Positions 1 to 60,038 of a DNA stretch of 60,038 bases are shown one piece after another. The notes beneath the pieces were generated by a model. The model was not told the DNA's origin, did no database searches, and saw only the letters and a program-made list of their open reading frames with translations. The position numbers were made by a program, and so were the translations under genes. Position 1 is the stretch's first letter. Every line of letters begins with the position of its first letter. The stretch is from Streptomyces katrae (GTDB lineage: Bacteria > Actinomycetota > Actinomycetes > Streptomycetales > Streptomycetaceae). The stretch is from assembly GCF_000717655.1 (NCBI RefSeq), contig NZ_JNZY01000039.1, forward strand, positions 1 to 60,038, read 5' to 3'.

Positions 1-953
1 TCCCCGTCCTCGAGCCGGGCACCCACGACCTCGGTCATCGCCCGCACTTCCGAGCGCTGCGGGCCGAGCGCCTTCTGCCGGTAGAGCATCGTGTACAGCT
101 CGTCGAGGAACGGCGGCGCCAGACCCGCGTAATTCGTGAAGCGCATTTCGTCCAGCAGCTGTGCCCTGACTTCCGCCGGACTTTCGTAGAACTCGTCCAC
201 GAAGGAAGGGAAGAACAACTCGTTCACGAATTTGCTGGTCTGGTACGTCTGCAGGCCGATCGACCGTACGAGCATCGTCACTTGACTTTGCGGCAGGTTC
301 TCGTGCAGCGCGTAGAACATTTCCGCCGCGCTCTGCGCCCCGCCGACCACCACGGCCCGGACCGGCTCGTCCCGGGGAATCTCCGCGATCCGCGTCCGGT
401 ACTGCGCACTGTGAATCAGCCGGTCGTGCGGAAGTCCGGAGAACACCTCCGGTACGCGAGGGTCGCGGCCTCCGCCGACGACGAGGTCCCGGCAGCGGAT
501 CTCGTCCCCGTCCGTCAGCAGCACGCTCCACCCGGAGACGGAGCCGTCCGGCCCGCACACCGGATCCACCTGCGCCGCCCGCGCCCCGTAGCGGATCTCC
601 ACCCGCTCCAGCGACTTCGCGACCCACTGCAGGTAGTCCGAGAACTCCCACCGGAACGGGTGGAACGTCCCCAGGTTCACGAACTCGTCCAACCGCCCCT
701 GCTCGTGCAGGAAATTGAGGAACGTGAACCTGCTCGACGGATTCCGCAACGTCACCAGGTCCTTCAGGAAGGACACCTGGCTCCGCGCCCACGGCATCAA
801 CAGATCACGCTGCCATGTGACGTCCGGACTCTGCTCCAACAGCAGCGTGCCGTCCGCCAATTCGGCCGAACCCGACTCCTCGACGGCCACCGCCAGCGCC
901 AGATTCGCCGGACCCGCGCCGATCGCCAGAACACCGACCTCCCGAACAGTCAC
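1..953 (-). CDS. L-lysine/L-ornithine N-hydroxylase (siderophore type), C-terminus beyond window
   Basis: This is a flavin-dependent N-hydroxylating monooxygenase of the SidA/IucD/PvdA family. These enzymes use FAD, NADPH and O2 to hydroxylate the side-chain amine of ornithine or lysine, the first step to a hydroxamate siderophore. Seen: the FAD motif GAGPANL at residues 12-18, the family segment around SFLKDLVTLRNP (61-72), and the NADPH motif GGAQSAAE at 204-211. The GTG start at 953 has a GAGGGGG ribosome site just upstream. About 317 residues are visible of the usual 430-450, so the gene is cut by the window edge. The MFS pump upstream runs in the same direction, 129 nt away, and is plausibly the siderophore exporter. 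Lysine versus ornithine specificity cannot be decided here. Confidence 0.85.
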   Translation of the reverse strand, partial: MTVREVGVLAIGAGPANLALAVAVEESGSAELADGTLLLEQSPDVTWQRDLLMPWARSQVSFLKDLVTLRNPSSRFTFLNFLHEQGRLDEFVNLGTFHPFRWEFSDYLQWVAKSLERVEIRYGARAAQVDPVCGPDGSVSGWSVLLTDGDEIRCRDLVVGGGRDPRVPEVFSGLPHDRLIHSAQYRTRIAEIPRDEPVRAVVVGGAQSAAEMFYALHENLPQSQVTMLVRSIGLQTYQTSKFVNELFFPSFVDEFYESPAEVRAQLLDEMRFTNYAGLAPPFLDELYTMLYRQKALGPQRSEVRAMTEVVGARLEDG

Positions 954-1016
954 ACTTCCCCCTCGATCGCAGTGATCCCAGTCCCGGACAGGCAGTAGCG
1001 AGGCTAGATTTCTGCC

Positions 1017-1037
1017 GTTCCCGAGAGATAGGGGAAC
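1017..1037. promoter_or_regulatory. Short inverted repeat upstream of the N-hydroxylase
   Basis: Six-base arms GTTCCC and GGGAAC are separated by nine bases, in the gap between the MFS stop and the hydroxylase start. It could be an operator or a weak hairpin. It does not resemble an iron box of the DmdR/IdeR type. Confidence 0.25.
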
Positions 1038-1082
1038 TTGTCCCGTCGACTGGGGAATCTGGGAGGGGGAAGACGGGTCCCG

Positions 1083-2408
1083 TCAAGCGGGAGCGGCGGC
1101 CTGCAGGGCGTCCAGCCGCCGCAGGCCGGCCCGCCGTTGGACGACGGACAGCCCCGCGACCGCCGCTCCGAGCGCCAGCCAGCCCGCCGGCCCGGCCGCC
1201 ATCACCGCGCCGGTCAGCAGCAGCGGCCCGGCGGACTTCTGGATGGACTGGGACATGCCCGCCACCCCCAGGTACGAGGCCCTCGCCTCCGGCGGCGCGA
1301 GGGAGACGGCCAGCTCCCAGGAGCTCACCGAGCGGATCAGCTCGGCCGCGGTGACCAGCACGGCCGCGGCCAGCAGGGTGACCGAGGCGGCCCAGGCCCC
1401 GTGTTCGGGGGTGAGGGCCAGGAGCGTGCAGCACGCGAGCGTCGTCAGCCCGTACAGCCCGACCGCCCGGGCGGCCTGGCGCGGCAGCCGGACCCGCGCC
1501 GACACGGTCAGCTGCAGGGCCACGACGAGGACGGTGTTGATGAAGAGGAAGGCGGGCACCACGGCGTGCGGTGCGTCGGTGTGGTCGACCAGCCACAGCG
1601 GCAGCCCGACGCCCAGGATCGAGTCGTCCAGGCACATCGGGATGTCCAGCAGGACGAACCTGAGGTATCCGCGGTCCCGCCACGGGTTCGCGGCGGCCGC
1701 CGGGCCCGTCGGGGCCGCGTCCCCGGTCCCGTCGGCCACCCGGGCACTCCCGTGGCCGGGGCGGTGGCCGTAGCCGCCCTGCTCCCGCGTGCGCCACACC
1801 AGCACCGCGGCGGCGAGGTACGACAGCGCGTTGCCCAGGATCAGGACGTGGTACGCCTCGCGGGTGCCCACGGCGAGACCGATGGCGGCGATGCCCGCGC
1901 CGATCGCGTAGCCGGCGTTCGCCGCGCTGCGCGACAACGCCTGGTACGTGGCGCGCTGCTCGCCCGCCGCCCGCGTGGCGAAGAGCATCTCCAGCATCTT
2001 GGACCCGCGCTCGCCGAGGGAGGTGACGGCGACCACGAGCAGCAGCACCTCGAAGCGGGTGATCACGAGCATCGCGCAGACCGCCCCGAGGCGCAGCAGG
2101 TGACTGCCGATCAGCAGCGCACGTACGGGGAAGCGGTCGGCCAGGTGGCCGGCCAGCGGGGACCCGGCGATGCCCGCCACACCCGCCGCGCCCAGCAGCA
2201 GGCCCAGCTGCCGGGCCTCCAGTCCGACCACGAAGGTGAAGAAGAGGACGCAGGACGCGGCCCAGACCCCGGTCCCGGTGCGGTCCAGCAGCTGGGCGAA
2301 CAGCATGATGCGGGCGTCCCGGCCGCCGGGCGGGCGGCGCAACTGCGCCAGCAGCCCGGCTCCGTCCTGCCGGTCCTGCCGGTTCTCCGCACCGCGCCGC
2401 CAGATCAT
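1083..2408 (-). CDS. MFS transporter, probable siderophore exporter
   Basis: This is a roughly 441-residue protein of the major facilitator superfamily with about twelve hydrophobic segments, starting near an LFAQLLDRTG region typical of MFS helix 1. MFS pumps next to hydroxamate N-hydroxylases usually export the finished siderophore, and that is the inferred role. The ATG at 2408 is preferred because GGAGG lies six to seven bases upstream; another ATG at 2423 is possible. Two MarR-like palindromes sit just upstream (2436-2455 and 2480-2495), so repression by a MarR-family regulator, not present in the window, is likely. The gene is divergent from the DUF1992 gene. Confidence 0.8.
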   Translation of the reverse strand: MIWRRGAENRQDRQDGAGLLAQLRRPPGGRDARIMLFAQLLDRTGTGVWAASCVLFFTFVVGLEARQLGLLLGAAGVAGIAGSPLAGHLADRFPVRALLIGSHLLRLGAVCAMLVITRFEVLLLVVAVTSLGERGSKMLEMLFATRAAGEQRATYQALSRSAANAGYAIGAGIAAIGLAVGTREAYHVLILGNALSYLAAAVLVWRTREQGGYGHRPGHGSARVADGTGDAAPTGPAAAANPWRDRGYLRFVLLDIPMCLDDSILGVGLPLWLVDHTDAPHAVVPAFLFINTVLVVALQLTVSARVRLPRQAARAVGLYGLTTLACCTLLALTPEHGAWAASVTLLAAAVLVTAAELIRSVSSWELAVSLAPPEARASYLGVAGMSQSIQKSAGPLLLTGAVMAAGPAGWLALGAAVAGLSVVQRRAGLRRLDALQAAAPA

Positions 2409-2435
2409 CCCGGGCCTCCGCATCCCCCGCCGAAA

Positions 2436-2455
2436 GTATCTCGATGTCGAGATAC
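2436..2455. promoter_or_regulatory. MarR-like palindromic operator 1
   Basis: Perfect nine-base arms GTATCTCGA and TCGAGATAC are separated by TG. The site is 28 bp upstream of the MFS start and shares the pattern ATCTYGA-YG-TCRAGAT with the second palindrome. MarR-family dimers commonly bind such sites; the regulator itself is not visible. Confidence 0.6.
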
Positions 2456-2479
2456 CTCGCGGTAGCCTGCCCGAGGTTA

Positions 2480-2495
2480 ATCTTGACGTCAAGAT
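2480..2495. promoter_or_regulatory. MarR-like palindromic operator 2
   Basis: This is a perfect 16-bp palindrome, ATCTTGACGTCAAGAT. Its centre is 42 bp from the centre of operator 1, about four helical turns, so two dimers could sit on the same DNA face and control the MFS gene, the divergent DUF1992 gene, or both. Confidence 0.6.
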
Positions 2496-2580
2496 AATTC
2501 TTGCGGTGGTCGACCACCGCCCCACCGCCTGCCGCCGGCCCGGCGATACGCTGATCGGCAGGGGCTGTCGAGGAGGGAAC

Positions 2581-2982
2581 GTGACCGAGCGCAAGCCACC
2601 GGGCGTCAGTTTCGAGTCCTGGGTGGACCGGCAGATCAGGGAGGCCGCCGAGCGCGGCGAGTTCGAGAAGCTGCCCGGCTACGGCAAGCCGCTGGCCTCG
2701 ATCGACGCCCCGTACGACGAGCTGTGGTGGATCCGGGACAAGATGCACCGCGAGGGGTTCGCCGCCCTGCCGCCGGCGCTCGCCCTGCGCAAAGAGGCCG
2801 AGGACGCCCTGGAGGCGGTCCGGACGGCGCCCTCGGAGCGCCGGGTGCGGGCCGTCCTCGCCGAGATCAACGAGAAGATCCGCGCAGCCCTGCGCAGGCC
2901 GCCGCCGGGGCCGCCCCTCCGGCTGACCGAATTCGACGTCGACGAGGTGCTCAGGACCTGGCGGGAGAGCCGGACCGACTGA
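2581..2982 (+). CDS. DUF1992 (DnaJ-homologue C28-like) domain protein
   Basis: This 133-residue soluble protein matches the DUF1992 / DnaJ-subfamily-C-member-28-like conserved domain. The family start pattern, SFESWVDRQIREAAERGEF followed by LPGYGKPL, is clear at residues 10-40. Family function is unknown. The GTG at 2581 is chosen because GAGGAGG sits directly upstream and the conserved domain begins ten residues later. The open frame continues upstream into the divergent operator region, but that part has no protein-like character. Confidence 0.8.
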   Translation: MTERKPPGVSFESWVDRQIREAAERGEFEKLPGYGKPLASIDAPYDELWWIRDKMHREGFAALPPALALRKEAEDALEAVRTAPSERRVRAVLAEINEKIRAALRRPPPGPPLRLTEFDVDEVLRTWRESRTD

Positions 2983-3041
2983 CGGCGCGCCCGGACGGCA
3001 CACGCGGCTCTCCCGGCTGCGGACCACCGACAGTGCTACAA

Positions 3042-5741
3042 ATGGTTCGTGACCCATCCTTGCAACCCGTGCCGGGGACGTCGGTGCGGTCACTGAGCAA
3101 AAAGCGCCCGCGCAGCGTCGCCCGACAGGTATTCGTCCTCCAGGTGGCGATCGTGGTGCTGCTCGCTGCCGGTGCGGTACTGGCGCTCGTACTCCAGTCG
3201 CGGCACGACGTCGACCGCGAGGCCCGCTCCCGCTCGGTGGCGGTCGCGCAGACGTTCGCCCATGCGCTCGGGCTGCGCGAGGCGCTCCGTTCCCCCGATC
3301 CCTCCAAGATCCTCCAGCCGCTCACCGAGGTGACGCGCAAGGATGCCGGAGTGGACTTCATCGTCGTGATGAACGACCAGGGCATCCGCTACACCCATCC
3401 GCTCCCCGACCGGATCGGAAAACAGTTCGTGGGCACCATCGCGCCCTCACTGGCAGGGCAGGTGTACACCGAGAGCGTGGAGGGTCCCCTGGGCCAGGAG
3501 ATCCAGGCCGTGGTCCCCGTCTTCGTCGATCCCTACAAGGACGGCGGCCCGGTCGTGGCGCTGGTGTCGGCAGGCCTCACGGTGAAGAACGTCACCGGTG
3601 TGGCCGGCCGGCAACTCCCCGTCATCCTCGGCACCAGCGCGGCGGCCCTCGCCCTGGCCACCGCCGGCGCGGCCCTGATCAGCCGGCGCCTGAACCGGCA
3701 GACCCGCGGGCTCGGCCCGCTCGAGATGACCCGCATGTACGAGCACCACGACGCGGTGCTGCACTCCGTGCGCGAGGGGGTGCTGATCACCGACGGCGGC
3801 GGCCGCCTCCTCCTCGCCAACGACGAGGCGAAACGGCTGCTGCGGCTCCCGCCCGACGCGGAGGGCCAGCACATCCGGGAGCTGTCCGGGCTCGACCGGC
3901 AGATGGCCGACCTCCTGCTGTCCGGCCGGGTGGCCACCGACGAGGTGCACGAGGCCGGGGACCGGCTGCTCGTCATCAACCAGCGCCCGACCCGGCCCCG
4001 CGGCAGGCCCGAGGGCACGGCCGTCACCATCCGGGACTCCACCGAGATGCAGTTGCTCAGCACCCGGGCCGAGGCGGCCCGCAAACGGCTCAGGCTGCTC
4101 TACGACGCGGGCGTCGGCGTCGGCACCACCCTCGACGTGGAGCGGACGGCCCAGGAGCTCGCAGACGTCGCCGTACCCCGGTTCGCGGACTTCGTCACGG
4201 TCGACCTGGCCGAGCCCGTGCTCCTCGGCGACGAGCCCACCGCCGTCACGGCCGACCTGCGCCGCACCGGGGTCAGCGGCATCCGGGACGACGTACCGCT
4301 GTACCCGAAGGGCAGGCTGATCGACTTCGTGCCCTCGACGCCGCAGGCGCGCGGGCTCAGCAGCGGCCGCGCCGAGATGGTGACCGATCTGGCCGACGCT
4401 CCGGGCTGGCACGCCCAGGACCCGCCCCGGGCCCGGGCCATCGTCGAGTTCGGCGTCCATTCCCTGATCACCGCCCCCCTCAAGGCGCGCGGCGTCATCC
4501 TCGGGCTGGTCAACTTCTGGCGCTCCGAGAAGGAGCCCTTCGACGAGGAGGACCTGTCGCTGGCGGAGGAACTCGTCGCCCGGGCCGGGGTCACCATCGA
4601 CAACGCGCGCCGCTACACCCGCGAGCACGCCCTGGCCGTGGCCCTCCAGCGCAGCCTCCTGCCGCGCGATCTGCCCGAGCAGAGCGCCGTGGAGGTCTCG
4701 CACTACTACCTGCCCGCGCAGTCCGGGGTGGGCGGCGACTGGTTCGACGTGATCCCGCTCCCGGGCAGCCGCGTCGCCCTCGTCGTCGGCGACGTCGTCG
4801 GGCACGGTCTGCACGCCGCCGCGGCCATGGGCCGGCTGCGTACGGCCGTACTGAACTTCTCGTCCCTGGACCTGCCGCCCGACGAGCTCCTCGCCCGCCT
4901 CGACGACCTCGTCCAGTACATCGACCAGAGCGTGGAGGGCGGCGGCGGCGAAGGCGGGCTGATCGGAGCCACCTGCCTGTACGCCGTGTACGACGCGGTG
5001 ACCCAGCGCTGCACGGTGGCCCGGGCCGGCCACATGCCGCCGGCGGTGGTGCGCCCGGACGGCACGGTGGAGATCCCGGAGCTGCCCGCGGGGGCGCCGC
5101 TGGGGCTCGGCGGGTTCCCCTTCGAGTCGGCGGAGCTGGACCTGAGCGAGGGCACCCAGCTGGTGCTGTACACCGACGGGCTGATCGAGGAGCGCACCCG
5201 CGACATCGACGAGGGCCTCGCGCTGCTGCGTTCGGCCCTGGCCCACGCCGACCGCAAGCCCGAGGAGACCTGCCGGGCGGTCCTCGCGGAGCTGCTGCCG
5301 GTGCGCCCGCGCGACGACGTGGCCCTGCTGGTCGCGCGGACGTCGGCGCTGCCGGCGGACCGCATCGCCGAATGGGACGTGCCGTTCGAGCCGAGCGCGG
5401 TCGGGGCCATGCGGGCCGTCGCCGTGGAGAAGCTGGAGGAGTGGGGCCTGTCGGAGCTCGCCTTCGGGACGGAGCTGGTGCTGAGCGAGCTCATCACCAA
5501 CGCGATCCGGCACGGCGCCGAGCCGGTCCGCGTACGGCTCCTGCACGACCGGGTGCTGACCTGCGAGGTCTTCGACGGCAGCAGCAGTTCGCCGCGGCTG
5601 CACTACGCGAAGACCACGGACGAGGGGGGCCGCGGCCTCTTCCTGGTGGCCCAGATCAGCCGCCGGTGGGGGGCCAGGTACACCCCGGAGGGCAAGGTCA
5701 TCTGGTCCGAGCAGCCGCTGCCGGAACCCGAGGAGACCTGA
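3042..5741 (+). CDS. Membrane sensor PAS-GAF-SpoIIE phosphatase with C-terminal anti-sigma-type kinase domain
   Basis: This is an 899-residue PP2C-type (SpoIIE) phosphatase. It probably dephosphorylates an anti-anti-sigma factor in a partner-switching pathway. Domain order: a transmembrane helix near residues 30-52, an extracytoplasmic Cache-like sensor (about 55-185), a second helix near 190-212, PAS (about 230-330), GAF (about 375-530), SpoIIE phosphatase (about 545-765, with GGDWFDVIPL and GDVVGHG metal-site motifs), and an HATPase_c_2 RsbW-like domain to the end (LSELITNAIRHG). Kinase and phosphatase in one chain is common in Streptomyces. The ATG at 3042 has a poor ribosome site; a GTG at 3084 preceded by GGGGA is an equally good start. 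No target anti-sigma factor lies nearby. Confidence 0.85.
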   Translation: MVRDPSLQPVPGTSVRSLSKKRPRSVARQVFVLQVAIVVLLAAGAVLALVLQSRHDVDREARSRSVAVAQTFAHALGLREALRSPDPSKILQPLTEVTRKDAGVDFIVVMNDQGIRYTHPLPDRIGKQFVGTIAPSLAGQVYTESVEGPLGQEIQAVVPVFVDPYKDGGPVVALVSAGLTVKNVTGVAGRQLPVILGTSAAALALATAGAALISRRLNRQTRGLGPLEMTRMYEHHDAVLHSVREGVLITDGGGRLLLANDEAKRLLRLPPDAEGQHIRELSGLDRQMADLLLSGRVATDEVHEAGDRLLVINQRPTRPRGRPEGTAVTIRDSTEMQLLSTRAEAARKRLRLLYDAGVGVGTTLDVERTAQELADVAVPRFADFVTVDLAEPVLLGDEPTAVTADLRRTGVSGIRDDVPLYPKGRLIDFVPSTPQARGLSSGRAEMVTDLADAPGWHAQDPPRARAIVEFGVHSLITAPLKARGVILGLVNFWRSEKEPFDEEDLSLAEELVARAGVTIDNARRYTREHALAVALQRSLLPRDLPEQSAVEVSHYYLPAQSGVGGDWFDVIPLPGSRVALVVGDVVGHGLHAAAAMGRLRTAVLNFSSLDLPPDELLARLDDLVQYIDQSVEGGGGEGGLIGATCLYAVYDAVTQRCTVARAGHMPPAVVRPDGTVEIPELPAGAPLGLGGFPFESAELDLSEGTQLVLYTDGLIEERTRDIDEGLALLRSALAHADRKPEETCRAVLAELLPVRPRDDVALLVARTSALPADRIAEWDVPFEPSAVGAMRAVAVEKLEEWGLSELAFGTELVLSELITNAIRHGAEPVRVRLLHDRVLTCEVFDGSSSSPRLHYAKTTDEGGRGLFLVAQISRRWGARYTPEGKVIWSEQPLPEPEET

Positions 5742-5780
5742 CCCCCGGCCGGTCGTCGGGCGGTCCGCGAGGTGCGTGCC

Positions 5781-6524
5781 TCAGCGGATCCGGCGCACCC
5801 GCTGGGTGGTGAGCTCGTACCGGGCGCCGACCACGGCCAGCTTCCCGGCCGTGACCCGGGCGGCCAGATCGGGTTCCGCCGCCAGCCGGGAGCGTACGAG
5901 CCGTACGTTCTCGGTGACCGCCGCATCGACGCGGGCCTCCCGGCGCAGGCTGCGGTCGACGGCCGGACGGATCTGCTGGGCCAGGTAGCGCAGGTGTCCG
6001 GGCAGTTGCTGTAGCCCCTCGGCGGCGCGGACCGCGGCGGTCACGGCCCCGCAGGACTGGTGCCCGAGCACCACGACCAGCGGGATCGCCAGCTCCACGA
6101 CCCCGAACGCGATGCTTCCGAGCACCGCGTCGTCGAGGACCTCGCCGGCCGACCGTACGGTCATCAGATCGCCGAGCCCCTGGTCGAAGACCAGCTCCGG
6201 CGGGACGCGGGAGTCCACGCAGCCCAGGATGACGGCGAACGGATGCTGTCCCCCGACCAGCGCCTGCCGTACGGTCCGGGTGGCGTCGGGATGCGCCTCG
6301 TGGAACGTCCGCCAGCGGACGTTGCCGGCCGACAGCTCGCGCAGCGCCGCCTCGGGCGTGGCGGGCCGCGGGCCGTGCAGACCGGTACGGGCGCTGGGCG
6401 CCGTGGAGCCGTCCCCGGACGCCAGCCCGGCGCACAGGGCCACGGCACCGGTCAGGGCGCCCCGCACGAGTCCGCGCCGCCCGGGGATGCCCTCGGCCCG
6501 GTGGCGCTCGGCAAGGACGCTCAT
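5781..6524 (-). CDS. Exported beta-class carbonic anhydrase
   Basis: This 247-residue beta-carbonic anhydrase interconverts CO2 and bicarbonate. The zinc ligands are visible as the CVDSR motif and the downstream GHQSCGAV motif (Cys, Asp, His, Cys). The N-terminus has an arginine pair followed by a hydrophobic stretch ending near residue 40, which resembles a Tat or Sec signal peptide, so the enzyme probably acts outside the membrane. It is convergent with the phosphatase gene, 39 nt apart. Confidence 0.85.
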   Translation of the reverse strand: MSVLAERHRAEGIPGRRGLVRGALTGAVALCAGLASGDGSTAPSARTGLHGPRPATPEAALRELSAGNVRWRTFHEAHPDATRTVRQALVGGQHPFAVILGCVDSRVPPELVFDQGLGDLMTVRSAGEVLDDAVLGSIAFGVVELAIPLVVVLGHQSCGAVTAAVRAAEGLQQLPGHLRYLAQQIRPAVDRSLRREARVDAAVTENVRLVRSRLAAEPDLAARVTAGKLAVVGARYELTTQRVRRIR

Positions 6525-6748
6525 GCGGGCCCAAGATAGGGCCCTGCGGGGCCGGGGGCCGGAGGCAGGCCCGCCCTTGGGGAACTCTTGGGCAAACAGC
6601 GAGGCCGCCAGTCGTCCGCGCCCTGGATCGCAACGGAGAAGAAGGTGCCGTTCGTGCCGGCGATCACGCGGTCAAAGGCCGGGGGGATGCGGTTCGTGGC
6701 GCCGCAGCCGGGGTCGTGGTCGGTCCGGGGACTTCTGCCCACGGCCGG
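6525..6748. other. Intergenic region with a possible gene fragment
   Basis: Both strands contain a short protein-like stretch in 6600-6745, with GC-rich third positions in both frames, but there is no start, ribosome site or recognisable domain. I could not assign it; it may be the remnant of a lost gene. Confidence 0.25.
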
Positions 6749-7945
6749 TCACCAGGGCCCGGCGGGCTGCTGGCCGCGGTCGAAGTACGCCACCAGGTCC
6801 GGGTCGAGCGGCGGTACCCGGCGGGGCGTGCCGCCGGCGCGCAGGGATTCGGTCGCCAGGCAGCCCACCGCGACCGCCATGCGGGCCGCGACCGGCGAGG
6901 TGTCCGTGGCTCCCCCGTGGCGTACGAAGCGCAGGAACTCGTCGATCAGGAGCGGATCGGCGCCGCCGTGCCCGCCCGCGGCCGCCGCGTCCGGGAGGGT
7001 GTGGGAGGCGTCCGGCTCGGCCCGGTACCCGGAGCGCCGGGCGTTCCACACCCGGACCTCGCCGCCGGGGCCGTCGCCGAAGTTCTCCAGGCGCCCGGCA
7101 TCCCCGATGACGGTGTAGTTGCGCCAGTAGTCGGGGCTGAAATGGCACTGCTGGTAGGCGGCGAGCACGCCGTTGGCGAGGCGGAGGTTGAGCAGCGAGA
7201 CGTCCTCGACGTCGATGACCGGGTTGAGGCCGCGCTGGGTGTGCGGGGGCCAGTGGCCGTCTTCCGTGTACCAGTCGTCGCCCTTGGGTTCGCCGGGCGC
7301 GCGGCGGTGCGGGTTGTCCCCGTAGACCATCAGGTCGCCCATCGCCTGGACGTCGTCGGTGTAGGCGCCGGCCAGCCAGTGCAGGACGTCGATGTCGTGC
7401 GCGGCCTTCTGGAGCAGCAGGCCGGTGGTGTACCGGCGCTCGGCGTGCCAGTCCTTGAAGTACCAGTCGCCGCCGTAGCCCACGAAGTGCCGGACCCAGA
7501 CCGTCCTGACCCGGCCGATCTCGCCGGCCGCGATCAACGCGCGCATCGTCCGCACCACGGGCATGTGCCGCATGTTGTGCCCGACGTACAGGCGGGTGCC
7601 CGTCTCGCGGGCGGTGCGCAGGATCTCGTCGCAGCGGTCCACCGAGATGTCGAGCGGCTTCTCGACGAATACGGGCTTGCGGGCGACGAGTGCCTGGCAG
7701 GCCAGGCCGGCGTGGGTGTGGTCGGGGGTCAGCACGAGGACGGCGTCGACCTCGGGGTCCTCGATCACCGCCCGGTGGCCGGCGGTGACGTACGCGCCCG
7801 GGAAGGCGGCGGCGGCATCCGCCCGGGCCCGCGGATCGGGGTCCGCGACGGCGGTGACCGCCGACCCGCGGCCGGGCCGGTGCGCCGTGCGCGCAATGCT
7901 GCCGCGCAGCCCGAATCCGAGGACGCCGATACGAAGGTCAGTCAT
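6749..7945 (-). CDS. Gfo/Idh/MocA family NAD(P)-dependent oxidoreductase
   Basis: This 398-residue dehydrogenase has an N-terminal Rossmann fold, GVLGFGLRGS at residues 6-15, and the family motif VEKPLDIS near residue 90 that carries the catalytic-site lysine. Members usually oxidise sugar or inositol hydroxyls; the substrate here is unknown. The ATG at 7945 is chosen over an upstream extension because the Rossmann strand starts at residue 3 and GGGAG lies nine bases upstream. It is divergent from the small lipoprotein gene and apparently monocistronic. Confidence 0.85.
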   Translation of the reverse strand: MTDLRIGVLGFGLRGSIARTAHRPGRGSAVTAVADPDPRARADAAAAFPGAYVTAGHRAVIEDPEVDAVLVLTPDHTHAGLACQALVARKPVFVEKPLDISVDRCDEILRTARETGTRLYVGHNMRHMPVVRTMRALIAAGEIGRVRTVWVRHFVGYGGDWYFKDWHAERRYTTGLLLQKAAHDIDVLHWLAGAYTDDVQAMGDLMVYGDNPHRRAPGEPKGDDWYTEDGHWPPHTQRGLNPVIDVEDVSLLNLRLANGVLAAYQQCHFSPDYWRNYTVIGDAGRLENFGDGPGGEVRVWNARRSGYRAEPDASHTLPDAAAAGGHGGADPLLIDEFLRFVRHGGATDTSPVAARMAVAVGCLATESLRAGGTPRRVPPLDPDLVAYFDRGQQPAGPW

Positions 7946-8068
7946 GGCCGACTCCCTTCCCGTCCCGGCCGCGTTCATCCGCCCGGCGGAGCACCGGATG
8001 CCGCCCGTGCCCCGCCGGGGCAGGCTGTGGGCAAGGCCAGCCACCACCGCACAGACGAGGACCGCGCC

Positions 8069-8419
8069 ATGTCCCACAGCCGGCGTATCGGCGTCATCAC
8101 CGCGGCCGCAGCACTACTGCTGACCGCCACCGCCTGCTCGGGCCTGGGCCGGAGCACCGTCGGCATGCTCACCTTCCGCGGCCACGACTCGCCGGTCGAG
8201 CTGAGCTACTCCAACACGTCGGTGAACGGATGCCACAAGATCGCCCTCCCGAGGGGCGCCACCCACGTCGAGAACAACACCCTCGTCGACGTCGTCCTGT
8301 ACCGGACGGAGGACTGCAAGAAGCTCGACGGCGGCGACGGCATCTACGTGGCGACCACGCTCTCGAACGTGACGGCCCCGGTCAGCCTCCCCTGGCGCAG
8401 CTTCAGCGTCATCCACTGA
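8069..8419 (+). CDS. Small secreted lipoprotein, function unknown
   Basis: The 116-residue product has a basic N-terminus, a hydrophobic stretch and a lipobox ending LTATAC, so it should be lipidated and anchored outside the membrane. The mature part contains two further cysteines (near residues 58 and 86) that could form a disulfide. No known domain is recognised. A GAGGA ribosome site precedes the ATG. It is convergent with the isochorismatase-like gene, 12 nt apart. Confidence 0.75.
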   Translation: MSHSRRIGVITAAAALLLTATACSGLGRSTVGMLTFRGHDSPVELSYSNTSVNGCHKIALPRGATHVENNTLVDVVLYRTEDCKKLDGGDGIYVATTLSNVTAPVSLPWRSFSVIH

Positions 8420-8431
8420 CCCGCGCGGCCG

Positions 8432-9043
8432 TCACGGCGTCAGGGCTGCGACCGTGGGTGCCACCGTTGCGAAGAGGTCGGCGATCGTGGTGAGGCTCGC
8501 CGACTGGAGGGTGGTGGCCGGGATCAGCGTGCCGTCGGGCGCCGTGAGCGTGCGCGTCGCGGTGGCCTCGGCCACGACGGTCGGGCGGTAGCCCAGGTTG
8601 AAGGCGCCCTCGGCGGTGAAGGTGACGCACATGTGGGTCATGAACCCGGCGATCACCAGGTCCGGTCCGGCGCCGAGCCCCCGCAGGGTCTTCTCCAGCT
8701 CGGTGGCGTGGAAGGCGTTCGGGAACTGCTTGACCACGACCGGTTCCCCGTCGAGCGGCGCGACCTCGGCGCTGATGGCGCCGATCTCGGCCCCGATGTC
8801 GTACGGGGTCCCCTCGCCGCCGTCGTTGACGACGTGTACGACCGGCGCTCCGGCGGCCCGGCCCGCGGCCAGCAGACGCGCGCCCGCTGCCAGGGCCTGC
8901 TGCGCGCCTTCCAGGGCCATCACACCGGTCAGGTAGGTGTTCTGGAAGTCGACCATGATCAGGGTGGACTCGGCCAGGCGGGGCAGCGTGCCCGGCAGGC
9001 CGATGACATCGCGCAGGGTGGCGGACGCGGTGGATGCAGACAT
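8432..9043 (-). CDS. Isochorismatase-family cysteine hydrolase
   Basis: This is a 203-residue cysteine hydrolase of the isochorismatase/nicotinamidase superfamily. The catalytic triad is visible: Asp in VDFQNTYL, Lys in VVKQFPNAFHAT and Cys in FMTHMCV. The substrate, an amide or isochorismate-like ether, is unknown. The gene lies 86 nt downstream of the GlxA-type regulator on the same strand and may be cotranscribed with it or controlled by it. Confidence 0.85.
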   Translation of the reverse strand: MSASTASATLRDVIGLPGTLPRLAESTLIMVDFQNTYLTGVMALEGAQQALAAGARLLAAGRAAGAPVVHVVNDGGEGTPYDIGAEIGAISAEVAPLDGEPVVVKQFPNAFHATELEKTLRGLGAGPDLVIAGFMTHMCVTFTAEGAFNLGYRPTVVAEATATRTLTAPDGTLIPATTLQSASLTTIADLFATVAPTVAALTP

Positions 9044-9129
9044 GGGTGAACCGTCCTCGGATCGGAAACGGGCACGGCAAAGCCGCGGCCGCGGCGCGGG
9101 AGCGCCGGGCAGGGGATGGGTGGAAACGG

Positions 9130-10110
9130 TCAGTTGGCGGTGCGGAAGCGGCGGCGGTACGCCGCCGGGGTCGTGGCGATCTGCTTGCGGAAGGCGCGGT
9201 GCAGGGTCTCCACCGAGCCCAGCCCTGCGGCCGCGGCGACCTGCTCCAGGGGCTGGTCGGTGGTCTCGAGCAGCCGGCGGGCGGCTTCCACCCGTACCGC
9301 CTCCACGTAGGCGGCGGGGCTGGTGCCCAGCTCCTTGCGGAAGATCCGGGCGAAATGGCGCTCGCTCACGGACATCCGGGCCGCGAGGGCGGCCGCGGAG
9401 AGGTCCTCGCCGAGGTGTTCGGTGATGAAGACCCGCAGTGCGTCGATGTCCCTGCGGGAGGCCGCCGGGCGGCTGAGCGGAACGCTGAACTGGCTCTGGC
9501 CGCCCTGCCTCTTGAGGTACATCACCAGCTGCCGGGCGACCCCGAGGGCCAGTTCCTCGCCGTGGTCCTCGGCCACCAGGGCCAGCGTCAGGTCCATGCA
9601 GGCGCTGATCCCGGCCCCGGTCCACACCCGGCCCGACCGGACGAAGATCGGGTCCGGATCGACCTCGACCTGCGGGTGGTCGGCCGCCAGCTGGGCGGCG
9701 GTGGACCAGTGGGTGGTGGCCCTGCGCCCGTCCAGCAGGCCGGCCGCCGCCAGCAGGTGCGCGCCGACGCACACCGACGCCACGCGCCGGGCGTGCGGGG
9801 CGGTGGCGGCGATCCACCGGACCACCTCGTCGTCGACGCGGGCGACCGGGCCGTCCTCCTCCGGCTCGACGGCGCCGGGCACCACGAGGGTGTCCACGGC
9901 GGCGCCGACCTCGGCGAAGGAGAGGTCGGTGACCAGCCGGACGCCGGCCGACGTGGTGACGTGTCCGCCGTCCGGGCCCGCCAGGCGTACGTCGTACAGC
10001 CTGCGCCCGGCCTCCCGGCTCGCGAGGGCGAAGACCTCGGCGGGGCCGGTGACGTCGAGCAGGTCGACATCGGGGAAGACCGCGATCACGACGCGGTGGG
10101 GCGTGGACAT
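9130..10110 (-). CDS. GlxA-family transcriptional regulator (DJ-1/PfpI plus AraC HTH)
   Basis: This 326-residue regulator has an N-terminal DJ-1/PfpI domain (about residues 5-170, nucleophile-elbow cysteine in SVCVGAH) and a C-terminal AraC-type double helix-turn-helix (about 225-322, MSVSERHFARIF and a second helix pair). GlxA-like regulators often control amidase or hydrolase genes, which fits the isochorismatase-like gene downstream. The ATG at 10110 is chosen because the DJ-1 fold begins four residues later. Confidence 0.85.
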   Translation of the reverse strand: MSTPHRVVIAVFPDVDLLDVTGPAEVFALASREAGRRLYDVRLAGPDGGHVTTSAGVRLVTDLSFAEVGAAVDTLVVPGAVEPEEDGPVARVDDEVVRWIAATAPHARRVASVCVGAHLLAAAGLLDGRRATTHWSTAAQLAADHPQVEVDPDPIFVRSGRVWTGAGISACMDLTLALVAEDHGEELALGVARQLVMYLKRQGGQSQFSVPLSRPAASRRDIDALRVFITEHLGEDLSAAALAARMSVSERHFARIFRKELGTSPAAYVEAVRVEAARRLLETTDQPLEQVAAAAGLGSVETLHRAFRKQIATTPAAYRRRFRTAN

Positions 10111-10465
10111 GCGTCCATCCTGGCCTCGCGGCCGCATGTCCGCAATGACGGTTCTCTGTCACATCCGGACAGCAGGGTGCCGACTGGAGCATGCCCCGTG
10201 CGGCGCGGACCCCGGCACCGGACGACGGGAGGCGTCGGATGGGCGGGCTGGACGTACGCATGCGGGGGGTCGCCTGCCGCCACGGCCGGGTCGAGGCGGT
10301 CGCCGAGGTGGATCCGGAGATCGCGGCGGGCGAGCGCGTCGCACGGTCAACAGGCGGGTTCCCATGCCCTGTTGTGGCCTACGACACATGTGGTTTTGTC
10401 CGGTGATGCCAATTCCCGGCGCCCCTCTGCAGCGGCCTCGAGAGGGATGCGACGATGAGCCCGCC
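10111..10465. other. Intergenic region between regulator and Met/His-rich membrane gene
   Basis: Apart from the ABC ATPase remnant at 10239-10406, this stretch shows no gene. The last 100 bases are less GC-rich and may hold the promoter of the next gene; no clear -35/-10 pair could be assigned. Confidence 0.4.
10239..10406 (+). pseudogene. Truncated ABC transporter ATPase remnant
   Basis: An ATG at 10239 with a good GGGAGG ribosome site opens a frame whose first 35 residues read like the start of an ABC ATPase, ending in the GERVA that normally leads into Walker A. The similarity stops at about 10340, just before the nucleotide-binding loop, and the frame ends after about 20 unrelated residues. 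No downstream piece (Walker A, signature, Walker B) follows. I infer a deletion or rearrangement breakpoint near 10340. Confidence 0.55.
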
Positions 10466-11152
10466 ATGACCCAGGGACGATGTCGTCGTGCGGTACGGGC
10501 TGCGATGTTCGCGGCCACCTGCGTGCTGCTCGCCTCTCTCGCCCACATCCTCATGACGGGGACGACGGTCCGCTGGTGGGCCGTGGCGGCGGCCCCGGGC
10601 GCCACCGGCGCGTTCGCCTGGTTCCTCGCCGGGCGCGAACGCGGCCTCCCGGCCGTCATCTCGGCGACGGTCGCCGTCCCGGCCGCACTGCACACCGGGT
10701 TCTCCCCGGCCGAGGCGGCCGTTCAGCCGTCCGCGCCGGTACGCGCCGCCGGCCACGCCCATCGCGCCGCGCACGCGACGACCGACGGCAGCGTGGCCAT
10801 GCACATGCTGATGCAGATGCCGATGCCCGTGCGGATGCCGGTGCGGACGACCGTGCCCGCCGGACACGACCTGGGCTCCGTGTCACCGACCGGCACGCCG
10901 GCCGCGCACCTGCTCGCCGCCCTGCTCTGCGGGCTCTGGCGCGCATCCGGGGAGCGGGGCGCATCCCGGATCCTGCGCGCCGTGGCCGGTCTGCTCCTCG
11001 TACCGCTGCGGCCGCCCCTGCGCCTCCCCGCGCCCCCTCACCGGCCGCGCCCGCGCCCCCGCCGCGGCCTCGGATCGCGCCGTCTGCACGGGCTCTTGCT
11101 TGTCCACGCCCTCACCTCACGGGGTCCGCCCCTCGGGACCGCTGTCAGCTGA
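10466..11152 (+). CDS. Membrane protein with Met/His-rich extracytoplasmic segment
   Basis: This 228-residue protein is of unknown function. Three hydrophobic segments lie in the first 80 residues and two more near 150-180. Between them, about residues 90-125, is a segment with several histidines followed by alternating methionines (MHMLMQMPMPVRMP), a composition seen in copper- or other soft-metal-handling proteins. The C-terminal 45 residues are proline- and arginine-rich. The ECF sigma factor gene starts 162 nt downstream on the same strand, suggesting a functional link. Metal binding is inference from composition only. Confidence 0.6.
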   Translation: MTQGRCRRAVRAAMFAATCVLLASLAHILMTGTTVRWWAVAAAPGATGAFAWFLAGRERGLPAVISATVAVPAALHTGFSPAEAAVQPSAPVRAAGHAHRAAHATTDGSVAMHMLMQMPMPVRMPVRTTVPAGHDLGSVSPTGTPAAHLLAALLCGLWRASGERGASRILRAVAGLLLVPLRPPLRLPAPPHRPRPRPRRGLGSRRLHGLLLVHALTSRGPPLGTAVS

Positions 11153-11314
11153 CAGCCGGCTCACCGACGCGCGCGACGCAGCCGCGCCGCCCGCCTCGGT
11201 CATCGGCCTCGCCGTCCGGCAGGCCGTACCGCTCACCGGCCCGCCGCGCCCCGCAGTCGCAGGGCGTGCGCGGCGCCGGCTCCGGATCACGGATTCCCAG
11301 AAGGACATCAGGCG

Positions 11315-11953
11315 ATGACCCCTGCCCTCCCTCCCCGTCCGACCGCCGCCGAGACGACGACGGCACCCGCACGGCGTACGGACGGTGCCGACGAGTCGAC
11401 CACCCTGCTGGCGCTCGCCGCGCGCGACGGCGACCCCGATGCGGTGGACCGCTTCGTACGCGCCCTGCACCGTGACGTCCGGCGCTACGTCGCGTACCTC
11501 AGCGCCGATCCGCAGGCGGCGGACGACCTCACGCAGGAGACGTTCCTGCGCGCCCTCGGGGGCCTGCACCGCTTCGAGGGCCGCTCCTCCGCCCGCACCT
11601 GGCTGCTGTCCATCGCCCGGCGCACCGTCATCGACAGCCTCCGCCACAAGGCGGCCCGTCCCAGGATCTCGGACCGGGACGACTGGCAGACCGCCGCCGA
11701 ACGGACGCAGCCGCGCGGCCTGCCCGGGTTCGAGGACGGAATCGCCCTCGCCGAGCTGCTGGGCACGATCCCCGCCGAACGCCGTGACGTCTTCGTCCTC
11801 ACGCAGATCCTGGGCCTCCCCTACGCCGAGGCGGCGACCGCCCTCGGCTGCCCGATCGGCACGATCCGCTCCCGCGTGGCCCGCGCCCGTACGTCGCTCA
11901 TGGAACTCCTCACGGACGCCGAAGCGCCGGCCCTCGCGGCTTCGGCCGCCTGA
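11315..11953 (+). CDS. ECF RNA polymerase sigma factor
   Basis: This 212-residue sigma-70-family factor of the ECF group has region 2 at about residues 50-115 (DDLTQETFLRAL and the RTWLLSIARR segment) and region 4 at about 145-200 (GLPYAEAATALGCPIGTIRSRVARAR helix-turn-helix). No cognate anti-sigma gene with a zinc-binding HxxxCxxC motif follows it. The preceding Met/His-rich membrane protein could be the signal receiver. Mycobacterial SigC, tied to copper, likewise lacks an adjacent anti-sigma gene, but the link here is only a guess. Confidence 0.85.
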   Translation: MTPALPPRPTAAETTTAPARRTDGADESTTLLALAARDGDPDAVDRFVRALHRDVRRYVAYLSADPQAADDLTQETFLRALGGLHRFEGRSSARTWLLSIARRTVIDSLRHKAARPRISDRDDWQTAAERTQPRGLPGFEDGIALAELLGTIPAERRDVFVLTQILGLPYAEAATALGCPIGTIRSRVARARTSLMELLTDAEAPALAASAA

Positions 11954-11961
11954 CCGCCACC

Positions 11962-11985
11962 GGCCGGGCAGGCTCCTGCCCCGGT
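11962..11985. terminator. Hairpin between convergent genes
   Basis: CCGGGCAGG pairs with CCTGCCCCGG around a short loop, with one bulged C, between the convergent sigma-factor gene and the membrane-protein gene. It has no T tract, as is common in Streptomyces. Confidence 0.5.
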
Positions 11986-12000
11986 CCGACTTCCCGGTGC

Positions 12001-13548
12001 CTACCCGCCCTTCAGCCGCCGGACGACCTCGTCGGACACGCGCCGCTGGAGGTCGGCGAGTTGCTCGGGGGTGTATGCGGTGAGGTCGCCCGGGGCCCCG
12101 GCGCCGCCCGTGCCCTGCTCCTTCTGTTTCTGTTCCTCCTGCTCCCTGCGCCGGAGTTCCTGCTCCTCCGGCGAGCCGGGGGCCGCGTACGCGCACCGGA
12201 TGAGCGCTCCGTCGGCGGCCTTCAGACAGGTCGCCTCGCGCCCGTCCGGCTGGCCCCTGCCCTCCACCCGGTAGCGGATGTTCTGCTCGCTGCCGACCGT
12301 CGCCATCCAGGTGCTGCCGCCGGTGGGGACGACCTCGAAGACCCTGTCGTCGTTGTAGCAACAGACGTCCCGGTACTCGGCCTTGATCAGTGCGACGAGC
12401 GCCTTGGGCGAGGCCCACGTCGGACTGAGCCGGTGGACGGTCATCGGGGCGAGCCCGCCGCCCTGATGGCGGGTCGGCACGGTCGACACGGCCACCACCG
12501 AGCTGGCCGCCCCCTGCGGGGTGAGCGGGGTGACGTACGCGCTGCTTCCGGTCGCGTCGCGGTACTGGAGGGCGAACTCGGACTCGTTGCCCTCGTTGGC
12601 GCCGTCCTCGGACGCGTCCCAGCCACTGCGTTCGAACCACCAGTCGCTGAAGCTGCCGACCGCGGCCGTTCCCTCCCGCTGCCGGGCCGCGAGGCTCAGC
12701 GGATAGGACGGGCCGGGTACCGCGGCCGTGTCGTCGGTGAGGGTGAGCTTCCCGGTCCGCCCGTCGTAGAGCGCGAGCCCGGCGGGCCGTTCCGTCACCA
12801 CCAGGATCCCGGTCTGGCGCTTGAGGGGGACGACCACGATCGGGGTGTCGCCCGAGCAGGTCACGTACGCGTCGTCGGCCTCGAAGCGCAGCCAGCGCTT
12901 CTGTGCCGAGATCTTCCGGCCGAGATTGTGGGTGAACCAGCCGCCGATCCGTGCGTCCGCCCTCTCCACGTCGAACGAACAGCGCTGCCGGCTGCGGCTG
13001 TTGCCGCCGAGCGGAATGTCCTGCACCAGGCCGACCTCGTAGCCGGACAGCCAGCCCCGTCGTTCCACCAGGGTCGCGAACCGGTCCGAGTCGGGCAGGT
13101 ACGTGATGTCGGATATCTCGCCGGTGACATCGCCGAGGTGCGGCGCGGCCTGTGCCTTTCCGACCACGTAGGGCGCACGGGCCGCCAGCCCGGGCACCGG
13201 CTCGGCCACGATCTCCACGTTCTGCATGTACGCGCGATCCTGGAGGTAGGAGCCGTACACCAGCCACCAGAGCGTGATGCCCAGCCCGAGGATGCCGCCC
13301 AGCCATCCGAGGGCCACGGCCGCACCCCCGCTCCCACGGCCGGCGCCGCCCTGCTGGTCGCGCTTGCCCCGGAGCGCCTTCACCACCAGCCACAGCAGGG
13401 TGATGAGGACGGCGGTCAGCAGCGGCGCAGCCAGCCACGAGAGGATCTTCCGGAGTTCCCAGACCATGATCGTGGTGGCGTACGAGGCCCACCAGAAGAA
13501 CAGACCCAACAGAAGGACGGGGATCCCCACCCGCAGTGCCCGGCCCAT
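12001..13548 (-). CDS. Large membrane-anchored protein, function unknown
   Basis: The product has 515 residues: two adjacent transmembrane helices near residues 8-55, a third near 80-105, then a large domain of about 350 residues, probably extracytoplasmic and beta-rich. A charged E/Q/K/R-rich coiled-coil-like tail runs from about 470 onward. No family is recognised. Four cysteines occur in the external part, two as a CC pair. The ATG at 13548 gives a short N-terminus before the first helix; an in-frame start about 38 codons upstream is possible but has less protein-like sequence. The promoter must lie in the 13549-13815 gap shared with the divergent NRPS gene. Confidence 0.7.
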   Translation of the reverse strand: MGRALRVGIPVLLLGLFFWWASYATTIMVWELRKILSWLAAPLLTAVLITLLWLVVKALRGKRDQQGGAGRGSGGAAVALGWLGGILGLGITLWWLVYGSYLQDRAYMQNVEIVAEPVPGLAARAPYVVGKAQAAPHLGDVTGEISDITYLPDSDRFATLVERRGWLSGYEVGLVQDIPLGGNSRSRQRCSFDVERADARIGGWFTHNLGRKISAQKRWLRFEADDAYVTCSGDTPIVVVPLKRQTGILVVTERPAGLALYDGRTGKLTLTDDTAAVPGPSYPLSLAARQREGTAAVGSFSDWWFERSGWDASEDGANEGNESEFALQYRDATGSSAYVTPLTPQGAASSVVAVSTVPTRHQGGGLAPMTVHRLSPTWASPKALVALIKAEYRDVCCYNDDRVFEVVPTGGSTWMATVGSEQNIRYRVEGRGQPDGREATCLKAADGALIRCAYAAPGSPEEQELRRREQEEQKQKEQGTGGAGAPGDLTAYTPEQLADLQRRVSDEVVRRLKGG

Positions 13549-13815
13549 CAGCGCCCCCGACGTCGAATTGCTCCATGTGCGCGACCGCGTACCCCGCGTG
13601 TGTACCCCGCACCGCGGCGGACCAGTCACTCGCCGCATCGTCACGGGCGCCACCGCCATACCCTCTCTTCTCCGCCACCCGCAAGGCTTCAGCGGGAAAA
13701 TCCTTGATGACGCACTAGACTGGCCGGTTGTTTGGCGCTGGACCGGAACAACCCGGGCAGACCTGGGCTCCGCCAGCGACCCGGACCTCCTTCCGGGACC
13801 GAGACGCGAGGGCCG

Positions 13816-16800
13816 ATGGCAGCCACACCTGAGCGCGGTGAAATGACCCTGCTCGACGACGGGGACCCGTACGACGAGTCCGGCAAATCCGCCCGGTTCT
13901 CGGCCGGGCCCGCCGCCCCGACGCGCACCCTCGTGGACATCTTCGAGGCCTCCGTACGGGCCTGCCCCGACGAGCTCGCCCTGGACGACGGCACCGTCCG
14001 GCTGACCTACCGGGCGCTGGCGGCCGAGGTCGGACGCCGCAGGCGCGCCCTCGAGGCCGCGGGGGTGGGCCTCGGCGACCGGGTCGGCGTACGCGTGCCG
14101 TCCGGGACCAACGAGCTGTACGCGGCCATCCTCGCCGTGCTCGCCGCCGGCGCCGCCTATGTGCCGGTCGATGCCGAGGACCCCGACGAGCGGGCCGAGC
14201 TGGTCTTCGCCGAGGCAGGGGTGCGGGCGGTGCTGGGCGCCGGAGGGCGCATCGACGCCACCGGCCCCGCGGACGCCGCCGTGCCGGCCGCGCGGCCCGG
14301 TCCCGAGCACGACGCGTGGATCATCTTCACCTCCGGTTCCACCGGCAAGCCCAAGGGCGTCGCCGTCAGCCACCGCAGCGCCGCCGCGTTCGTGGACGCC
14401 GAGGCCGCGCTGTTCCTCACCGACGAGCCGATCGGCCCCGGCGACCGGGTCATGGCCGGCCTGTCCGTCGCCTTCGACGCCTCCTGCGAGGAGATGTGGC
14501 TGGCCTGGCGCTACGGCGCCTGCCTGGTGCCCGTCCCCCGCTCCCAGGTACGCAGCGGCGCCGACCTCGGCCCCTGGCTGGTGGACCAGGAGATCACCGT
14601 GGTCTCCACCGTGCCGACCCTGGCCGCGCTCTGGGAGCCCGAAGCCCTCAACGAGGTCCGGCTGCTGATCTTCGGCGGTGAGGCCTGCCCGCCCGAGCTG
14701 ACCCAGCGCCTGGTCACCGAGGGCCGCGAGGTCTGGAACACCTACGGCCCCACCGAGGCCACCGTCGTCGCCTGCGCCTCGCTCCTGACCGGGGAGGAGC
14801 CGATCCGGATCGGCCTCCCGCTGAACGGCTGGGAACTGGCCGTGGTCGACGAGTCCGGCCAGCCGGTGCCGATGGGCGGCAGCGGCCAGCTCGTGATCGG
14901 CGGCGTCGGCCTGGCCCGCTATCTCGACCCCGAGAAGGACGCCGAGAAGTACGCCCCGCTGGAATCCCTCGGCTGGAAGCGCGCCTACCGCAGCGGCGAT
15001 CTGGTGCGCGCGGAACCCGAGGGGCTCGTCTTCCTCGGCCGCGGCGACGAGCAGATCAAGCTCGGCGGCCGCCGGATCGAGCTGGGCGAGGTGGACGCCG
15101 CGCTCCAGGCCCTGCCGGGGGTGGCCGGCGCCGCCGCGGCCGTCCGTACGGCGCGCAGCGGCAACCAGCTGCTCGTCGGCTACCTGGTCGCCCAGGAGGG
15201 CTGGGACCACGCGGCGGCCGTCGAGCGGCTGCGCGCCGAGCTGCCCGCGGCCCTCGTTCCGCTGCTCGCGCCGGTCGACGAGCTGCCGACCCGCACCTCC
15301 GGCAAGGTGGACCGCGACGCCCTGCCCTGGCCGCTACCCGAGCTGGAGACCACGGGCCCGGCGGAACAGCTGTACGGCACCGAGGCCTGGCTCGCCGAGC
15401 AGTGGAGCGAGACCCTCGGGGTGGCCGTCACGAGCGCCGCCGACGACTTCTTCGCGATCGGCGGCAGCAGCCTCGCCGCCGCGCAGCTCACCACCCGGCT
15501 GCGCACCCGCTACCCGCGGGCGGCCGTCCTCGACATCTACCAGCAGCCGACCCTGCGCAAGCTGGCCCGGCGGCTGGAGAAGTCCGTACGGGACGACGAC
15601 GCGGCCCGGACCGTCGTGCCCGTTCCGCTGCGGACCAAGGTGGTGCAGTCGCTCCTGCTGCTGCCGCTGTTCACCCTGGTCGGCCTGCGCTGGACGGTGG
15701 CGCTGCTGGCCCTCGGCAACGCACTGCACTGGTTCGGCGCTTATCCGTGGGCGCCGACCGCCTCGTGGTGGTTCGTCGTCCCCGGTGCGGCGCTGCTCTT
15801 CAGCCCGCCGGGCCGGCTCGCGATCGCGGCCGGCGGCGCGCGGCTGCTGCTGCGCGGGGTGAAGGCGGGGCGCTACCCGCGCGGCGGCAGCGTGCACCTG
15901 AGGCTGTGGACGGCCGAGCGGCTCGCCGAGTACGTCGGCGCGACCTCGCTCACCGGTTCCTGGCTGGAGCGGTACGCGCGGGCGCTCGGCGCCAAGGTCG
16001 GCCCCCAGGTGGACCTGCACTCGCTGCCGCCGGTGACGGGCATGCTCAAGCTCGGCCGCGGCAGCGCCGTGGAGTCCGAGGTGGACCTGTGCGGGCACTG
16101 GCTGGACGGGGACCGGCTCGAGATCGGCCCGGTCAAGGTCGGCGCGGGCGCGGTGGTCGGCACCCGCAGCATGCTGTTCCCCGGTGCGCGGGTCGGCAAG
16201 CGGGCCGAGGTGGCCCCCGGCTCCGCGGTGGTCGGGCAGATTCCGACCGGCCAGCGCTGGGCCGGCGCGCCCGCCGTGAAGCTCGGCAGGGCCAAGCGGA
16301 ACTGGCCCAAGGAGCGCCCGCCGCGCGGGCTCCCGTGGCGGGCCGCGTACGGGGCGGCCGGTTTCGGTCTGACGGCGCTGCCGGTGCTCGCCACCGTGCC
16401 GGCGCTGCTCGTGGTGAGCCGGTTCGTGCCCGCCGGCGCCGGGCTCGTGGAGGCGCTGCGCGGAGCCCTGATCGCCCTGGTGCCCGGGGCGCTCGCGTAC
16501 GGGTTCACTTACGCGCTGCTCCTGCTGGTCCCCGTACGTCTGCTCAGCCTCGGGCTGCGCACCGGGACCCATCCGACGCACAGCCGGGTCGGCTGGCAGG
16601 CCTGGACCGTCACCCAGCTGATGGACCTGTCCCGCGAGACGCTCTTCCCGCTGTACGCCGGGCTGATCACGCCGGTGTGGCTGCGGCTGCTCGGCATGAA
16701 GATCGGCCGGGGCGCGGAGGTGTCGACCGTGCTCGCGCTGCCGAGCCTCACCACCGTCGGCGAAGGCGCCTTCCTCGCCGACGACACCCTGACCGCGCCC

Positions 16801-17721
16801 TACGAGCTGGGCGGCGGCTGGATGCGGATCGGCCACTCCGAGATCGGCCGACGGGCGTTCCTCGGCAACTCCGGCATGACCGCGCCGGGCCGCACCGTAC
16901 CGGACGACGGGCTGGTCGGCGTGCTGTCGGCGACCCCGAAGAAGGCCAAGAAGGGCAGTTCGTACCTGGGCCTGCCGCCGGTCCGGCTGCCGCGGTCCGC
17001 GGCCGACGCCGACCGGAGCCGGACGTACGACCCGCCGGCGCGGCTGCTGTGGGCGCGCGGGCTGGTGGAGCTGTGCCGGATGGTCCCGGTGTTCTGCTCG
17101 GCCGCGCTGGCCGTCCTCACCGTGGCGGCGCTCTGCGCGCTGAGCACGGCGAGCGGGCTCGGGACCTGGGAAGCCGCGCTGCTGTCCGGAGTGGTGCTGC
17201 TGAGCGCCGGTGTGGCGGCGGGCGCGGTGTCCGTGGCCGCGAAGTGGCTGCTCGTGGGCCGGCACCGGGCGGGCGAGCACCCGCTGTGGAGCAGCTTCGT
17301 ATGGCGCAACGAGCTGGCCGACACGTTCGTCGAGGTGCTGGCCGTGCCGTGGCTGGCGGGTCCGGTGCCCGGTACGCCGCTGCTGAACCTGTGGCTGCGC
17401 GGGCTCGGGGCGCGGATCGGCCGGGGCGTGTGGTGCGAGAGCTACTGGCTGCCCGAGACGGACCTGGTGGTGCTGGGCGATGCGGTCAGCGTGAACCGTG
17501 GCTGCGTGTTGCAGACACACCTCTTCCACGACCGGATCTTGAGGACGGATACTGTGGTCCTCCGTGAGGGCGCCACCCTGGGCCCGGGCGGAATCGTCCT
17601 GCCCGGAAGCACGGTCGGGGCCCACAGCACACTGGGTCCGGCCTCCCTCGTGATGGCCGGGGAATCCGTCCCCGCCGACACGCGTTGGCTGGGCAACCCG
17701 ATCGAGGCATGGCGGACCTGA
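13816..17721 (+). CDS. Pls/PosA-family single-module NRPS (epsilon-poly-lysine synthetase-like)
   Basis: This 1301-residue membrane NRPS has an adenylation domain at about residues 30-500, then a peptidyl carrier protein (IGGSSLAA, phosphopantetheine serine 552). The remainder alternates membrane helices with three left-handed-beta-helix (hexapeptide) acyltransferase-like blocks near 770-830, 960-1030 and 1198-1298. That is the A-T-TM-C1-TM-C2-TM-C3 plan of Pls, which polymerises lysine through the epsilon amine. Reading the pocket against PheA suggests a code near D-A-E-S-I-G-T-V-V-K; the Glu at the third position would suit a cationic substrate (inference). The product may be epsilon-poly-lysine, another cationic homopolymer or a short amide. 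An M1 peptidase gene follows 37 nt downstream. An ATG at 13843 is an alternative start. Confidence 0.85.
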   Translation: MAATPERGEMTLLDDGDPYDESGKSARFSAGPAAPTRTLVDIFEASVRACPDELALDDGTVRLTYRALAAEVGRRRRALEAAGVGLGDRVGVRVPSGTNELYAAILAVLAAGAAYVPVDAEDPDERAELVFAEAGVRAVLGAGGRIDATGPADAAVPAARPGPEHDAWIIFTSGSTGKPKGVAVSHRSAAAFVDAEAALFLTDEPIGPGDRVMAGLSVAFDASCEEMWLAWRYGACLVPVPRSQVRSGADLGPWLVDQEITVVSTVPTLAALWEPEALNEVRLLIFGGEACPPELTQRLVTEGREVWNTYGPTEATVVACASLLTGEEPIRIGLPLNGWELAVVDESGQPVPMGGSGQLVIGGVGLARYLDPEKDAEKYAPLESLGWKRAYRSGDLVRAEPEGLVFLGRGDEQIKLGGRRIELGEVDAALQALPGVAGAAAAVRTARSGNQLLVGYLVAQEGWDHAAAVERLRAELPAALVPLLAPVDELPTRTSGKVDRDALPWPLPELETTGPAEQLYGTEAWLAEQWSETLGVAVTSAADDFFAIGGSSLAAAQLTTRLRTRYPRAAVLDIYQQPTLRKLARRLEKSVRDDDAARTVVPVPLRTKVVQSLLLLPLFTLVGLRWTVALLALGNALHWFGAYPWAPTASWWFVVPGAALLFSPPGRLAIAAGGARLLLRGVKAGRYPRGGSVHLRLWTAERLAEYVGATSLTGSWLERYARALGAKVGPQVDLHSLPPVTGMLKLGRGSAVESEVDLCGHWLDGDRLEIGPVKVGAGAVVGTRSMLFPGARVGKRAEVAPGSAVVGQIPTGQRWAGAPAVKLGRAKRNWPKERPPRGLPWRAAYGAAGFGLTALPVLATVPALLVVSRFVPAGAGLVEALRGALIALVPGALAYGFTYALLLLVPVRLLSLGLRTGTHPTHSRVGWQAWTVTQLMDLSRETLFPLYAGLITPVWLRLLGMKIGRGAEVSTVLALPSLTTVGEGAFLADDTLTAPYELGGGWMRIGHSEIGRRAFLGNSGMTAPGRTVPDDGLVGVLSATPKKAKKGSSYLGLPPVRLPRSAADADRSRTYDPPARLLWARGLVELCRMVPVFCSAALAVLTVAALCALSTASGLGTWEAALLSGVVLLSAGVAAGAVSVAAKWLLVGRHRAGEHPLWSSFVWRNELADTFVEVLAVPWLAGPVPGTPLLNLWLRGLGARIGRGVWCESYWLPETDLVVLGDAVSVNRGCVLQTHLFHDRILRTDTVVLREGATLGPGGIVLPGSTVGAHSTLGPASLVMAGESVPADTRWLGNPIEAWRT

Positions 17722-17758
17722 CAAGGGCCCGGGCACAGCGCAGGGAGCGGAAGCGGCA

Positions 17759-19165
17759 ATGAGCGGCCAGAGAACAGCGGCATCGGACCCGTACTTCCCG
17801 GACAACGGCGACTCCCGTTACCGCGTGCACCGGTACGAACTCGCTCTGGAGTACCGTCCCGGCCCCAACCGGCTGGCCGGGACGGCCCGGCTCAGTGCGA
17901 TCGCCGGGCGGGCGCCCCTGACCGAGTTCCACCTGAACCTGGCCGAGTTCAAGATAGGGCGGGTCCTGGTGAACGGCCGGGCCCCGCACTACACGCACCG
18001 GGGCGGAAAGCTCCGCATCCGGCCGGCCAAGCCGCTGCCCGCCGGCGCCGCCTTCACGGTGGAGGTGCACTGGGCGGGCAACCCGAAGCCGGTCCGAAGC
18101 CCCTGGGGCGGTCTCGGCTGGGAGGAGCTGAGCGACGGCGCGCTGGTGGCCAGCCAGCCGGTCGGCGCGCCCTCCTGGTACCCGTGCAACGACCGGCCCG
18201 CCGACAAGGCCTCGTACCAGATCTCGGTCAACACCCCGTCCGCCTACACGGTGGTGGCCGGCGGCCGCCTGCTCACCCGGACGACCAAGGCCAGCACGAC
18301 CACCTGGGTGTACGAGCAGTCCGCGCCGACCTCCAGCTACCTGGTCGGGCTGTCCATCGGCATGTACCAGACGGTGCTGCTCGGCGACCCCGGGCTCGGC
18401 GGTGTCCCGCAGAGCGCCCACGTACCGGCGCACCTGCTGCCGAAGTTCTCGCGCGACTTCGCCCGCCAGCCCGCCATGATGCAGCTGTTCGAGGAGCTGT
18501 TCGGGCCCTATCCCTTCGGCGAGTACGCGGTGGTCGTGGCCGACGAGGAACTCGACGTCCCGGTGGAGGCCCAGGGGCTGTCGCTGTTCGGCGCCAACCA
18601 CGTGGACGGCGGGCGCGGTTCGGAGCGCCTCGTCGCCCACGAGCTCGCGCACCAGTGGTTCGGCAACAGCGTGACCATCGCCGACTGGCGGCACATCTGG
18701 CTGAACGAGGGCTTCGCGAAGTACGCCGAGTGGCTCTGGTCGGAGCGCTCCGGCGGCCGCACCGCACACGCGCTGGCCGCCGCTGCACACCGGCTGCTGG
18801 CCTCTCAGCCGCAGGATCTGCGTCTCGTCGACCCGGGCCGCAAGCTGATGTTCGACGACCGCCTGTACCAGCGCGGGGGTCTCGTCCTGCACGCGATCCG
18901 CTGCGCCCTGGGGGACGGCGCGTTCTTCCGCATGCTCCGCGACTGGGCCGCCGTGCACCGCCACGGCGTCGTGACCACTGCGGGCTTCACCCAGCACGTG
19001 GCCCGCTATGCGGGCGAGCCGCTGGACGACCTGTTCTCGGGCTGGCTGTACGAACCGGCCCTCCCGGCGCTGCCCTCGCCGCCCGCGCGGCTGGCGACAC
19101 CGGCGAAGCCGGCGTACCCGCCCACGAACGGCGGGGCCGAGCGCCGCGGCCGGACCTCCGCCTGA
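17759..19165 (+). CDS. M1-family zinc metallopeptidase
   Basis: This is a 468-residue gluzincin of family M1 with the complete zinc site, H294-E295-x2-H298 and E317 eighteen residues on in LNEGFAKYAEW. The canonical GAMEN exopeptidase motif is replaced by VEAQG, as in many actinobacterial members. No signal peptide is visible, so it is probably cytoplasmic. It begins 37 nt after the Pls-like NRPS and is probably cotranscribed with it. Its context suggests hydrolysis or trimming of the NRPS product, as a self-degrading activity for a cationic polymer, but that is inference. The operon ends in a strong hairpin. Confidence 0.85.
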   Translation: MSGQRTAASDPYFPDNGDSRYRVHRYELALEYRPGPNRLAGTARLSAIAGRAPLTEFHLNLAEFKIGRVLVNGRAPHYTHRGGKLRIRPAKPLPAGAAFTVEVHWAGNPKPVRSPWGGLGWEELSDGALVASQPVGAPSWYPCNDRPADKASYQISVNTPSAYTVVAGGRLLTRTTKASTTTWVYEQSAPTSSYLVGLSIGMYQTVLLGDPGLGGVPQSAHVPAHLLPKFSRDFARQPAMMQLFEELFGPYPFGEYAVVVADEELDVPVEAQGLSLFGANHVDGGRGSERLVAHELAHQWFGNSVTIADWRHIWLNEGFAKYAEWLWSERSGGRTAHALAAAAHRLLASQPQDLRLVDPGRKLMFDDRLYQRGGLVLHAIRCALGDGAFFRMLRDWAAVHRHGVVTTAGFTQHVARYAGEPLDDLFSGWLYEPALPALPSPPARLATPAKPAYPPTNGGAERRGRTSA

Positions 19166-19172
19166 CACGGGT

Positions 19173-19206
19173 CCGGCCCTGCGCCGCGGGTGCGGCGCAG
19201 GGCCGG
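19173..19206. terminator. Bidirectional terminator between NRPS operon and biosynthetic operon
   Basis: Perfect 15-base arms (CCGGCCCTGCGCCGC and its complement) enclose a GGGT loop between the converging M1 peptidase and VOC genes, so the hairpin can end transcription from both sides. It marks the left border of the minus-strand cluster. Confidence 0.75.
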
Positions 19207-19225
19207 TTCGCCCCGTCGCTGCCGG

Positions 19226-19693
19226 TCAGCCGGCTGCCTTGCGCATGTGCGCCTCGGCGCGCTGATCGAACTCGTCCGGCGGCACGTCCTCGATGTGGGT
19301 GGCTATCGTCCACCGGTGGCCGAACGGGTCGATGACCTGTCCCGCCCGGTCGCCGAAGAAGTGGTCCTGGACTTCTCGCTGCTGCTTCGCGCCGGCCCGC
19401 AGGGCACGGGCGAAGGTGGCGTCGACGTCCTCGACGAACAGGTACAGCGTGACCGGGGTACCGCCGACGGAGTGGGGGCCGAGCAGGCCGGCTTCCCGCA
19501 GCTCGTCGGACAGCATCACGATCGTGCCGCCGATCCGGATCTGTGCGTGCATGATCTTGCCGTTGGGAGCGGTGGAGCGGGCCAGTTCCTTCGCACCGAA
19601 GGCCTCGGTGTAGAAGTCGATCGCCTCGCTCGCCCCGTCGACGGACAGGTAGGCCGTCAGCTCCGCGTACCCGTCCGGTATTGCTTTGACCAT
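19226..19693 (-). CDS. VOC-family (PhnB/glyoxalase-like) protein
   Basis: This 155-residue protein has the vicinal-oxygen-chelate fold as seen in PhnB-like and bleomycin-resistance-like proteins: an AAF-type start (AIDFYTEAFGAKEL), a middle MLSDEL segment and the closing DPFGHRW motif. It is the last gene of the six-gene minus-strand operon and begins 22 nt after the aminotransferase. It could be a self-resistance binding protein or a metal-dependent tailoring enzyme; the sequence does not decide. A GAGG ribosome site precedes the ATG. Confidence 0.8.
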   Translation of the reverse strand: MVKAIPDGYAELTAYLSVDGASEAIDFYTEAFGAKELARSTAPNGKIMHAQIRIGGTIVMLSDELREAGLLGPHSVGGTPVTLYLFVEDVDATFARALRAGAKQQREVQDHFFGDRAGQVIDPFGHRWTIATHIEDVPPDEFDQRAEAHMRKAAG

Positions 19694-19715
19694 TCTTGAC
19701 CTCCGTGATCTTCGA

Positions 19716-20780
19716 TTACTTGCGGGTGGTGAGCTCGTCGAGTGCGTCGAGGAAGCTGCGCAGCTCCTCCTCCGTACCGAGCGATACGCGCAGGTGGCCG
19801 GGGAAACCGAACAGGCCCGTGTCCCGCACGAGAATCCCGTACTCCTTGGCCAGGGCGTCCTGCGCCTCCCGGGAGGCGTCGACCCGGACGGCGACGAAGT
19901 TCGTCACCGACGGCAGGTACCGGTACCCGCGCCGCTCCAGCTCCGCGGTGAACCACGCGCGCCGCTGCGCGGTGCCCGTGCGGATCTCGCCGAGGAACTC
20001 CTGGTCGGCGAGTGCGGCCAGTGCGCCGGCCTGTGCGACCCGGTTGACGCTGAACGGAAGAACGTTCAGCGTCCGGCGGACCTCGGCGATGAGATCGGCC
20101 CGGCCGACGGCATAGCCGATCCGCAGGGCCGCCAGTCCGTACGCCTTGGAGAAGGTGCGCAGCGCCACCACCGGGGCGCCGCGGTCGAGGAAGTCCCTCG
20201 TCTGCGGCAGGCCCGGGTCGCTGAACTCCTGGTACGCCTCGTCGAAGACCAGCGGGACCCCGCCGGCCTGCGCCGCGTCGACCAGAGTGGCGTACGCCTC
20301 CTCCGGAAGCGCGGTTCCGGAGGGGTTGTGCGGGTTGCACACGTACCCGATGCCGTGCTCGGGCAGCGCGTCCGCGAACTCCTTGACATCGAGGGCACCG
20401 TCGCGCAGGGGCAGCGCGACGGCCCCGCGGCCGATGCGTTCCAGGGATTCCGGGTAGCCCGGGAACGTACCGGCGGCGACCAGACCGGGCCGGGAGAGGT
20501 CGCCGAGCGTCAACGCGGTCGCCAGCACCAGCTCGTCGCTGCCGTTGGCCACGGCGATCTGGTCCTCGGACACGCCCCAGTGCCCGGCGAGGGCCTTGAC
20601 GAGGCCCTCCCGCTGCGGCGCGGGGTAGCGGTTGACCCGTTCCAGTGCTCCGGCGGCCGCGGCGACGGCTGCCGGGCTCGCCCCGTAGGGGCTCTCGCTC
20701 AGGTGCAACCGCACCATCGTGTCCGCATCCGGAACGCTGGTGTTGTAGACCTTCGGCTCCGGCCGGGCGGGCGCACTCAC
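19716..20780 (-). CDS. HisC-like PLP aminotransferase of the beta-methyl amino acid cassette
   Basis: This 354-residue fold-type-I aminotransferase is similar to histidinol-phosphate aminotransferase. PLP-site features: NPHNPSG at 149-155, D180 in VFDEAY, and the Schiff-base lysine K212 in TFSKAYGL. It starts with GTG in a four-base GTGA overlap with the cupin gene, which itself overlaps the methyltransferase, so the three are translationally coupled. The same trio (aminotransferase, cupin, methyltransferase) makes (2S,3S)-beta-methyltryptophan in the maremycin (MarG/H/I) and streptonigrin (StnQ1/K3/R) pathways. I therefore infer that this enzyme interconverts an aromatic amino acid and its 2-oxo acid before and after methylation. 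A primary histidine-biosynthetic role is unlikely in this setting. Confidence 0.85.
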   Translation of the reverse strand: MSAPARPEPKVYNTSVPDADTMVRLHLSESPYGASPAAVAAAAGALERVNRYPAPQREGLVKALAGHWGVSEDQIAVANGSDELVLATALTLGDLSRPGLVAAGTFPGYPESLERIGRGAVALPLRDGALDVKEFADALPEHGIGYVCNPHNPSGTALPEEAYATLVDAAQAGGVPLVFDEAYQEFSDPGLPQTRDFLDRGAPVVALRTFSKAYGLAALRIGYAVGRADLIAEVRRTLNVLPFSVNRVAQAGALAALADQEFLGEIRTGTAQRRAWFTAELERRGYRYLPSVTNFVAVRVDASREAQDALAKEYGILVRDTGLFGFPGHLRVSLGTEEELRSFLDALDELTTRK

Positions 20781-21157
20781 AGCTGGGATCCCAACAGGAT
20801 CCCGAAGCAGTAACTCCCGACCGCTGCTTCCCTGGTGACGAAGCAGTGCTCACTGCCCGCCGGGATGCGCATCACGGCCGGCGAGGTCAGTTCGTGAAGG
20901 ACCCCGTCGAGATGGACCTCGATGCGCGCCTGGCCGGGGAGCGGCGAGACGAGGAAGTAGATCTCGTCGACCTCGTGGGTGTGCGGTGCGGCCACCGGCT
21001 TGTCCACGAGCGTGCTGAGCTCACCACCCGCGATCTGCACCGGCATCCCGCCGAACATGTCCGCCGTGAGGTAGAAGGGCGCGGGCTGGTGGTGCCCCGC
21101 CACCGCGAGCGGGATGGGAAGGCCGGAGACGATCTCGGGGGCGGCCGTGCGGCTCAC
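20777..21157 (-). CDS. Cupin protein of the beta-methyl amino acid cassette
   Basis: This 126-residue single-domain cupin carries metal ligands H59, H61, E65 and H104 in HTHEVDE and PAGSEHCF. In maremycin and streptonigrin biosynthesis a small cupin (MarH, StnK3) works with the methyltransferase and aminotransferase to set the stereochemistry at the beta carbon, probably by enolisation of the beta-methyl 2-oxo acid. I infer the same role. GTGA overlaps on both sides couple its translation to its neighbours. Confidence 0.8.
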   Translation of the reverse strand: MSRTAAPEIVSGLPIPLAVAGHHQPAPFYLTADMFGGMPVQIAGGELSTLVDKPVAAPHTHEVDEIYFLVSPLPGQARIEVHLDGVLHELTSPAVMRIPAGSEHCFVTREAAVGSYCFGILLGSQL

Positions 21158-22191
21158 GCTGCCTCCAGCACGAAGAGATAGGTGTGCGGCGCACCGAAGG
21201 GCACCGCGCGTCGGAGATGCATGCCTCCCTTGTCGAAGAGTTCCTCGTACTGCTCACGCGTGTAGATGGGGACGCCCATCAGGGCGTGGGCCAGTTCGAA
21301 CCCGCTGGAGAACACCGGCAGGGTGCTCTCGCCGCCCCGCGGCCGCACCGTGGTGTCGCCCAGCAGGAACGTGTTGGCCTTGGGGAAGGCCGCACGCAGC
21401 CGGGGGATCACCTCGTCGCGGCGGGTCGGGTCGACCAGCAGGTCGTGCAGGAACATGAAGCTCATCACGACGTCGGCCTCGTCGGCGCCCTCGACCCGCT
21501 GCCCGTTGAACAGGATGTCGAGTACGTCCGCGCACACCGGCTCGACGGTGCCCTTGAGGCCGTACCGGTCGACGGTGTCGGCCCCGAGTTCGGTGGCGGA
21601 CTTGCTGATGTCGATACCGAGTCCGCGGCTTCCCGGGCGGGCCTTGACCAGCCGGGAGACCCGCTCGCTGACGCCGGCGCCGAGGTCGACGAGGGTCGTG
21701 AAGTCGAGCCTGGAGATCTCGTCGTCCAGGATGTGCCGCATGAGGGCGGTGTCCGCCTGCGCCGAGCCGAGGGCCACCATCCCCTCGTCGCGGTGGAGGT
21801 CGACGCCGAAGCGGCGCTCCCCGCGGGCGACGGAGGCGGCGTTCGCGAAGACGTCGTGGTAGCCGCCGACGCCCCAGGTGAAGAAGCCCAGCTTCTGGCG
21901 GGCCTCCTCACCGGTCCGGGTCGCCCGGACGCGGTCGCCGTGCGCCTCCACGTACCCGAAGGACTCCGCGGCGCGGATCAGGGAGCGGAAGACGGCCTCG
22001 TCCAGGCCGTTCTCCCGGCAGAACGGGGCCACGTCGGCGGAACCGTCGTCCTGCAGTGTGCGGAACAGGCCCAGGCGCTCCAGTGCGTGCAGCACGTGCG
22101 CACAGATGAAGCCGTTGAAAGCGGTGTCGGGGTTCAGTGGCGTCGGCGCCTCGCCGAGCCATTGTGCGGTCGATGTGTCTACCGGCGGCAT
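21154..22191 (-). CDS. SAM-dependent methyltransferase, probable 2-oxo acid C-methyltransferase
   Basis: This 345-residue class I methyltransferase has an N-terminal winged-helix dimerisation region (about residues 25-95) and a SAM site with DLGAG at 169-173 and GIDIS at 192-196. The two-domain layout and length resemble the MppJ/MarI/StnR type that methylates the beta carbon of phenylpyruvate or indolepyruvate. Its place next to a cupin and an aminotransferase supports C-methylation of a 2-oxo acid over simple O-methylation, although an O-methyltransferase cannot be excluded. It begins 67 nt after the flavoenzyme stop. Confidence 0.8.
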   Translation of the reverse strand: MPPVDTSTAQWLGEAPTPLNPDTAFNGFICAHVLHALERLGLFRTLQDDGSADVAPFCRENGLDEAVFRSLIRAAESFGYVEAHGDRVRATRTGEEARQKLGFFTWGVGGYHDVFANAASVARGERRFGVDLHRDEGMVALGSAQADTALMRHILDDEISRLDFTTLVDLGAGVSERVSRLVKARPGSRGLGIDISKSATELGADTVDRYGLKGTVEPVCADVLDILFNGQRVEGADEADVVMSFMFLHDLLVDPTRRDEVIPRLRAAFPKANTFLLGDTTVRPRGGESTLPVFSSGFELAHALMGVPIYTREQYEELFDKGGMHLRRAVPFGAPHTYLFVLEAA

Positions 22192-22258
22192 CGTCTACAC
22201 CTCTCGGGAATGCGGCGGGCGGGCCCTGGGGGCGCCGCCCACCGCGAGACTGACGTGG

Positions 22259-23386
22259 TCAGAACGCCTCGAGCCGGGCCAGGTTGAGGCCCAGCGAGTA
22301 CGGGGTGAGGTCGACGCTCGGCTGCCGGCCCTGGTACAGGTCGCGGATGATCTGGCCGGCGAGCGGCGCCTGCGCCAGTCCGTGGCCGGTGAAGCCGGCG
22401 GCGTAGAAGATCCGCTCGTGCTGACCGGTGCCCTTGCCGATGATGGCCGACTTCGTCGGCGTGACGTCCAGGCTCCCGGTCCACGCGCTGTAGAGCTTGA
22501 CGCCCTCCAGCTGCGGGTACCACTTCGGCAGCTCGTCGACGGCCGCCTGGTACCAGATGTCCCGCAGCCCGTCCTGCTTGGAGATGCGCTCCAGGCCGAC
22601 CAGGAAGGCCTTGCCCATTCCCATCGTCTTCAGCCCGGACACGGGGTGGAAGGTGAACGGGGAGTTGTGCACGTCGCGGTCGGTGCGGATCGCGTCGGTG
22701 TGCAGCAGCTCGGCGAACTGCCCCCATACCGGCAGGTCCAGGCCGGTCAGCTTGGCGACGTCGCCGCTCCACGGTCCGGCCGCGATGACGATCGCGTCGG
22801 CGGTGAAGTCGCCCGCCGTCGTGTTGACCACGCCGCTGTCGCCGTCCAGGCCGGTCACGGCGACGTTGGAGAACAGCCGGGCGCCGTGCTGCTTCGCGGC
22901 CTCGGCGTACCCCTGGACGATCAGCTCGGGCTTGATGCGGTACGTGTCCGGGTTCCAGACCGCGGCCTCGATCGTGTCGGGGTCCAGCCACGGGTTGAGT
23001 TCGACCGCCTGGGCGGCGGTGAGCATCTCCACCGCTGCTCCGGCCTCGCGGTGGTCCGCCAGGTCCGCCTCGAGCTCGGCCGCCTGCTGCGGGCTGGTCA
23101 GGATCGTCAGCAGCCCGAGGTTCTGCAGCCCGACGTCGACGCCCATGGTCGCGGAGAACTGCTTGTATTCGGCGAGGCTGCGCGTCGCCATCTCGGAGTC
23201 GTGCGGCTTGCGGGGGAAATAGGTACGGAATGCGCGCGCGGTCTGCGAAGTGGTCGCGGCACCGAACTGGTTCTTCTCCACGAGGACGACGTCGATGCCC
23301 GCCTTCGCCGCGTGGTAGGCGATGGAAGTGCCGATCACCCCTCCGCCGATGACCAGCATTTCCGCCGTGTTCTTCTGCTCAGACAT
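22259..23386 (-). CDS. FAD-dependent oxidoreductase of the DAO / N-methyltryptophan-oxidase family (intact copy)
   Basis: This is a 375-residue amine-oxidising flavoenzyme. The FAD-binding parts are intact: GxGxxG at G14-G16-G19, the ribose-binding acid E37 in LVEKNQ, and the AAGPWS loop at 202-207. No cysteine occurs at the position used by monomeric sarcosine oxidase for covalent flavin, so FAD is probably non-covalent. Family members oxidise secondary amines and cyclic imino acids, which would suit a Pictet-Spengler-type ring. It overlaps the end of the cucumopine-synthase-like gene by eight bases and has an AAGGAG ribosome site. A close but degenerate paralogue lies at 24642-25745. Confidence 0.85.
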   Translation of the reverse strand: MSEQKNTAEMLVIGGGVIGTSIAYHAAKAGIDVVLVEKNQFGAATTSQTARAFRTYFPRKPHDSEMATRSLAEYKQFSATMGVDVGLQNLGLLTILTSPQQAAELEADLADHREAGAAVEMLTAAQAVELNPWLDPDTIEAAVWNPDTYRIKPELIVQGYAEAAKQHGARLFSNVAVTGLDGDSGVVNTTAGDFTADAIVIAAGPWSGDVAKLTGLDLPVWGQFAELLHTDAIRTDRDVHNSPFTFHPVSGLKTMGMGKAFLVGLERISKQDGLRDIWYQAAVDELPKWYPQLEGVKLYSAWTGSLDVTPTKSAIIGKGTGQHERIFYAAGFTGHGLAQAPLAGQIIRDLYQGRQPSVDLTPYSLGLNLARLEAF

Positions 23387-24344
23387 TCGTGCTCCTTGCA
23401 ACGTTCGGACGGTAGGTCCATTCGTCTCCCGTGAGATCCCACGGGAACAGCTGCAGATTCCACGCACCGAGGGCGTTGACGTACGTCGCCATCTGCGCCA
23501 TCAAAGCGACGAATTCTTCCCGGGTGGTGATGACGTCCAGTGCGGCCACCACCTCCTTGGTGATGTCCCAGAGGGTGTTCATTCCGCAGTAGCCCAGGAA
23601 CTCGGTGGGCTTCACCAGCAGGATCTTGGCCAGTTCGACCAGCGACGGGAACGGCATGTCGATCTTCCGGCCGGCCCGCACCAGGGTGGTGTAGTTCACG
23701 TAGCCGAGCGGCCGCGTCTCGCCGTTCACGGCGACCAGGGTCGTGAGGACCGAGTTCTTCGTCCCGGCGCCGGAGGTGCCCCGCGACTTGCCCTCGTGGA
23801 TGTCCACCAGTTCGTCGGTCGGGTCGACCAGCACCCGCTCGGTCTCCGCGGCGATCTTCTCGATCAGCTCACGGACCAGCTCGGACTCGGCGGCGAGCCG
23901 CTGCACGCCCTGGCCGGCCGGCCCGTCCACCCGACGCACGTGGGCGATCACGGGCACGCCGTTGCCGTGGACGGATTCCCAGACCAGCTGACCGATCTTC
24001 GGCAGCAGGTCGACGTCCTCCGGCACGACGTGGCCGATCGGCGAGGTCGGCATCGGCTCGGTGAGCTCGCCGTACTTGATGGTCAGGTGCTGCACGGGGG
24101 AAAGGAACACCGTGCCATTGGGCTGGATCTTGCGATTCACCTTGTAATCCGGAACCGCGTGCAGCAAGTCGTGCGCCGGCGGCACGTGGTACATGCAGTC
24201 GCCGGCCACGAGCGCATGCCCCTGGAGGGTCGTGTACGGCAAAGCCGCCCACAACGGCTCCACAAGTTCGGCGTTGCGCCCCTCGAGGAGGGTGACGCGA
24301 ACCTTGGCGCCGATCGGCTCCCAGGAAATCTCGATTTGCCGCAT
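23379..24344 (-). CDS. Cucumopine-synthase-like protein (cyclophilin-like fold plus helical bundle)
   Basis: This 321-residue protein resembles the cucumopine/mikimopine synthase family: an N-terminal cyclophilin-like (DUF3830-type) half (residues 1-125) with a conserved stretch around SPVQHLTIKYGELTEPMPTSP, then a C-terminal helical half. Agrobacterium cucumopine synthase condenses histidine with 2-oxoglutarate into a ring-closed opine, a Pictet-Spengler-type product. As the first gene of the operon, ahead of flavoenzyme, methyltransferase, cupin and aminotransferase, it is the best candidate for the scaffold-forming step. The assignment is from remembered family features, not a search. The ATG at 24344 has an AGGAG ribosome site. 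Confidence 0.65.
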   Translation of the reverse strand: MRQIEISWEPIGAKVRVTLLEGRNAELVEPLWAALPYTTLQGHALVAGDCMYHVPPAHDLLHAVPDYKVNRKIQPNGTVFLSPVQHLTIKYGELTEPMPTSPIGHVVPEDVDLLPKIGQLVWESVHGNGVPVIAHVRRVDGPAGQGVQRLAAESELVRELIEKIAAETERVLVDPTDELVDIHEGKSRGTSGAGTKNSVLTTLVAVNGETRPLGYVNYTTLVRAGRKIDMPFPSLVELAKILLVKPTEFLGYCGMNTLWDITKEVVAALDVITTREEFVALMAQMATYVNALGAWNLQLFPWDLTGDEWTYRPNVARSTNV

Positions 24345-24555
24345 TGTGCTCCTACCTCTAATCGGGGTTGGAATACGAGCGACGGCCACGCTGCCGTCGT
24401 AAATCGAATATACGAATGGCGACTTTCGATCGGCCGACAGGGGGCACTTTTATGTCACATTGCCGATTCCCTGTCACTTCGCACGACCCCGCCGATTCTC
24501 GGGAATTCGGAATTCCGATTCCAGAAATGCAGAATTCCCGGATTCTCGTGAAAAA
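24345..24555 (-). promoter_or_regulatory. Promoter region of the biosynthetic operon with nested palindromes
   Basis: This stretch is clearly less GC-rich than its surroundings. It contains CGGGAATTC at 24500-24508 mirrored by GAATTCCCG at 24532-24540, with a further palindrome, CGGAATTCCG, at 24508-24517. Two GTGACA direct repeats (minus strand) and a TATATT element, possibly the -10 box, lie nearer the gene. A regulator binding the palindromes probably controls the six-gene operon; none can be named. Confidence 0.5.
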
Positions 24556-24595
24556 CACATGGCCGCCGCACTGTGGACAGTGCGGCGGCCATGTG
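24556..24595 (-). terminator. Intrinsic terminator of the second flavoprotein gene
   Basis: This is a perfect 19-base inverted repeat (CACATGGCCGCCGCACTGT and its complement, two bases between), followed on the minus strand by TTTTT. It lies 46 nt after the stop of the 24642-25745 gene and separates that transcript from the six-gene operon. Confidence 0.85.
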
Positions 24596-24641
24596 GGCGG
24601 GCCCCGGGCCGGCAGCGGCACGGGGGTGAAGTCGTGGCGGA

Positions 24642-25745
24642 TCAGGCCCCGTTGCGGGCGAGCGAGAACGGCGTGAGGTCGACGCCGGGGTGCCGGCCGA
24701 GGTGGAGGTCCCGAATGATCTTGCCGGTGGCGGGCGCCTGGCCGAGTTCGTGACCGGTGAAGCCGGTGGCGAACAGGATGCGTTCGTGCGGGCCGCCCGC
24801 CCTGCCGATCAGAGCGCTCCTGGAGGGCGTGACGTCGAGGGTTCCGGTCCATGCGCTGTGCAGCGTGACGTCCCGCAGGCGCGGGTACCGCTGCGCCACC
24901 TCGTCCATGGCCGCCTCGTGCCAGATGTCCCGCATGCCCGGCTTCCGGGAGAAGCGCTCGAGGCCCACCAGGAAGGACGGCCCCATCCCCATCGTCTTCA
25001 GTCCGGCTGCGGGGTGGAAGGTGAACGGCGACGCGACGTCGCCGTCGCCGACCGGGTCGGTGTGGAACAGCTCGGCGAACTGGCCCCACACGGGGAGCTC
25101 GAAGCCGGTCAGCGCGGCGATGTCACCGCTGCCGGACTCGTCCGCGAGGACGATCGCCTCCGCGGTGAAGTCACCCGCCGTGGTGGCGACCTGGCCGCAT
25201 GACGCGTCCAGCCCCGTCACGGTGGCGCCGGTGACCAGGCGCGCGCCGTGCTTCTGCGCGCCTTCGGTGTAGCCCCGGAGCACCTCGTCCGCCCTGAGGC
25301 GGATCATCTGCGGGCACCAGAGCGCCGCTTCGACACCGGCCGGGTCCAGCCAGGGGTTGCGCTCGACGGCCTGCGCCGCGGTCAGCAGCTCCAGCTGCAC
25401 ACCGGCATCCCGCTGGGCGGGCACCTCCGCCAGCAGCTCGGCCGCCTCGTCCGCGGTGGCCGCCACCACGAGCATCCCGGTCTGCGTCACCTCGAGTTCG
25501 GCGCCGGTGGTGGCACCGAACGAACGGAAATCGGCGAGGCTGCGTGCGACCAGTTCGGAGTCGTACACGCGCCCGGGAAAATAGGTGCGGAATGCGCCGG
25601 CGGTCTGCGTCGCGGTGGCACCGGGCTGATCCCGTCCCAGCACGACGACGTCGACGCCCGCTTCCGCGCAGTGGTATGCGACGGACATCGCGACCACTCC
25701 GGTACCGATGACCAGCAATTCCGCCGTGTTCTTCTGCTCAGACAT
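24642..25745 (-). CDS. DAO-family flavoprotein paralogue with degenerate FAD site
   Basis: This 367-residue protein is a clear full-length paralogue of the 22259-23386 flavoenzyme; both start MSEQKNTAE. The three flavin-contact features kept in the intact copy are altered here: the third glycine of GxGxxG is alanine (A19), the ribose-binding acid is glycine (G37), and AAGPWS reads ADESGS (201-206). The substrate-side segments, such as AFRTYFP and AWTGTLDVTPS, remain conserved and the frame is intact. I infer a flavin-poor partner subunit or a protein evolving a new role rather than a dead gene. It has its own terminator, so it is transcribed separately from the operon. Confidence 0.85.
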   Translation of the reverse strand: MSEQKNTAELLVIGTGVVAMSVAYHCAEAGVDVVVLGRDQPGATATQTAGAFRTYFPGRVYDSELVARSLADFRSFGATTGAELEVTQTGMLVVAATADEAAELLAEVPAQRDAGVQLELLTAAQAVERNPWLDPAGVEAALWCPQMIRLRADEVLRGYTEGAQKHGARLVTGATVTGLDASCGQVATTAGDFTAEAIVLADESGSGDIAALTGFELPVWGQFAELFHTDPVGDGDVASPFTFHPAAGLKTMGMGPSFLVGLERFSRKPGMRDIWHEAAMDEVAQRYPRLRDVTLHSAWTGTLDVTPSRSALIGRAGGPHERILFATGFTGHELGQAPATGKIIRDLHLGRHPGVDLTPFSLARNGA

Positions 25746-25920
25746 CCGCAATCTCCGTAACGTGGCCTGCCCGCGTCGGCCCGGAATTCGAACAGCCGAG
25801 TACGCCGAGTGGTGGTGTGGCCGACGGAGTGCAGCATGGAAGCCGACGCGGAGCCGTACGGGGAAAAATGGCGCGGGTCTGTCAAGTCAACGGGCTGCCC
25901 CGCCCCCGAGTTGACGAACA

Positions 25921-25959
25921 GTCCGCCTCTTCGTCGGCTGCTGCGCCGAAGAGGCGGAC
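25921..25959 (-). terminator. Hairpin downstream of the VOC gene
   Basis: Perfect 13-base arms (GTCCGCCTCTTCG and its complement) surround a 13-base loop. It lies 31 nt after the VOC stop and ahead of the degenerate flavoprotein gene. It has no T tract. Confidence 0.7.
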
Positions 25960-25990
25960 CATGTCGCACATGAGGACAGCTGCCCCGCAC

Positions 25991-26335
25991 CTACTTCTTG
26001 AGCGGCGCCTGGAGGCTCCAGACGCGCCCGTCGGGGTCGCGCACCTTCATCTCCTGCGTTCCGTAGTGGGTCTCCTCGAACGGCGCGACCACCTCGACGG
26101 ACGGGTCGACCGTGAACTCGCCGGCGTCCCCCACCCGCAGGACGACCTGGAAGTCGGGCTTCTGGTCCTCGGGGATCTCGGCGAGCAGCAGGTAGGGGCC
26201 GTCCCCGTTGCGGAGCATCCCCGAGCCCTCCTCGGTCGCGAACTCGACGTTGTAGCCCAGCGACTGGAAGAACTTGGCCGCCTTGCCCCAGTTATGGGTC
26301 TCGAGGTACACGCCTTCGACACCTTCGGTGCTCAT
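25991..26335 (-). CDS. VOC-family (glyoxalase/bleomycin-resistance-like) protein
   Basis: This 114-residue protein has a single VOC unit: [18 protein letters not shown] at the start and the closing [10 protein letters not shown] motif. Such proteins bind or modify small molecules and often give self-resistance. Its ATG overlaps the stop of the ribbon-helix-helix gene in an ATGA junction, so the two are translationally coupled. It is unlike the second VOC protein at 19226. Confidence 0.8.
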
Positions 26336-26502
26336 GCCTGCTTTCCTTTCCGCGGTTCCTGCTCGTGTACGGCGAGATACGTGCGCAACGCCTCGGCGAC
26401 CAGGGCCGAGAGCGACGACTCGTTCTCGATTGCATGGTGCTTGATCTGCCGGATGAGTTCCACCGGCAAGTAGACGTTGAACTGCTTTACCTCTGCACGC
26501 AT
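26332..26502 (-). CDS. Small ribbon-helix-helix transcriptional regulator
   Basis: This 56-residue protein has the ribbon-helix-helix pattern: a short strand (KQFNVYLP) followed by two helices ([13 protein letters not shown], then [14 protein letters not shown]). A perfect 14-bp palindrome, GGATGCTAGCATCC, begins five bases upstream of its ATG, as expected for autoregulation. It is coupled to the VOC gene and divergent from the DHA2 exporter, so it probably represses both transcripts. The gene is easily missed because of its size. Confidence 0.75.
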
Positions 26503-26506
26503 ACTA

Positions 26507-26520
26507 GGATGCTAGCATCC
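26507..26520. promoter_or_regulatory. Palindromic operator between regulator and exporter
   Basis: The perfect 14-bp palindrome GGATGCTAGCATCC lies between the divergent ribbon-helix-helix gene and the MFS gene. Its position over the regulator's own start region suggests autoregulation and joint control of the exporter. Confidence 0.65.
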
Positions 26521-26581
26521 GAGCGCTCGTCCAACTAGGGCCGATCGAACAAGAGTTACGAACCGAGGAGGACTCCCCACA

Positions 26582-28153
26582 ATGAAACGCCAATGGTGGA
26601 CGCTGCTGGTGGTGTGCGCCGCCACGTTCATGCTGCTGCTGGACGTCACGATCGTCGCGGTCGCGCTCCCCGACATCCAGCACTCGCTGGACGCGAGCTT
26701 CAGCGGCCTGCAATGGACGACGGATGCCTACGCGTTAAGCCTGGCGGCACTCCTGCTCACCTCGGGCTCCCTGGCCGACCTGTACGGCAGGCGGCGCCTG
26801 TTCGTCATCGGGCTGGCGGTCTTCACCGCAGGATCGCTGCTGTGCGGCATCGCGCAGGACCAGCTGATGCTGATCCTGTCCCGCGCGGTGCAGGGGATCG
26901 GCGGCGCGATCCTGTTCGCCACCTCCCTGGCGCTGCTCGCCGGCACGTTCCAGGGCAGGGAGCGGGGCTCGGCCTTCGGCATCTGGGGCGCCGTCGCCGG
27001 TGTCGCCACCGCGCTGGGCCCGGTGCTCGGCGGTGTGATCACCAGCGGGATCAGCTGGCGCGGCATCTTCCTGGTGAACCTTCCGATCGGTATCGCCGCG
27101 ATCTTCATCACGCTGCGCCTCGTCGACGAGTCCCGTCCGCCGCGCGCCTCCAAGATCGACTGGCTGGGCATCGTGCCGCTCACGGCGGGCCTGTTCAGCC
27201 TGGTGTACGCCCTCATCAGGGCGAGCGACACGGCATGGGGCGAACAGGGCGTGCTGATCTGCTTCGGCCTGGCCGCGGTGTTCCTCGCGGCGTTCGCCGT
27301 GATCGAATCGCGCGTGTCCGAGCCGATGTTCGACCTGAAGCTGCTGCGCACCCCGACCTTCCTGGGCGGCTCGATCGCCGCCTTCGCCATGAACGCCTCG
27401 CTGTTCGCGATGTTCATCTACCTCGTGCTGTACCTGCAGAACGACCTCGGCTACAGCGCGATGGGCACCGGCGCCCGGCTCCTGGTGAGCTCCGGCTGCA
27501 CGCTCGTCGCCGCCATGGCGGCCGGCCGCCTCATGAGCAAGGTCCCGACCCGGTGGCTGATCGGCCCCGGCCTGGTCATCGTGGGGGTCGGCCTCCTGCT
27601 CATGACGGGGGTCTCCGCCGACTCCGACTGGACCCACCTCATCCCGGGGTTCATCGTCACGGGCATCGGGGCCGGCATGGTCAACCCGCCGCTGGCCTCC
27701 ACCGCGATCGGTGTCGTCCCGGTGTGGCGCGCCGGAATGGCGTCCGGCGTGAACCAGACCTTCCGGCAGGTGGGCATCGCCGTCGGCATCGCCGTGTACG
27801 GCTCGCTCTTCACCGCGTCGCTGCACGACGCCCTGAGGGAGCGGCTCGCGAACATCCCGGCACTGCAGGGGCAGAGCGACCGGATCGCCGACTCGATCCG
27901 CATGGGCTCTCCCGGGCAGGCGATCGCCTCGGCCCCGGCGGAGTTCCGGGGAGAGGTCCAGCACGCGGTCCAGGCCGGCTTCGCGACGTCGATGAACGAC
28001 CTGCTGGTCGTGAGCGGCATCGTGGCGCTGGTCGGCGGCGTCCTGGCTTTCGCCCTCATCCGCAGCAAGGACTTCGTCGCACCCCAGGGCGGCCCCGGCC
28101 AGCAGGCCCGGCCGCCCCAGGCCCAGAACACGGAGGCCCCGCAACCGCGCTGA
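26582..28153 (+). CDS. DHA2-type MFS drug/metabolite exporter with a TTA codon
   Basis: This is a 523-residue exporter of the DHA2 (14-helix, EmrB-like) family. It has the motif-A region LADLYGRRR near residue 63 and the family LDVTIVAVALPDI in helix 1. It probably exports the cluster product. A GGAGGA ribosome site precedes the ATG. Codon 52 (26735-26737) is TTA, read in Streptomyces only by the bldA tRNA, so translation should be linked to differentiation; I saw no other in-frame TTA in neighbouring genes. The proline/glutamine-rich C-terminus is probably unstructured. A hairpin follows the stop. Confidence 0.9.
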   Translation: MKRQWWTLLVVCAATFMLLLDVTIVAVALPDIQHSLDASFSGLQWTTDAYALSLAALLLTSGSLADLYGRRRLFVIGLAVFTAGSLLCGIAQDQLMLILSRAVQGIGGAILFATSLALLAGTFQGRERGSAFGIWGAVAGVATALGPVLGGVITSGISWRGIFLVNLPIGIAAIFITLRLVDESRPPRASKIDWLGIVPLTAGLFSLVYALIRASDTAWGEQGVLICFGLAAVFLAAFAVIESRVSEPMFDLKLLRTPTFLGGSIAAFAMNASLFAMFIYLVLYLQNDLGYSAMGTGARLLVSSGCTLVAAMAAGRLMSKVPTRWLIGPGLVIVGVGLLLMTGVSADSDWTHLIPGFIVTGIGAGMVNPPLASTAIGVVPVWRAGMASGVNQTFRQVGIAVGIAVYGSLFTASLHDALRERLANIPALQGQSDRIADSIRMGSPGQAIASAPAEFRGEVQHAVQAGFATSMNDLLVVSGIVALVGGVLAFALIRSKDFVAPQGGPGQQARPPQAQNTEAPQPR

Positions 28154-28163
28154 CCACCCCGGC

Positions 28164-28202
28164 GCCCGTCAGCCCCGGCCCCGCACGCCGGCACTGACGG
28201 GC
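28164..28202. terminator. Terminator after the exporter gene
   Basis: GCCCGTCAG and CTGACGGGC form nine-base arms around a GC-rich loop in the gap between the convergent exporter and the small membrane protein gene. Confidence 0.6.
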
Positions 28203-28215
28203 CGCCGCGGCCGGG

Positions 28216-28680
28216 TCAGGCCTGGCGCGAACGGCCCGGGAAGTGGGCGCGGGCCGCGGGCAGGTAGAGGGGTACCACGGCGGCTGCCGTGAGCAGGTCG
28301 GGGACGGCGGCCAGGACCGGCCAGGCGCCGGGCCACGGCCCGTCCATGCCGAGGTCGGTGGCCACGAAGAGCAGGGATCCGGCGCCGGCGATCGCGAGGA
28401 CCGTACGGGCCCAGCCGCGGCCCGCCCGCATCTTCACCCCCACGACAAGCCAGGCCGCCAGGGCCACGATCAGGACCCCGCCCGACAGGGCGAGTTGGCG
28501 CGCGGCGCCTTCGGCTCCCGAGACGGCGGTCAGGTCGTCCAGGCCGGTGGGTTCGACCACGAACGAGCCCAGCACCCACACCGCGAGGTACGCGGCGAAG
28601 GCCGCGAGCATGAGCGCCCACGCCGCCTCGATCTCCTTCGGGCGGCTGCCCGTCGTACGGCTGTCTGCGGTCCCGCTCAT
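28216..28680 (-). CDS. Four-helix membrane protein, function unknown
   Basis: The 154-residue product has four hydrophobic segments (about residues 20-43, 66-86, 91-111 and 122-142) and no recognised family. The ATG at 28680 has a good GGAGG ribosome site. The gene is convergent with the exporter and appears monocistronic. Confidence 0.75.
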   Translation of the reverse strand: MSGTADSRTTGSRPKEIEAAWALMLAAFAAYLAVWVLGSFVVEPTGLDDLTAVSGAEGAARQLALSGGVLIVALAAWLVVGVKMRAGRGWARTVLAIAGAGSLLFVATDLGMDGPWPGAWPVLAAVPDLLTAAAVVPLYLPAARAHFPGRSRQA

Positions 28681-28797
28681 GCGCGCCTCCTGCGTGTCCG
28701 CCCTCTGAGAGGGGGAACGGCGCCGCCCGGTTCCACGGATCCACGGGCCGGCGCGCCCCGCCCCGGCGGCTGACCGGCCGACCGGCCGACCACGACC

Positions 28798-29145
28798 GTG
28801 GTCGGCCGCACCCTCGCCGACCCGCTCTTGCGGCCCGTCCACGAGGAGCTCGAGCGGCGCGGCGCCCTCCCTGTGCATCCACCCGGCCGGCGAGGGAGCC
28901 GGCAGCCCGCCGATCACCGAGCACGCCATGACCTGGATGGCCGGAGCGCCGGTCGACCGGCCGCTGCGGCCGCGGCCTTCGGGGCGGACCGCCTCGTCCT
29001 CGGCACGGACTTCCCGTACGAGGACGGGGAGGTCTTCCTGCGGGCCGTGGACTGCATCGCCGACGCCGGGCTCACCCCGGAGGAGACCGCGATGATCCTC
29101 GACACCAATGCGGCCGGCCCGCTCGGCCGCGCGGACGCCCCTTAG
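28798..29145 (+). pseudogene. Amidohydrolase-2 family pseudogene (ACMSD-like)
   Basis: The segment keeps pieces of an amidohydrolase of the aminocarboxymuconate-semialdehyde-decarboxylase type. One frame has DPLLRPVHEELERRGA. A second frame continues with LCIHPAGEGAGSPPITEH. The first frame then resumes at AFGADRLVLGTDFPYEDGE and runs to the stop. The 5' part is missing, there is at least one frameshift, and the middle of the barrel (about 70 or more residues) is deleted. It lies tail to tail with the next gene, overlapping it by four bases. Confidence 0.7.
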
Positions 29146-29702
29146 ACCGGGCAGGGCCGGTACTCGAGGCTGAGTTCGCGGGCGACGGCGTAACTGGTCC
29201 GCATCGAGGCGTCGGTGACCTGCTGCCAGGAGCCGTACTTGGCGTAGAGCTGGTCCGCGGTGGGGCCGAGCGGGTTGCCGTACTTGGCGGTGTTGCGCTC
29301 CTCCAGGATGCGGACCTCCTCCGGGGTCATGCCGGCCCGGGTGATCGCCTTGGCCTGGTTGCGCATGTCGACCAGCTCCCGGGCGATCTCCTCGTCGGTG
29401 GCCCCGGCCGCGCGCATGTCGGCCTCCGTACGGTGCATGTCCTCGAGGAGCCCGTGGTAGCTCATCCGGGTCCGCTGGGCCTCGACCTTCTCGTCCATCG
29501 GCAGGACGCGGATGCGGCACACGACGGGGTCGGTGCCGGGGCACGGGTCGTCGGCGGGGACGGGGCGGGCGAGCGGCGCGGTGATGATCGAACCGCACGC
29601 TTCGGCCGCGCCGGCCACCGACGAGGAGGCGGTGGCCGGCAGGGCGACGGCGGCCACGAACGGGAGGAGGGCGCGGGGGGAGAAGGAGAGGGAAAGAGGC
29701 AT
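29142..29702 (-). CDS. Secreted protein, function unknown
   Basis: The 186-residue product has a signal peptide (about residues 1-32, ending near SSVAGAAEA). Four cysteines in the mature part could form two disulfides. The middle, about 80-150, is rich in charged helix-forming residues. No domain is recognised. The ATG at 29702 lies just before the signal sequence, with purine-rich but imperfect upstream bases. Confidence 0.65.
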   Translation of the reverse strand: MPLSLSFSPRALLPFVAAVALPATASSSVAGAAEACGSIITAPLARPVPADDPCPGTDPVVCRIRVLPMDEKVEAQRTRMSYHGLLEDMHRTEADMRAAGATDEEIARELVDMRNQAKAITRAGMTPEEVRILEERNTAKYGNPLGPTADQLYAKYGSWQQVTDASMRTSYAVARELSLEYRPCPV

Positions 29703-29836
29703 GCCCGCATCCTTGGCGACCCTGCCGCGCCCTGGCACGTGGACACCCCGGTGATCGGTCCAACGGGTGCCCGGGGGCGGTTGCCGGCCGGTCCGGAACC
29801 GGCGTACCGCCCGTCCGGCCTGCGCAGGACACCGGC

Positions 29837-31390
29837 TCAGAGGCGGTGGATCCGGTCGATGCCGTACCACTTCGAGACGCAGCCGGCGACCCAGTCCCGC
29901 GTGTAGTCGGACGTGAAGAAGGGCTCGGCCAGGCTCCCGATGTACAGGGGCCGGTATCCGACATCGGTGGCGCCCTGCGCGGCCTCGGTCCGGATGCGGG
30001 AGTTCTGCGCGTCCCAGGCCGCGGCACGGGTGACCGTGGCCGTGGTGAGCTGCTGGACACTCGGGACGAGTACCGCCAGCGCTGCCAGCGCCAGGCCGCC
30101 CGCGGCCACGATGCCGGCCGGGACGACCACGGCCGAGGCGCGTCGGCGGGCCAGGGAGCGGCCGGCCCACTCCCCCAGCAGGGCTCCGTAGACGCACAGG
30201 GCCAGTTCCATCGGTACGAGGTAGTTCGTCCAGGTGCGGGCGTACGTCCACCCGCTCGGGCCGTAGCCGCTGCGCAGGCCCAGCACCACGGCGAACGACC
30301 CCAGGACGACCACCGGCACGGGGAGCAGCAGCACGGCGATCTGCATCTTCCGCGGGGCGGACCGGCGCCATTGCCACTGCCGCCGCCCGGGTGCAGGTGC
30401 CCGCAGGCCGGCTCCCCAGCCGAGGAGGACGCCGGCGGCTGCGGCTCCGAGGTAGGCCCACTGGCCCGTGACGGAGTCCCACATGTGCAGCCAGTCCTGG
30501 AAGGTGGCCCTGAGTTCGCGCGCGGAGAGCACGGACTCCCCGTCGGGCTGCTGGGCGCGGCGCCACCGGGCGCCGGGGGAGGTGTAGAGCACGACCAGAC
30601 CGCAGACGAGTCCGGCGCACCACAGCACGCACCAGGTGAACGGGTGCCAGGTCTGCGCCAGTTTGAGGCGAGGCACGGCCAGCAGGGCGGCTCCGGCCGC
30701 GAGCAGACCGCTGACGAGGGCGAACGGTTCGCTCAGGGTGCCGAGCCCGAGCGCGATGAGAAAGCCGGCGGCACATCCCCCTGCGCGTACGGCGGTACGG
30801 GGTTGGCGGACGGTCCAGAGGGCCAGCAGGAGCGCCCACACGCCGACGACACTGGGAATGGTGTGGGAAATGGTGGCAGGAGCCCACAACAGGACTTGAT
30901 AACTGCGCGTTCCGGCGTAGTAGAGCAGTGCCTGGATGGCCAGGGAGCAGGCGAACAGGGCCAATATCGGTGGTCTTCCCCCGAGCAACCGGACGAACCG
31001 GCAGCCGAGCAGCACCAGACCGACCGTGAACGTGACGGCCATGACGGTCGGCAGGACCTTGACCCCAGCGAGTCCGTCGCCATAGATGACGCCGCTCAGG
31101 AAGGCATTGGCGACCCGGCCGTTCTGGGTCGTGTAGAAGTCGGACGTGATGCCGAGGACTCCCAGGTCACGGGATTTCCAGGCGGCGCACCAGTCGTCCG
31201 ATGCGGGCCGTACGTAGAGCCCGAGGAAGCACCCGACGGCGACCAGGGCCCCGGCCGCCGCCACGAGGGTCCCGCCCGCGCCCAGCAGGAGCCCGCGGAC
31301 CGGCGGGCGACGGCGGCTTCCCCGGCCGTCCGCTCCGGGGGACTGCGTTCGACGGCCCTCGCCCTCGGACAGCAACGGAGCAGTGCTCAT
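29837..31390 (-). CDS. Polytopic membrane protein, GT-C glycosyltransferase-like (DUF6056-like)
   Basis: The 517-residue product has about eleven hydrophobic helices and a DDW motif in the first external loop (near residue 65, SDDWCAAW), the layout of GT-C glycosyltransferases that use polyprenyl-linked sugars. It resembles DUF6056-type proteins, whose substrates are unknown. Its promoter shares the 31391-31613 gap with the divergent GH15-like gene. Confidence 0.7.
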   Translation of the reverse strand: MSTAPLLSEGEGRRTQSPGADGRGSRRRPPVRGLLLGAGGTLVAAAGALVAVGCFLGLYVRPASDDWCAAWKSRDLGVLGITSDFYTTQNGRVANAFLSGVIYGDGLAGVKVLPTVMAVTFTVGLVLLGCRFVRLLGGRPPILALFACSLAIQALLYYAGTRSYQVLLWAPATISHTIPSVVGVWALLLALWTVRQPRTAVRAGGCAAGFLIALGLGTLSEPFALVSGLLAAGAALLAVPRLKLAQTWHPFTWCVLWCAGLVCGLVVLYTSPGARWRRAQQPDGESVLSARELRATFQDWLHMWDSVTGQWAYLGAAAAGVLLGWGAGLRAPAPGRRQWQWRRSAPRKMQIAVLLLPVPVVVLGSFAVVLGLRSGYGPSGWTYARTWTNYLVPMELALCVYGALLGEWAGRSLARRRASAVVVPAGIVAAGGLALAALAVLVPSVQQLTTATVTRAAAWDAQNSRIRTEAAQGATDVGYRPLYIGSLAEPFFTSDYTRDWVAGCVSKWYGIDRIHRL

Positions 31391-31613
31391 TCACCCATCC
31401 TTTGCGGCGGCCTCCGTCCCCGCGACGGCTGTTACGCCATGCGGTGACGCGAGGTGGCCCGAGGTCTCCCGGTCACCCGGGCGGCGGGCATGCCGTGGCG
31501 GGCTCCGGAGAGGTCGGCCACGATGGGAATTCCGGAGTTCCGCGCACCCGCACATGCACGGTACGCACGGAGACGCGCAGGGAGCTCACGGAAGCCCGAC
31601 GGAGGGAGTGGCG

Positions 31614-33095
31614 ATGCCTGCTGTCCGGCTCGTTCGCTGGGCGGTCGTCGCGGCGTCCCTCGCGAGCGTCGCCCTTCCCGTCTGTGTCGCCGGAGCCCCT
31701 GCCGGCCGGCGCTCCGGCGAAGAACGGCCGGTGTTCCTCGTCAGGCCGCCGGGACACCACAGCCGTGGTGATGCCGAGGGCAACTACGCGCCCCTGTCGG
31801 TCCTCGCCGCCCCCACGGTCGGGCTCCTTTCCAACACGACCGCCACCGAGGGCGTCACACCGGCCATCGCCCAGGGCGCGCGGTACGTCGAGCGGAGCAA
31901 CGTACTGCGGTTGCCGTCCGGCCGGTGGAAGTACATGCCCGCCGGCAGGACGGCGTCGGCCGTGGTGGCCCTCGACGATCCGACGGCCCGGCAGCAGATC
32001 GCGCAGAGCCGCGCCTGGCTGGCGGCCGGCCGGATCCCGGGCGGCTCGCCCGCACAGCGTGCGGCGGCCGAGCGGGCCCTGCTGACCATGCGCGCACTGC
32101 TCCGGCCGAACGGCGCCGTGGCGGCGGGGTGGACGCCCGGCTGGATGTACTCCTGGCCGCGTGACTCCAGCTTCGCCTCCGCCGCGTTCGCCCACACCGG
32201 CCACGAGGCCGAGGCGTACCGGATCCTCCGCTACAGCGCCGCGACCCAGCGGAAGGACGGCACCTGGGAAGCGCGGACGAAACTCGACGGCTCCGGACCG
32301 CCGGACGGCAGGCGCTGGCAGCTCGACGCCAACGGCTGGGTTCCCTGGGCCACTTGGCAGTGGTACCAGACCGCGCCCCGCACCACCCGGCACACCCGGC
32401 TGGCCGGCCTCTACCCGATGGTCCGCAAGGCGGCCGACCGCGCGGCGGCCTCCCTGGGGGCGGACGGGCTGCCCCCGGCCTCCCCGGACTACTGGGAGCT
32501 GATGACGACCACGCCGAACATCGGTACGGCAGCGCCCCTGCTCGCCGGGCTCAACGCCTCCGCGGACCTCGCGCGAGCGCTGAACCGGCCGGACGATGCG
32601 GCACGCTGGACCGCTGCCGCCGGGCGGCTCTCGTCCGGGATATCCAAGAGGTTCGCACCCCTCGGTTACCAGCGCACCGTCGACGGACAGCACGGACACG
32701 ACAGCGCGGTGGCGTTCATGGCGCCGCCTTTCAACGCCGCTCCGGCCGACCTGCCCCGGGCGCTCGACGACACGCACAAGGCGCTGCTCCTGCCCAACGG
32801 CGGACTCACGCCGGGGAACGATCCGACCGCGCCCTGGGGCGGGAACGCCTGGACGCCCAGTACCTCGTTCTTCGCCCTCGCATGGGCCGGGACGGGGCAG
32901 ACGGCGAAGGCCAGGCAGGTCCTGGACTGGGTCCTCTCCAAACGGAACTCGCTCGGGGAGCTGCCCGAGAAGGTGAACCGGGCGGGCAGGCCCTCGTCGG
33001 TCGCACCGCTGGCCTGGACGGGCTCGATCACCGTCCTCGCCCTGGTGGCGCTCGACGGCAAGCCCCTCCCCACACCACCCTTGCGGGCCCGGTAA
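31614..33095 (+). CDS. Secreted GH15-like glycoside hydrolase
   Basis: This 493-residue protein has a signal peptide (about 1-27) and an (alpha/alpha)6-barrel domain like glucoamylases of family GH15. Seen: WPRDSSF beginning at residue 181, a substrate-side pattern of the family, and the late LGELPEKVNRAGRPSS segment with a candidate catalytic glutamate. It probably hydrolyses an alpha-linked glucan outside the cell; the substrate is not certain. The ATG has a GGAGGGAG ribosome site. Confidence 0.8.
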   Translation: MPAVRLVRWAVVAASLASVALPVCVAGAPAGRRSGEERPVFLVRPPGHHSRGDAEGNYAPLSVLAAPTVGLLSNTTATEGVTPAIAQGARYVERSNVLRLPSGRWKYMPAGRTASAVVALDDPTARQQIAQSRAWLAAGRIPGGSPAQRAAAERALLTMRALLRPNGAVAAGWTPGWMYSWPRDSSFASAAFAHTGHEAEAYRILRYSAATQRKDGTWEARTKLDGSGPPDGRRWQLDANGWVPWATWQWYQTAPRTTRHTRLAGLYPMVRKAADRAAASLGADGLPPASPDYWELMTTTPNIGTAAPLLAGLNASADLARALNRPDDAARWTAAAGRLSSGISKRFAPLGYQRTVDGQHGHDSAVAFMAPPFNAAPADLPRALDDTHKALLLPNGGLTPGNDPTAPWGGNAWTPSTSFFALAWAGTGQTAKARQVLDWVLSKRNSLGELPEKVNRAGRPSSVAPLAWTGSITVLALVALDGKPLPTPPLRAR

Positions 33096-33119
33096 CCGTC
33101 ACGCGCTCCGGGCGCCGCC

Positions 33120-33584
33120 TCAGACGGGCTGCGTCCCGTCACCCGGGGGCGGGGCGGTGCGGAGGCTTTCCAGCTCGGCGAGGAGGCGCCGGTACGCGAG
33201 CCGCTCCGCGTGCACCGCACGCCTGAGGGGGAGGTAGCGCGGATCGTGCCGGGCCCGCGCCTCGTGCGCGGCGGCGAGGCGGAGCCGCCTCGCTCCGGCC
33301 AGGTCGTTCATCGCCGCCACGTATCCGTGGGCGAGAAGCTTGTGGTCGAGGACCTCGGCGAAGGCGCGTTCCGCCAGTATGCCGAGCCGGTCGAGTCCGT
33401 CCAGGCATCTCGCAGGGTCCGTCTCGGCGCAGTCCTCGTCCAGGTCGTGGGACAGCGATCTCAAGGTCGTGCCGAGCTCCGGGTACTCCCAGGCGGGCGC
33501 CGTGTCGTGCCTGCATCCGGTCGCGAGGGCGGTGAGGGCCGTGAGGGCGGCCACGGCGCGGACCGTTCCCCCTCCCCCGCGCAT
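33120..33584 (-). CDS. Small lipoprotein, function unknown
   Basis: The 154-residue product has a signal sequence ending in the lipobox LATGC (cysteine near residue 24). The rest is mostly charged helix with many Arg/Ala/Leu residues and no known domain. The start at 33584 fits the signal sequence; an ATG at 33644 would add an (RI)3 stretch encoded by a hexanucleotide repeat. No convincing ribosome site was seen for either. Confidence 0.6.
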   Translation of the reverse strand: MRGGGGTVRAVAALTALTALATGCRHDTAPAWEYPELGTTLRSLSHDLDEDCAETDPARCLDGLDRLGILAERAFAEVLDHKLLAHGYVAAMNDLAGARRLRLAAAHEARARHDPRYLPLRRAVHAERLAYRRLLAELESLRTAPPPGDGTQPV

Positions 33585-33596
33585 GCGTGTGCCTGT

Positions 33597-33616
33597 GCGT
33601 ATGCGTATGCGTATGC
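33597..33616. repeat. Short hexanucleotide tandem repeat (GCGTAT)3
   Basis: Three tandem copies of GCGTAT, plus partial flanking units, lie just upstream of the lipoprotein start. Because the unit is six bases, copy changes would not shift the frame. Confidence 0.6.
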
Positions 33617-33806
33617 GGCTGTGCGAGAGGAAGAGAGGAGCCATGTGAGCCCCGATCGCCCGAGGGTCAGAGTGCGGCCGCCGTCGCCGGCGAGGCGGTG
33701 TACACGCCATTGCCCGGCGAGGTGGCCTTGGCCGCCATCCTCACCCGCCCCGATCCGCGCTGCCACCCGGCGGCCCAGGGGCCGCGGGTGCACGGCGCGG
33801 CGCAGG

Positions 33807-35936
33807 TCACTGCCGCGGCTGGCGCGCGGCCTGCGCGAGAGTCGAGGGCTGGACCGCCCGGTGCCAGGGGGTGGGGGTCCGGCCTGCGGTCTGCTCGGAC
33901 CCGGCTGCGGGAAGCGTCGTGACGATGTGCAGATCGGCGTCCAGGCCGAGGGCCGCCGCGACGGCCGTACCGGCCCCCCAGTCGGCCACGCCTGCCGGGG
34001 CACCCGTGTACAGCATCTGGGACTCCTGCCAGGACTGCGGGCCGTCCGTGCCCGCCACGCTGACCGTCCCCGCGCCAGCGCGGCCCGCGAGCACGTGGCC
34101 CGCGACGCCCACCGCGCCGTACCCGCCGAGACCGCCGGCCGCGGCGACCCGGGAGAACTGCGGCGCGGGCCCGCCCGCGGCGGCCAGGCTCGTACCGACG
34201 GCGCCCGTGCCGGGGCGGCGGAAGAACAGCCGGACCCCGTCGCCCTCCGGGCGCACCGAGAGCACGCCCGTCGTCTGGGGCAGCCCGGTCGGGAAGGGGC
34301 CGCCGAACGGGGCACCCGGCGTCGGCTGGACCCAGGCCAGTACGGAGCCGGCCGTCGCCGCGTACACGTGCCGCCGCCCCGAGCCGTCGGTCGCGGTGAC
34401 CGGATCGCCCAGGAGGCCGGCGCCGCCCAGGGCCTGCCATGCGCCGAAGGCGCCGTCCGGGGCCGTCTGGGCCCGGGCGCGCAGCGTACGCCTGGAGTCG
34501 CGTACGTACACCGTCATCCGGCCGGCCGGGTCCACTGCGACGGCCGGTCCGCTGATCGCCGAGGTGACGGACCTGTCGGTGGTGTCCGGGGTGCCCAGCG
34601 ACTGCCACGGGCCGAATGCGCCGTCGGCCTTGGTCTGGACGGCGTAGACGATGTCCCGGCCGTAGTCCCGGGGCTTGGTGCCCAGGGTGGTGCGGGTGGC
34701 GAACACCGCGATCCTGCCGTCGGGGAGCCGGACCGCCGTCGCGCCGGCGTCGATCCCGGTGCCGGGTCCGGCGTCGGGCAGGAACCGGGGGCCCTGCCAG
34801 GGGGCCTGCGGGCCGCTGCGCGACCAGTACGCCATCCGGCCGTCCAGCACGGCGAAGGCCCAGAGCCGTCCGGGGACGCCTTCGGTCATCCAGGAGGTGC
34901 CGTCACCGCGGCTGTAGCGGATGGTCTGGCTCCAGCCGGCGCCGGTGGGCCTGGTCGCGGTCTTGCGGTCGCCGCACCCGGCGGGGCTGCCGCACCAGTC
35001 CTCGTGGTCCGTCCAGGCGTAGGTCTTGAGGTAGCCGAGCTTCTCCTCGGCCGTCTGCGGGTCGAGCGTCGGCGGCAGCGAGCTGTTCGGGTAGCTCATG
35101 TAGTTCTGGACCGAGAAGTGCGGCCGGTCCGTGGACTGCGCGTAGCGTTCGGCGGCGGCCTGGACGAAGCGGGCGCCGTACATGTGGTCCTGGTGGTCGA
35201 GGAAGGTGCCGCCCTCCGACCTGCCGGGGGTCGGGTCCTGCGTCCGTATCGTCGTCGGCCGGTAGAGCGCGAACACGTCCGCGATGGCGGCTATCGCCTG
35301 GTCCTTGGTGTACGAGAACGCCTGCTTGACCGGCGTCCCGGAGGCCAGCTGGGCGCCCAGGGCGGGTATCCGGCCGTCCCACAGACCGCGCATGCTGTCC
35401 GGATTGTCGCCGGAGATGCTGCGGGCCTCACGGAGCTGCATCCACACCAGGTTGACCTCGGGCCTGGCGACGAGGACGTCCACCTCGGCGCTGCCCCCGC
35501 CGGCGGTGGGCACGGACTTCCGCTGCCAGGCGCTGGTGCGGTCACCGGTGGCCATCTGGGCGTAGGCGCCGCGGATGCCGTTCTGCCGGGCCTCCGCGTA
35601 GGCGGCGCGGTCGGCGGGCCCGGCGGCGTCCTCGAGGTGCGGGCTGTGGGCCTCGTTCCTGCCGTCGGACTCGCCGGAGGTCAGGTAGACGGTGGTTACC
35701 TTGATGCCCGTCGATATGGAGCGGCTCAGGTCGGGGTTCATGAAGAAGAGGTCGTCGTCGGGGTGTGCGACGACCTGGAGGGCCGAGCCCTCGGTCACAC
35801 TCGGCCGGACGACCGCCTCGGGGGCCGCCTGCTGCCGGCCGGTCCCGTATCCGTAGGCCCAGGTCGTCACGCCGGCGACGCCGACGGAGGCCGCGGCGAG
35901 CAGGGCCGCGATGCGGGTGCGGCTGGCCAGGGACAT
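33807..35936 (-). CDS. Secreted PIG-L family deacetylase with C-terminal beta-propeller-like region
   Basis: This 709-residue protein has an N-terminal signal or anchor (about residues 8-28) and a PIG-L (LmbE-like) zinc N-deacetylase domain (about 50-320). The zinc motif AHPDDD is at 57-62 and a second ligand motif, LDHQDH, follows downstream. PIG-L enzymes remove acetyl groups from N-acetylated sugars. The C-terminal half repeats AFGPWQSLG-like units, as in sialidase or tachylectin propellers, and may bind glycans. The ATG at 35936 fits the signal; a GTG at 36008 is an alternative. The next gene is divergent. Confidence 0.8.
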   Translation of the reverse strand: MSLASRTRIAALLAAASVGVAGVTTWAYGYGTGRQQAAPEAVVRPSVTEGSALQVVAHPDDDLFFMNPDLSRSISTGIKVTTVYLTSGESDGRNEAHSPHLEDAAGPADRAAYAEARQNGIRGAYAQMATGDRTSAWQRKSVPTAGGGSAEVDVLVARPEVNLVWMQLREARSISGDNPDSMRGLWDGRIPALGAQLASGTPVKQAFSYTKDQAIAAIADVFALYRPTTIRTQDPTPGRSEGGTFLDHQDHMYGARFVQAAAERYAQSTDRPHFSVQNYMSYPNSSLPPTLDPQTAEEKLGYLKTYAWTDHEDWCGSPAGCGDRKTATRPTGAGWSQTIRYSRGDGTSWMTEGVPGRLWAFAVLDGRMAYWSRSGPQAPWQGPRFLPDAGPGTGIDAGATAVRLPDGRIAVFATRTTLGTKPRDYGRDIVYAVQTKADGAFGPWQSLGTPDTTDRSVTSAISGPAVAVDPAGRMTVYVRDSRRTLRARAQTAPDGAFGAWQALGGAGLLGDPVTATDGSGRRHVYAATAGSVLAWVQPTPGAPFGGPFPTGLPQTTGVLSVRPEGDGVRLFFRRPGTGAVGTSLAAAGGPAPQFSRVAAAGGLGGYGAVGVAGHVLAGRAGAGTVSVAGTDGPQSWQESQMLYTGAPAGVADWGAGTAVAAALGLDADLHIVTTLPAAGSEQTAGRTPTPWHRAVQPSTLAQAARQPRQ

Positions 35937-36371
35937 GTACAGCGCCTTGAGGGTCGGTCCGGTGCGGAATTCCGCCTGGGAGGTCGGTCGATGTCCCGAT
36001 GGCTCCACTGCTTCCGGTGACGACCGGGGCCGATTATGCCTCGCGGGTTTGTGACTGACACACCCTCAAGGGGCTTATGTCGGGAACCAAGTTGAATAGG
36101 CAATACACCCCTAATTGTCCCTTTTGTCGACCGCGGAACGTTGCCCCATATCGCGAAAGGGCCGCGCGGCAGGCCGATCGACGGGCGGGGCCGGTGAGCA
36201 ATGTCACGCGAGATCGCCACAACGGGGCGACCTGCGGCACCCCCGGACACCCTTGTGGACGGCGGCGCTTGTGCGCATACTCCCACCAGCGCTTGGCAGG
36301 AACACGCCAAATTCCTGTTGCGCCTCACAGGCCCCCGACCCCCGGGGCCGCACGCTCCTAGGAGGAGATCA
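35937..36371. other. Divergent intergenic region
   Basis: About 435 bases, less GC-rich than average, contain no gene I can support. The region should hold divergent promoters for the PIG-L and protease genes. One promoter candidate for the protease is listed separately. Confidence 0.5.
36253..36281 (+). promoter_or_regulatory. Candidate promoter of the protease gene
   Basis: TTGTGG (36253-36258) and CATACT (36276-36281) are separated by 17 bases, a fair match to the principal sigma-factor consensus. They lie about 90 bases ahead of the protease start. Confidence 0.4.
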
Positions 36372-37253
36372 GTGAGGATCACGCGCATCACCCCCTGCAC
36401 CGGCAGCGCACGACGGAGCAGGCTCGCCGCGCTCGCCGCCGGGCTGCTCGCCGCCATCGCACTCACCCTTCCGCAGGCCGAAGCAGCCCCCCTCCGGACC
36501 TACAGCTCGGCACAACTCGAGACCGTCGACCAGGCCGTGCTCAACGCGGACGTCGGCGGCACCGCATGGCACGTGGACCAGGCCACCGGGCGCGTCGTCG
36601 TGACCGCCGACAGCACGGTCTCCACCGCCGGCCTCGCGAAGATCAGGAACGCGGCGGGCGCCGACGCCGGCGCACTGCGCATCGAGCGCACCCCGGGAAC
36701 CTTCAGCCGGCTCCTCGGTGCCGGCGATGCCATCTACGGAAGCGGGTACCGCTGTTCGCTGGGGTTCAACGTGGTCAGCGGCAGCACGTACTACTTCCTC
36801 ACTGCCGGCCACTGCGGCAACGTGGTCAAGACGTGGTACGCCAACTCTGCGCAGAGCACCCTCATCGGCCCGACCGTGGGCTCCACCTTTCCCGGCAGTG
36901 ACTACGCACTCGTCCGTTACGACAACACCTCGCTGAGCCACGCGGGGGGCTTCACGGCCGGCACCGCGTACGTCGGGGAGCCGGTCAAGCGCAGCGGCTC
37001 CACCACCGGCACCAAGAGCGGAACCGTCACCGCACTGAACGCGACCGTCCACTACAGCGGCGGCGGCACGGTCCGCGGCATGATCCAGACGAACGTCTGC
37101 GCCGAGCCGGGCGACTCCGGCGGCGCGCTGTACGACGGCACGAAGGCGCTCGGCATCACCTCCGGCGGCAGCGGCAACTGCAGCACCGGAGGAACGACGT
37201 TCTACCAGCCCGTGCCCGAGGCGCTCGCCAAGTACAAGGTCTCGCTGTACTGA
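36372..37253 (+). CDS. Secreted S1 serine protease (streptogrisin / alpha-lytic type)
   Basis: This 293-residue preproprotein has a signal peptide (about 1-39), a pro-region (about 40-115) and a chymotrypsin-fold domain. The triad is H147 in TAGHCG, D177 in GSDYALV and S249 in GDSGGALY. The layout matches streptogrisin-type proteases, which are secreted as zymogens and mature by autocleavage. The GTG start follows a perfect GGAGGAGAT ribosome site. A hairpin terminator follows the stop. Confidence 0.9.
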
Positions 37254-37261
37254 CCGGGCCA

Positions 37262-37293
37262 GGTGCCGGCCGGGGGCTGCCCCTGCCGGCACC
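37262..37293 (+). terminator. Terminator of the protease gene
   Basis: GGTGCCGGC and GCCGGCACC form nine-base arms with an additional GGGG/CCCC pair in the loop, eight bases past the stop codon. Confidence 0.7.
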
Positions 37294-37391
37294 GCGGCGG
37301 TGATCCGCCACACACCTGGTGACATATCCAAACAAATGCCACATCCCGCACATCGGCCGGGTCTGCGCCGGCCGTCCAGGATGATGTCCCG

Positions 37392-38111
37392 GTGCGCAAT
37401 GCGGAACAGTTCGGCGAGGCCGAGAACGAGACGGACAGCCCGGGAGTGCCGGCCCCACGCGCTCCCACGGACATGTCCCTACGGGTCAGAGCCGCCCAGG
37501 AAGGCGATGAGGCGGCGTTCGGCGAGCTGTTCCGGGCGGTGCAGCCCGGCCTCCTGCGTTATCTGGGCGTCCTCGTCGGCGCCGAAGCGGAGGACGTGGC
37601 CTCCGAGACGTGGCTGCAGATCGCCCGGGACCTGGCATCGTTCCAGGGGGACTACGACGGATTCCGCGGCTGGGTGGCGACGATAGGCCGGAACCGGGCG
37701 CTGGACCTGCTGAGGTCCCGGCGCCGGCGGCCGGTCAGCAGCGTGCCGGTGGAGGACCTGCTGGGCGACCGGCCCGCGGCCGACGACACCGAGGGCGCCG
37801 CTCTCGCCGGCATCGGGACCACGGCGGCCTTGGCCCTCATCGCCGCACTGCCCCGCGACCAGGCCGAGGCCGTGCTGCTGCGGGTGGTCATGGACCTCGA
37901 CGCGGAGACTGCCGCGCGGGTGCTCGGCAAGCGGTCGGGCGCGGTACGGATGGCCTCCCATCGCGGTCTGCGCAAGCTCGCGAAGCGTCTCGCAGCGCCG
38001 CCGCGAGGCCCAGGGACCCCCACGGAACCGGACGTGTCGAAGTCCCCGGAAAAAAAATCGGCCCCGGGAGTGACACCGGCGAAGGCACCAGCGCTGAAGG
38101 GCATGAGATGA
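37392..38111 (+). CDS. ECF-type sigma factor
   Basis: This 239-residue sigma-70-family factor has region 2 at about residues 40-110 (AEDVASETWLQIAR, RGWVATIGRNRALD) and region 4 at about 145-195 (DLDAETAARVLGKRSGAVRMASHRG). The tail is Pro/Lys-rich and contains an unusual run of eight adenines (38050-38057). The stop overlaps the next gene's ATG. GTG 37392 or ATG 37473 could be the start; the latter begins just before region 2. The following gene looks like its membrane partner. Confidence 0.8.
   Translation: MRNAEQFGEAENETDSPGVPAPRAPTDMSLRVRAAQEGDEAAFGELFRAVQPGLLRYLGVLVGAEAEDVASETWLQIARDLASFQGDYDGFRGWVATIGRNRALDLLRSRRRRPVSSVPVEDLLGDRPAADDTEGAALAGIGTTAALALIAALPRDQAEAVLLRVVMDLDAETAARVLGKRSGAVRMASHRGLRKLAKRLAAPPRGPGTPTEPDVSKSPEKKSAPGVTPAKAPALKGMR
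38050..38057 (+). other. A8 slippery run near the end of the sigma-factor gene
   Basis: Eight adenines occur in codons GAA AAA AAA, giving a perfect A_AAA_AAA heptamer in phase. A -1 shift, or one extra A in the mRNA, would move reading into the frame of the downstream membrane-protein gene, which is open throughout, and would make a fusion of the two proteins. Use of this site is not shown by the sequence. Confidence 0.4.
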
Positions 38112-38944
38112 GCACCAACCGATCCCGGCGTATCGACCACGACACGGCCGAGCAGTTGCTCGGCGGGCAGGTGGCCGGCGCGCAGGACGGCCACGAAGCC
38201 CTCGCGGGGCTGCTCTCCGCCGCCGCCGCACCCGCGTCGGAGGCGGAGCTGTCCGGCGAGCAGGCGGCGCGGGCGGCGTTCCGGGCGGCTCAGCTCGCAC
38301 CTGCCCCTGTTCCTGTTCCACAACGCCCCCGGAGGCAGCCGATGGCCACGTCGGCCCTCGCGAAGGTCCTGAGCGCGAAGGTCGCGGCCGCTGCCGCCGC
38401 CACCGCGCTCGGCGGCGTCGCCGTGGCGGCCGGCACCGGCCACCTGCCCGCAGCGCTCGGTGGCGGCCCGGACGACGACCGGCCGACGCGGGCCGAGGCG
38501 GCCGTCGCGGCCTCCCCTTCCCCGGCCGCCCGCCCGAACGCGGCCGGTCGTACGGCGGCGCCCCTGGCGGCCGACCTGGCGGAACTCTGCCGCGCATACG
38601 GAAGGGCGCGCGACGCGCATCCCGGCGAGGCACCGGCCGAGCCCCGTTTCGCCGTCCTGGTCACGGCGGCCGGGGGCCCGGACGGCATCCCGGAATACTG
38701 CGCCCCGGTCCTGGCAGCCCCCAGCAGTCCTGGCGCCGCACCCGCTGCCACGGACCGCCCGGCAGAGTCCCGGCCGAGCGGGCGTCCGACGTCCCGGCCC
38801 CAGCCGCCGGACAACCGGCCCGCCGGTCCCGGCGCCGGCCACACACCGAACGCGCCCGACAGCCATCCGACCGGTCCCCCGGACGGCAGGCCCGGAGTCC
38901 CTCCCGACTCAGGCGGTGACCCGACCCCGCACCCCAGGGGATGA
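38108..38944 (+). CDS. Probable membrane-anchored sigma-factor partner (anti-sigma-like)
   Basis: This 278-residue protein is coupled to the sigma gene by an overlapping ATGA. Residues 1-75 are cytoplasmic and acidic/alanine-rich, the place where an anti-sigma domain would sit. One transmembrane helix follows near 90-110, and the rest is a Pro/Ala/Arg/Gly-rich external tail. No zinc-binding HxxxCxxC motif is present. Gene order and topology suggest it controls the sigma factor; that is inference. Confidence 0.6.
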   Translation: MSTNRSRRIDHDTAEQLLGGQVAGAQDGHEALAGLLSAAAAPASEAELSGEQAARAAFRAAQLAPAPVPVPQRPRRQPMATSALAKVLSAKVAAAAAATALGGVAVAAGTGHLPAALGGGPDDDRPTRAEAAVAASPSPAARPNAAGRTAAPLAADLAELCRAYGRARDAHPGEAPAEPRFAVLVTAAGGPDGIPEYCAPVLAAPSSPGAAPAATDRPAESRPSGRPTSRPQPPDNRPAGPGAGHTPNAPDSHPTGPPDGRPGVPPDSGGDPTPHPRG

Positions 38945-39032
38945 ACCCGCCTCCCACGCCCGGGCCGGTGGGCGGGGCGGTACCACCACCCGACCGGCTT
39001 TCGAACCTCCTATCCGTAGAGGCCCTCCACCG

Positions 39033-39581
39033 ATGCACCGACGACCTGGCAACCCGGCCGAGGAAACCGTGCCGATCCCTCTCGCCGACACGGGCGCCCC
39101 CGGCGTACCGGACACCCTGCCGCCGTACGTACCCGAGGCGAGCCCGGTCTTCGTGGACAGCTCGGGGCGCAGGCAGCGCCGAGTGCGCCGGATGGGCCGT
39201 CTGCTGGTCATCCCGGCCGCGGCCTACGTCGTCCTGCTCATCAGCACCGTCATGGGCGGCCCCACGGTCCGGTCACCGTTCCTCCCCTCCGCGCAGGCAC
39301 CGCAGAGCCCCAAGGCCAAGGACCCGGCGGCGGGGTCCACGCCGAGCCCCTCCGGCGGCAAGGCGGCGAACCGGACCCGGAGCCCCCAGCCGTCCGGCGC
39401 GACCGCCACCGCGCCCTCGTCCGCCACCTCCGGCAGCCCGTCCGCGGCAGGGCCGACAGGCGCCCCGGTCGGCAGCCCGACCGCCTCCCCCGGCGGCGCC
39501 CGCCCTTCACCGGGTGGCGGGGCGCGCGGCCGTTCCACTTCCGCACCGGGCCAGGGCGGCAAGCCCACCGCCCATCCCTGA
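39033..39581 (+). CDS. Single-pass membrane protein with long Ser/Pro-rich external stalk
   Basis: This 182-residue protein has a cytoplasmic part (1-55), one transmembrane helix (about 56-74) and a low-complexity Ser/Pro/Gly/Ala-rich tail, as found in cell-wall-spanning proteins. It sits between the sigma-partner gene and the deacetylase-glycosyltransferase gene, 88 nt after the former. No domain is recognised. Confidence 0.6.
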   Translation: MHRRPGNPAEETVPIPLADTGAPGVPDTLPPYVPEASPVFVDSSGRRQRRVRRMGRLLVIPAAAYVVLLISTVMGGPTVRSPFLPSAQAPQSPKAKDPAAGSTPSPSGGKAANRTRSPQPSGATATAPSSATSGSPSAAGPTGAPVGSPTASPGGARPSPGGGARGRSTSAPGQGGKPTAHP

Positions 39582-39612
39582 GTTCCGCACCGCCAGGCAG
39601 GAAGCGCTCCCC

Positions 39613-41946
39613 TTGTCCAAGAATCCCCGTCGTCGCCAGGCCCGCGGCCGGCACGGCACCGTACGCAACGTCCCGCTGCGCACGCACTGGCTGCTCCTCA
39701 CGACGCTGGTCCTCACCCTCTCGGCGGCCCTGCTGCTCCAGGGGTACACCCAGCACCTGTTCGACAGCTCCGCCGACGGGTCGGTCCGCGGCCGGGGGCC
39801 GGCTTCCTCCGTGCCGGCGCAGATCGCCTCCGGCGGCCCGGTGATCGAGGGAGCTGCAGGCCGCACCGCCACCCCGGCCGCCCGCACCATCGCCCTGACC
39901 TTCGACGACGGCCCCGACCCGGTCTGGACGCCGAAGATCCTCGACGTCCTGCGCCGCAATGACGTGCACGCCACGTTCTTCACCGTCGGCGCCCGCGTCG
40001 CCGAGCATCCCGACCTCGCCCGGCGGATCGTTTCCGAGGGCCACCAGATCGGACTGCACAGCTTCACCCACACCAACCTGGGCGCCGCGTCCCCGTGGCG
40101 GCGCTCCCTGGAACTGCGCGAGACGCAGCTCGCCATCGCCGGGGCCGCCGGAGTCACCACTCCGCTGCTGCGCCCGCCGTACTCCTCCACCGCCGGCGCG
40201 CTCACCGACGCCGACTTCGACGCGGTCGTCCAGGCGGGCCAGGAGGGCTACCTCACCGTCCTCACGACCCGCGACAGCGAGGACTGGCGCCGGCCGGGCG
40301 TCGCACAGATCGTGGCCAACGCCACCCCCGAGGACAACGGCGGACAGATCCTCCTGATGCACGACGCGGGCGGGGACCGGTCGCAGACCGTCACCGCGCT
40401 CGAGCAGCTCCTGCCGAAGCTCAAGGCCTCCGGATTCGCGTTCGCCACCGTCGGCGACGCCGTCGCACTCCCCGAGACGGTGCAGCCGGCGGGGACGGCC
40501 GAGCAGTGGCAGGGACTCGCCCTGATCACCGCGCTGCGCACCAGTGACTGGATCCTGGACGGCATCTCCTGGCTCCTGTGGGCCGCGGGCGCGATCAGCC
40601 TGCTGCGTGCGATCGCCGTGTTCGTCGCCGCCCGCCGCCACGTACGGATGCGCCGCAAGCCCTGGGGGGCGCCGGTCACCGAGCCCGTCAGCATCATCGT
40701 CCCCGCCTACAACGAGAGCGCCGGCATCGAGGCGGCCGTCCGCTCCCTCCTCGCCTCCGACCATCCTGTCGAGATCATCGTCGTCGACGACGGCTCGACG
40801 GACGGCACCGCCGACATCGTGGAGGCCCTGCGGCTGCCGGGAGTGCGCGTGATCCGGCAGCAGAACGCCGGAAAGCCGGCCGCGCTCAACACCGGCATCG
40901 CCGCGGCCTCGTGCAACCTCCTCGTGATGGTCGACGGCGACACCGTCTTCGAACCGGACGCCGTCCGTATGATCATCCAGCCCTTCGCCAACCGCCGCGT
41001 CGGCGCCGTCTCCGGCAATGCCAAGGTCGTCAACCGGGGCGGCCTGCTCGGACGCTGGCAGCACATCGAGTACGTCGTCGGCTTCAACCTCGACCGCCGC
41101 CTGTTCGACCTCGCCGAATGCATGCCCACCGTCCCCGGCGCCGTCGGCGCCTTCCGGCGCGAGGCACTGCTGCGCGTCGGCGGCGTCAGCGACATCACCC
41201 TCGCCGAGGACACCGATCTCACCATGGCCCTGTGCCGCGATGGCTGGCGGGTCGTCTACGAGGAGCGCGCCAAGGCGTGGACCGAGGCACCGGCCTCACT
41301 GGGCGCCTTGTGGAAGCAACGCTACCGCTGGTGCTACGGCACCCTGCAGGCCATGTGGAAGCACCGGGGCGCCCTCACCCAGCGGGGCCAGGCGGGCAAG
41401 CTCGGCCGGCGCGGGCTGATCTACCTCCTGATGTTCCAGGTCCTGCTGCCCCTGCTCGCCCCCGTCGTCGACGTGTTCGCGGTCTACGGCCTGGTCTTCC
41501 TCGACCCGCTGCGCATCGTCGGCCTGTGGACGGCGTTCCTGCTCCTGCAAGTGCTGATGGGGCTGTACGCGTTCCGCCTCGACGACGAGCGGCCCGGACC
41601 GCTCTGGAGCCTCCCGCTCCAGCAGTTCGTCTACCGCCAGCTGATGTACCTCGTGGTCATCCAGTCCGTCTTCACCGCCATCGCCGGATCCCGCCTGCGC
41701 TGGCAGCGGATGGAGCGGTACGGCAGTCTCCAGGTCCCCCTCGGCACGACGGAATCCCCGGCGCCCGTACCGGCACAGGCGTACGTACCGGCACAGGGGC
41801 CCGTAACGGCACAGGCATACGTACCGGAAGAGGTACCGGCGCCGGGCGCGGGCCACGTCGGCGACCCCGCCTGGGCGTACCCTCCCCCGTTCCACCCGCA
41901 GGACCACCAACCGCCCCCGCCGGCGATCTACCAGGATTACCGCTGA
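39613..41946 (+). CDS. Polysaccharide deacetylase-GT2 glycosyltransferase fusion
   Basis: This 777-residue bifunctional membrane enzyme has an N-terminal helix (about 24-44) followed by an external NodB-type polysaccharide deacetylase (about 90-290: TFDDGPDP, HSFTH). A helix near 315 leads to a cytoplasmic processive family-2 glycosyltransferase (about 350-600: DDGSTDGT, DGDTVFE, AEDTDLT, QRYRW) and further C-terminal helices. It probably synthesises and deacetylates a surface beta-glycan, perhaps GlcNAc-based. The tail has repeats of QAYVP-like units. The proposed start is TTG 39613 with an AGGAAG site upstream. It may belong to the regulon of the upstream sigma factor. Confidence 0.8.
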   Translation: MSKNPRRRQARGRHGTVRNVPLRTHWLLLTTLVLTLSAALLLQGYTQHLFDSSADGSVRGRGPASSVPAQIASGGPVIEGAAGRTATPAARTIALTFDDGPDPVWTPKILDVLRRNDVHATFFTVGARVAEHPDLARRIVSEGHQIGLHSFTHTNLGAASPWRRSLELRETQLAIAGAAGVTTPLLRPPYSSTAGALTDADFDAVVQAGQEGYLTVLTTRDSEDWRRPGVAQIVANATPEDNGGQILLMHDAGGDRSQTVTALEQLLPKLKASGFAFATVGDAVALPETVQPAGTAEQWQGLALITALRTSDWILDGISWLLWAAGAISLLRAIAVFVAARRHVRMRRKPWGAPVTEPVSIIVPAYNESAGIEAAVRSLLASDHPVEIIVVDDGSTDGTADIVEALRLPGVRVIRQQNAGKPAALNTGIAAASCNLLVMVDGDTVFEPDAVRMIIQPFANRRVGAVSGNAKVVNRGGLLGRWQHIEYVVGFNLDRRLFDLAECMPTVPGAVGAFRREALLRVGGVSDITLAEDTDLTMALCRDGWRVVYEERAKAWTEAPASLGALWKQRYRWCYGTLQAMWKHRGALTQRGQAGKLGRRGLIYLLMFQVLLPLLAPVVDVFAVYGLVFLDPLRIVGLWTAFLLLQVLMGLYAFRLDDERPGPLWSLPLQQFVYRQLMYLVVIQSVFTAIAGSRLRWQRMERYGSLQVPLGTTESPAPVPAQAYVPAQGPVTAQAYVPEEVPAPGAGHVGDPAWAYPPPFHPQDHQPPPPAIYQDYR

Positions 41947-41954
41947 AGCCGCGA

Positions 41955-41980
41955 CGCCGGAATCCGCTCGAATTCCGGCG
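41955..41980 (+). terminator. Terminator of the deacetylase-GT2 gene
   Basis: CGCCGGAAT and ATTCCGGCG form nine-base arms around an eight-base loop, starting eight bases after the stop codon. Confidence 0.65.
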
Positions 41981-42369
41981 GACCGCGGACCGTTCACGCC
42001 GGCATGCCCGGTCCGGTGTGAACGTGGACTGACGACCGTCCGCCTCGGCGCCTGAGCCGAGTGCGTCCCCGATCTCCTGCTGCCAGTACGTGACCGTGAG
42101 CGAGCTGTCGTAGTACACACCGGCGGCCGGCAGTTCCCCCTCGGCGGCGACGGATGGGTCAAGGCGGGGACGACCATTCGCTGACCAGGTGCGACCGGGC
42201 GGGTACCCGGAGCGCACGGCCCGCGGCGTCCCGGGCCGGCCCCGGGCCGGGGCCCCGGGGATCCCCGCGGCGTCCCGGGGCGGTCCCGGACGATCGAACA
42301 TACGATGGGCGGGAACCGGCGCGGGCGCCCCGCCCGGCTGCCCGCCCAGACCACTCGGGGTGGAGACGT
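41981..42369. other. Intergenic region with GC-rich repeats and a possible gene fragment
   Basis: Two 15-bp direct copies of CCGCGGCGTCCCGGG (42221-42235 and 42265-42279) flank a strongly self-complementary GC tract. On the minus strand near 42020-42120 is a short peptide-like stretch containing VYYDSSLT, faintly like the GVYYGSSLT of the neighbouring reductase. It may be a decayed fragment. No complete gene is seen. Confidence 0.35.
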
Positions 42370-44046
42370 ATGGCACAGCCCGCCGACACAGCGCGGACCG
42401 TCATCCTGACCGTGGACGACGACCCGGGAGTCTCCCGGGCCATCGCCCGTGACCTGCGGCGCCACTACGGCGCCGGATACCGGATCGTGCGCGCCGAGTC
42501 CGGCGAGTCCGCGCTGGAGGCGCTGCGCGAGCTGAAGCTGCGGGGCGACCTGGTGGCGGTGATCCTCGCCGACTACCGCATGCCGCAGATGAACGGCATC
42601 GAGTTCCTCGAGCAGGCCCTCGGCGTGTACCCGGGCGCGCGGCGCGTGCTGCTGACCGCGTACGCCGACACCAACGCGGCGATCGACGCGATCAACGTCG
42701 TCGACCTCGACCACTACCTGCTCAAGCCGTGGGACCCGCCGGAGGAAAAGCTCTACCCGGTCCTGGACGATCTGCTCACGGCCTGGCGCGCCAGCGACTA
42801 CCGGCCGGTGCCCTCGACCAAGGTGGTCGGGCACCGCTGGTCGGCGCGTTCCTCGTACGTGCGGGAGTTCCTGGCCCGCAACCAGGTGCCGTACCGCTGG
42901 TACTCCTCCGACGAGCCCGAGGGACGGCGGCTGCTGGAGGCCGCCGGCGCCGACGGACAGCGGCTGCCCCTGGTGGTCACACCGGGCGGCACCGTGCTGA
43001 TCGAGCCGGATGCGCCCGAACTGGCCGCCCACGTGGGGCTCGCGACGACGCCGACGGCCGACTTCTACGACCTCGTCGTGATCGGCGGCGGCCCGGCCGG
43101 GCTCGGCGCGGCGGTGTACGGGGCCTCCGAGGGGCTGCGGACCGTACTGGTCGAGAGGTCGGCGACGGGCGGGCAGGCCGGCCAGAGTTCCCGCATCGAG
43201 AACTACCTCGGCTTCCCGGACGGCGTGTCGGGTGGGCAGCTCACGGAGCGCGCCCGCCGCCAGGCCGGCCGCTTCGGCGCCGAGATCCTCACGGCGCGCG
43301 AGGTCACGGGGCTGGAGGTCAACGGGGCGGCACGTGTCGTGCGCTTCTCCGACGGCTCGGCGGTCGCCGCGCAGAGCGTCATCCTGGCGACCGGTGTGAC
43401 GTACCGGCAGCTCCGGGCTCCGGGCTGCGACGACCTGACCGGCCGCGGGGTGTACTACGGCTCCTCGCTCACCGAGGCGTCCTCCTGCCAGGGGGAGGAC
43501 GTGTACATCGTGGGCGGCGCCAACTCGGCGGGGCAGGCGGCGATGTACCTGGCGCGGGGTGCTAAGTCGGTGACGCTGCTGGTGCGCGGGGAGTCCCTGA
43601 GGGCGTCGATGTCGTACTACCTGGTCCAGCAGATCGAGGAGGCGCCGAACATCACGGTGCGGACCCGGACCGAGGTCGGGGCGGCGCACGGCGAGGGACA
43701 CCTGGAGCAGCTCACCCTGCGGGACGTGGACAGCGGTGCGACCGAACTCGTCGACGCCCAGTGGATGTTCGTCTTCATCGGCGCGGCCCCGCTGACGGAC
43801 TGGCTGGACGGCACGGTGCTGCGCGACGAGCACGGTTTCATCCTGGCCGGGCCGGACCTCACGCCGGACGGGCGGCCGCCGGCCGAGTGGGAGCTGGACC
43901 GGCCGCCGTACCACCTGGAGACCAACATTCCCGGCGTGTTCGTGGCGGGCGACGCACGCGCCCGGTCCGCGAAGCGCGTCGCGTCCGCCGTAGGAGAGGG
44001 AGCCATGGCCGTGATGCTCGTCCACCGGTACCTGGAACAGTCATGA
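42370..44046 (+). CDS. Fused response regulator / thioredoxin-like / thioredoxin-reductase-like flavoprotein
   Basis: This is a 558-residue fusion. Residues 8-130 form a receiver domain with phospho-acceptor D68 in LADYRMP. Residues 140-225 form a thioredoxin/glutaredoxin-like domain. Residues 232-555 form a thioredoxin-reductase-type FAD/NAD(P)H flavoprotein (GGGPAGLGAA; GGANSAGQAA). The CxxC pair of true thioredoxin reductase is missing; the place reads SLTEASSCQG, with a single cysteine. It therefore probably does not reduce thioredoxin in the usual way and may sense or relay a redox signal. It is coupled by ATGA to the histidine kinase that presumably phosphorylates it. Confidence 0.85.
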   Translation: MAQPADTARTVILTVDDDPGVSRAIARDLRRHYGAGYRIVRAESGESALEALRELKLRGDLVAVILADYRMPQMNGIEFLEQALGVYPGARRVLLTAYADTNAAIDAINVVDLDHYLLKPWDPPEEKLYPVLDDLLTAWRASDYRPVPSTKVVGHRWSARSSYVREFLARNQVPYRWYSSDEPEGRRLLEAAGADGQRLPLVVTPGGTVLIEPDAPELAAHVGLATTPTADFYDLVVIGGGPAGLGAAVYGASEGLRTVLVERSATGGQAGQSSRIENYLGFPDGVSGGQLTERARRQAGRFGAEILTAREVTGLEVNGAARVVRFSDGSAVAAQSVILATGVTYRQLRAPGCDDLTGRGVYYGSSLTEASSCQGEDVYIVGGANSAGQAAMYLARGAKSVTLLVRGESLRASMSYYLVQQIEEAPNITVRTRTEVGAAHGEGHLEQLTLRDVDSGATELVDAQWMFVFIGAAPLTDWLDGTVLRDEHGFILAGPDLTPDGRPPAEWELDRPPYHLETNIPGVFVAGDARARSAKRVASAVGEGAMAVMLVHRYLEQS

Positions 44047-45524
44047 GCGGGCAGCTCATGCCGTGCAGCCCGCGGGAGATCGCCTCGCTGTTCCTGTTCG
44101 AGAAGCTCTCCCCGGAGCAGCTCGGGCGGCTGTGCGGCGAGGGGCGGGTGGAGCGCTTCGAAGCCGGCCCGGTGTACACCGAGGGCGACCCGGCCACCTG
44201 CTTCTACGTGATGATCGAGGGCACCGTCGTACTGTCGCGCCGGGTCGGCGGCGACGACGTCGAGGTGAGCCGCACCTCGCAGCGCGGTGTGTACGCGGGA
44301 GCCATGCAGGCGTACCTGGGCGACCGCGTGCCGCAGACGTACACCAACTCGATGCGGGTGACGGAGCCGACGCGGTTCTTCGTGCTGCCCGCGCAGTCCT
44401 TCGCGGACGTCATGCGGGACTGGTTCCCGATGGCGGCGCACCTGCTCGAGGGGCTGTTCTTCGGTTCGAGGAACACCCAGCGGGCCATCGGGCAGCGCGA
44501 ACGGCTGCTGGCGCTGGGGTCGTTGTCCGCCGGGCTCACCCACGAGCTCAACAACCCGGCCGCGGCCGCCGTCCGGGCCACCGCGACGCTGCGGGAACGG
44601 GTCGGCAAGATGCGGCACAAGCTGGCCCACATCTCCCAGGGCCGGTACTCGCGCGAGGTGATCGCCGATCTCATCGAGATCCAGGAGCGCACCGTGGAGC
44701 GCGTCGCGAAGGCAACGGCGCTCAGCCCGCTGGAAGCCTCCGACCGGGAGGACGAACTCGCCGACTGGCTCGACGACCACGGCATTGCGGAGGGCTGGCG
44801 GATCGCGCCGACCTTCGTGCAGGCGGGGCTGGACACGGACTGGCTGGAGCAGGTCGCGGCGACCGTGGCCGAGGAGATCCTGCCGTCGGCCATCGGCTGG
44901 CTCAACTACTCGGTCGAGACAGAGCTGCTGATGGACGAGATCGACGACTCCACCACCCGCATCTCCCACCTCGTGGACGCGGCCAAGCAGTACTCGCAAC
45001 TGGACCGCGCGCCGCACCGGGTCGTCGACGTCCACGAACTCCTCGACAGCACGCTGCTGATGCTGTCCGGCAAGATCGGCTCCCGGGTGCGGGTGGTCAA
45101 GGAGTACGACCGCTCGGTGCCGGACGTGCCCGCGTACCCGGCGGAGCTCAACCAGGTCTGGACGAACCTCATCGACAACGCCGTCTTCGCCATCGGGAGC
45201 ACCGGCGGCGAAGGCACGCTGACGGTCCGCACGGCGCGGGAGGGCGACCGGCTGCTGGTGGAGTTCCGCGACACCGGCCCCGGCATCCCGCCGGACATCC
45301 GCAGCCGCATCTTCGATCCCTTCTTCACCACCAAGCCGGTCGGCGAGGGCACCGGTCTCGGCCTCGACATCTCCTGGCGGATCGTGGTCAGCAAGCACCA
45401 CGGCAGCCTCCAGGTCGAGTCCGTACCAGGCGACACCCGGTTCCAGGTACTGCTGCCGCTGACGGCCCCGGACCCCGCCCCCGAGCCCTCCCCCGCATCC
45501 GAGACCGCCGAGGAGCCGGCATGA
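44043..45524 (+). CDS. Histidine kinase with cyclic-nucleotide-binding-like domain
   Basis: This 493-residue protein has an N-terminal cNMP-binding (CRP-like) domain (about 10-135). The dimerisation region has H167 in LTHELNNP, followed by an unusual insertion before a second helical region. The HATPase domain (about 370-475) has NLIDNAVFAIG, DTGPGIPP and GTGLGLDIS motifs. No transmembrane helix is present, so it senses a cytoplasmic signal. ATGA overlaps at both ends couple it to the receiver-flavoprotein and the zinc-finger gene, making a single signalling unit. Confidence 0.85.
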   Translation: MSGQLMPCSPREIASLFLFEKLSPEQLGRLCGEGRVERFEAGPVYTEGDPATCFYVMIEGTVVLSRRVGGDDVEVSRTSQRGVYAGAMQAYLGDRVPQTYTNSMRVTEPTRFFVLPAQSFADVMRDWFPMAAHLLEGLFFGSRNTQRAIGQRERLLALGSLSAGLTHELNNPAAAAVRATATLRERVGKMRHKLAHISQGRYSREVIADLIEIQERTVERVAKATALSPLEASDREDELADWLDDHGIAEGWRIAPTFVQAGLDTDWLEQVAATVAEEILPSAIGWLNYSVETELLMDEIDDSTTRISHLVDAAKQYSQLDRAPHRVVDVHELLDSTLLMLSGKIGSRVRVVKEYDRSVPDVPAYPAELNQVWTNLIDNAVFAIGSTGGEGTLTVRTAREGDRLLVEFRDTGPGIPPDIRSRIFDPFFTTKPVGEGTGLGLDISWRIVVSKHHGSLQVESVPGDTRFQVLLPLTAPDPAPEPSPASETAEEPA

Positions 45525-45874
45525 GCGACATCAACGGAATCGACCCGAGCGTCCCGCCCACCGGCACCGGCTGCGCCGAGTGCGACGCCGTGGGCGGCTG
45601 GTGGTTCCACCTGCGGCGCTGCGCCCAGTGCGGCCACATCGGCTGCTGCGACTCCTCGCCGGCCCAGCACGCCACCGCGCACTGGAAGTCCGCCGGCCAT
45701 CCCCTGGTGCAGAGCTTCGAGCCGGGCGAGGAGTGGTTCTGGGACTACGACACCAACGAGCTGTACGAGTCCGGGCCCGAGCTGGCGCCCCCGGCCGCCC
45801 ACCCGGCGGACCAGCCGGCCCCGGGACCGGTCGGCCGGGTTCCGCAGGACTGGACGAGGCTGCTGCACGGCTGA
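45521..45874 (+). CDS. UBP-type zinc-finger protein
   Basis: This 117-residue protein has a ZnF-UBP domain (residues 16-75): CAEC, then CAQCGHIGCCD and paired histidines in HATAHWKSAGHPLVQ, enough Cys/His ligands for two or three zinc ions. In eukaryotes the fold binds the ubiquitin C-terminus; bacterial members are of unknown function. Overlap with the kinase gene implies a shared role in this module. The C-terminus is proline-rich. Confidence 0.85.
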   Translation: MSDINGIDPSVPPTGTGCAECDAVGGWWFHLRRCAQCGHIGCCDSSPAQHATAHWKSAGHPLVQSFEPGEEWFWDYDTNELYESGPELAPPAAHPADQPAPGPVGRVPQDWTRLLHG

Positions 45875-46207
45875 CCGCAGGGGCGTGGAGGCACGGGCAT
45901 CGTCGAGGGCGAGAACCTGACGCACCGGCAGGCAACGCCTCGGACAGCTCCCCCGGGACCACCTCGCGGCCTGACCACCGAACTACCCCCGCGGCCCGGC
46001 GAACTCCCCCACAGCCCGGCGCACTCCCGCCGGGCCGTCGGCCGCTTCGGCCGAAGTCGGGCGGAATGCCGGGCTCGTCCCTGTGTGGATCCTGCGGGCT
46101 TCCTTAAGGGAACTTGAAGAACCGCTCCCGGCGGCCCTTTTCGCTGATCACCGGCCTAGGCTCGAGCGGACTCCCCTCCTCCCCCTCTCCTGTGAGGTGT
46201 TACCGGC
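45875..46207. other. Intergenic region ahead of the CAP-domain gene
   Basis: About 330 bases without a gene. The 3' half holds the shared promoter element described at 46101-46160; nothing else is recognised. Confidence 0.5.
46101..46160 (+). promoter_or_regulatory. Shared upstream element and -10-like box, CAP gene
   Basis: The sequence CCTTAAGGGAACTTGAAGA (46102-46120) is followed about 34 bases later by CCTAGG with flanking CTCG. A matching arrangement (15 of 19 bases, nearly the same spacing) stands before the thioredoxin lipoprotein gene at 47941-48009. This suggests a common response regulator or sigma factor. Confidence 0.55.
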
Positions 46208-47062
46208 ATGAGCCGCAGCCGAACTCCCGGTCCCGAAACGCCGTCCCGCGTCGAGGCTCGGCGGAGGAAGACGGTGCGTACGCGCATCGTCCTGTCCGTC
46301 ACCGCGGCGGCTGCGGCGGTGGCGGTCGGCGTCGCGGTGGCCGACTCCGACGGCGATGCCCGCGCGGACCGGCGGGCCGACGGCGCGGCCGGTACGGCGT
46401 CCCCGAGGGCGGGCACCGGTGACGCGACGGGAACCCCCACCCCTGCCGCCTCCACACCCGCCGCCGACGCCTCGGCGTCGGCGAGCCCGAGTCCGTCCGG
46501 GACGCCCGACGCCGAGGCGTCGGGATCCGCCGCTCCGACGAAGCCCGAGGCGGCGGAGAGCAGCATTGCGGCCAAGTCGGCGTCGGGCGAGGGCGGCAAG
46601 ACCACGCGCAAGCCCGGCACCACGACGGGCGGCGGGTCCGGCGGCTCGGGCGGTTCCGGCGGTTCCGGCACCGTGGACGGCAACTCCGAGTCCGCGGTTC
46701 TGGCCCTGGTCAACAAGGAGCGGTCCGCTGCCGGATGCGGTCCGCTGGCCGTGAACGCCAAGCTGAGCACCGCCGCGCGCACGTACAGCGACACGATGGC
46801 CCGCAGCGGCGTCATGTCCCACACCGGACCCGACGGATCCACCATGACCAGCCGCGTCGAGGCCGCCGGATACGCGTGGTCCGGCCTGGGCGAGAACATA
46901 GCCCGCGGCCAGGCCGACGCCGACGCGGTCATGAAGGCGTGGATGAACAGCTCCGGCCACAGGGCGAACATCCTCAACTGCTCGTTCAAGGAGATCGGCA
47001 TAGGCGTCCACAAGGGCGACGGCGGCCCGTGGTGGACGCAGGACTTCGGGACCCCGAGGTAG
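46208..47062 (+). CDS. Secreted CAP-domain (SCP/PR1-like) protein
   Basis: This 284-residue protein has a signal or anchor helix (about 26-45), a Ser/Thr/Pro/Gly-rich stalk (about 50-155) and a C-terminal CAP domain (about 160-284: SAVLALVNKERSAAGC, GENIARG, WMNSSGHRANIL). Two cysteines in the domain probably pair. Bacterial CAP proteins are extracellular with unclear activity. The shared promoter element suggests joint control with the thiol-redox operon downstream. Confidence 0.85.
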   Translation: MSRSRTPGPETPSRVEARRRKTVRTRIVLSVTAAAAAVAVGVAVADSDGDARADRRADGAAGTASPRAGTGDATGTPTPAASTPAADASASASPSPSGTPDAEASGSAAPTKPEAAESSIAAKSASGEGGKTTRKPGTTTGGGSGGSGGSGGSGTVDGNSESAVLALVNKERSAAGCGPLAVNAKLSTAARTYSDTMARSGVMSHTGPDGSTMTSRVEAAGYAWSGLGENIARGQADADAVMKAWMNSSGHRANILNCSFKEIGIGVHKGDGGPWWTQDFGTPR

Positions 47063-47150
47063 CCGACCCCCCGGCAGCCGGCCCCCGCCTTGCGAACAGA
47101 CCTCCGCCGGCCGCAAGAACGACCCCCCACCGGCCGCCGAGCGGGCGTCC

Positions 47151-47185
47151 ACGTCCTCCGACCCGTACACGGGTGCGGAGGACGT
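47151..47185. terminator. Hairpin downstream of the CAP gene
   Basis: ACGTCCTCCG and CGGAGGACGT form a stem, extended by ACCCGT/ACGGGT with one bulge, about 90 bases past the CAP stop. Confidence 0.5.
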
Positions 47186-47266
47186 CGGCGTTGCCCCGGC
47201 GGGGGTACCGGCCGCCCATCGGGGGACGGGTGACAGGTCGGCCGGCGCGTCGGCCACTATGGGGCC

Positions 47267-47815
47267 GTGCCTCGAATTCCGCGCTACCTGTTCATATGGC
47301 TGTCGTGCACGGCCACCAGCGTGACTGCCGTACTGCTCACGGTCCAGTTCGTGGTCGGCACGACCAGGCACACGCCCCCGGTGGCGCGGTCCGCCCCGAC
47401 GGTCATCGAAACGCCGCCGGCCTGGCAGGCGGGCCAGAGCCCGCCGTCCCCGACCGCGTCCACGAGCCCCTCGCCCACGGTGTCGCAGCGGCCCTCCCCC
47501 TCGGCCACGGCCCCCACCCCGGCCAAGGCCTCGAAGACCCCCCGGCCCAGCACACCGAAGCCGGCGGTGGACTGCGAGGACGGCGGAGCGGGCCTGCACA
47601 CCGTCCCCTCGCAGGGCGGCAAGGCCACCGTGCGGTACGGGAGCCGGGGCGTGTGCCTCATCTCCGCGATCCCCGCCCTCGGGTTCAAGGCCACCACCTC
47701 GCAGAACGCGGACGACACCCTCACGGTCACGTTCACCAGCGCCGACCACCGGTCGGTGATCACGGCGACGGTCGACCCGGGGGCGAAGGCCAGCGTCCGC
47801 GAATCGTCGCTCTGA
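47267..47815 (+). CDS. Membrane-anchored protein with Ser/Pro stalk, function unknown
   Basis: This 182-residue protein has one N-terminal helix (about 8-30), a Pro/Ser/Thr-rich stalk (about 35-100) and a small beta-rich C-terminal domain with two cysteines. No family is recognised. The GTG start at 47267 leads straight into the membrane helix. Confidence 0.65.
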   Translation: MPRIPRYLFIWLSCTATSVTAVLLTVQFVVGTTRHTPPVARSAPTVIETPPAWQAGQSPPSPTASTSPSPTVSQRPSPSATAPTPAKASKTPRPSTPKPAVDCEDGGAGLHTVPSQGGKATVRYGSRGVCLISAIPALGFKATTSQNADDTLTVTFTSADHRSVITATVDPGAKASVRESSL

Positions 47816-48142
47816 GGCCCGGTCTCCTCGGCCGTCCCGGCCGATCCGCACGACTGGGCGCCCTTCTGGTCCCCTTCGCGCATTTCACCACGTTGTAGGG
47901 CTGATGGACCGGGTTCCGGCGAAGCGGAAGGTGAGCTCTTCCTTAGGGCACCTTAGGGCAACCTCAAGATCGCGCCGATACGGTTCCGGCCGCCCGCCGC
48001 GGTCCTATGCTCGCGTCAGCCGAGCGGCCTTCGGCGCCGGGGCGTGACACCCCGGCCGACCGTCGGGGCCGCCGGCTTCACCGAGCCGAGGGGGGCGTTC
48101 TGCCCTCCCGCAGTCCGAACCGTGCCCTGGGGTGTCTTCGCC
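47816..48142. other. Intergenic region and leader of the thiol-redox operon
   Basis: About 330 bases without a gene. The promoter element at 47941-48009 would place transcription start near 48016, leaving a leader of about 125 bases whose role is unknown. Confidence 0.5.
47941..48009 (+). promoter_or_regulatory. Shared upstream element and -10-like box, thiol-redox operon
   Basis: Two exact tandem copies of CCTTAGGGCA (47941-47950, 47951-47960) are followed by ACCTCAAGAT, and 33 bases later by CCTATG then CTCG. Tandem ten-base repeats fit an OmpR-type response regulator. The arrangement mirrors the CAP-gene promoter. Confidence 0.6.
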
Positions 48143-48913
48143 ATGAGTCCTGACATGCTCCGACCCGTCCGTGCCGAGCGCCGTACGAGCCCGCGCCGCT
48201 CCCCCGCGCCGCTGGGGGCGCGGCTGCCACTGGTGGCCGCGGCCGTGGTCGCGGCGGGCCTGACGGCCGCCTGCGGGCCGTCCTCCCAGCCCGTCGGATC
48301 CGCCGCGCCGTCCGCCGCCGGACAGTCCTCGCAGGCCCTCGCCTCCGGGACGCCGTCCGCGACCGGGTCCGCCGAGGCGTCGCCGACCGCGTCGGCCTCA
48401 CCGTCCGCGTCGGCCACCGCCCTGCCCAGCTCGTCGCCGACTCCCTCGACGGGCGCCCGGAGCGGTTCCGCGACGCCGGCCAAGCCGCCCCGTACGTCCG
48501 CCGCGCCCGAGCCGGCCAAAATACCCGGTCCCGGCTACGACGGTTCGGCCGATGCGCAGAAGCAGATCGACGCGGCGCTGCGCGCGGCCAAGGCGGACGG
48601 GCGGACGGTGCTGCTCGACTTCGGCGCGAACTGGTGCGGCAACTGCAAGGCCGCCGACAGGGTGTTCGGCCAGTCGCAGACCGCCGCGATCCTGGGGGCC
48701 TCGTACCACCTGGTCAAGGTCGACATCGGCGGCAACAGCTCCGCCAACTCCGCGCTGCTGCGCAAGTACAGCCCGTCGGGCGGGACCTACACGATGCCCG
48801 TACTGGTCGTGGTCTCCCCGTCCGGCACGGTGCGCACCGATACCCATGTCACGGGCAACCCGTCCCTGACTTCGGAGGGCATCAACGCCTTCCTGCGCCA
48901 GTGGGCGTCGTGA
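48143..48913 (+). CDS. Thioredoxin-domain lipoprotein
   Basis: This 256-residue protein has a lipobox LTAAC near residue 44, a long Ser/Ala/Pro linker and a C-terminal thioredoxin fold with active site W164-CGNC-168. It is exported and lipid-anchored and presumably reduces or forms disulfides in envelope proteins. The downstream gene starts in a GTGA overlap, and the next is also coupled (CcdA), which would supply electrons across the membrane. An ATG at 48143 is used; the leader carries the shared promoter element. Confidence 0.85.
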   Translation: MSPDMLRPVRAERRTSPRRSPAPLGARLPLVAAAVVAAGLTAACGPSSQPVGSAAPSAAGQSSQALASGTPSATGSAEASPTASASPSASATALPSSSPTPSTGARSGSATPAKPPRTSAAPEPAKIPGPGYDGSADAQKQIDAALRAAKADGRTVLLDFGANWCGNCKAADRVFGQSQTAAILGASYHLVKVDIGGNSSANSALLRKYSPSGGTYTMPVLVVVSPSGTVRTDTHVTGNPSLTSEGINAFLRQWAS

Positions 48914-49533
48914 GACGACCCGCCCCGCAGGTCCCGGGGCGTCGGCGGCTCTCCGCCGCCGTCCTCGCCGGGGCCGGCCTGACGGTCGCGGTCGGCGGTG
49001 TCCTCGCCATCGGCGGTACCGGCGGCGGGGCGCCGTACGGGCGGGTGAGCGCCGTACGGGCCGCGGCCGGGGCGACGGTCGTGGATCCCGGTGCCCGCCA
49101 GCAGGCGCCCGCACTGGCCGGCGACGACCTGGACGGGAAACCCGTCGACCTCGCCGGGTTCCGGGGCCGGGTCGTCGTCCTCAACGTCTGGGGTTCCTGG
49201 TGCGGACCCTGCCGGGCGGAGGCCGACGGCCTGGAGCGGCTCAGCCGGCAGACCGGGGGCGAGGGGGTCCGGTTCCTCGGGATCAACACGCGGGACCGGG
49301 ACCGGGCCGCGGCCCGGTCCTTCGTCCGGGCGCACGCCCTGAGCTTCCCCAGCCTGCACGACCCCACCGGCGAACTCCTGCTCCGCTTCCCTCCCTCGCT
49401 GCTCAACCCGCAGGCGATTCCCTCGACCCTCGTGATCGACCGCCGCGGACGCATCGCCGTCGCCATCGGGGGCGCCGTCACCGAGGAGCAGCTGCGGCCC
49501 CTGCTCACGCGCGTGGTGGAGGAGGAGTCATGA
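48910..49533 (+). CDS. TlpA/ResA-like thiol-disulfide oxidoreductase
   Basis: This 207-residue protein has an N-terminal signal anchor (about 12-38) and a TlpA-type thioredoxin domain with active site W97-CGPC-101 and the cis-proline IPST segment near 180. It probably reduces specific disulfides outside the membrane, as in cytochrome c maturation. GTG start overlaps the preceding stop; its own stop overlaps the CcdA start. Confidence 0.85.
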   Translation: MRRPAPQVPGRRRLSAAVLAGAGLTVAVGGVLAIGGTGGGAPYGRVSAVRAAAGATVVDPGARQQAPALAGDDLDGKPVDLAGFRGRVVVLNVWGSWCGPCRAEADGLERLSRQTGGEGVRFLGINTRDRDRAAARSFVRAHALSFPSLHDPTGELLLRFPPSLLNPQAIPSTLVIDRRGRIAVAIGGAVTEEQLRPLLTRVVEEES

Positions 49534-50312
49534 CGACGGCCACGGACTGGGCGCTCGCCGCCGCGGACGCCCCTTCCCTCGTGAACGGAACCCTTGCGAT
49601 CGCAGCTCCCGTGGCGTTCGCGGCGGGGCTCGTCTCCTTCCTCTCGCCGTGCGTACTGCCGCTCGTGCCGGGCTACCTCAGCTACGTGACCAGTCTGTCG
49701 GTCGCCGACCTGGCGGACGCGGACGGCGGACGCCGCAGCCGGATGGCGGCGGGCGCGCTGCTGTTCGTCCTGGGCTTCACGGCGGTCCTCGTCTCCGGAG
49801 GCGCCCTGTTCGGCCACGCCGGCCGGCTCTTCGTGGCCCACCAGGAGGCGGTCACCCAGGTGCTCGGGGTCTTCACCGTGCTCATGGGGCTTTCCTTCAT
49901 GGGGTTCCTGCCGGGCTTCGCCCAGCGGGAGTTCCGCAGCCACCGGCGCCCCGCGCTGGGGCTCGCCGGGGCCCCTCTGCTCGGCGCGGTGTTCGCGGTC
50001 GGCTGGACCCCGTGCATCGGCCCGACGCTGGCCGCCGTCCAGGCGCTCGCCTGGACCGAGGCGAGCGCGGCCCGCGGAGCCCTGCTGATGGCGGCCTACT
50101 GCCTCGGGCTGGGCCTGCCGTTCATCGTGGCCGCGCTGGCCTTCCGGCGGGCCCTGGGCGCCTTCGGCCTGGTCAAGCGCCACTACCCGGCGGTCCTGCG
50201 GCTCGGCGGGGGGATGCTCGTACTCGTCGGCGTGCTGCTGGCCACCGGTGTGTGGAACGACCTGGTGTACCGCCTGCAGTTGTGGAGCGCGAACTCCACC
50301 ACCGCCTTCTAG
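49530..50312 (+). CDS. CcdA/DsbD-like transmembrane electron carrier
   Basis: This 260-residue protein has six or so hydrophobic helices and the two conserved membrane cysteines of the CcdA family: the first in LSPCVLPLVPGY (near residue 38) and the second in GWTPCIGPT (near 160). It moves reducing power from cytoplasmic thioredoxin to the two external thioredoxin-like proteins encoded just upstream. It overlaps the TlpA gene by ATGA with GGAGGAG before it. Confidence 0.9.
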   Translation: MTTATDWALAAADAPSLVNGTLAIAAPVAFAAGLVSFLSPCVLPLVPGYLSYVTSLSVADLADADGGRRSRMAAGALLFVLGFTAVLVSGGALFGHAGRLFVAHQEAVTQVLGVFTVLMGLSFMGFLPGFAQREFRSHRRPALGLAGAPLLGAVFAVGWTPCIGPTLAAVQALAWTEASAARGALLMAAYCLGLGLPFIVAALAFRRALGAFGLVKRHYPAVLRLGGGMLVLVGVLLATGVWNDLVYRLQLWSANSTTAF

Positions 50313-50376
50313 GGCGGCCGTTCGCCCCAGGCCGAAGTGCCCCTTTCTCTCCCCGACACACGACACAGAGGTACAT

Positions 50377-50967
50377 GTGAACCCTTCGACGCATACGAGG
50401 CCTTCCCGGACGGCCCCCGTCGCGGCCGCCCTGCTCTCCTTCGTCTCCCTCGCTGCCCTCGCGGCCTGCGGCGGGCAGCCCGCCGAGGGCGCAGGCGACT
50501 CCCCGCCTTCCGCGGCTCGGACGACGCGCTTCACCGAGAACGGGGTCACCGTCACGCTCTCGGTGTCCGACTGGCACGCCTCGCAGGGCACCCTCACCGC
50601 GGTCTTCACGCCCGAGGCCAAGGGGTTCCACCTCTACAGCGCCGATCTGCCGCCCCACGGCATCGAGGGCGTGGGCAGACCGACCGCGATGGCCGTCACC
50701 GGCGTCCTGAAGGCGCAGGGCAGGCTGACGGCCGCAGCGGACGTACGGTCGATCAGCGTGCCCGGAGTCGACGCCCCGGTCCCCGTCTACCCGGACGGCC
50801 CGGTCACCACCACCCTGCCCGTCCGCGCCGACGCCGACGGGGACGCGACGGTGCTGTTCGGCTACGCGAGCTGCAGCACCCGGGACGGCTGCACCATCCC
50901 GGTGTCCGACCACCCCGTGCACCTCCGCATCACCGGCGACGGACCTGCGTTCGACGCCGCCCCCTAA
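50377..50967 (+). CDS. DsbD-alpha-domain-like lipoprotein
   Basis: This 196-residue protein has a lipobox LAALAAC near residue 31 and a beta-rich domain with two cysteines (in YASCSTRDGC), resembling the N-terminal periplasmic domain of DsbD. It could be the external thiol acceptor of the CcdA pathway. The GTG start follows AGAGG. It ends nine bases before the response regulator. Confidence 0.7.
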   Translation: MNPSTHTRPSRTAPVAAALLSFVSLAALAACGGQPAEGAGDSPPSAARTTRFTENGVTVTLSVSDWHASQGTLTAVFTPEAKGFHLYSADLPPHGIEGVGRPTAMAVTGVLKAQGRLTAAADVRSISVPGVDAPVPVYPDGPVTTTLPVRADADGDATVLFGYASCSTRDGCTIPVSDHPVHLRITGDGPAFDAAP

Positions 50968-50976
50968 GGTGTCCCC

Positions 50977-51699
50977 ATGCCGAGCGTCCTGATCGTGGAA
51001 GACGACCCCAGCATCCGCCAGTCACTGATCGAGGTGCTGACGGAGCACGGGTATGCCGTGCGCAGCGCTGCCGACGGGTTCGGCGCGCTGCGGGAGGTCA
51101 CCCAGGCCCCCGTCGACGCCGTGGTCCTCGACCTGGGACTGCCCGATCTGGACGGAGGGGACGCCCTGCGGATGATCCGGGGCATTTCCTCCGTACCCGT
51201 ACTGGTGGCCACCGCCCGTGACGACGAGAGGGAGATCATCAAGCTCCTCAACGCGGGCGCCGACGACTACCTGGTCAAGCCCTTCTCCGGGGGGCAGCTC
51301 ATCGCGCGCCTCACCGCCGTCCTGCGGCGCACCAGCCACGTCCCCCCCGCCGGTACCCCGGCGGGCGCACCGGTGGCGGCGACGAGCGAGCCGCTGCGCG
51401 CCACCACCGTGGGCGAGCTGGCGGTGGACCCGGGCGCGCGCACCGCGTACCTGGCCGGCCGGGAGCTCCGTCTCACCCGCCGGGAGTTCGACCTCCTGGC
51501 GTTCCTCGCCCACCACTGCGGCCAGGTCGTCTCCAAACGCCGTCTGCTGACCGAGGTCTGGCGCGAGCCGTACGTGGACGACCAGACCGTCGACGTGCAC
51601 CTGTCGTCCCTGCGCCGCAAGCTCGGCGAACGCGCGGCGGCCCCGCGCTACCTGCTGACCGTCCGGGGCGTCGGCATCAAGCTGGTGGCACCGCGTTGA
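50977..51699 (+). CDS. OmpR-family response regulator
   Basis: This 240-residue protein has a receiver domain (3-120, phospho-acceptor D52 in VVLDLGLPD, KPFSGG at the conserved lysine) and a winged-helix DNA-binding domain (about 140-238). It follows the redox lipoprotein by nine bases and overlaps the kinase gene. The direct repeats upstream of the redox operon are the sort of site such a protein binds, so it may control the operon it belongs to. Confidence 0.9.
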   Translation: MPSVLIVEDDPSIRQSLIEVLTEHGYAVRSAADGFGALREVTQAPVDAVVLDLGLPDLDGGDALRMIRGISSVPVLVATARDDEREIIKLLNAGADDYLVKPFSGGQLIARLTAVLRRTSHVPPAGTPAGAPVAATSEPLRATTVGELAVDPGARTAYLAGRELRLTRREFDLLAFLAHHCGQVVSKRRLLTEVWREPYVDDQTVDVHLSSLRRKLGERAAAPRYLLTVRGVGIKLVAPR

Positions 51700-53099
51700 G
51701 ACGCTCGCTGGCCGGAGTGGCGCTCGCCGTGACCTCCATGGTCGCCCTCTCCTTCCTCATACCGCTGGCCGCGCTGGTGATGTCGCTCGTCAAGGAGCAG
51801 GGCGTCACCGCGGCCGAGCAGCGTGCCGCCGCCCTGGCCCCCGTCCTCACCCTGACCACGGATCCGGACGCCCTGCGGGAATCCGTCGCGAGCCTGGACG
51901 CGGCCGAGGACCTGGTCGTGCATCTGCCGGACGGGGAGCCCCTCGGCAGCTCGAAGGCGCCGGCGAACCTGCTCGAACGGGCCCAGCAGGCACGGGAGTC
52001 CATCTCCCAGGAGATCCCGGGCGGCTGGATATGCCTGCAGCCGGTGGTGCTCCCCGGGGACCGGGTCGCCGTCATCGAGAACTTCGTCCCCGACGCGGAA
52101 CTGACCCGCGGGGTGAAGGAGTCGTGGGCGGTCATGGCCTTCCTGGCCGTGGGGCTGGTCGGCGGTTCCGTACTGGTCGCCGACCGCCTCGGCGCGAAGG
52201 TCGTCCGGTCCTCGAAGAGGCTCGCGCGGGCCTCGCACGCCCTCGGCCAGGGCGACCTGGACACCCGCGTGGACCCCATGGGTCCCAGGGAACTGCGCGA
52301 CGCGGGCGTCGCCTTCAACGCGATGGCCCACCGGATGACGGAGCTGCTCGCCGTCGAACGCGAACTCGTCGCCGACCTGTCCCACCGGCTGCGCACCCCG
52401 CTGACCGCCCTGCACCTGGCGTCCGAGCGGATGGCCGGCACACCGGAGTCGGCCAGGGTCGAGGCGGCGGTCGGCGAACTGGAGGCCGAGCTCCGGGCCA
52501 TCATCGCTGCGGCGCGCACCCCGCTCGCCGTGGGCCCCATGGCCCAGGGCCTGCTCGGTGCGGAAGCGCCCGCAGACCGTCACTCCGTCGGCGCGGGGGC
52601 GTCCGGCCCCCGCTGCGAGACGGCCGAGGTCGTCCGGCGCCGCACCGCCTTCTGGACGGTCCTGGCCGAGCAGCAGAACCGCTCCTGCTCACTCGACCTC
52701 ACCCAGGAACCCACCTCCATCGGCCTCTCCGAGGACGACGTCGCCGCCGTGGTGGACGCCCTCATCGGCAACATCTTCCGCCACACCGCACCCGGGACCC
52801 CGTTCACCGTCCACGTCGTACGGACGGCGCAGGCCGTGGAGCTGGTGGTGGAGGACGGCGGACCGGGCATCCCCGACCCGGACCGGGCCCTCTCCCGCGG
52901 GAGCAGCACCGGTTCCACGGGGCTGGGTCTCGACATCGCGCAACGGGCCGCGAGCGCCACGGGCGGCTCCATGCGCATCGGCCGCGGCCCGCTGGGGGGC
53001 GCGCGCATCACCGTGACGTTCGCCCTTGCCCCACCGGCCCCGTCCGCCCGCAGGCCCCGCATCTCCCGCCGCCGCCCGACCCGCCCGCGCGGACGGTAG
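51696..53099 (+). CDS. Sensor histidine kinase
   Basis: This 467-residue protein starts at TTG in a TTGA overlap with the regulator. It has a helix near residues 4-30, an external sensor domain (about 30-140), a second helix (about 143-165), HAMP (about 165-220), an H-box with H230 in DLSHRLRTP, and an HATPase domain (about 340-440, ALIGNIFRH, DGGPGIPD). It presumably detects envelope stress or redox state and signals to the coupled OmpR-type regulator. The C-terminus is strongly basic. Confidence 0.9.
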   Translation: MRRSLAGVALAVTSMVALSFLIPLAALVMSLVKEQGVTAAEQRAAALAPVLTLTTDPDALRESVASLDAAEDLVVHLPDGEPLGSSKAPANLLERAQQARESISQEIPGGWICLQPVVLPGDRVAVIENFVPDAELTRGVKESWAVMAFLAVGLVGGSVLVADRLGAKVVRSSKRLARASHALGQGDLDTRVDPMGPRELRDAGVAFNAMAHRMTELLAVERELVADLSHRLRTPLTALHLASERMAGTPESARVEAAVGELEAELRAIIAAARTPLAVGPMAQGLLGAEAPADRHSVGAGASGPRCETAEVVRRRTAFWTVLAEQQNRSCSLDLTQEPTSIGLSEDDVAAVVDALIGNIFRHTAPGTPFTVHVVRTAQAVELVVEDGGPGIPDPDRALSRGSSTGSTGLGLDIAQRAASATGGSMRIGRGPLGGARITVTFALAPPAPSARRPRISRRRPTRPRGR

Positions 53100-53158
53100 G
53101 CCGGGCCGCGCGAGCGCCGGGGCCTGCCGGCTCCGGCATGCGCCGGGCCCGGATGCGG

Positions 53159-53215
53159 CGCACGCTGGAGCGTGGGTGCGCAGCGCACGCACGCTGGAGC
53201 GTGGGTGCGCAGCGC
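53159..53215. repeat. Two tandem 28-bp direct repeats
   Basis: Two identical 28-base units (53159-53186 and 53188-53215) each contain the inverted repeat CACGCT-GG-AGCGTG, so each can fold as a hairpin. They lie between the kinase and the MFS gene and may terminate transcription or bind a protein. Confidence 0.7.
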
Positions 53216-53309
53216 CGAGAGGCGCGCCTCGACCGGACGGAGAGCAGGCCCGAGTCCGAAACCGCCCGGGGCGAGGCGTGACCGTCCGCCGGGCCGACGT
53301 GCGGAGGTG

Positions 53310-54728
53310 ATGGCGGTGGCCGACACACGAACCCCGCAGCGGTCGTCCAGCGCTCAGCGGCGCATCCTCGCACCCCTGGCCCTCGCGCAGTTCATCTGCA
53401 GCTTCGCCGGGTCCAACATGAACGTGATGATCAACGACATCAGCGAGGACCTGGACACCACCGTCCAGGGGGTGCAGATCGCCATCACGATCTTCCTCCT
53501 GGTCATGGCCGCGCTGATGATCCCCGGCGGCAAGCTGACCGACCGCTACGGCCGCAAGCGCTGTCTCCTGGTCGGCCTCGTCGTCTACGGCATCGGCGCC
53601 CTTTTGAGCGCCGCCGCCCCGGGGCTGGGCGTACTGATCCTCGGGAACTCGATCCTGGAGGGGATCGGAACGGCGCTGCTCATCCCGCCCGTCTACATCC
53701 TCACGACGCTCATCTTCACGGACCTGACCTCACGGGCCCGCGCCTTCGGCGCCATCATGGCGCTGGGCGGCATCGGCGCCGCCGCCGGGCCGCTGATCGG
53801 CGGGCTCATCACCTCGTGGCTGAGCTGGCGGGCGGCCTTCGTGTTCCAGGCCCTGGTCATCGTGGTGATCATCGTGCTGAGCCGGAGCCTCGAGGACCCG
53901 CTGCCGGCCGATCCGACGCGCCCGTTCGACACCACCGGAGCGGTCCTCTCGGCCGTCGGCCTCATCCTGGTCGTCATGGGCATCCTCGCCGCCGACAACA
54001 ACGTCTGGCTCATGATCGGCCTGCTCGTGCTGGGCGCCCTCGTCCTCCTGTGGTTCTTCCTCTCCGTACGGGCCAAGGAGCGGGCCGGCAAGGAACCCCT
54101 GCTGTCCACCAGCCTGTTCCGCGACCGCACCTCCAACCTGGGCCTCGTCACGCAGAACGTGCAGTGGCTGCTGCTGATGGGTTCCTCGTTCACCATCGCG
54201 GCCTACCTCCAGGTGGTGCGCGGCTACGACGCCGTCCAGACCGGCGTCATCTTCACCGCCGCCACGCTCGGCCTGCTCGTGTCCTCGCTCGCCGCCGAAC
54301 GCCTCGCGAAGCGGTGGCCCCAGCGGACCCTCATCACGACCGGCTTCATCGTCACCCTCGCCGGCATCGTCGTGCTGATCGCCATGGCCGGCAGCTCCCC
54401 GAACCCCTGGGCCCTCACCCCCGGACTCCTGCTGATCGGACTGGGCCTCGGCGTGATGCTGACCCCCTCGGTCAACGTCGTCCAGTCGAGCTTCCCCGAG
54501 GAGCAGCAGGGCGAGATTTCCGGCCTCTCCCGCAGCGTGTCGAACCTCGGATCCTCGCTCGGCACGGCAGTCGCCGGCACCATCCTCGTCGCGGGCCTGA
54601 CCAGCGGCGCCTACGCGGCCGCGATGATCACGCTGGCCGTCGTCGGACTCGTCGGACTCGCTGCCGCGGTACTCCTTCCGAAGAAACCGCGCCCGGTGGC
54701 CGGTCGTGTCCAGCCGAGCACGGAATGA
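53310..54728 (+). CDS. MFS transporter (DHA2-like)
   Basis: This is a 472-residue transporter with about fourteen hydrophobic segments. Motif A, GGKLTDRYGRKR, lies near residue 72, and the WLSWRAAFVFQALV segment is typical of the family. The substrate is unknown. GGAGGTG stands only three bases before the ATG at 53310, so GTG 53316 with better spacing may be the real start. It lies 34 nt ahead of PPK2 and might be cotranscribed with it. Confidence 0.85.
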   Translation: MAVADTRTPQRSSSAQRRILAPLALAQFICSFAGSNMNVMINDISEDLDTTVQGVQIAITIFLLVMAALMIPGGKLTDRYGRKRCLLVGLVVYGIGALLSAAAPGLGVLILGNSILEGIGTALLIPPVYILTTLIFTDLTSRARAFGAIMALGGIGAAAGPLIGGLITSWLSWRAAFVFQALVIVVIIVLSRSLEDPLPADPTRPFDTTGAVLSAVGLILVVMGILAADNNVWLMIGLLVLGALVLLWFFLSVRAKERAGKEPLLSTSLFRDRTSNLGLVTQNVQWLLLMGSSFTIAAYLQVVRGYDAVQTGVIFTAATLGLLVSSLAAERLAKRWPQRTLITTGFIVTLAGIVVLIAMAGSSPNPWALTPGLLLIGLGLGVMLTPSVNVVQSSFPEEQQGEISGLSRSVSNLGSSLGTAVAGTILVAGLTSGAYAAAMITLAVVGLVGLAAAVLLPKKPRPVAGRVQPSTE

Positions 54729-54762
54729 CCATGCGGAACGTCCTCACGCGAGGTGATGGGTG

Positions 54763-55755
54763 ATGTCGGACGAGAGAGCCGAACGCATCGCGGATTTCAT
54801 CGAGCCGCTACGGGTACGGCCGGGGTCGAAGGTGCACCTGGAGCGGGACTTCGATCCCCGCTACAAGGCCGGCGTCAAGAAGCGGAACGCGATCGAGCTG
54901 CTGCAGACCGGCGTGTCACTGCTCGCCGAGTACCAGGAGCGGCTGGCCGCCCAGCACACGTACGGCGTGGTGCTCTGTCTCCAGGCACTCGACGCCGGAG
55001 GCAAGGACGGGACGATCCGCCACGTGATGAGCGGGGTCAATCCCCAGGGCGTACGCGTCAGCAGCTTCAAGGTGCCGTCCTCCGAGGAGCTCGACCACGA
55101 CTACCTGTGGCGCTACGCCCAGCGGCTGCCCGCGCGCGGCGAGATCGCCATCTTCAACCGCTCGCACTACGAGGAAGTCCTCGTCGTACGGGTCCACCCC
55201 GAGAACCTCGTCCGGCAGAAGCTGCCGGACGGCTCGTTCGGGCCGGGCATCTGGGACCGGCGCTACCGGGAGATCAACCGCTGGGAGCGGTACCTCACGG
55301 ACAACGGGTTCAAGGTGGTGAAGATCTTCCTCAACCTGTCCAAGGAGGAGCAGCGCATCCGCTTCCTGAAGCGGATCGACCTGCCGGAGAAGAACTGGAA
55401 GTTCTCCGCCGCCGACGTCCGCGAGCGGCGCCGGTGGGACGACTACCAGGACGCGTTCTCCGAGATGCTGTCCGCCACGAGTACGCGGTGGGCTCCGTGG
55501 TACGTCGTACCGGCGGACCGCAAGTGGTTCGCGCGGATCTGCGCGGCGGCGGTCCTCGCGCACACCCTGATGGAGATCGATCCTCAGTACCCCGACGTGG
55601 GGGAAGAGGCACGCAAGGACCTCCTCGTCACCAAACGGGGGCTGGAGCGCGAGGCCCCCGCCGGGGCCGTGGCCGATCCGTACACCGCCCGGCACCCGCC
55701 GGCGGAACACGAGCACCGCAAGGGACGGAAGGGGCGGGGGAAGAAGCGCGGCTAG
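54763..55755 (+). CDS. ppk2: Polyphosphate kinase 2 (PPK2)
   Basis: This 330-residue PPK2 transfers phosphate between polyphosphate and nucleotides. Walker A is DAGGKDGT near residue 77; Walker B and lid residues follow (FNRSHYEEVLV, KRIDLPEKNWKFS). It is one-domain in length. The tail is rich in Lys/Arg/His/Glu and may bind polyphosphate. The ATG at 54763 follows GAGGTGATGGGTG. Subclass (ADP, GDP or AMP use) is not decided here. Confidence 0.9.
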   Translation: MSDERAERIADFIEPLRVRPGSKVHLERDFDPRYKAGVKKRNAIELLQTGVSLLAEYQERLAAQHTYGVVLCLQALDAGGKDGTIRHVMSGVNPQGVRVSSFKVPSSEELDHDYLWRYAQRLPARGEIAIFNRSHYEEVLVVRVHPENLVRQKLPDGSFGPGIWDRRYREINRWERYLTDNGFKVVKIFLNLSKEEQRIRFLKRIDLPEKNWKFSAADVRERRRWDDYQDAFSEMLSATSTRWAPWYVVPADRKWFARICAAAVLAHTLMEIDPQYPDVGEEARKDLLVTKRGLEREAPAGAVADPYTARHPPAEHEHRKGRKGRGKKRG

Positions 55756-55818
55756 CGACCCTCGGACGGCGCGCGAACGGCCCGGATGCGTCCGCGGTCC
55801 CGTATCGGAGGCAGAACC

Positions 55819-56325
55819 ATGACAACGCGGTCGGACTCTGTGGCAGAACGGCCCCGGGCTGCGGGGGACGGCTGGTACACGCGCTCCCCCGAGCAGGTCG
55901 TGGCGGCGTTCGGTATCGATCCCGCGGTCGGTCTGTCCGCGGCGCGGGCCGCCCAACTCCTGACCGCGCACGGCCCGAACGCACTGCCCGAGGAGCAGCG
56001 GACTCCGGCCTGGCGGCGGGTCCTCGCGCAGTACCGCAGTTACATGCAGATCGTCCTGGTGGCCGCGGCGATCGTCTCGCTGGTCATCCAGGAGTGGACC
56101 ACTGGGATCCTGCTGGTCGCGCTGACGCTGCTGAACGCGGTCGTGGGCCTGCGCCAGGAGGGCAAGGCCGAGAGCGCCATGAACGCGCTGAAGTCGATGA
56201 TGAAGGCGACGGCACGGGTGCGCAGGGACGGTACGGAGGCCGAGATCCCCGCCGAGCAGGCGAAGGACACCGGCCCGCTGACGGGCAGCCGGCTGCTCGT
56301 GGCCCGCCCCTCGAGGGCCGCGTGA
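55819..56325 (+). pseudogene. Truncated P-type cation ATPase (N-terminal fragment)
   Basis: The 168-residue open frame is the N-terminus of a P-type ATPase: the cation-ATPase N domain (about 15-70), the first two transmembrane helices (about 75-115) and the start of the actuator domain (to VRRDGTEAEIPAEQ). The TGE, DKTGT and nucleotide-binding parts are absent, and the last 20 residues are unrelated. It cannot pump ions. The SulP gene starts 13 bases later. A deletion joined the two; a small regulatory role for the fragment is possible but unsupported. Confidence 0.7.
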
Positions 56326-56338
56326 GGAAGGCGCGTAA

Positions 56339-58108
56339 GTGACCACCCGGCACCACGGCCACGGGGTCCTCTCCCGCTTCCGGGCGGTTCCCGGGTTCCG
56401 CGCCGTTTCGGCCTACCGGCGCGAGTGGCTCGTCAAGGACCTGGTCGCGGGAGTCGTCCTGACCACGCTGCTGGTGCCGCAGGGCATGGCGTACGCCGAG
56501 CTGGCGGGCCTGCCTGCCATCACCGGCCTGTACACGACGATCCTCTGCCTGCTGGGATACGCGGTGTTCGGCCCCTCCCGGATCCTGGTGCTGGGCCCGG
56601 ACTCCTCGCTGGGGCCGATGATCGCCGCCACCGTGCTGCCCCTGGTGGCCGCCGGCGGGGATCCCGACCGGGCCGTCGCGCTGGCGTCGATGCTCGCGGT
56701 CATGGTGGCGGCGATCATGATCCTGGCCTCGGTGGCGAAGCTCGGCTTCATCGCCGACCTGATCTCCAAACCGACGATGATCGGCTACATGAACGGTCTG
56801 GCGCTGACCATCCTGATCGGTCAGCTGCCCAAGCTGCTCGGTTTCAAGGTGGAGGCGGACAACCTGATCGGCGAGTGCGCCGGCCTCGTGCAGAAACTCG
56901 CCGACGGGGCGGCGGTACCGGCCTCCGCCGCCGTGGGCCTCGGTGGGATCGCCCTGATCCTGGTCATGCAGCGTTTCCTGCCGAAGATCCCCGCGGTGCT
57001 CGTGATGGTGGTCCTGGCCATCGGCGCGGCCGCCGCCTTCGACCTGGACGAGCACGGCGTCGGCCTGGTCGGGGTACTGCCCGAGGGCTTCCCGCCGTTC
57101 ACGATCCCCGAAGTGCGGCTCGCCGACCTGGCGCCGCTGCTCGGCGGTGCGCTGGGCATCGCCCTGGTGTCCTTGGCCGACACGATCTCCAACGCGTCCG
57201 CCTTCGCGGCGCGTACGGGCCAGGAGGTCCGCGGCAACCAGGAGATGGCGGGCGTCGGTGCGGCCAACCTGGCGGCCGCCCTCTTCCAGGGCTTCCCCGT
57301 CAGCACCAGCGGGTCCCGGACGGCAGTGGCGGAGCGGGCGGGCTCCAGGAGCCAGCTCACCGGCGTCGTCGGAGCGGCGCTCATCGTCCTCATGCTCGTG
57401 CTGGCTCCGGGCCTGTTCCGCAACCTCCCCCAGCCGGCCCTGGCCGCCGTGGTCATCACCGCGTCGCTGTCCCTGGCCGACGTGCCCGGGGCCGTTCGGC
57501 TGTGGCGGCAGGGCCGGGCGGAGTTCCTGCTGTGCTTCGCGGCCTTCGCCGGCGTGGCCCTGCTCGGTGTGCTGCCCGGGATCGCCGTCGCCGTGGGCCT
57601 GTCCGTACTCAACGTCTTCCGGCGCGCCTGGTGGCCGTACGACACCGTACTGGGGCGGGTGCAGGGCCTGGAGGGCTACCACGACATCCGCTCCTACCCT
57701 CAGGCCGAACAGCTGCCGGGCCTGGTCATCTACCGGTTCGACGCCCCGCTGTTCTTCGCCAACGCCAAGACCTTCCGCGACGAGGTCAGGCGACTGGCCG
57801 GCGCGGACCCGAGGCCGAGCTGGATCGTGGTCGCGGCGGAGCCCATGACCGACGTGGACACCACCGCCGCCGACGTCCTGGAAGAGCTCGACGAGGCGCT
57901 CAACGCGGACGGCGTCCACCTCGTGTTCGCCGAGCTCAAGGACCCCGTGCGGCGGAAGATCGAGCGGTACGAACTCACCCGGACCATCGACCCCGCGCAC
58001 TTCTTCCCCACCGTCGAGACCGCCGTCGCCGCCTTCCGCCTGCGCACCGGGGCGCAGTGGTCGCCCGGGCACGGGGCCGCCCCGCCTCCGCCCGCCGACG
58101 GGATGTGA
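56339..58108 (+). CDS. SulP-family anion transporter with STAS domain
   Basis: This 589-residue transporter has about twelve membrane helices (SulP signatures LLVPQGMAYAELAGLP and FPVSTSGSRTA) and a cytoplasmic STAS domain (about 440-565). SulP proteins carry sulfate, bicarbonate or other anions. The GTG start follows GAGGAAG. It is 13 nt past the truncated ATPase and convergent with the lipid kinase gene. Confidence 0.9.
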   Translation: MTTRHHGHGVLSRFRAVPGFRAVSAYRREWLVKDLVAGVVLTTLLVPQGMAYAELAGLPAITGLYTTILCLLGYAVFGPSRILVLGPDSSLGPMIAATVLPLVAAGGDPDRAVALASMLAVMVAAIMILASVAKLGFIADLISKPTMIGYMNGLALTILIGQLPKLLGFKVEADNLIGECAGLVQKLADGAAVPASAAVGLGGIALILVMQRFLPKIPAVLVMVVLAIGAAAAFDLDEHGVGLVGVLPEGFPPFTIPEVRLADLAPLLGGALGIALVSLADTISNASAFAARTGQEVRGNQEMAGVGAANLAAALFQGFPVSTSGSRTAVAERAGSRSQLTGVVGAALIVLMLVLAPGLFRNLPQPALAAVVITASLSLADVPGAVRLWRQGRAEFLLCFAAFAGVALLGVLPGIAVAVGLSVLNVFRRAWWPYDTVLGRVQGLEGYHDIRSYPQAEQLPGLVIYRFDAPLFFANAKTFRDEVRRLAGADPRPSWIVVAAEPMTDVDTTAADVLEELDEALNADGVHLVFAELKDPVRRKIERYELTRTIDPAHFFPTVETAVAAFRLRTGAQWSPGHGAAPPPPADGM

Positions 58109-58141
58109 CCGCCCGCCCCCGGTGCCGGCACGGTGCGCCGC

Positions 58142-59482
58142 TCAGGCGGGATCGCGTCCCGCGGCGGTCCGCCCCATGGTCAGCGCCAGCCGCCGTACCC
58201 GGTGCCAGTCCATCGGCGGCGCGGCGCGCGGCACGCCGGGACGGTGCCGCGGCACGCGCACGCGCAGGGCGCCGGACGCGATACGGCAGCGCACGGGAGT
58301 GGACAGCACCAGGGCCTCGCCGTCGACGCCGACGGGGATGGCGGGAGCGTCGGCGTCGACGACGACCTCACGGGCGGTGACTGCGGTCAGCCCGTGGCCC
58401 TGCCTGCCGTGCAGCAGCAGCCCGGCCGCCTCGGCGGCGCTCGCGACGTCCACGCCGAGCACCCCCAGCTCGCCGGAGTCCAGTCGCTCCCGGCGCCCGA
58501 CCCCCGCCGCATCCCCCCTCTGATAGGGGTTGTTGCTCACCAGCACGGCCTGGGGGCCGTCCAGGGCCACTGCATCTGCACGGACGCTCAGCCGCGAGCC
58601 ACTGGCGTGGGTCAGCAGGGCCGGCAGCATCTCGAGGATGGTGCGGGCTTTGTCGTCACGGTAGGCCGGACTCTGCACGACCTCCGCGTACACGCCGAAC
58701 GAGGCGCTGTTGACGAAGACGCGGCCGGGGTTTCCGGCCGCCGGTTCTCCCTCATGGAGGTACCCGAGGTCGACGCGCAGTTCTACGCCGTCGGTCAGTG
58801 CCTCCAGACACCGGGAGGGATCCTGCCGGTCGAGGCCCAGATCCATGGCGAAGTGGTTGCGCGTGCCGGCGCTGATCACCATGAACGGAATGTCGTGCTC
58901 CACGGCCACGGCGGCGACCAGGGCCTGCGTACCGTCGCCACCTGCGACACCCAGCAGGTCGGCCCCGCCCTCGACGGCCTGCCGCGCCAGCTCGGCCACG
59001 TCCTGCCGGTGGTCCGGATCCAGTACGACGACCTCGGCACCGAGGTCCCTGGCCCGCTCCGCCAGGCGGAACTTCCCGACCTTTCCGCCACCCGAGCGCG
59101 GATTCATGATCACGAAGGGCCGCTCGGCCCGGACGACGGAGCGCTCCGGCATGCCCGGCGCGGTGTCCTCGGCCAGGGCGGCGCTGCCCGCTGCGACGGC
59201 CAGCGCCCACAGGGCGAGGGAGGCCAGGACGACCCACAGCAGCCCGGCGGCCGAGTACAGCAGCAGGACGGCGAGCGGCGCCAAGACCACCAGCAGCCCG
59301 GCGAGCACCCTGATCCAGCCGGTGTGGGTGAGCAGCCACCACACGCCCGCCGCCGTGAGGACCAGTCCTGCCCACCCCAGCGCCATCAGCACGAGGCTCG
59401 CGAGGCCGCCGAACACCACCAGCACCGCGAGCGCCGCCAGGCCCGTCACCAGGGCCAGGCGCGCGGTCCACCGCCTGCTCAT
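58142..59482 (-). CDS. Diacylglycerol-kinase-family lipid kinase with N-terminal membrane domain
   Basis: This 446-residue protein has three or four hydrophobic helices (about 10-105) followed by a DAGK catalytic domain (about 118-430) with NPRSGGGKV near 127, the GGDGT nucleotide loop near 185, and a conserved ISAGTRNHFA segment. It phosphorylates a lipid such as diacylglycerol or a sphingoid-type base. The ATG at 59482 has GGGAGG nine bases upstream. Confidence 0.85.
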   Translation of the reverse strand: MSRRWTARLALVTGLAALAVLVVFGGLASLVLMALGWAGLVLTAAGVWWLLTHTGWIRVLAGLLVVLAPLAVLLLYSAAGLLWVVLASLALWALAVAAGSAALAEDTAPGMPERSVVRAERPFVIMNPRSGGGKVGKFRLAERARDLGAEVVVLDPDHRQDVAELARQAVEGGADLLGVAGGDGTQALVAAVAVEHDIPFMVISAGTRNHFAMDLGLDRQDPSRCLEALTDGVELRVDLGYLHEGEPAAGNPGRVFVNSASFGVYAEVVQSPAYRDDKARTILEMLPALLTHASGSRLSVRADAVALDGPQAVLVSNNPYQRGDAAGVGRRERLDSGELGVLGVDVASAAEAAGLLLHGRQGHGLTAVTAREVVVDADAPAIPVGVDGEALVLSTPVRCRIASGALRVRVPRHRPGVPRAAPPMDWHRVRRLALTMGRTAAGRDPA

Positions 59483-59714
59483 GGGGCAACCTCCCGCCGC
59501 TTCACCGGTCACCGGCTGCCGGTCAGCAGCCGGCCACCCCCTTCAGGCTACGAGCGCCGCCCCCGCACGGCCCGCCATCGCTGCCGTCCGCGTCGACTTT
59601 CGGGCCTTGGGACCATGACCTCGCAAGGCACCATGTCCCCTGGCCCCCGCCGTCCCTCCGCCGGAAGGCGCCGGCCCCGACCGGGGGCGGTCCGGCGGCG
59701 CGGCGGACCCCTCG

Positions 59715-59912
59715 GTGGCGACCCTCCGCTACGGCACCGGCACCGCCGGTCTGGCGGCCGCGGTGGTCGCGGCCCGGGCGGACCCGGGGATGTGGCTGCC
59801 GGAGCAGTGCCGCGCCCTCGGAACGATCCTGGCGGTCACGTACCGCTGGATGCGCGCGGCGGTGTGCTGCCTGCTGCTGGGCGCCGCAGCGTTCGCGGCA
59901 GCCCTGCGGTGA
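59715..59912 (+). CDS. Possible small membrane protein
   Basis: A 65-codon frame from GTG 59715 has two hydrophobic segments and GC-rich third positions, but the ribosome site is weak and there is no known family. Treat it as provisional. Confidence 0.35.
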   Translation: MATLRYGTGTAGLAAAVVAARADPGMWLPEQCRALGTILAVTYRWMRAAVCCLLLGAAAFAAALR

Positions 59913-59975
59913 GGGGGTGACGGAAGGACGTCCGGGTCACGGCCGGCGCCGTGCGCGGTGGACGGGTGGGCGCGC

Positions 59976-60013
59976 GAAGACGCCCGGCCGGGAGGTCCCG
60001 GCCGGGCGTCTTC
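59976..60013. terminator. Strong hairpin at the window end
   Basis: Perfect 18-base arms (GAAGACGCCCGGCCGGGA and its complement) are separated by GG. It could end transcripts from either side; the gene beyond is not visible. Confidence 0.75.
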
Positions 60014-60038
60014 GTGTGTCTGCTGTCCGCTGGTGGCT

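Follow-up and report, generated by a model that had tools for sequence, protein, structure and literature searches.

A Streptomyces katrae locus that probably represents the carboline half of a streptonigrin-type pathway after deletion of its linked quinoline genes

Introduction

In the biosynthesis of the antitumour antibiotic streptonigrin, the stn cluster of Streptomyces flocculus joins a StnQ1-StnK3-StnR cassette to the Pictet-Spenglerase StnK2 and also includes the FAD oxidoreductase StnP2 (PMC4742848, PMC7955054); the Stn gene names and reactions used here follow the accessible text of PMC4742848, PMC7955054, PMC6265801 and PMC11206028. A methyltransferase, a cupin and an aminotransferase (MarI/MarH/MarG) produce (2S,3S)-beta-methyltryptophan for maremycin (PMC4742848). 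The marinacarboline enzyme McbB uses Trp and oxaloacetaldehyde, and the three genes named in the accessible part of its source include no beta-methyl cassette (PMC7024544). In the cluster proposed for pyridindolol, which was missing from antiSMASH output, a Pictet-Spenglerase is again followed by an FAD oxidoreductase; its gene table, in the accessible text, includes a CoA ligase and an aldehyde dehydrogenase and no beta-methyl cassette (PMC7955054).

We analysed a 60,038-nucleotide stretch of DNA (the window) from Streptomyces katrae, a soil bacterium. An earlier note on this DNA had proposed that it holds an undescribed combination of a beta-methyl amino acid cassette with a ring-closing enzyme. 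Because streptonigrin already pairs StnQ1/K3/R with StnK2 (PMC4742848, PMC7955054), that combination is not new in itself. What was invisible to the earlier note is that the locus seems to be a deletion derivative of a streptonigrin-kind pathway from which the linked quinoline half was lost. In a literature search conducted mostly outside subscription papers, we found no description of this short form of the cluster.

Results

All of the genes named in the earlier note are present. Six of them form an operon on the minus strand, with three of the five junctions overlapping by 4–8 bases and the other two gapped by 67 and 22 bases. The operon encodes a 321-aa Pictet-Spenglerase of the McbB/StnK2 type (23379–24344; PF18631, 3.5e-35; 3x27, 7e-71) and DAO1, an FAD amine oxidase (22259–23386; PF01266, 7.7e-61), StnP2-like by position, which we propose as the aromatising enzyme. 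An MppJ/StnQ1-like SAM C-methyltransferase (21154–22191) matched MppJ (4kib, 1.2e-31) and, below the cut-off, the 2-ketoarginine methyltransferase family TIGR04543 (4.1e-18). The StnK3/MarH-like cupin epimerase (20777–21157) matched 7eqk (1e-66; 101 of 120 residues identical) and 6j4b (1.7e-65; 104 of 125), both titled only as cupins in the database; we take 6j4b to be MarH, a name for which a literature search gave no confirmation. A HisC-like PLP aminotransferase occupies the StnR/MarG position (19716–20780; PF00155, 2.4e-51); it scored 236.9 bits against the hisC profile TIGR01141, short of the cut-off of 276.6, and matched 4r2n (6.7e-36), which is annotated as a putative phenylalanine aminotransferase. 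The last gene encodes a VOC protein of the glyoxalase/bleomycin-resistance fold (19226–19693; PF00903, 2.7e-16).

By these profile and structure-database matches, the families of the methyltransferase, cupin and aminotransferase fit a beta-methyltryptophan cassette, and their genes are adjacent and in the expected order. The suggestion that this trio resembles a beta-methyl aromatic amino acid cassette was thus upheld by family and order, with the Mar and Stn systems compared by their published descriptions; Stn names are assigned throughout on the same basis. As had also been claimed, the operon contains no NRPS or PKS genes. Whereas the Mar route ends in a diketopiperazine, the window cassette is tied to a Pictet-Spenglerase.

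To judge by gene order, the six-gene set recurs beyond chance, since its content and order were unchanged in 8 of 80 loci built around a Pictet-Spenglerase gene in other genomes, with the VOC protein in the same position in those 8 of 80, and in 7 of 392 sampled genomes of the genus, the window's own included. The conserved synteny that the earlier note had suggested looking for is therefore present, and it extends through all seven loci of a widened genus set (the window and six relatives). In 75 of the 80 loci, the gene that directly follows the Pictet-Spenglerase is DAO1-like. In four of the six widened relatives (the long forms), the operon adjoins a block of 4-aminoanthranilate/quinoline genes arranged as in streptonigrin, and this block is not present in the window. 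Like the stn cluster, the window locus has the cassette, the Pictet-Spenglerase and an FAD oxidoreductase, matched by family and order; unlike it, the locus lacks quinoline/4-aminoanthranilate genes, and the exporter/VOC2 end that it has kept is joined to DAO2.

The ring-closing enzyme was examined by structure. Cucumopine synthase, a histidine enzyme, uses histidine and 2-oxoglutarate, and the earlier note had placed the window protein in its cyclophilin-like family and paired a Pictet-Spengler-type ring closer with the trio. Both proposals were borne out, by the PF18631 match, by the match to 3x27 and by an McbB-like fold. The best solved structure for the AF2 model (pLDDT 84.8) was 3x27, McbB with bound Trp (TM 0.86/0.89 over 304 columns), with 41–42% identity in the structural alignment; KslB chains aligned over only about 140 columns. 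The window enzyme shares the full-length fold and domain order of McbB, a cyclophilin-like domain followed by a C-terminal helical bundle. McbB residues R72, H87 and E97, which have catalytic roles, correspond to R71, H86 and E96 and are retained in all eight relatives as well. The sequence and the model thus point to a McbB/StnK2-type tryptophan Pictet-Spenglerase, and hence to beta-methyltryptophan and a 4-methyl-beta-carboline. The earlier note had favoured beta-methylhistidine, ring-closed with a 2-oxo acid, and PF18631 does carry the name of a histidine enzyme; however, with McbB and its bound Trp as top structural and sequence match, and an operon order that is that of the streptonigrin Trp pathway, we consider this substrate very improbable and set it aside.

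The absence of the quinoline block from the window is explained by a scar (25732–25938, minus strand), in which what is left of a stnI-like gene, its upstream region and opening codons (25775–25938), is joined to the sequence leading up to and into the beginning of DAO2 (25732–25774). The two parts match the long-form genome G295 at 72% over 165 columns (2e-18) and 84% over 44 columns (6e-7), and these matches sit 21.6 kb apart in G295, which gives the size of the deletion. The breakpoint is identical in the short form of a second species, G331, and both short-form genomes carry a truncated stnI stub. In G295, stnI has two in-frame ATGs, at 3821 and 3833. Although the second has been altered in the window as well as in G331, the window does have an equivalent of the first, and we rejected the idea that the stub lacks a start codon. 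A GTCAAC...TTGAC repeat precedes stnI in the four long-form loci and occurs in the scar. The identical pattern is absent from contig C43 (see below), G331 and G368, so a shared operator linking the loci was rejected. A plasmid origin was rejected too, the search for one having given a single partial match that covered 6% of the query.

Beyond the operon lie DAO2 (24642–25745, minus strand; PF01266, 4.4e-44), by alignment a divergent DAO1 paralogue with altered flavin-binding motifs; the VOC2 protein (25991–26335, minus strand), which keeps the VOC name of the earlier note, had no match in profile searches of Pfam and NCBIfam and belongs to a family found in 7 of 7 widened loci; a small ribbon-helix-helix-like regulator of 56 aa (26332–26502, minus strand), judged by eye, in 6 of 7; and a divergent DHA2-type MFS exporter (26582–28153, plus strand; TIGR00711, 2.5e-79, 267 bits, above cut-off), in 6 of 7, namely the two short and four long forms. 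The exporter is missing from G368, the single widened genome without quinoline genes, which has the cassette. The second flavoprotein is thus present beside the operon, as the earlier note had said; the correction is that it probably forms a transcription unit of its own, because an 18-pair hairpin followed by five T (24556–24595, minus strand) lies between DAO2 and the operon. It is the length of that stem that carries the argument, as the two terminator-like sites in the region are no excess over a shuffle mean of 1.9. A scan for sigma-70 promoters found none.

Could the locus be a decaying remnant that makes no product? The large deletion, the stnI stub in both short-form genomes and DAO2 would fit such a remnant. 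In DAO2, Ala replaces the third Gly of GxGxxG in seven of eight copies and the second Gly of GHG is altered in all eight, while DAO1 retains both sets of glycines in nine of nine. With flavin-binding motifs that are not intact, DAO2, whose dN/dS is 0.29, looks impaired as a flavoenzyme and is, by its sequence, a better match to a decaying part than to a working one. Against decay, none of the ten reading frames is interrupted, and between the window and G331 every one of the ten retained genes has a dN/dS within 0.11–0.31, not above the range of 0.18–0.45 between two long forms (nine genes). On these substitution rates the half-cluster is under selection, and since evolution still preserves it, it probably makes a compound; we regard a productless remnant as improbable.

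Discussion

We are fairly confident in reading this locus as the carboline half, built on tryptophan, of a streptonigrin/lavendamycin-type pathway that has lost its linked quinoline half. Protein families, gene order, fold, scar and post-deletion selection are observed; each reaction is proposed from characterised homologues. The aminotransferase would convert L-Trp to indolepyruvate, the methyltransferase would add the beta-methyl group, the cupin would invert that centre, and the aminotransferase would act again to give (2S,3S)-beta-methyltryptophan. From this amino acid and an aldehyde, the Pictet-Spenglerase would form a 4-methyl-tetrahydro-beta-carboline-3-carboxylate, whose ring DAO1 would then oxidise to a 4-methyl-beta-carboline, probably bearing out the oxidative role given to the flavoenzyme in the earlier note, and the MFS pump would export it. 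The C-1 substituent depends on the aldehyde partner, and the product would be a small 4-methyl-beta-carboline or, if two loci contribute, a lavendamycin-like compound.

That the half-cluster works alone, using a small host aldehyde to make a simple 4-methyl-beta-carboline, strikes us as quite possible, if a little short of an even chance. The oxopropaline class would fit such a product. All ten genes have been selected since the deletion, and Pictet-Spenglerase loci commonly lack nearby quinoline genes: nine quinoline-block proteins found matches in 6 of the 80 loci (flanks of up to 10 kb, some ended by contig ends), five of them cassette loci. G368 carries the cassette with only one single-gene match, of any length, at 71%, to five C43 quinoline genes, and the proposed pyridindolol cluster, as described in the accessible text, is a published Pictet-Spenglerase case without quinoline genes (PMC7955054). 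However, a scan of 20 other window proteins, roughly half of the 42 called outside the cluster, revealed no obvious aldehyde-forming enzyme, and the absence of the exporter from quinoline-less G368, with its retention in the other six loci, hints at a quinoline-bearing product.

Such a product would arise if the pathway were split, with the C43 locus making a quinoline aldehyde that is joined here into a lavendamycin-like compound, an explanation that we find possible but doubtful. Homologues of stnH1, I, J, H2, K1, L, M1, M2, N and M3 lie on another contig of the same genome, C43 (82.2–126.8 kb), and in the other short form, G331, matches fall on contigs that do not carry its operon. Among matches listed by score, a StnK1-like protein of at least 68% identity occurs in at least about 37 of 392 genomes, including six of the seven with the cassette (a threshold of 1e-30, reached in 325 of 392, was too permissive). 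This co-occurrence has a Fisher p of 3e-6, but four of the six are in cis, and it is not independent, because the C43-type locus, set against rpoB relationships, largely tracks a species clade. The C43 StnK1 clusters with those of four genomes without a PF18631 match (G278, G250, G361 and G017) and not with the four cis copies, and the repeat that precedes stnI in long forms is missing from C43. Its place in that other clade led us to reject C43 as the missing block relocated, as did 86%-identical I-J-H2-K1-L blocks, continuous in G278 and split into two adjacent pieces in G250, both genomes without a PF18631 match. More specifically, a single 21.6-kb deletion may have removed half of a linked cluster from a lineage that already possessed a separate quinoline locus, the halves now acting unlinked; we think this rather unlikely. 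If true, this would be a natural combinatorial pathway to streptonigrinoids, in which the Pictet-Spenglerase joins units made by modules that are unlinked and differ in their inheritance.

A streptonigrin-type pathway reduced to one half, still selected and with an exact scar, implies that the carboline module is separable from the quinoline module. The locus offers a ten-gene target without NRPS or PKS genes, of a kind that may be passed over, a comparable Pictet-Spenglerase cluster being absent from the antiSMASH output reported in PMC7955054. The predicted 4-methyl-beta-carboline core is checkable by mass spectrometry. The locus also makes it testable whether StnK2-type enzymes naturally accept non-quinoline aldehydes or whether two unlinked loci can run such a pathway.

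Results

The window (60,038 bases) is one complete contig of a genome of 8.58 Mb assembled into 151 contigs. It carries an operon of six minus-strand genes running from 24344 down to 19226, and gene calls, Pfam and NCBIfam recovered every feature that the earlier note had claimed for it. The first gene (PS, 24344–23379) matched PF18631 (Pfam, 3.5e-35), and the second (DAO1, 23386–22259) matched the DAO family (Pfam, 7.7e-61). The third encodes a methyltransferase near the 2-ketoarginine C-methyltransferases but below the NCBIfam cut-off, whose closest solved relative is MppJ (1.2e-31). The fourth, a cupin, had no Pfam or NCBIfam profile match; its identities to two solved cupins (7eqk, 6j4b) were 101/120 and 104/125. 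The fifth is a HisC-like aminotransferase, under the hisC cut-off and also by comparison with solved structures, and the sixth, ending at 19226, matched a VOC protein profile. According to PMC4742848, (2S,3S)-beta-methyltryptophan is built by StnQ1 (methylation), StnK3 (epimerisation) and StnR (transamination), and StnK2 reportedly incorporates it into lavendamycin. By eye, TGACA repeats were seen upstream of the PS gene (window ~24345–24500) and in three relatives (G331, G295 and G259), possibly a regulator site. Elsewhere in the window, the 42154–44046 protein fuses a response-regulator receiver domain to a pyridine-nucleotide-disulphide oxidoreductase.

PS had been called cucumopine-synthase-like. 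Its PF18631 match agrees with that call, but its closest relative of solved structure is McbB in complex with tryptophan (3x27; 7e-71, residues 1–308). An AlphaFold2 model built from 25 input sequences (pLDDT 84.8, pTM 0.86) superposed on 3x27 with TM-scores of 0.86/0.89. KslB chains aligned over only ~140 columns, and in a related chain (9uwb) the order of the two domains is reversed. McbB residues R72, H87 and E97, which we take to be catalytic, correspond to R71, H86 and E96 of PS and were kept in 8/8 relatives. McbB is described, in the accessible part of PMC7024544, as joining tryptophan and oxaloacetaldehyde; StnK2 is a Pictet-Spenglerase according to excerpts of PMC7955054. The earlier proposal of a Pictet-Spengler-type closure of a beta-methyl aromatic amino acid finds support, but its histidine option is unlikely: the predicted product should be read as a tryptophan-derived 4-methyl-beta-carboline.

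A homology search with PS gave 186 relatives, the best 120 of which were listed, and a scan of species genomes confirmed 109 loci, of which 80 were kept. A DAO1-like gene lay immediately downstream of PS in 75 of the 80; three loci had none (L052, L060, L073) and in two it was located elsewhere (L064, L070). This adjacency marks the pair as a common unit and makes the Pictet-Spengler product the most likely substrate of DAO1. A StnP2-like FAD oxidoreductase likewise adjoins a StnK2-homologous enzyme in the proposed pyridindolol cluster, as outlined in the same excerpts (PMC7955054). The window's DAO1 paralogue, DAO2 (24642–25745), is conserved and selected, with altered flavin motifs; it is possibly a pseudo-oxidase partner.

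The synteny search suggested previously found the complete six-gene order in 8/80 loci (seven Streptomyces, one Sciscionella). PF18631 occurred in 30 of 392 sampled Streptomyces genomes; seven of the 30, counting the window's, held window-type loci, all with the complete order after widening. L060 comes from a contig that bears the label Burkholderia multivorans WS-FJ9; its PS (9596–10528) has 45% identity, reflecting either transfer or contamination. The PS locus of Nonomuraea spiralis (L020) lacks the beta-methyl cassette and has stnM2- and stnN-like genes in its flank (57%, 59%). Two genomes with no PF18631 match (G004, G015) share the window's left flank (17000–19161, end of an M1 peptidase gene) at 87% identity, which gives the operon the look of an accessory insert adjoining conserved chromosome.

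Six relatives were widened to 36–60 kb. Four of them (long forms G295, G259, G080 and G233) carry in cis a block of stnI, J, H2, K1, L, M1, M2, N and M3-like genes, and three of these four also a stnH1-like gene. Block order agrees with the published stn order and syntenies, as far as these appear in the available parts of PMC6265801 (GenBank numbers of eight stn genes) and PMC11206028 (syntenies). A ParB-like gene follows the block, then DAO2, then the operon, with an extra MFS gene between the last two in G295 and G233. G368 has the operon without the quinoline block. Five quinoline genes from C43, another contig of the window's genome, found in the G368 genome a 71% match to a single gene, plus short pieces; its cassette possibly makes another product without quinoline. 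In G368 (L128–L130) the genes to the right of the cassette are shared with long forms. In G331 and the window (the short forms) the locus consists of exporter, regulator, VOC2, DAO2 and operon alone. Beyond these ten genes, the flanks of the window (50 kb) and G331 (26 kb) had one family in common at a 42% threshold (769/777 aa).

The window's VOC2–DAO2 interval matches two places in G295 separated by 21.6 kb. Window 25938–25775 corresponds to G295 3723–3883 (72%, 2e-18), the stnI upstream region plus the first stnI codons, 17 or 21 of them according to the choice of start between two in-frame ATGs. Window 25774–25732, DNA just before and at the DAO2 start, corresponds to G295 25511–25554 (84%, 6e-7). 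The G331 breakpoint (its 316/317) falls at the identical G295 bases. Of the two stnI ATGs, the second is altered in both short forms, while the window retains a counterpart of the first. Also missing from both is the stnH1-like gene, which in G295 lies between VOC2 and the scar region. The other three long forms gave no such nucleotide-level match. These breakpoints are best explained by a single deletion in an ancestor that the short forms share. In the PS tree the two short forms pair as sisters (100/99), and this pair groups with long forms L010 and L011 (92/84); the sister group contains more long forms.

Because this deletion predates the split of the short forms, their differences arose afterwards. 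By the Nei-Gojobori method, whose ratio strong GC bias should inflate and not depress, the ten genes had dS of 0.28–0.46 and dN/dS of 0.108–0.309 (MFS 0.289, regulator 0.121, VOC2 0.309, DAO2 0.289, PS 0.203, DAO1 0.263, methyltransferase 0.266, cupin 0.108, aminotransferase 0.272, VOC 0.237). Nine genes of two long forms gave 0.18–0.45. With such low ratios since the deletion, the half-cluster very probably has a function.

Discussion

What the half-cluster makes would depend on whether it has a quinoline partner. C43 carries, at 82.2–126.8 kb, ten stn homologues (stnH1, I, J, H2, K1, L, M1, M2, N and M3, other genes interleaved), 60–73% identical to the cis copies. This separate 4-aminoanthranilate/quinoline set (L144–L147) also holds a molybdopterin oxidoreductase, an arylamine N-acetyltransferase-family protein and a berberine-bridge-type oxidase, and its I-J-H2-K1-L part is shared with G278 and G250 at 86% identity. 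An arrangement of this kind would fit a lavendamycin-like product made from two loci of one genome, as would the quinoline matches of G331, which lie on several contigs, none its operon's own. Exporter family F9 is found in all six cassette genomes that have quinoline genes and is missing from G368, which hints weakly that the product contains a quinoline. Against a two-locus product, the C43 StnK1 groups with those of G278, G250, G361 and G017, genomes with no PF18631 match, and not within the clade formed by the four cis copies (95/97). In part of rpoB the window's genome groups with G278 and G012, while G331 goes with G250, so the C43-type locus largely follows one species clade, with exceptions: G012 matches just part of the locus, at 70%, and G017 sits in a different part of the tree. 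StnK1-like proteins of at least 68% identity occur in ~37 of the 392 genomes, by a hand count among the matches listed, and in 6/7 cassette genomes (Fisher p 3e-6), a figure that says little on the trans case because four of those six copies are in cis. We consider a two-locus product possible but rather doubtful.

Within the retrieved flanks of up to 10 kb, only 6/80 PS loci had quinoline-block genes, so it is common for such enzymes to have none close by. That the half-cluster works without a quinoline unit is a serious candidate, if a little short of an even chance. Its parts were already known from streptonigrin; what is new is a half-cluster that derives from a deletion and has been kept under selection.
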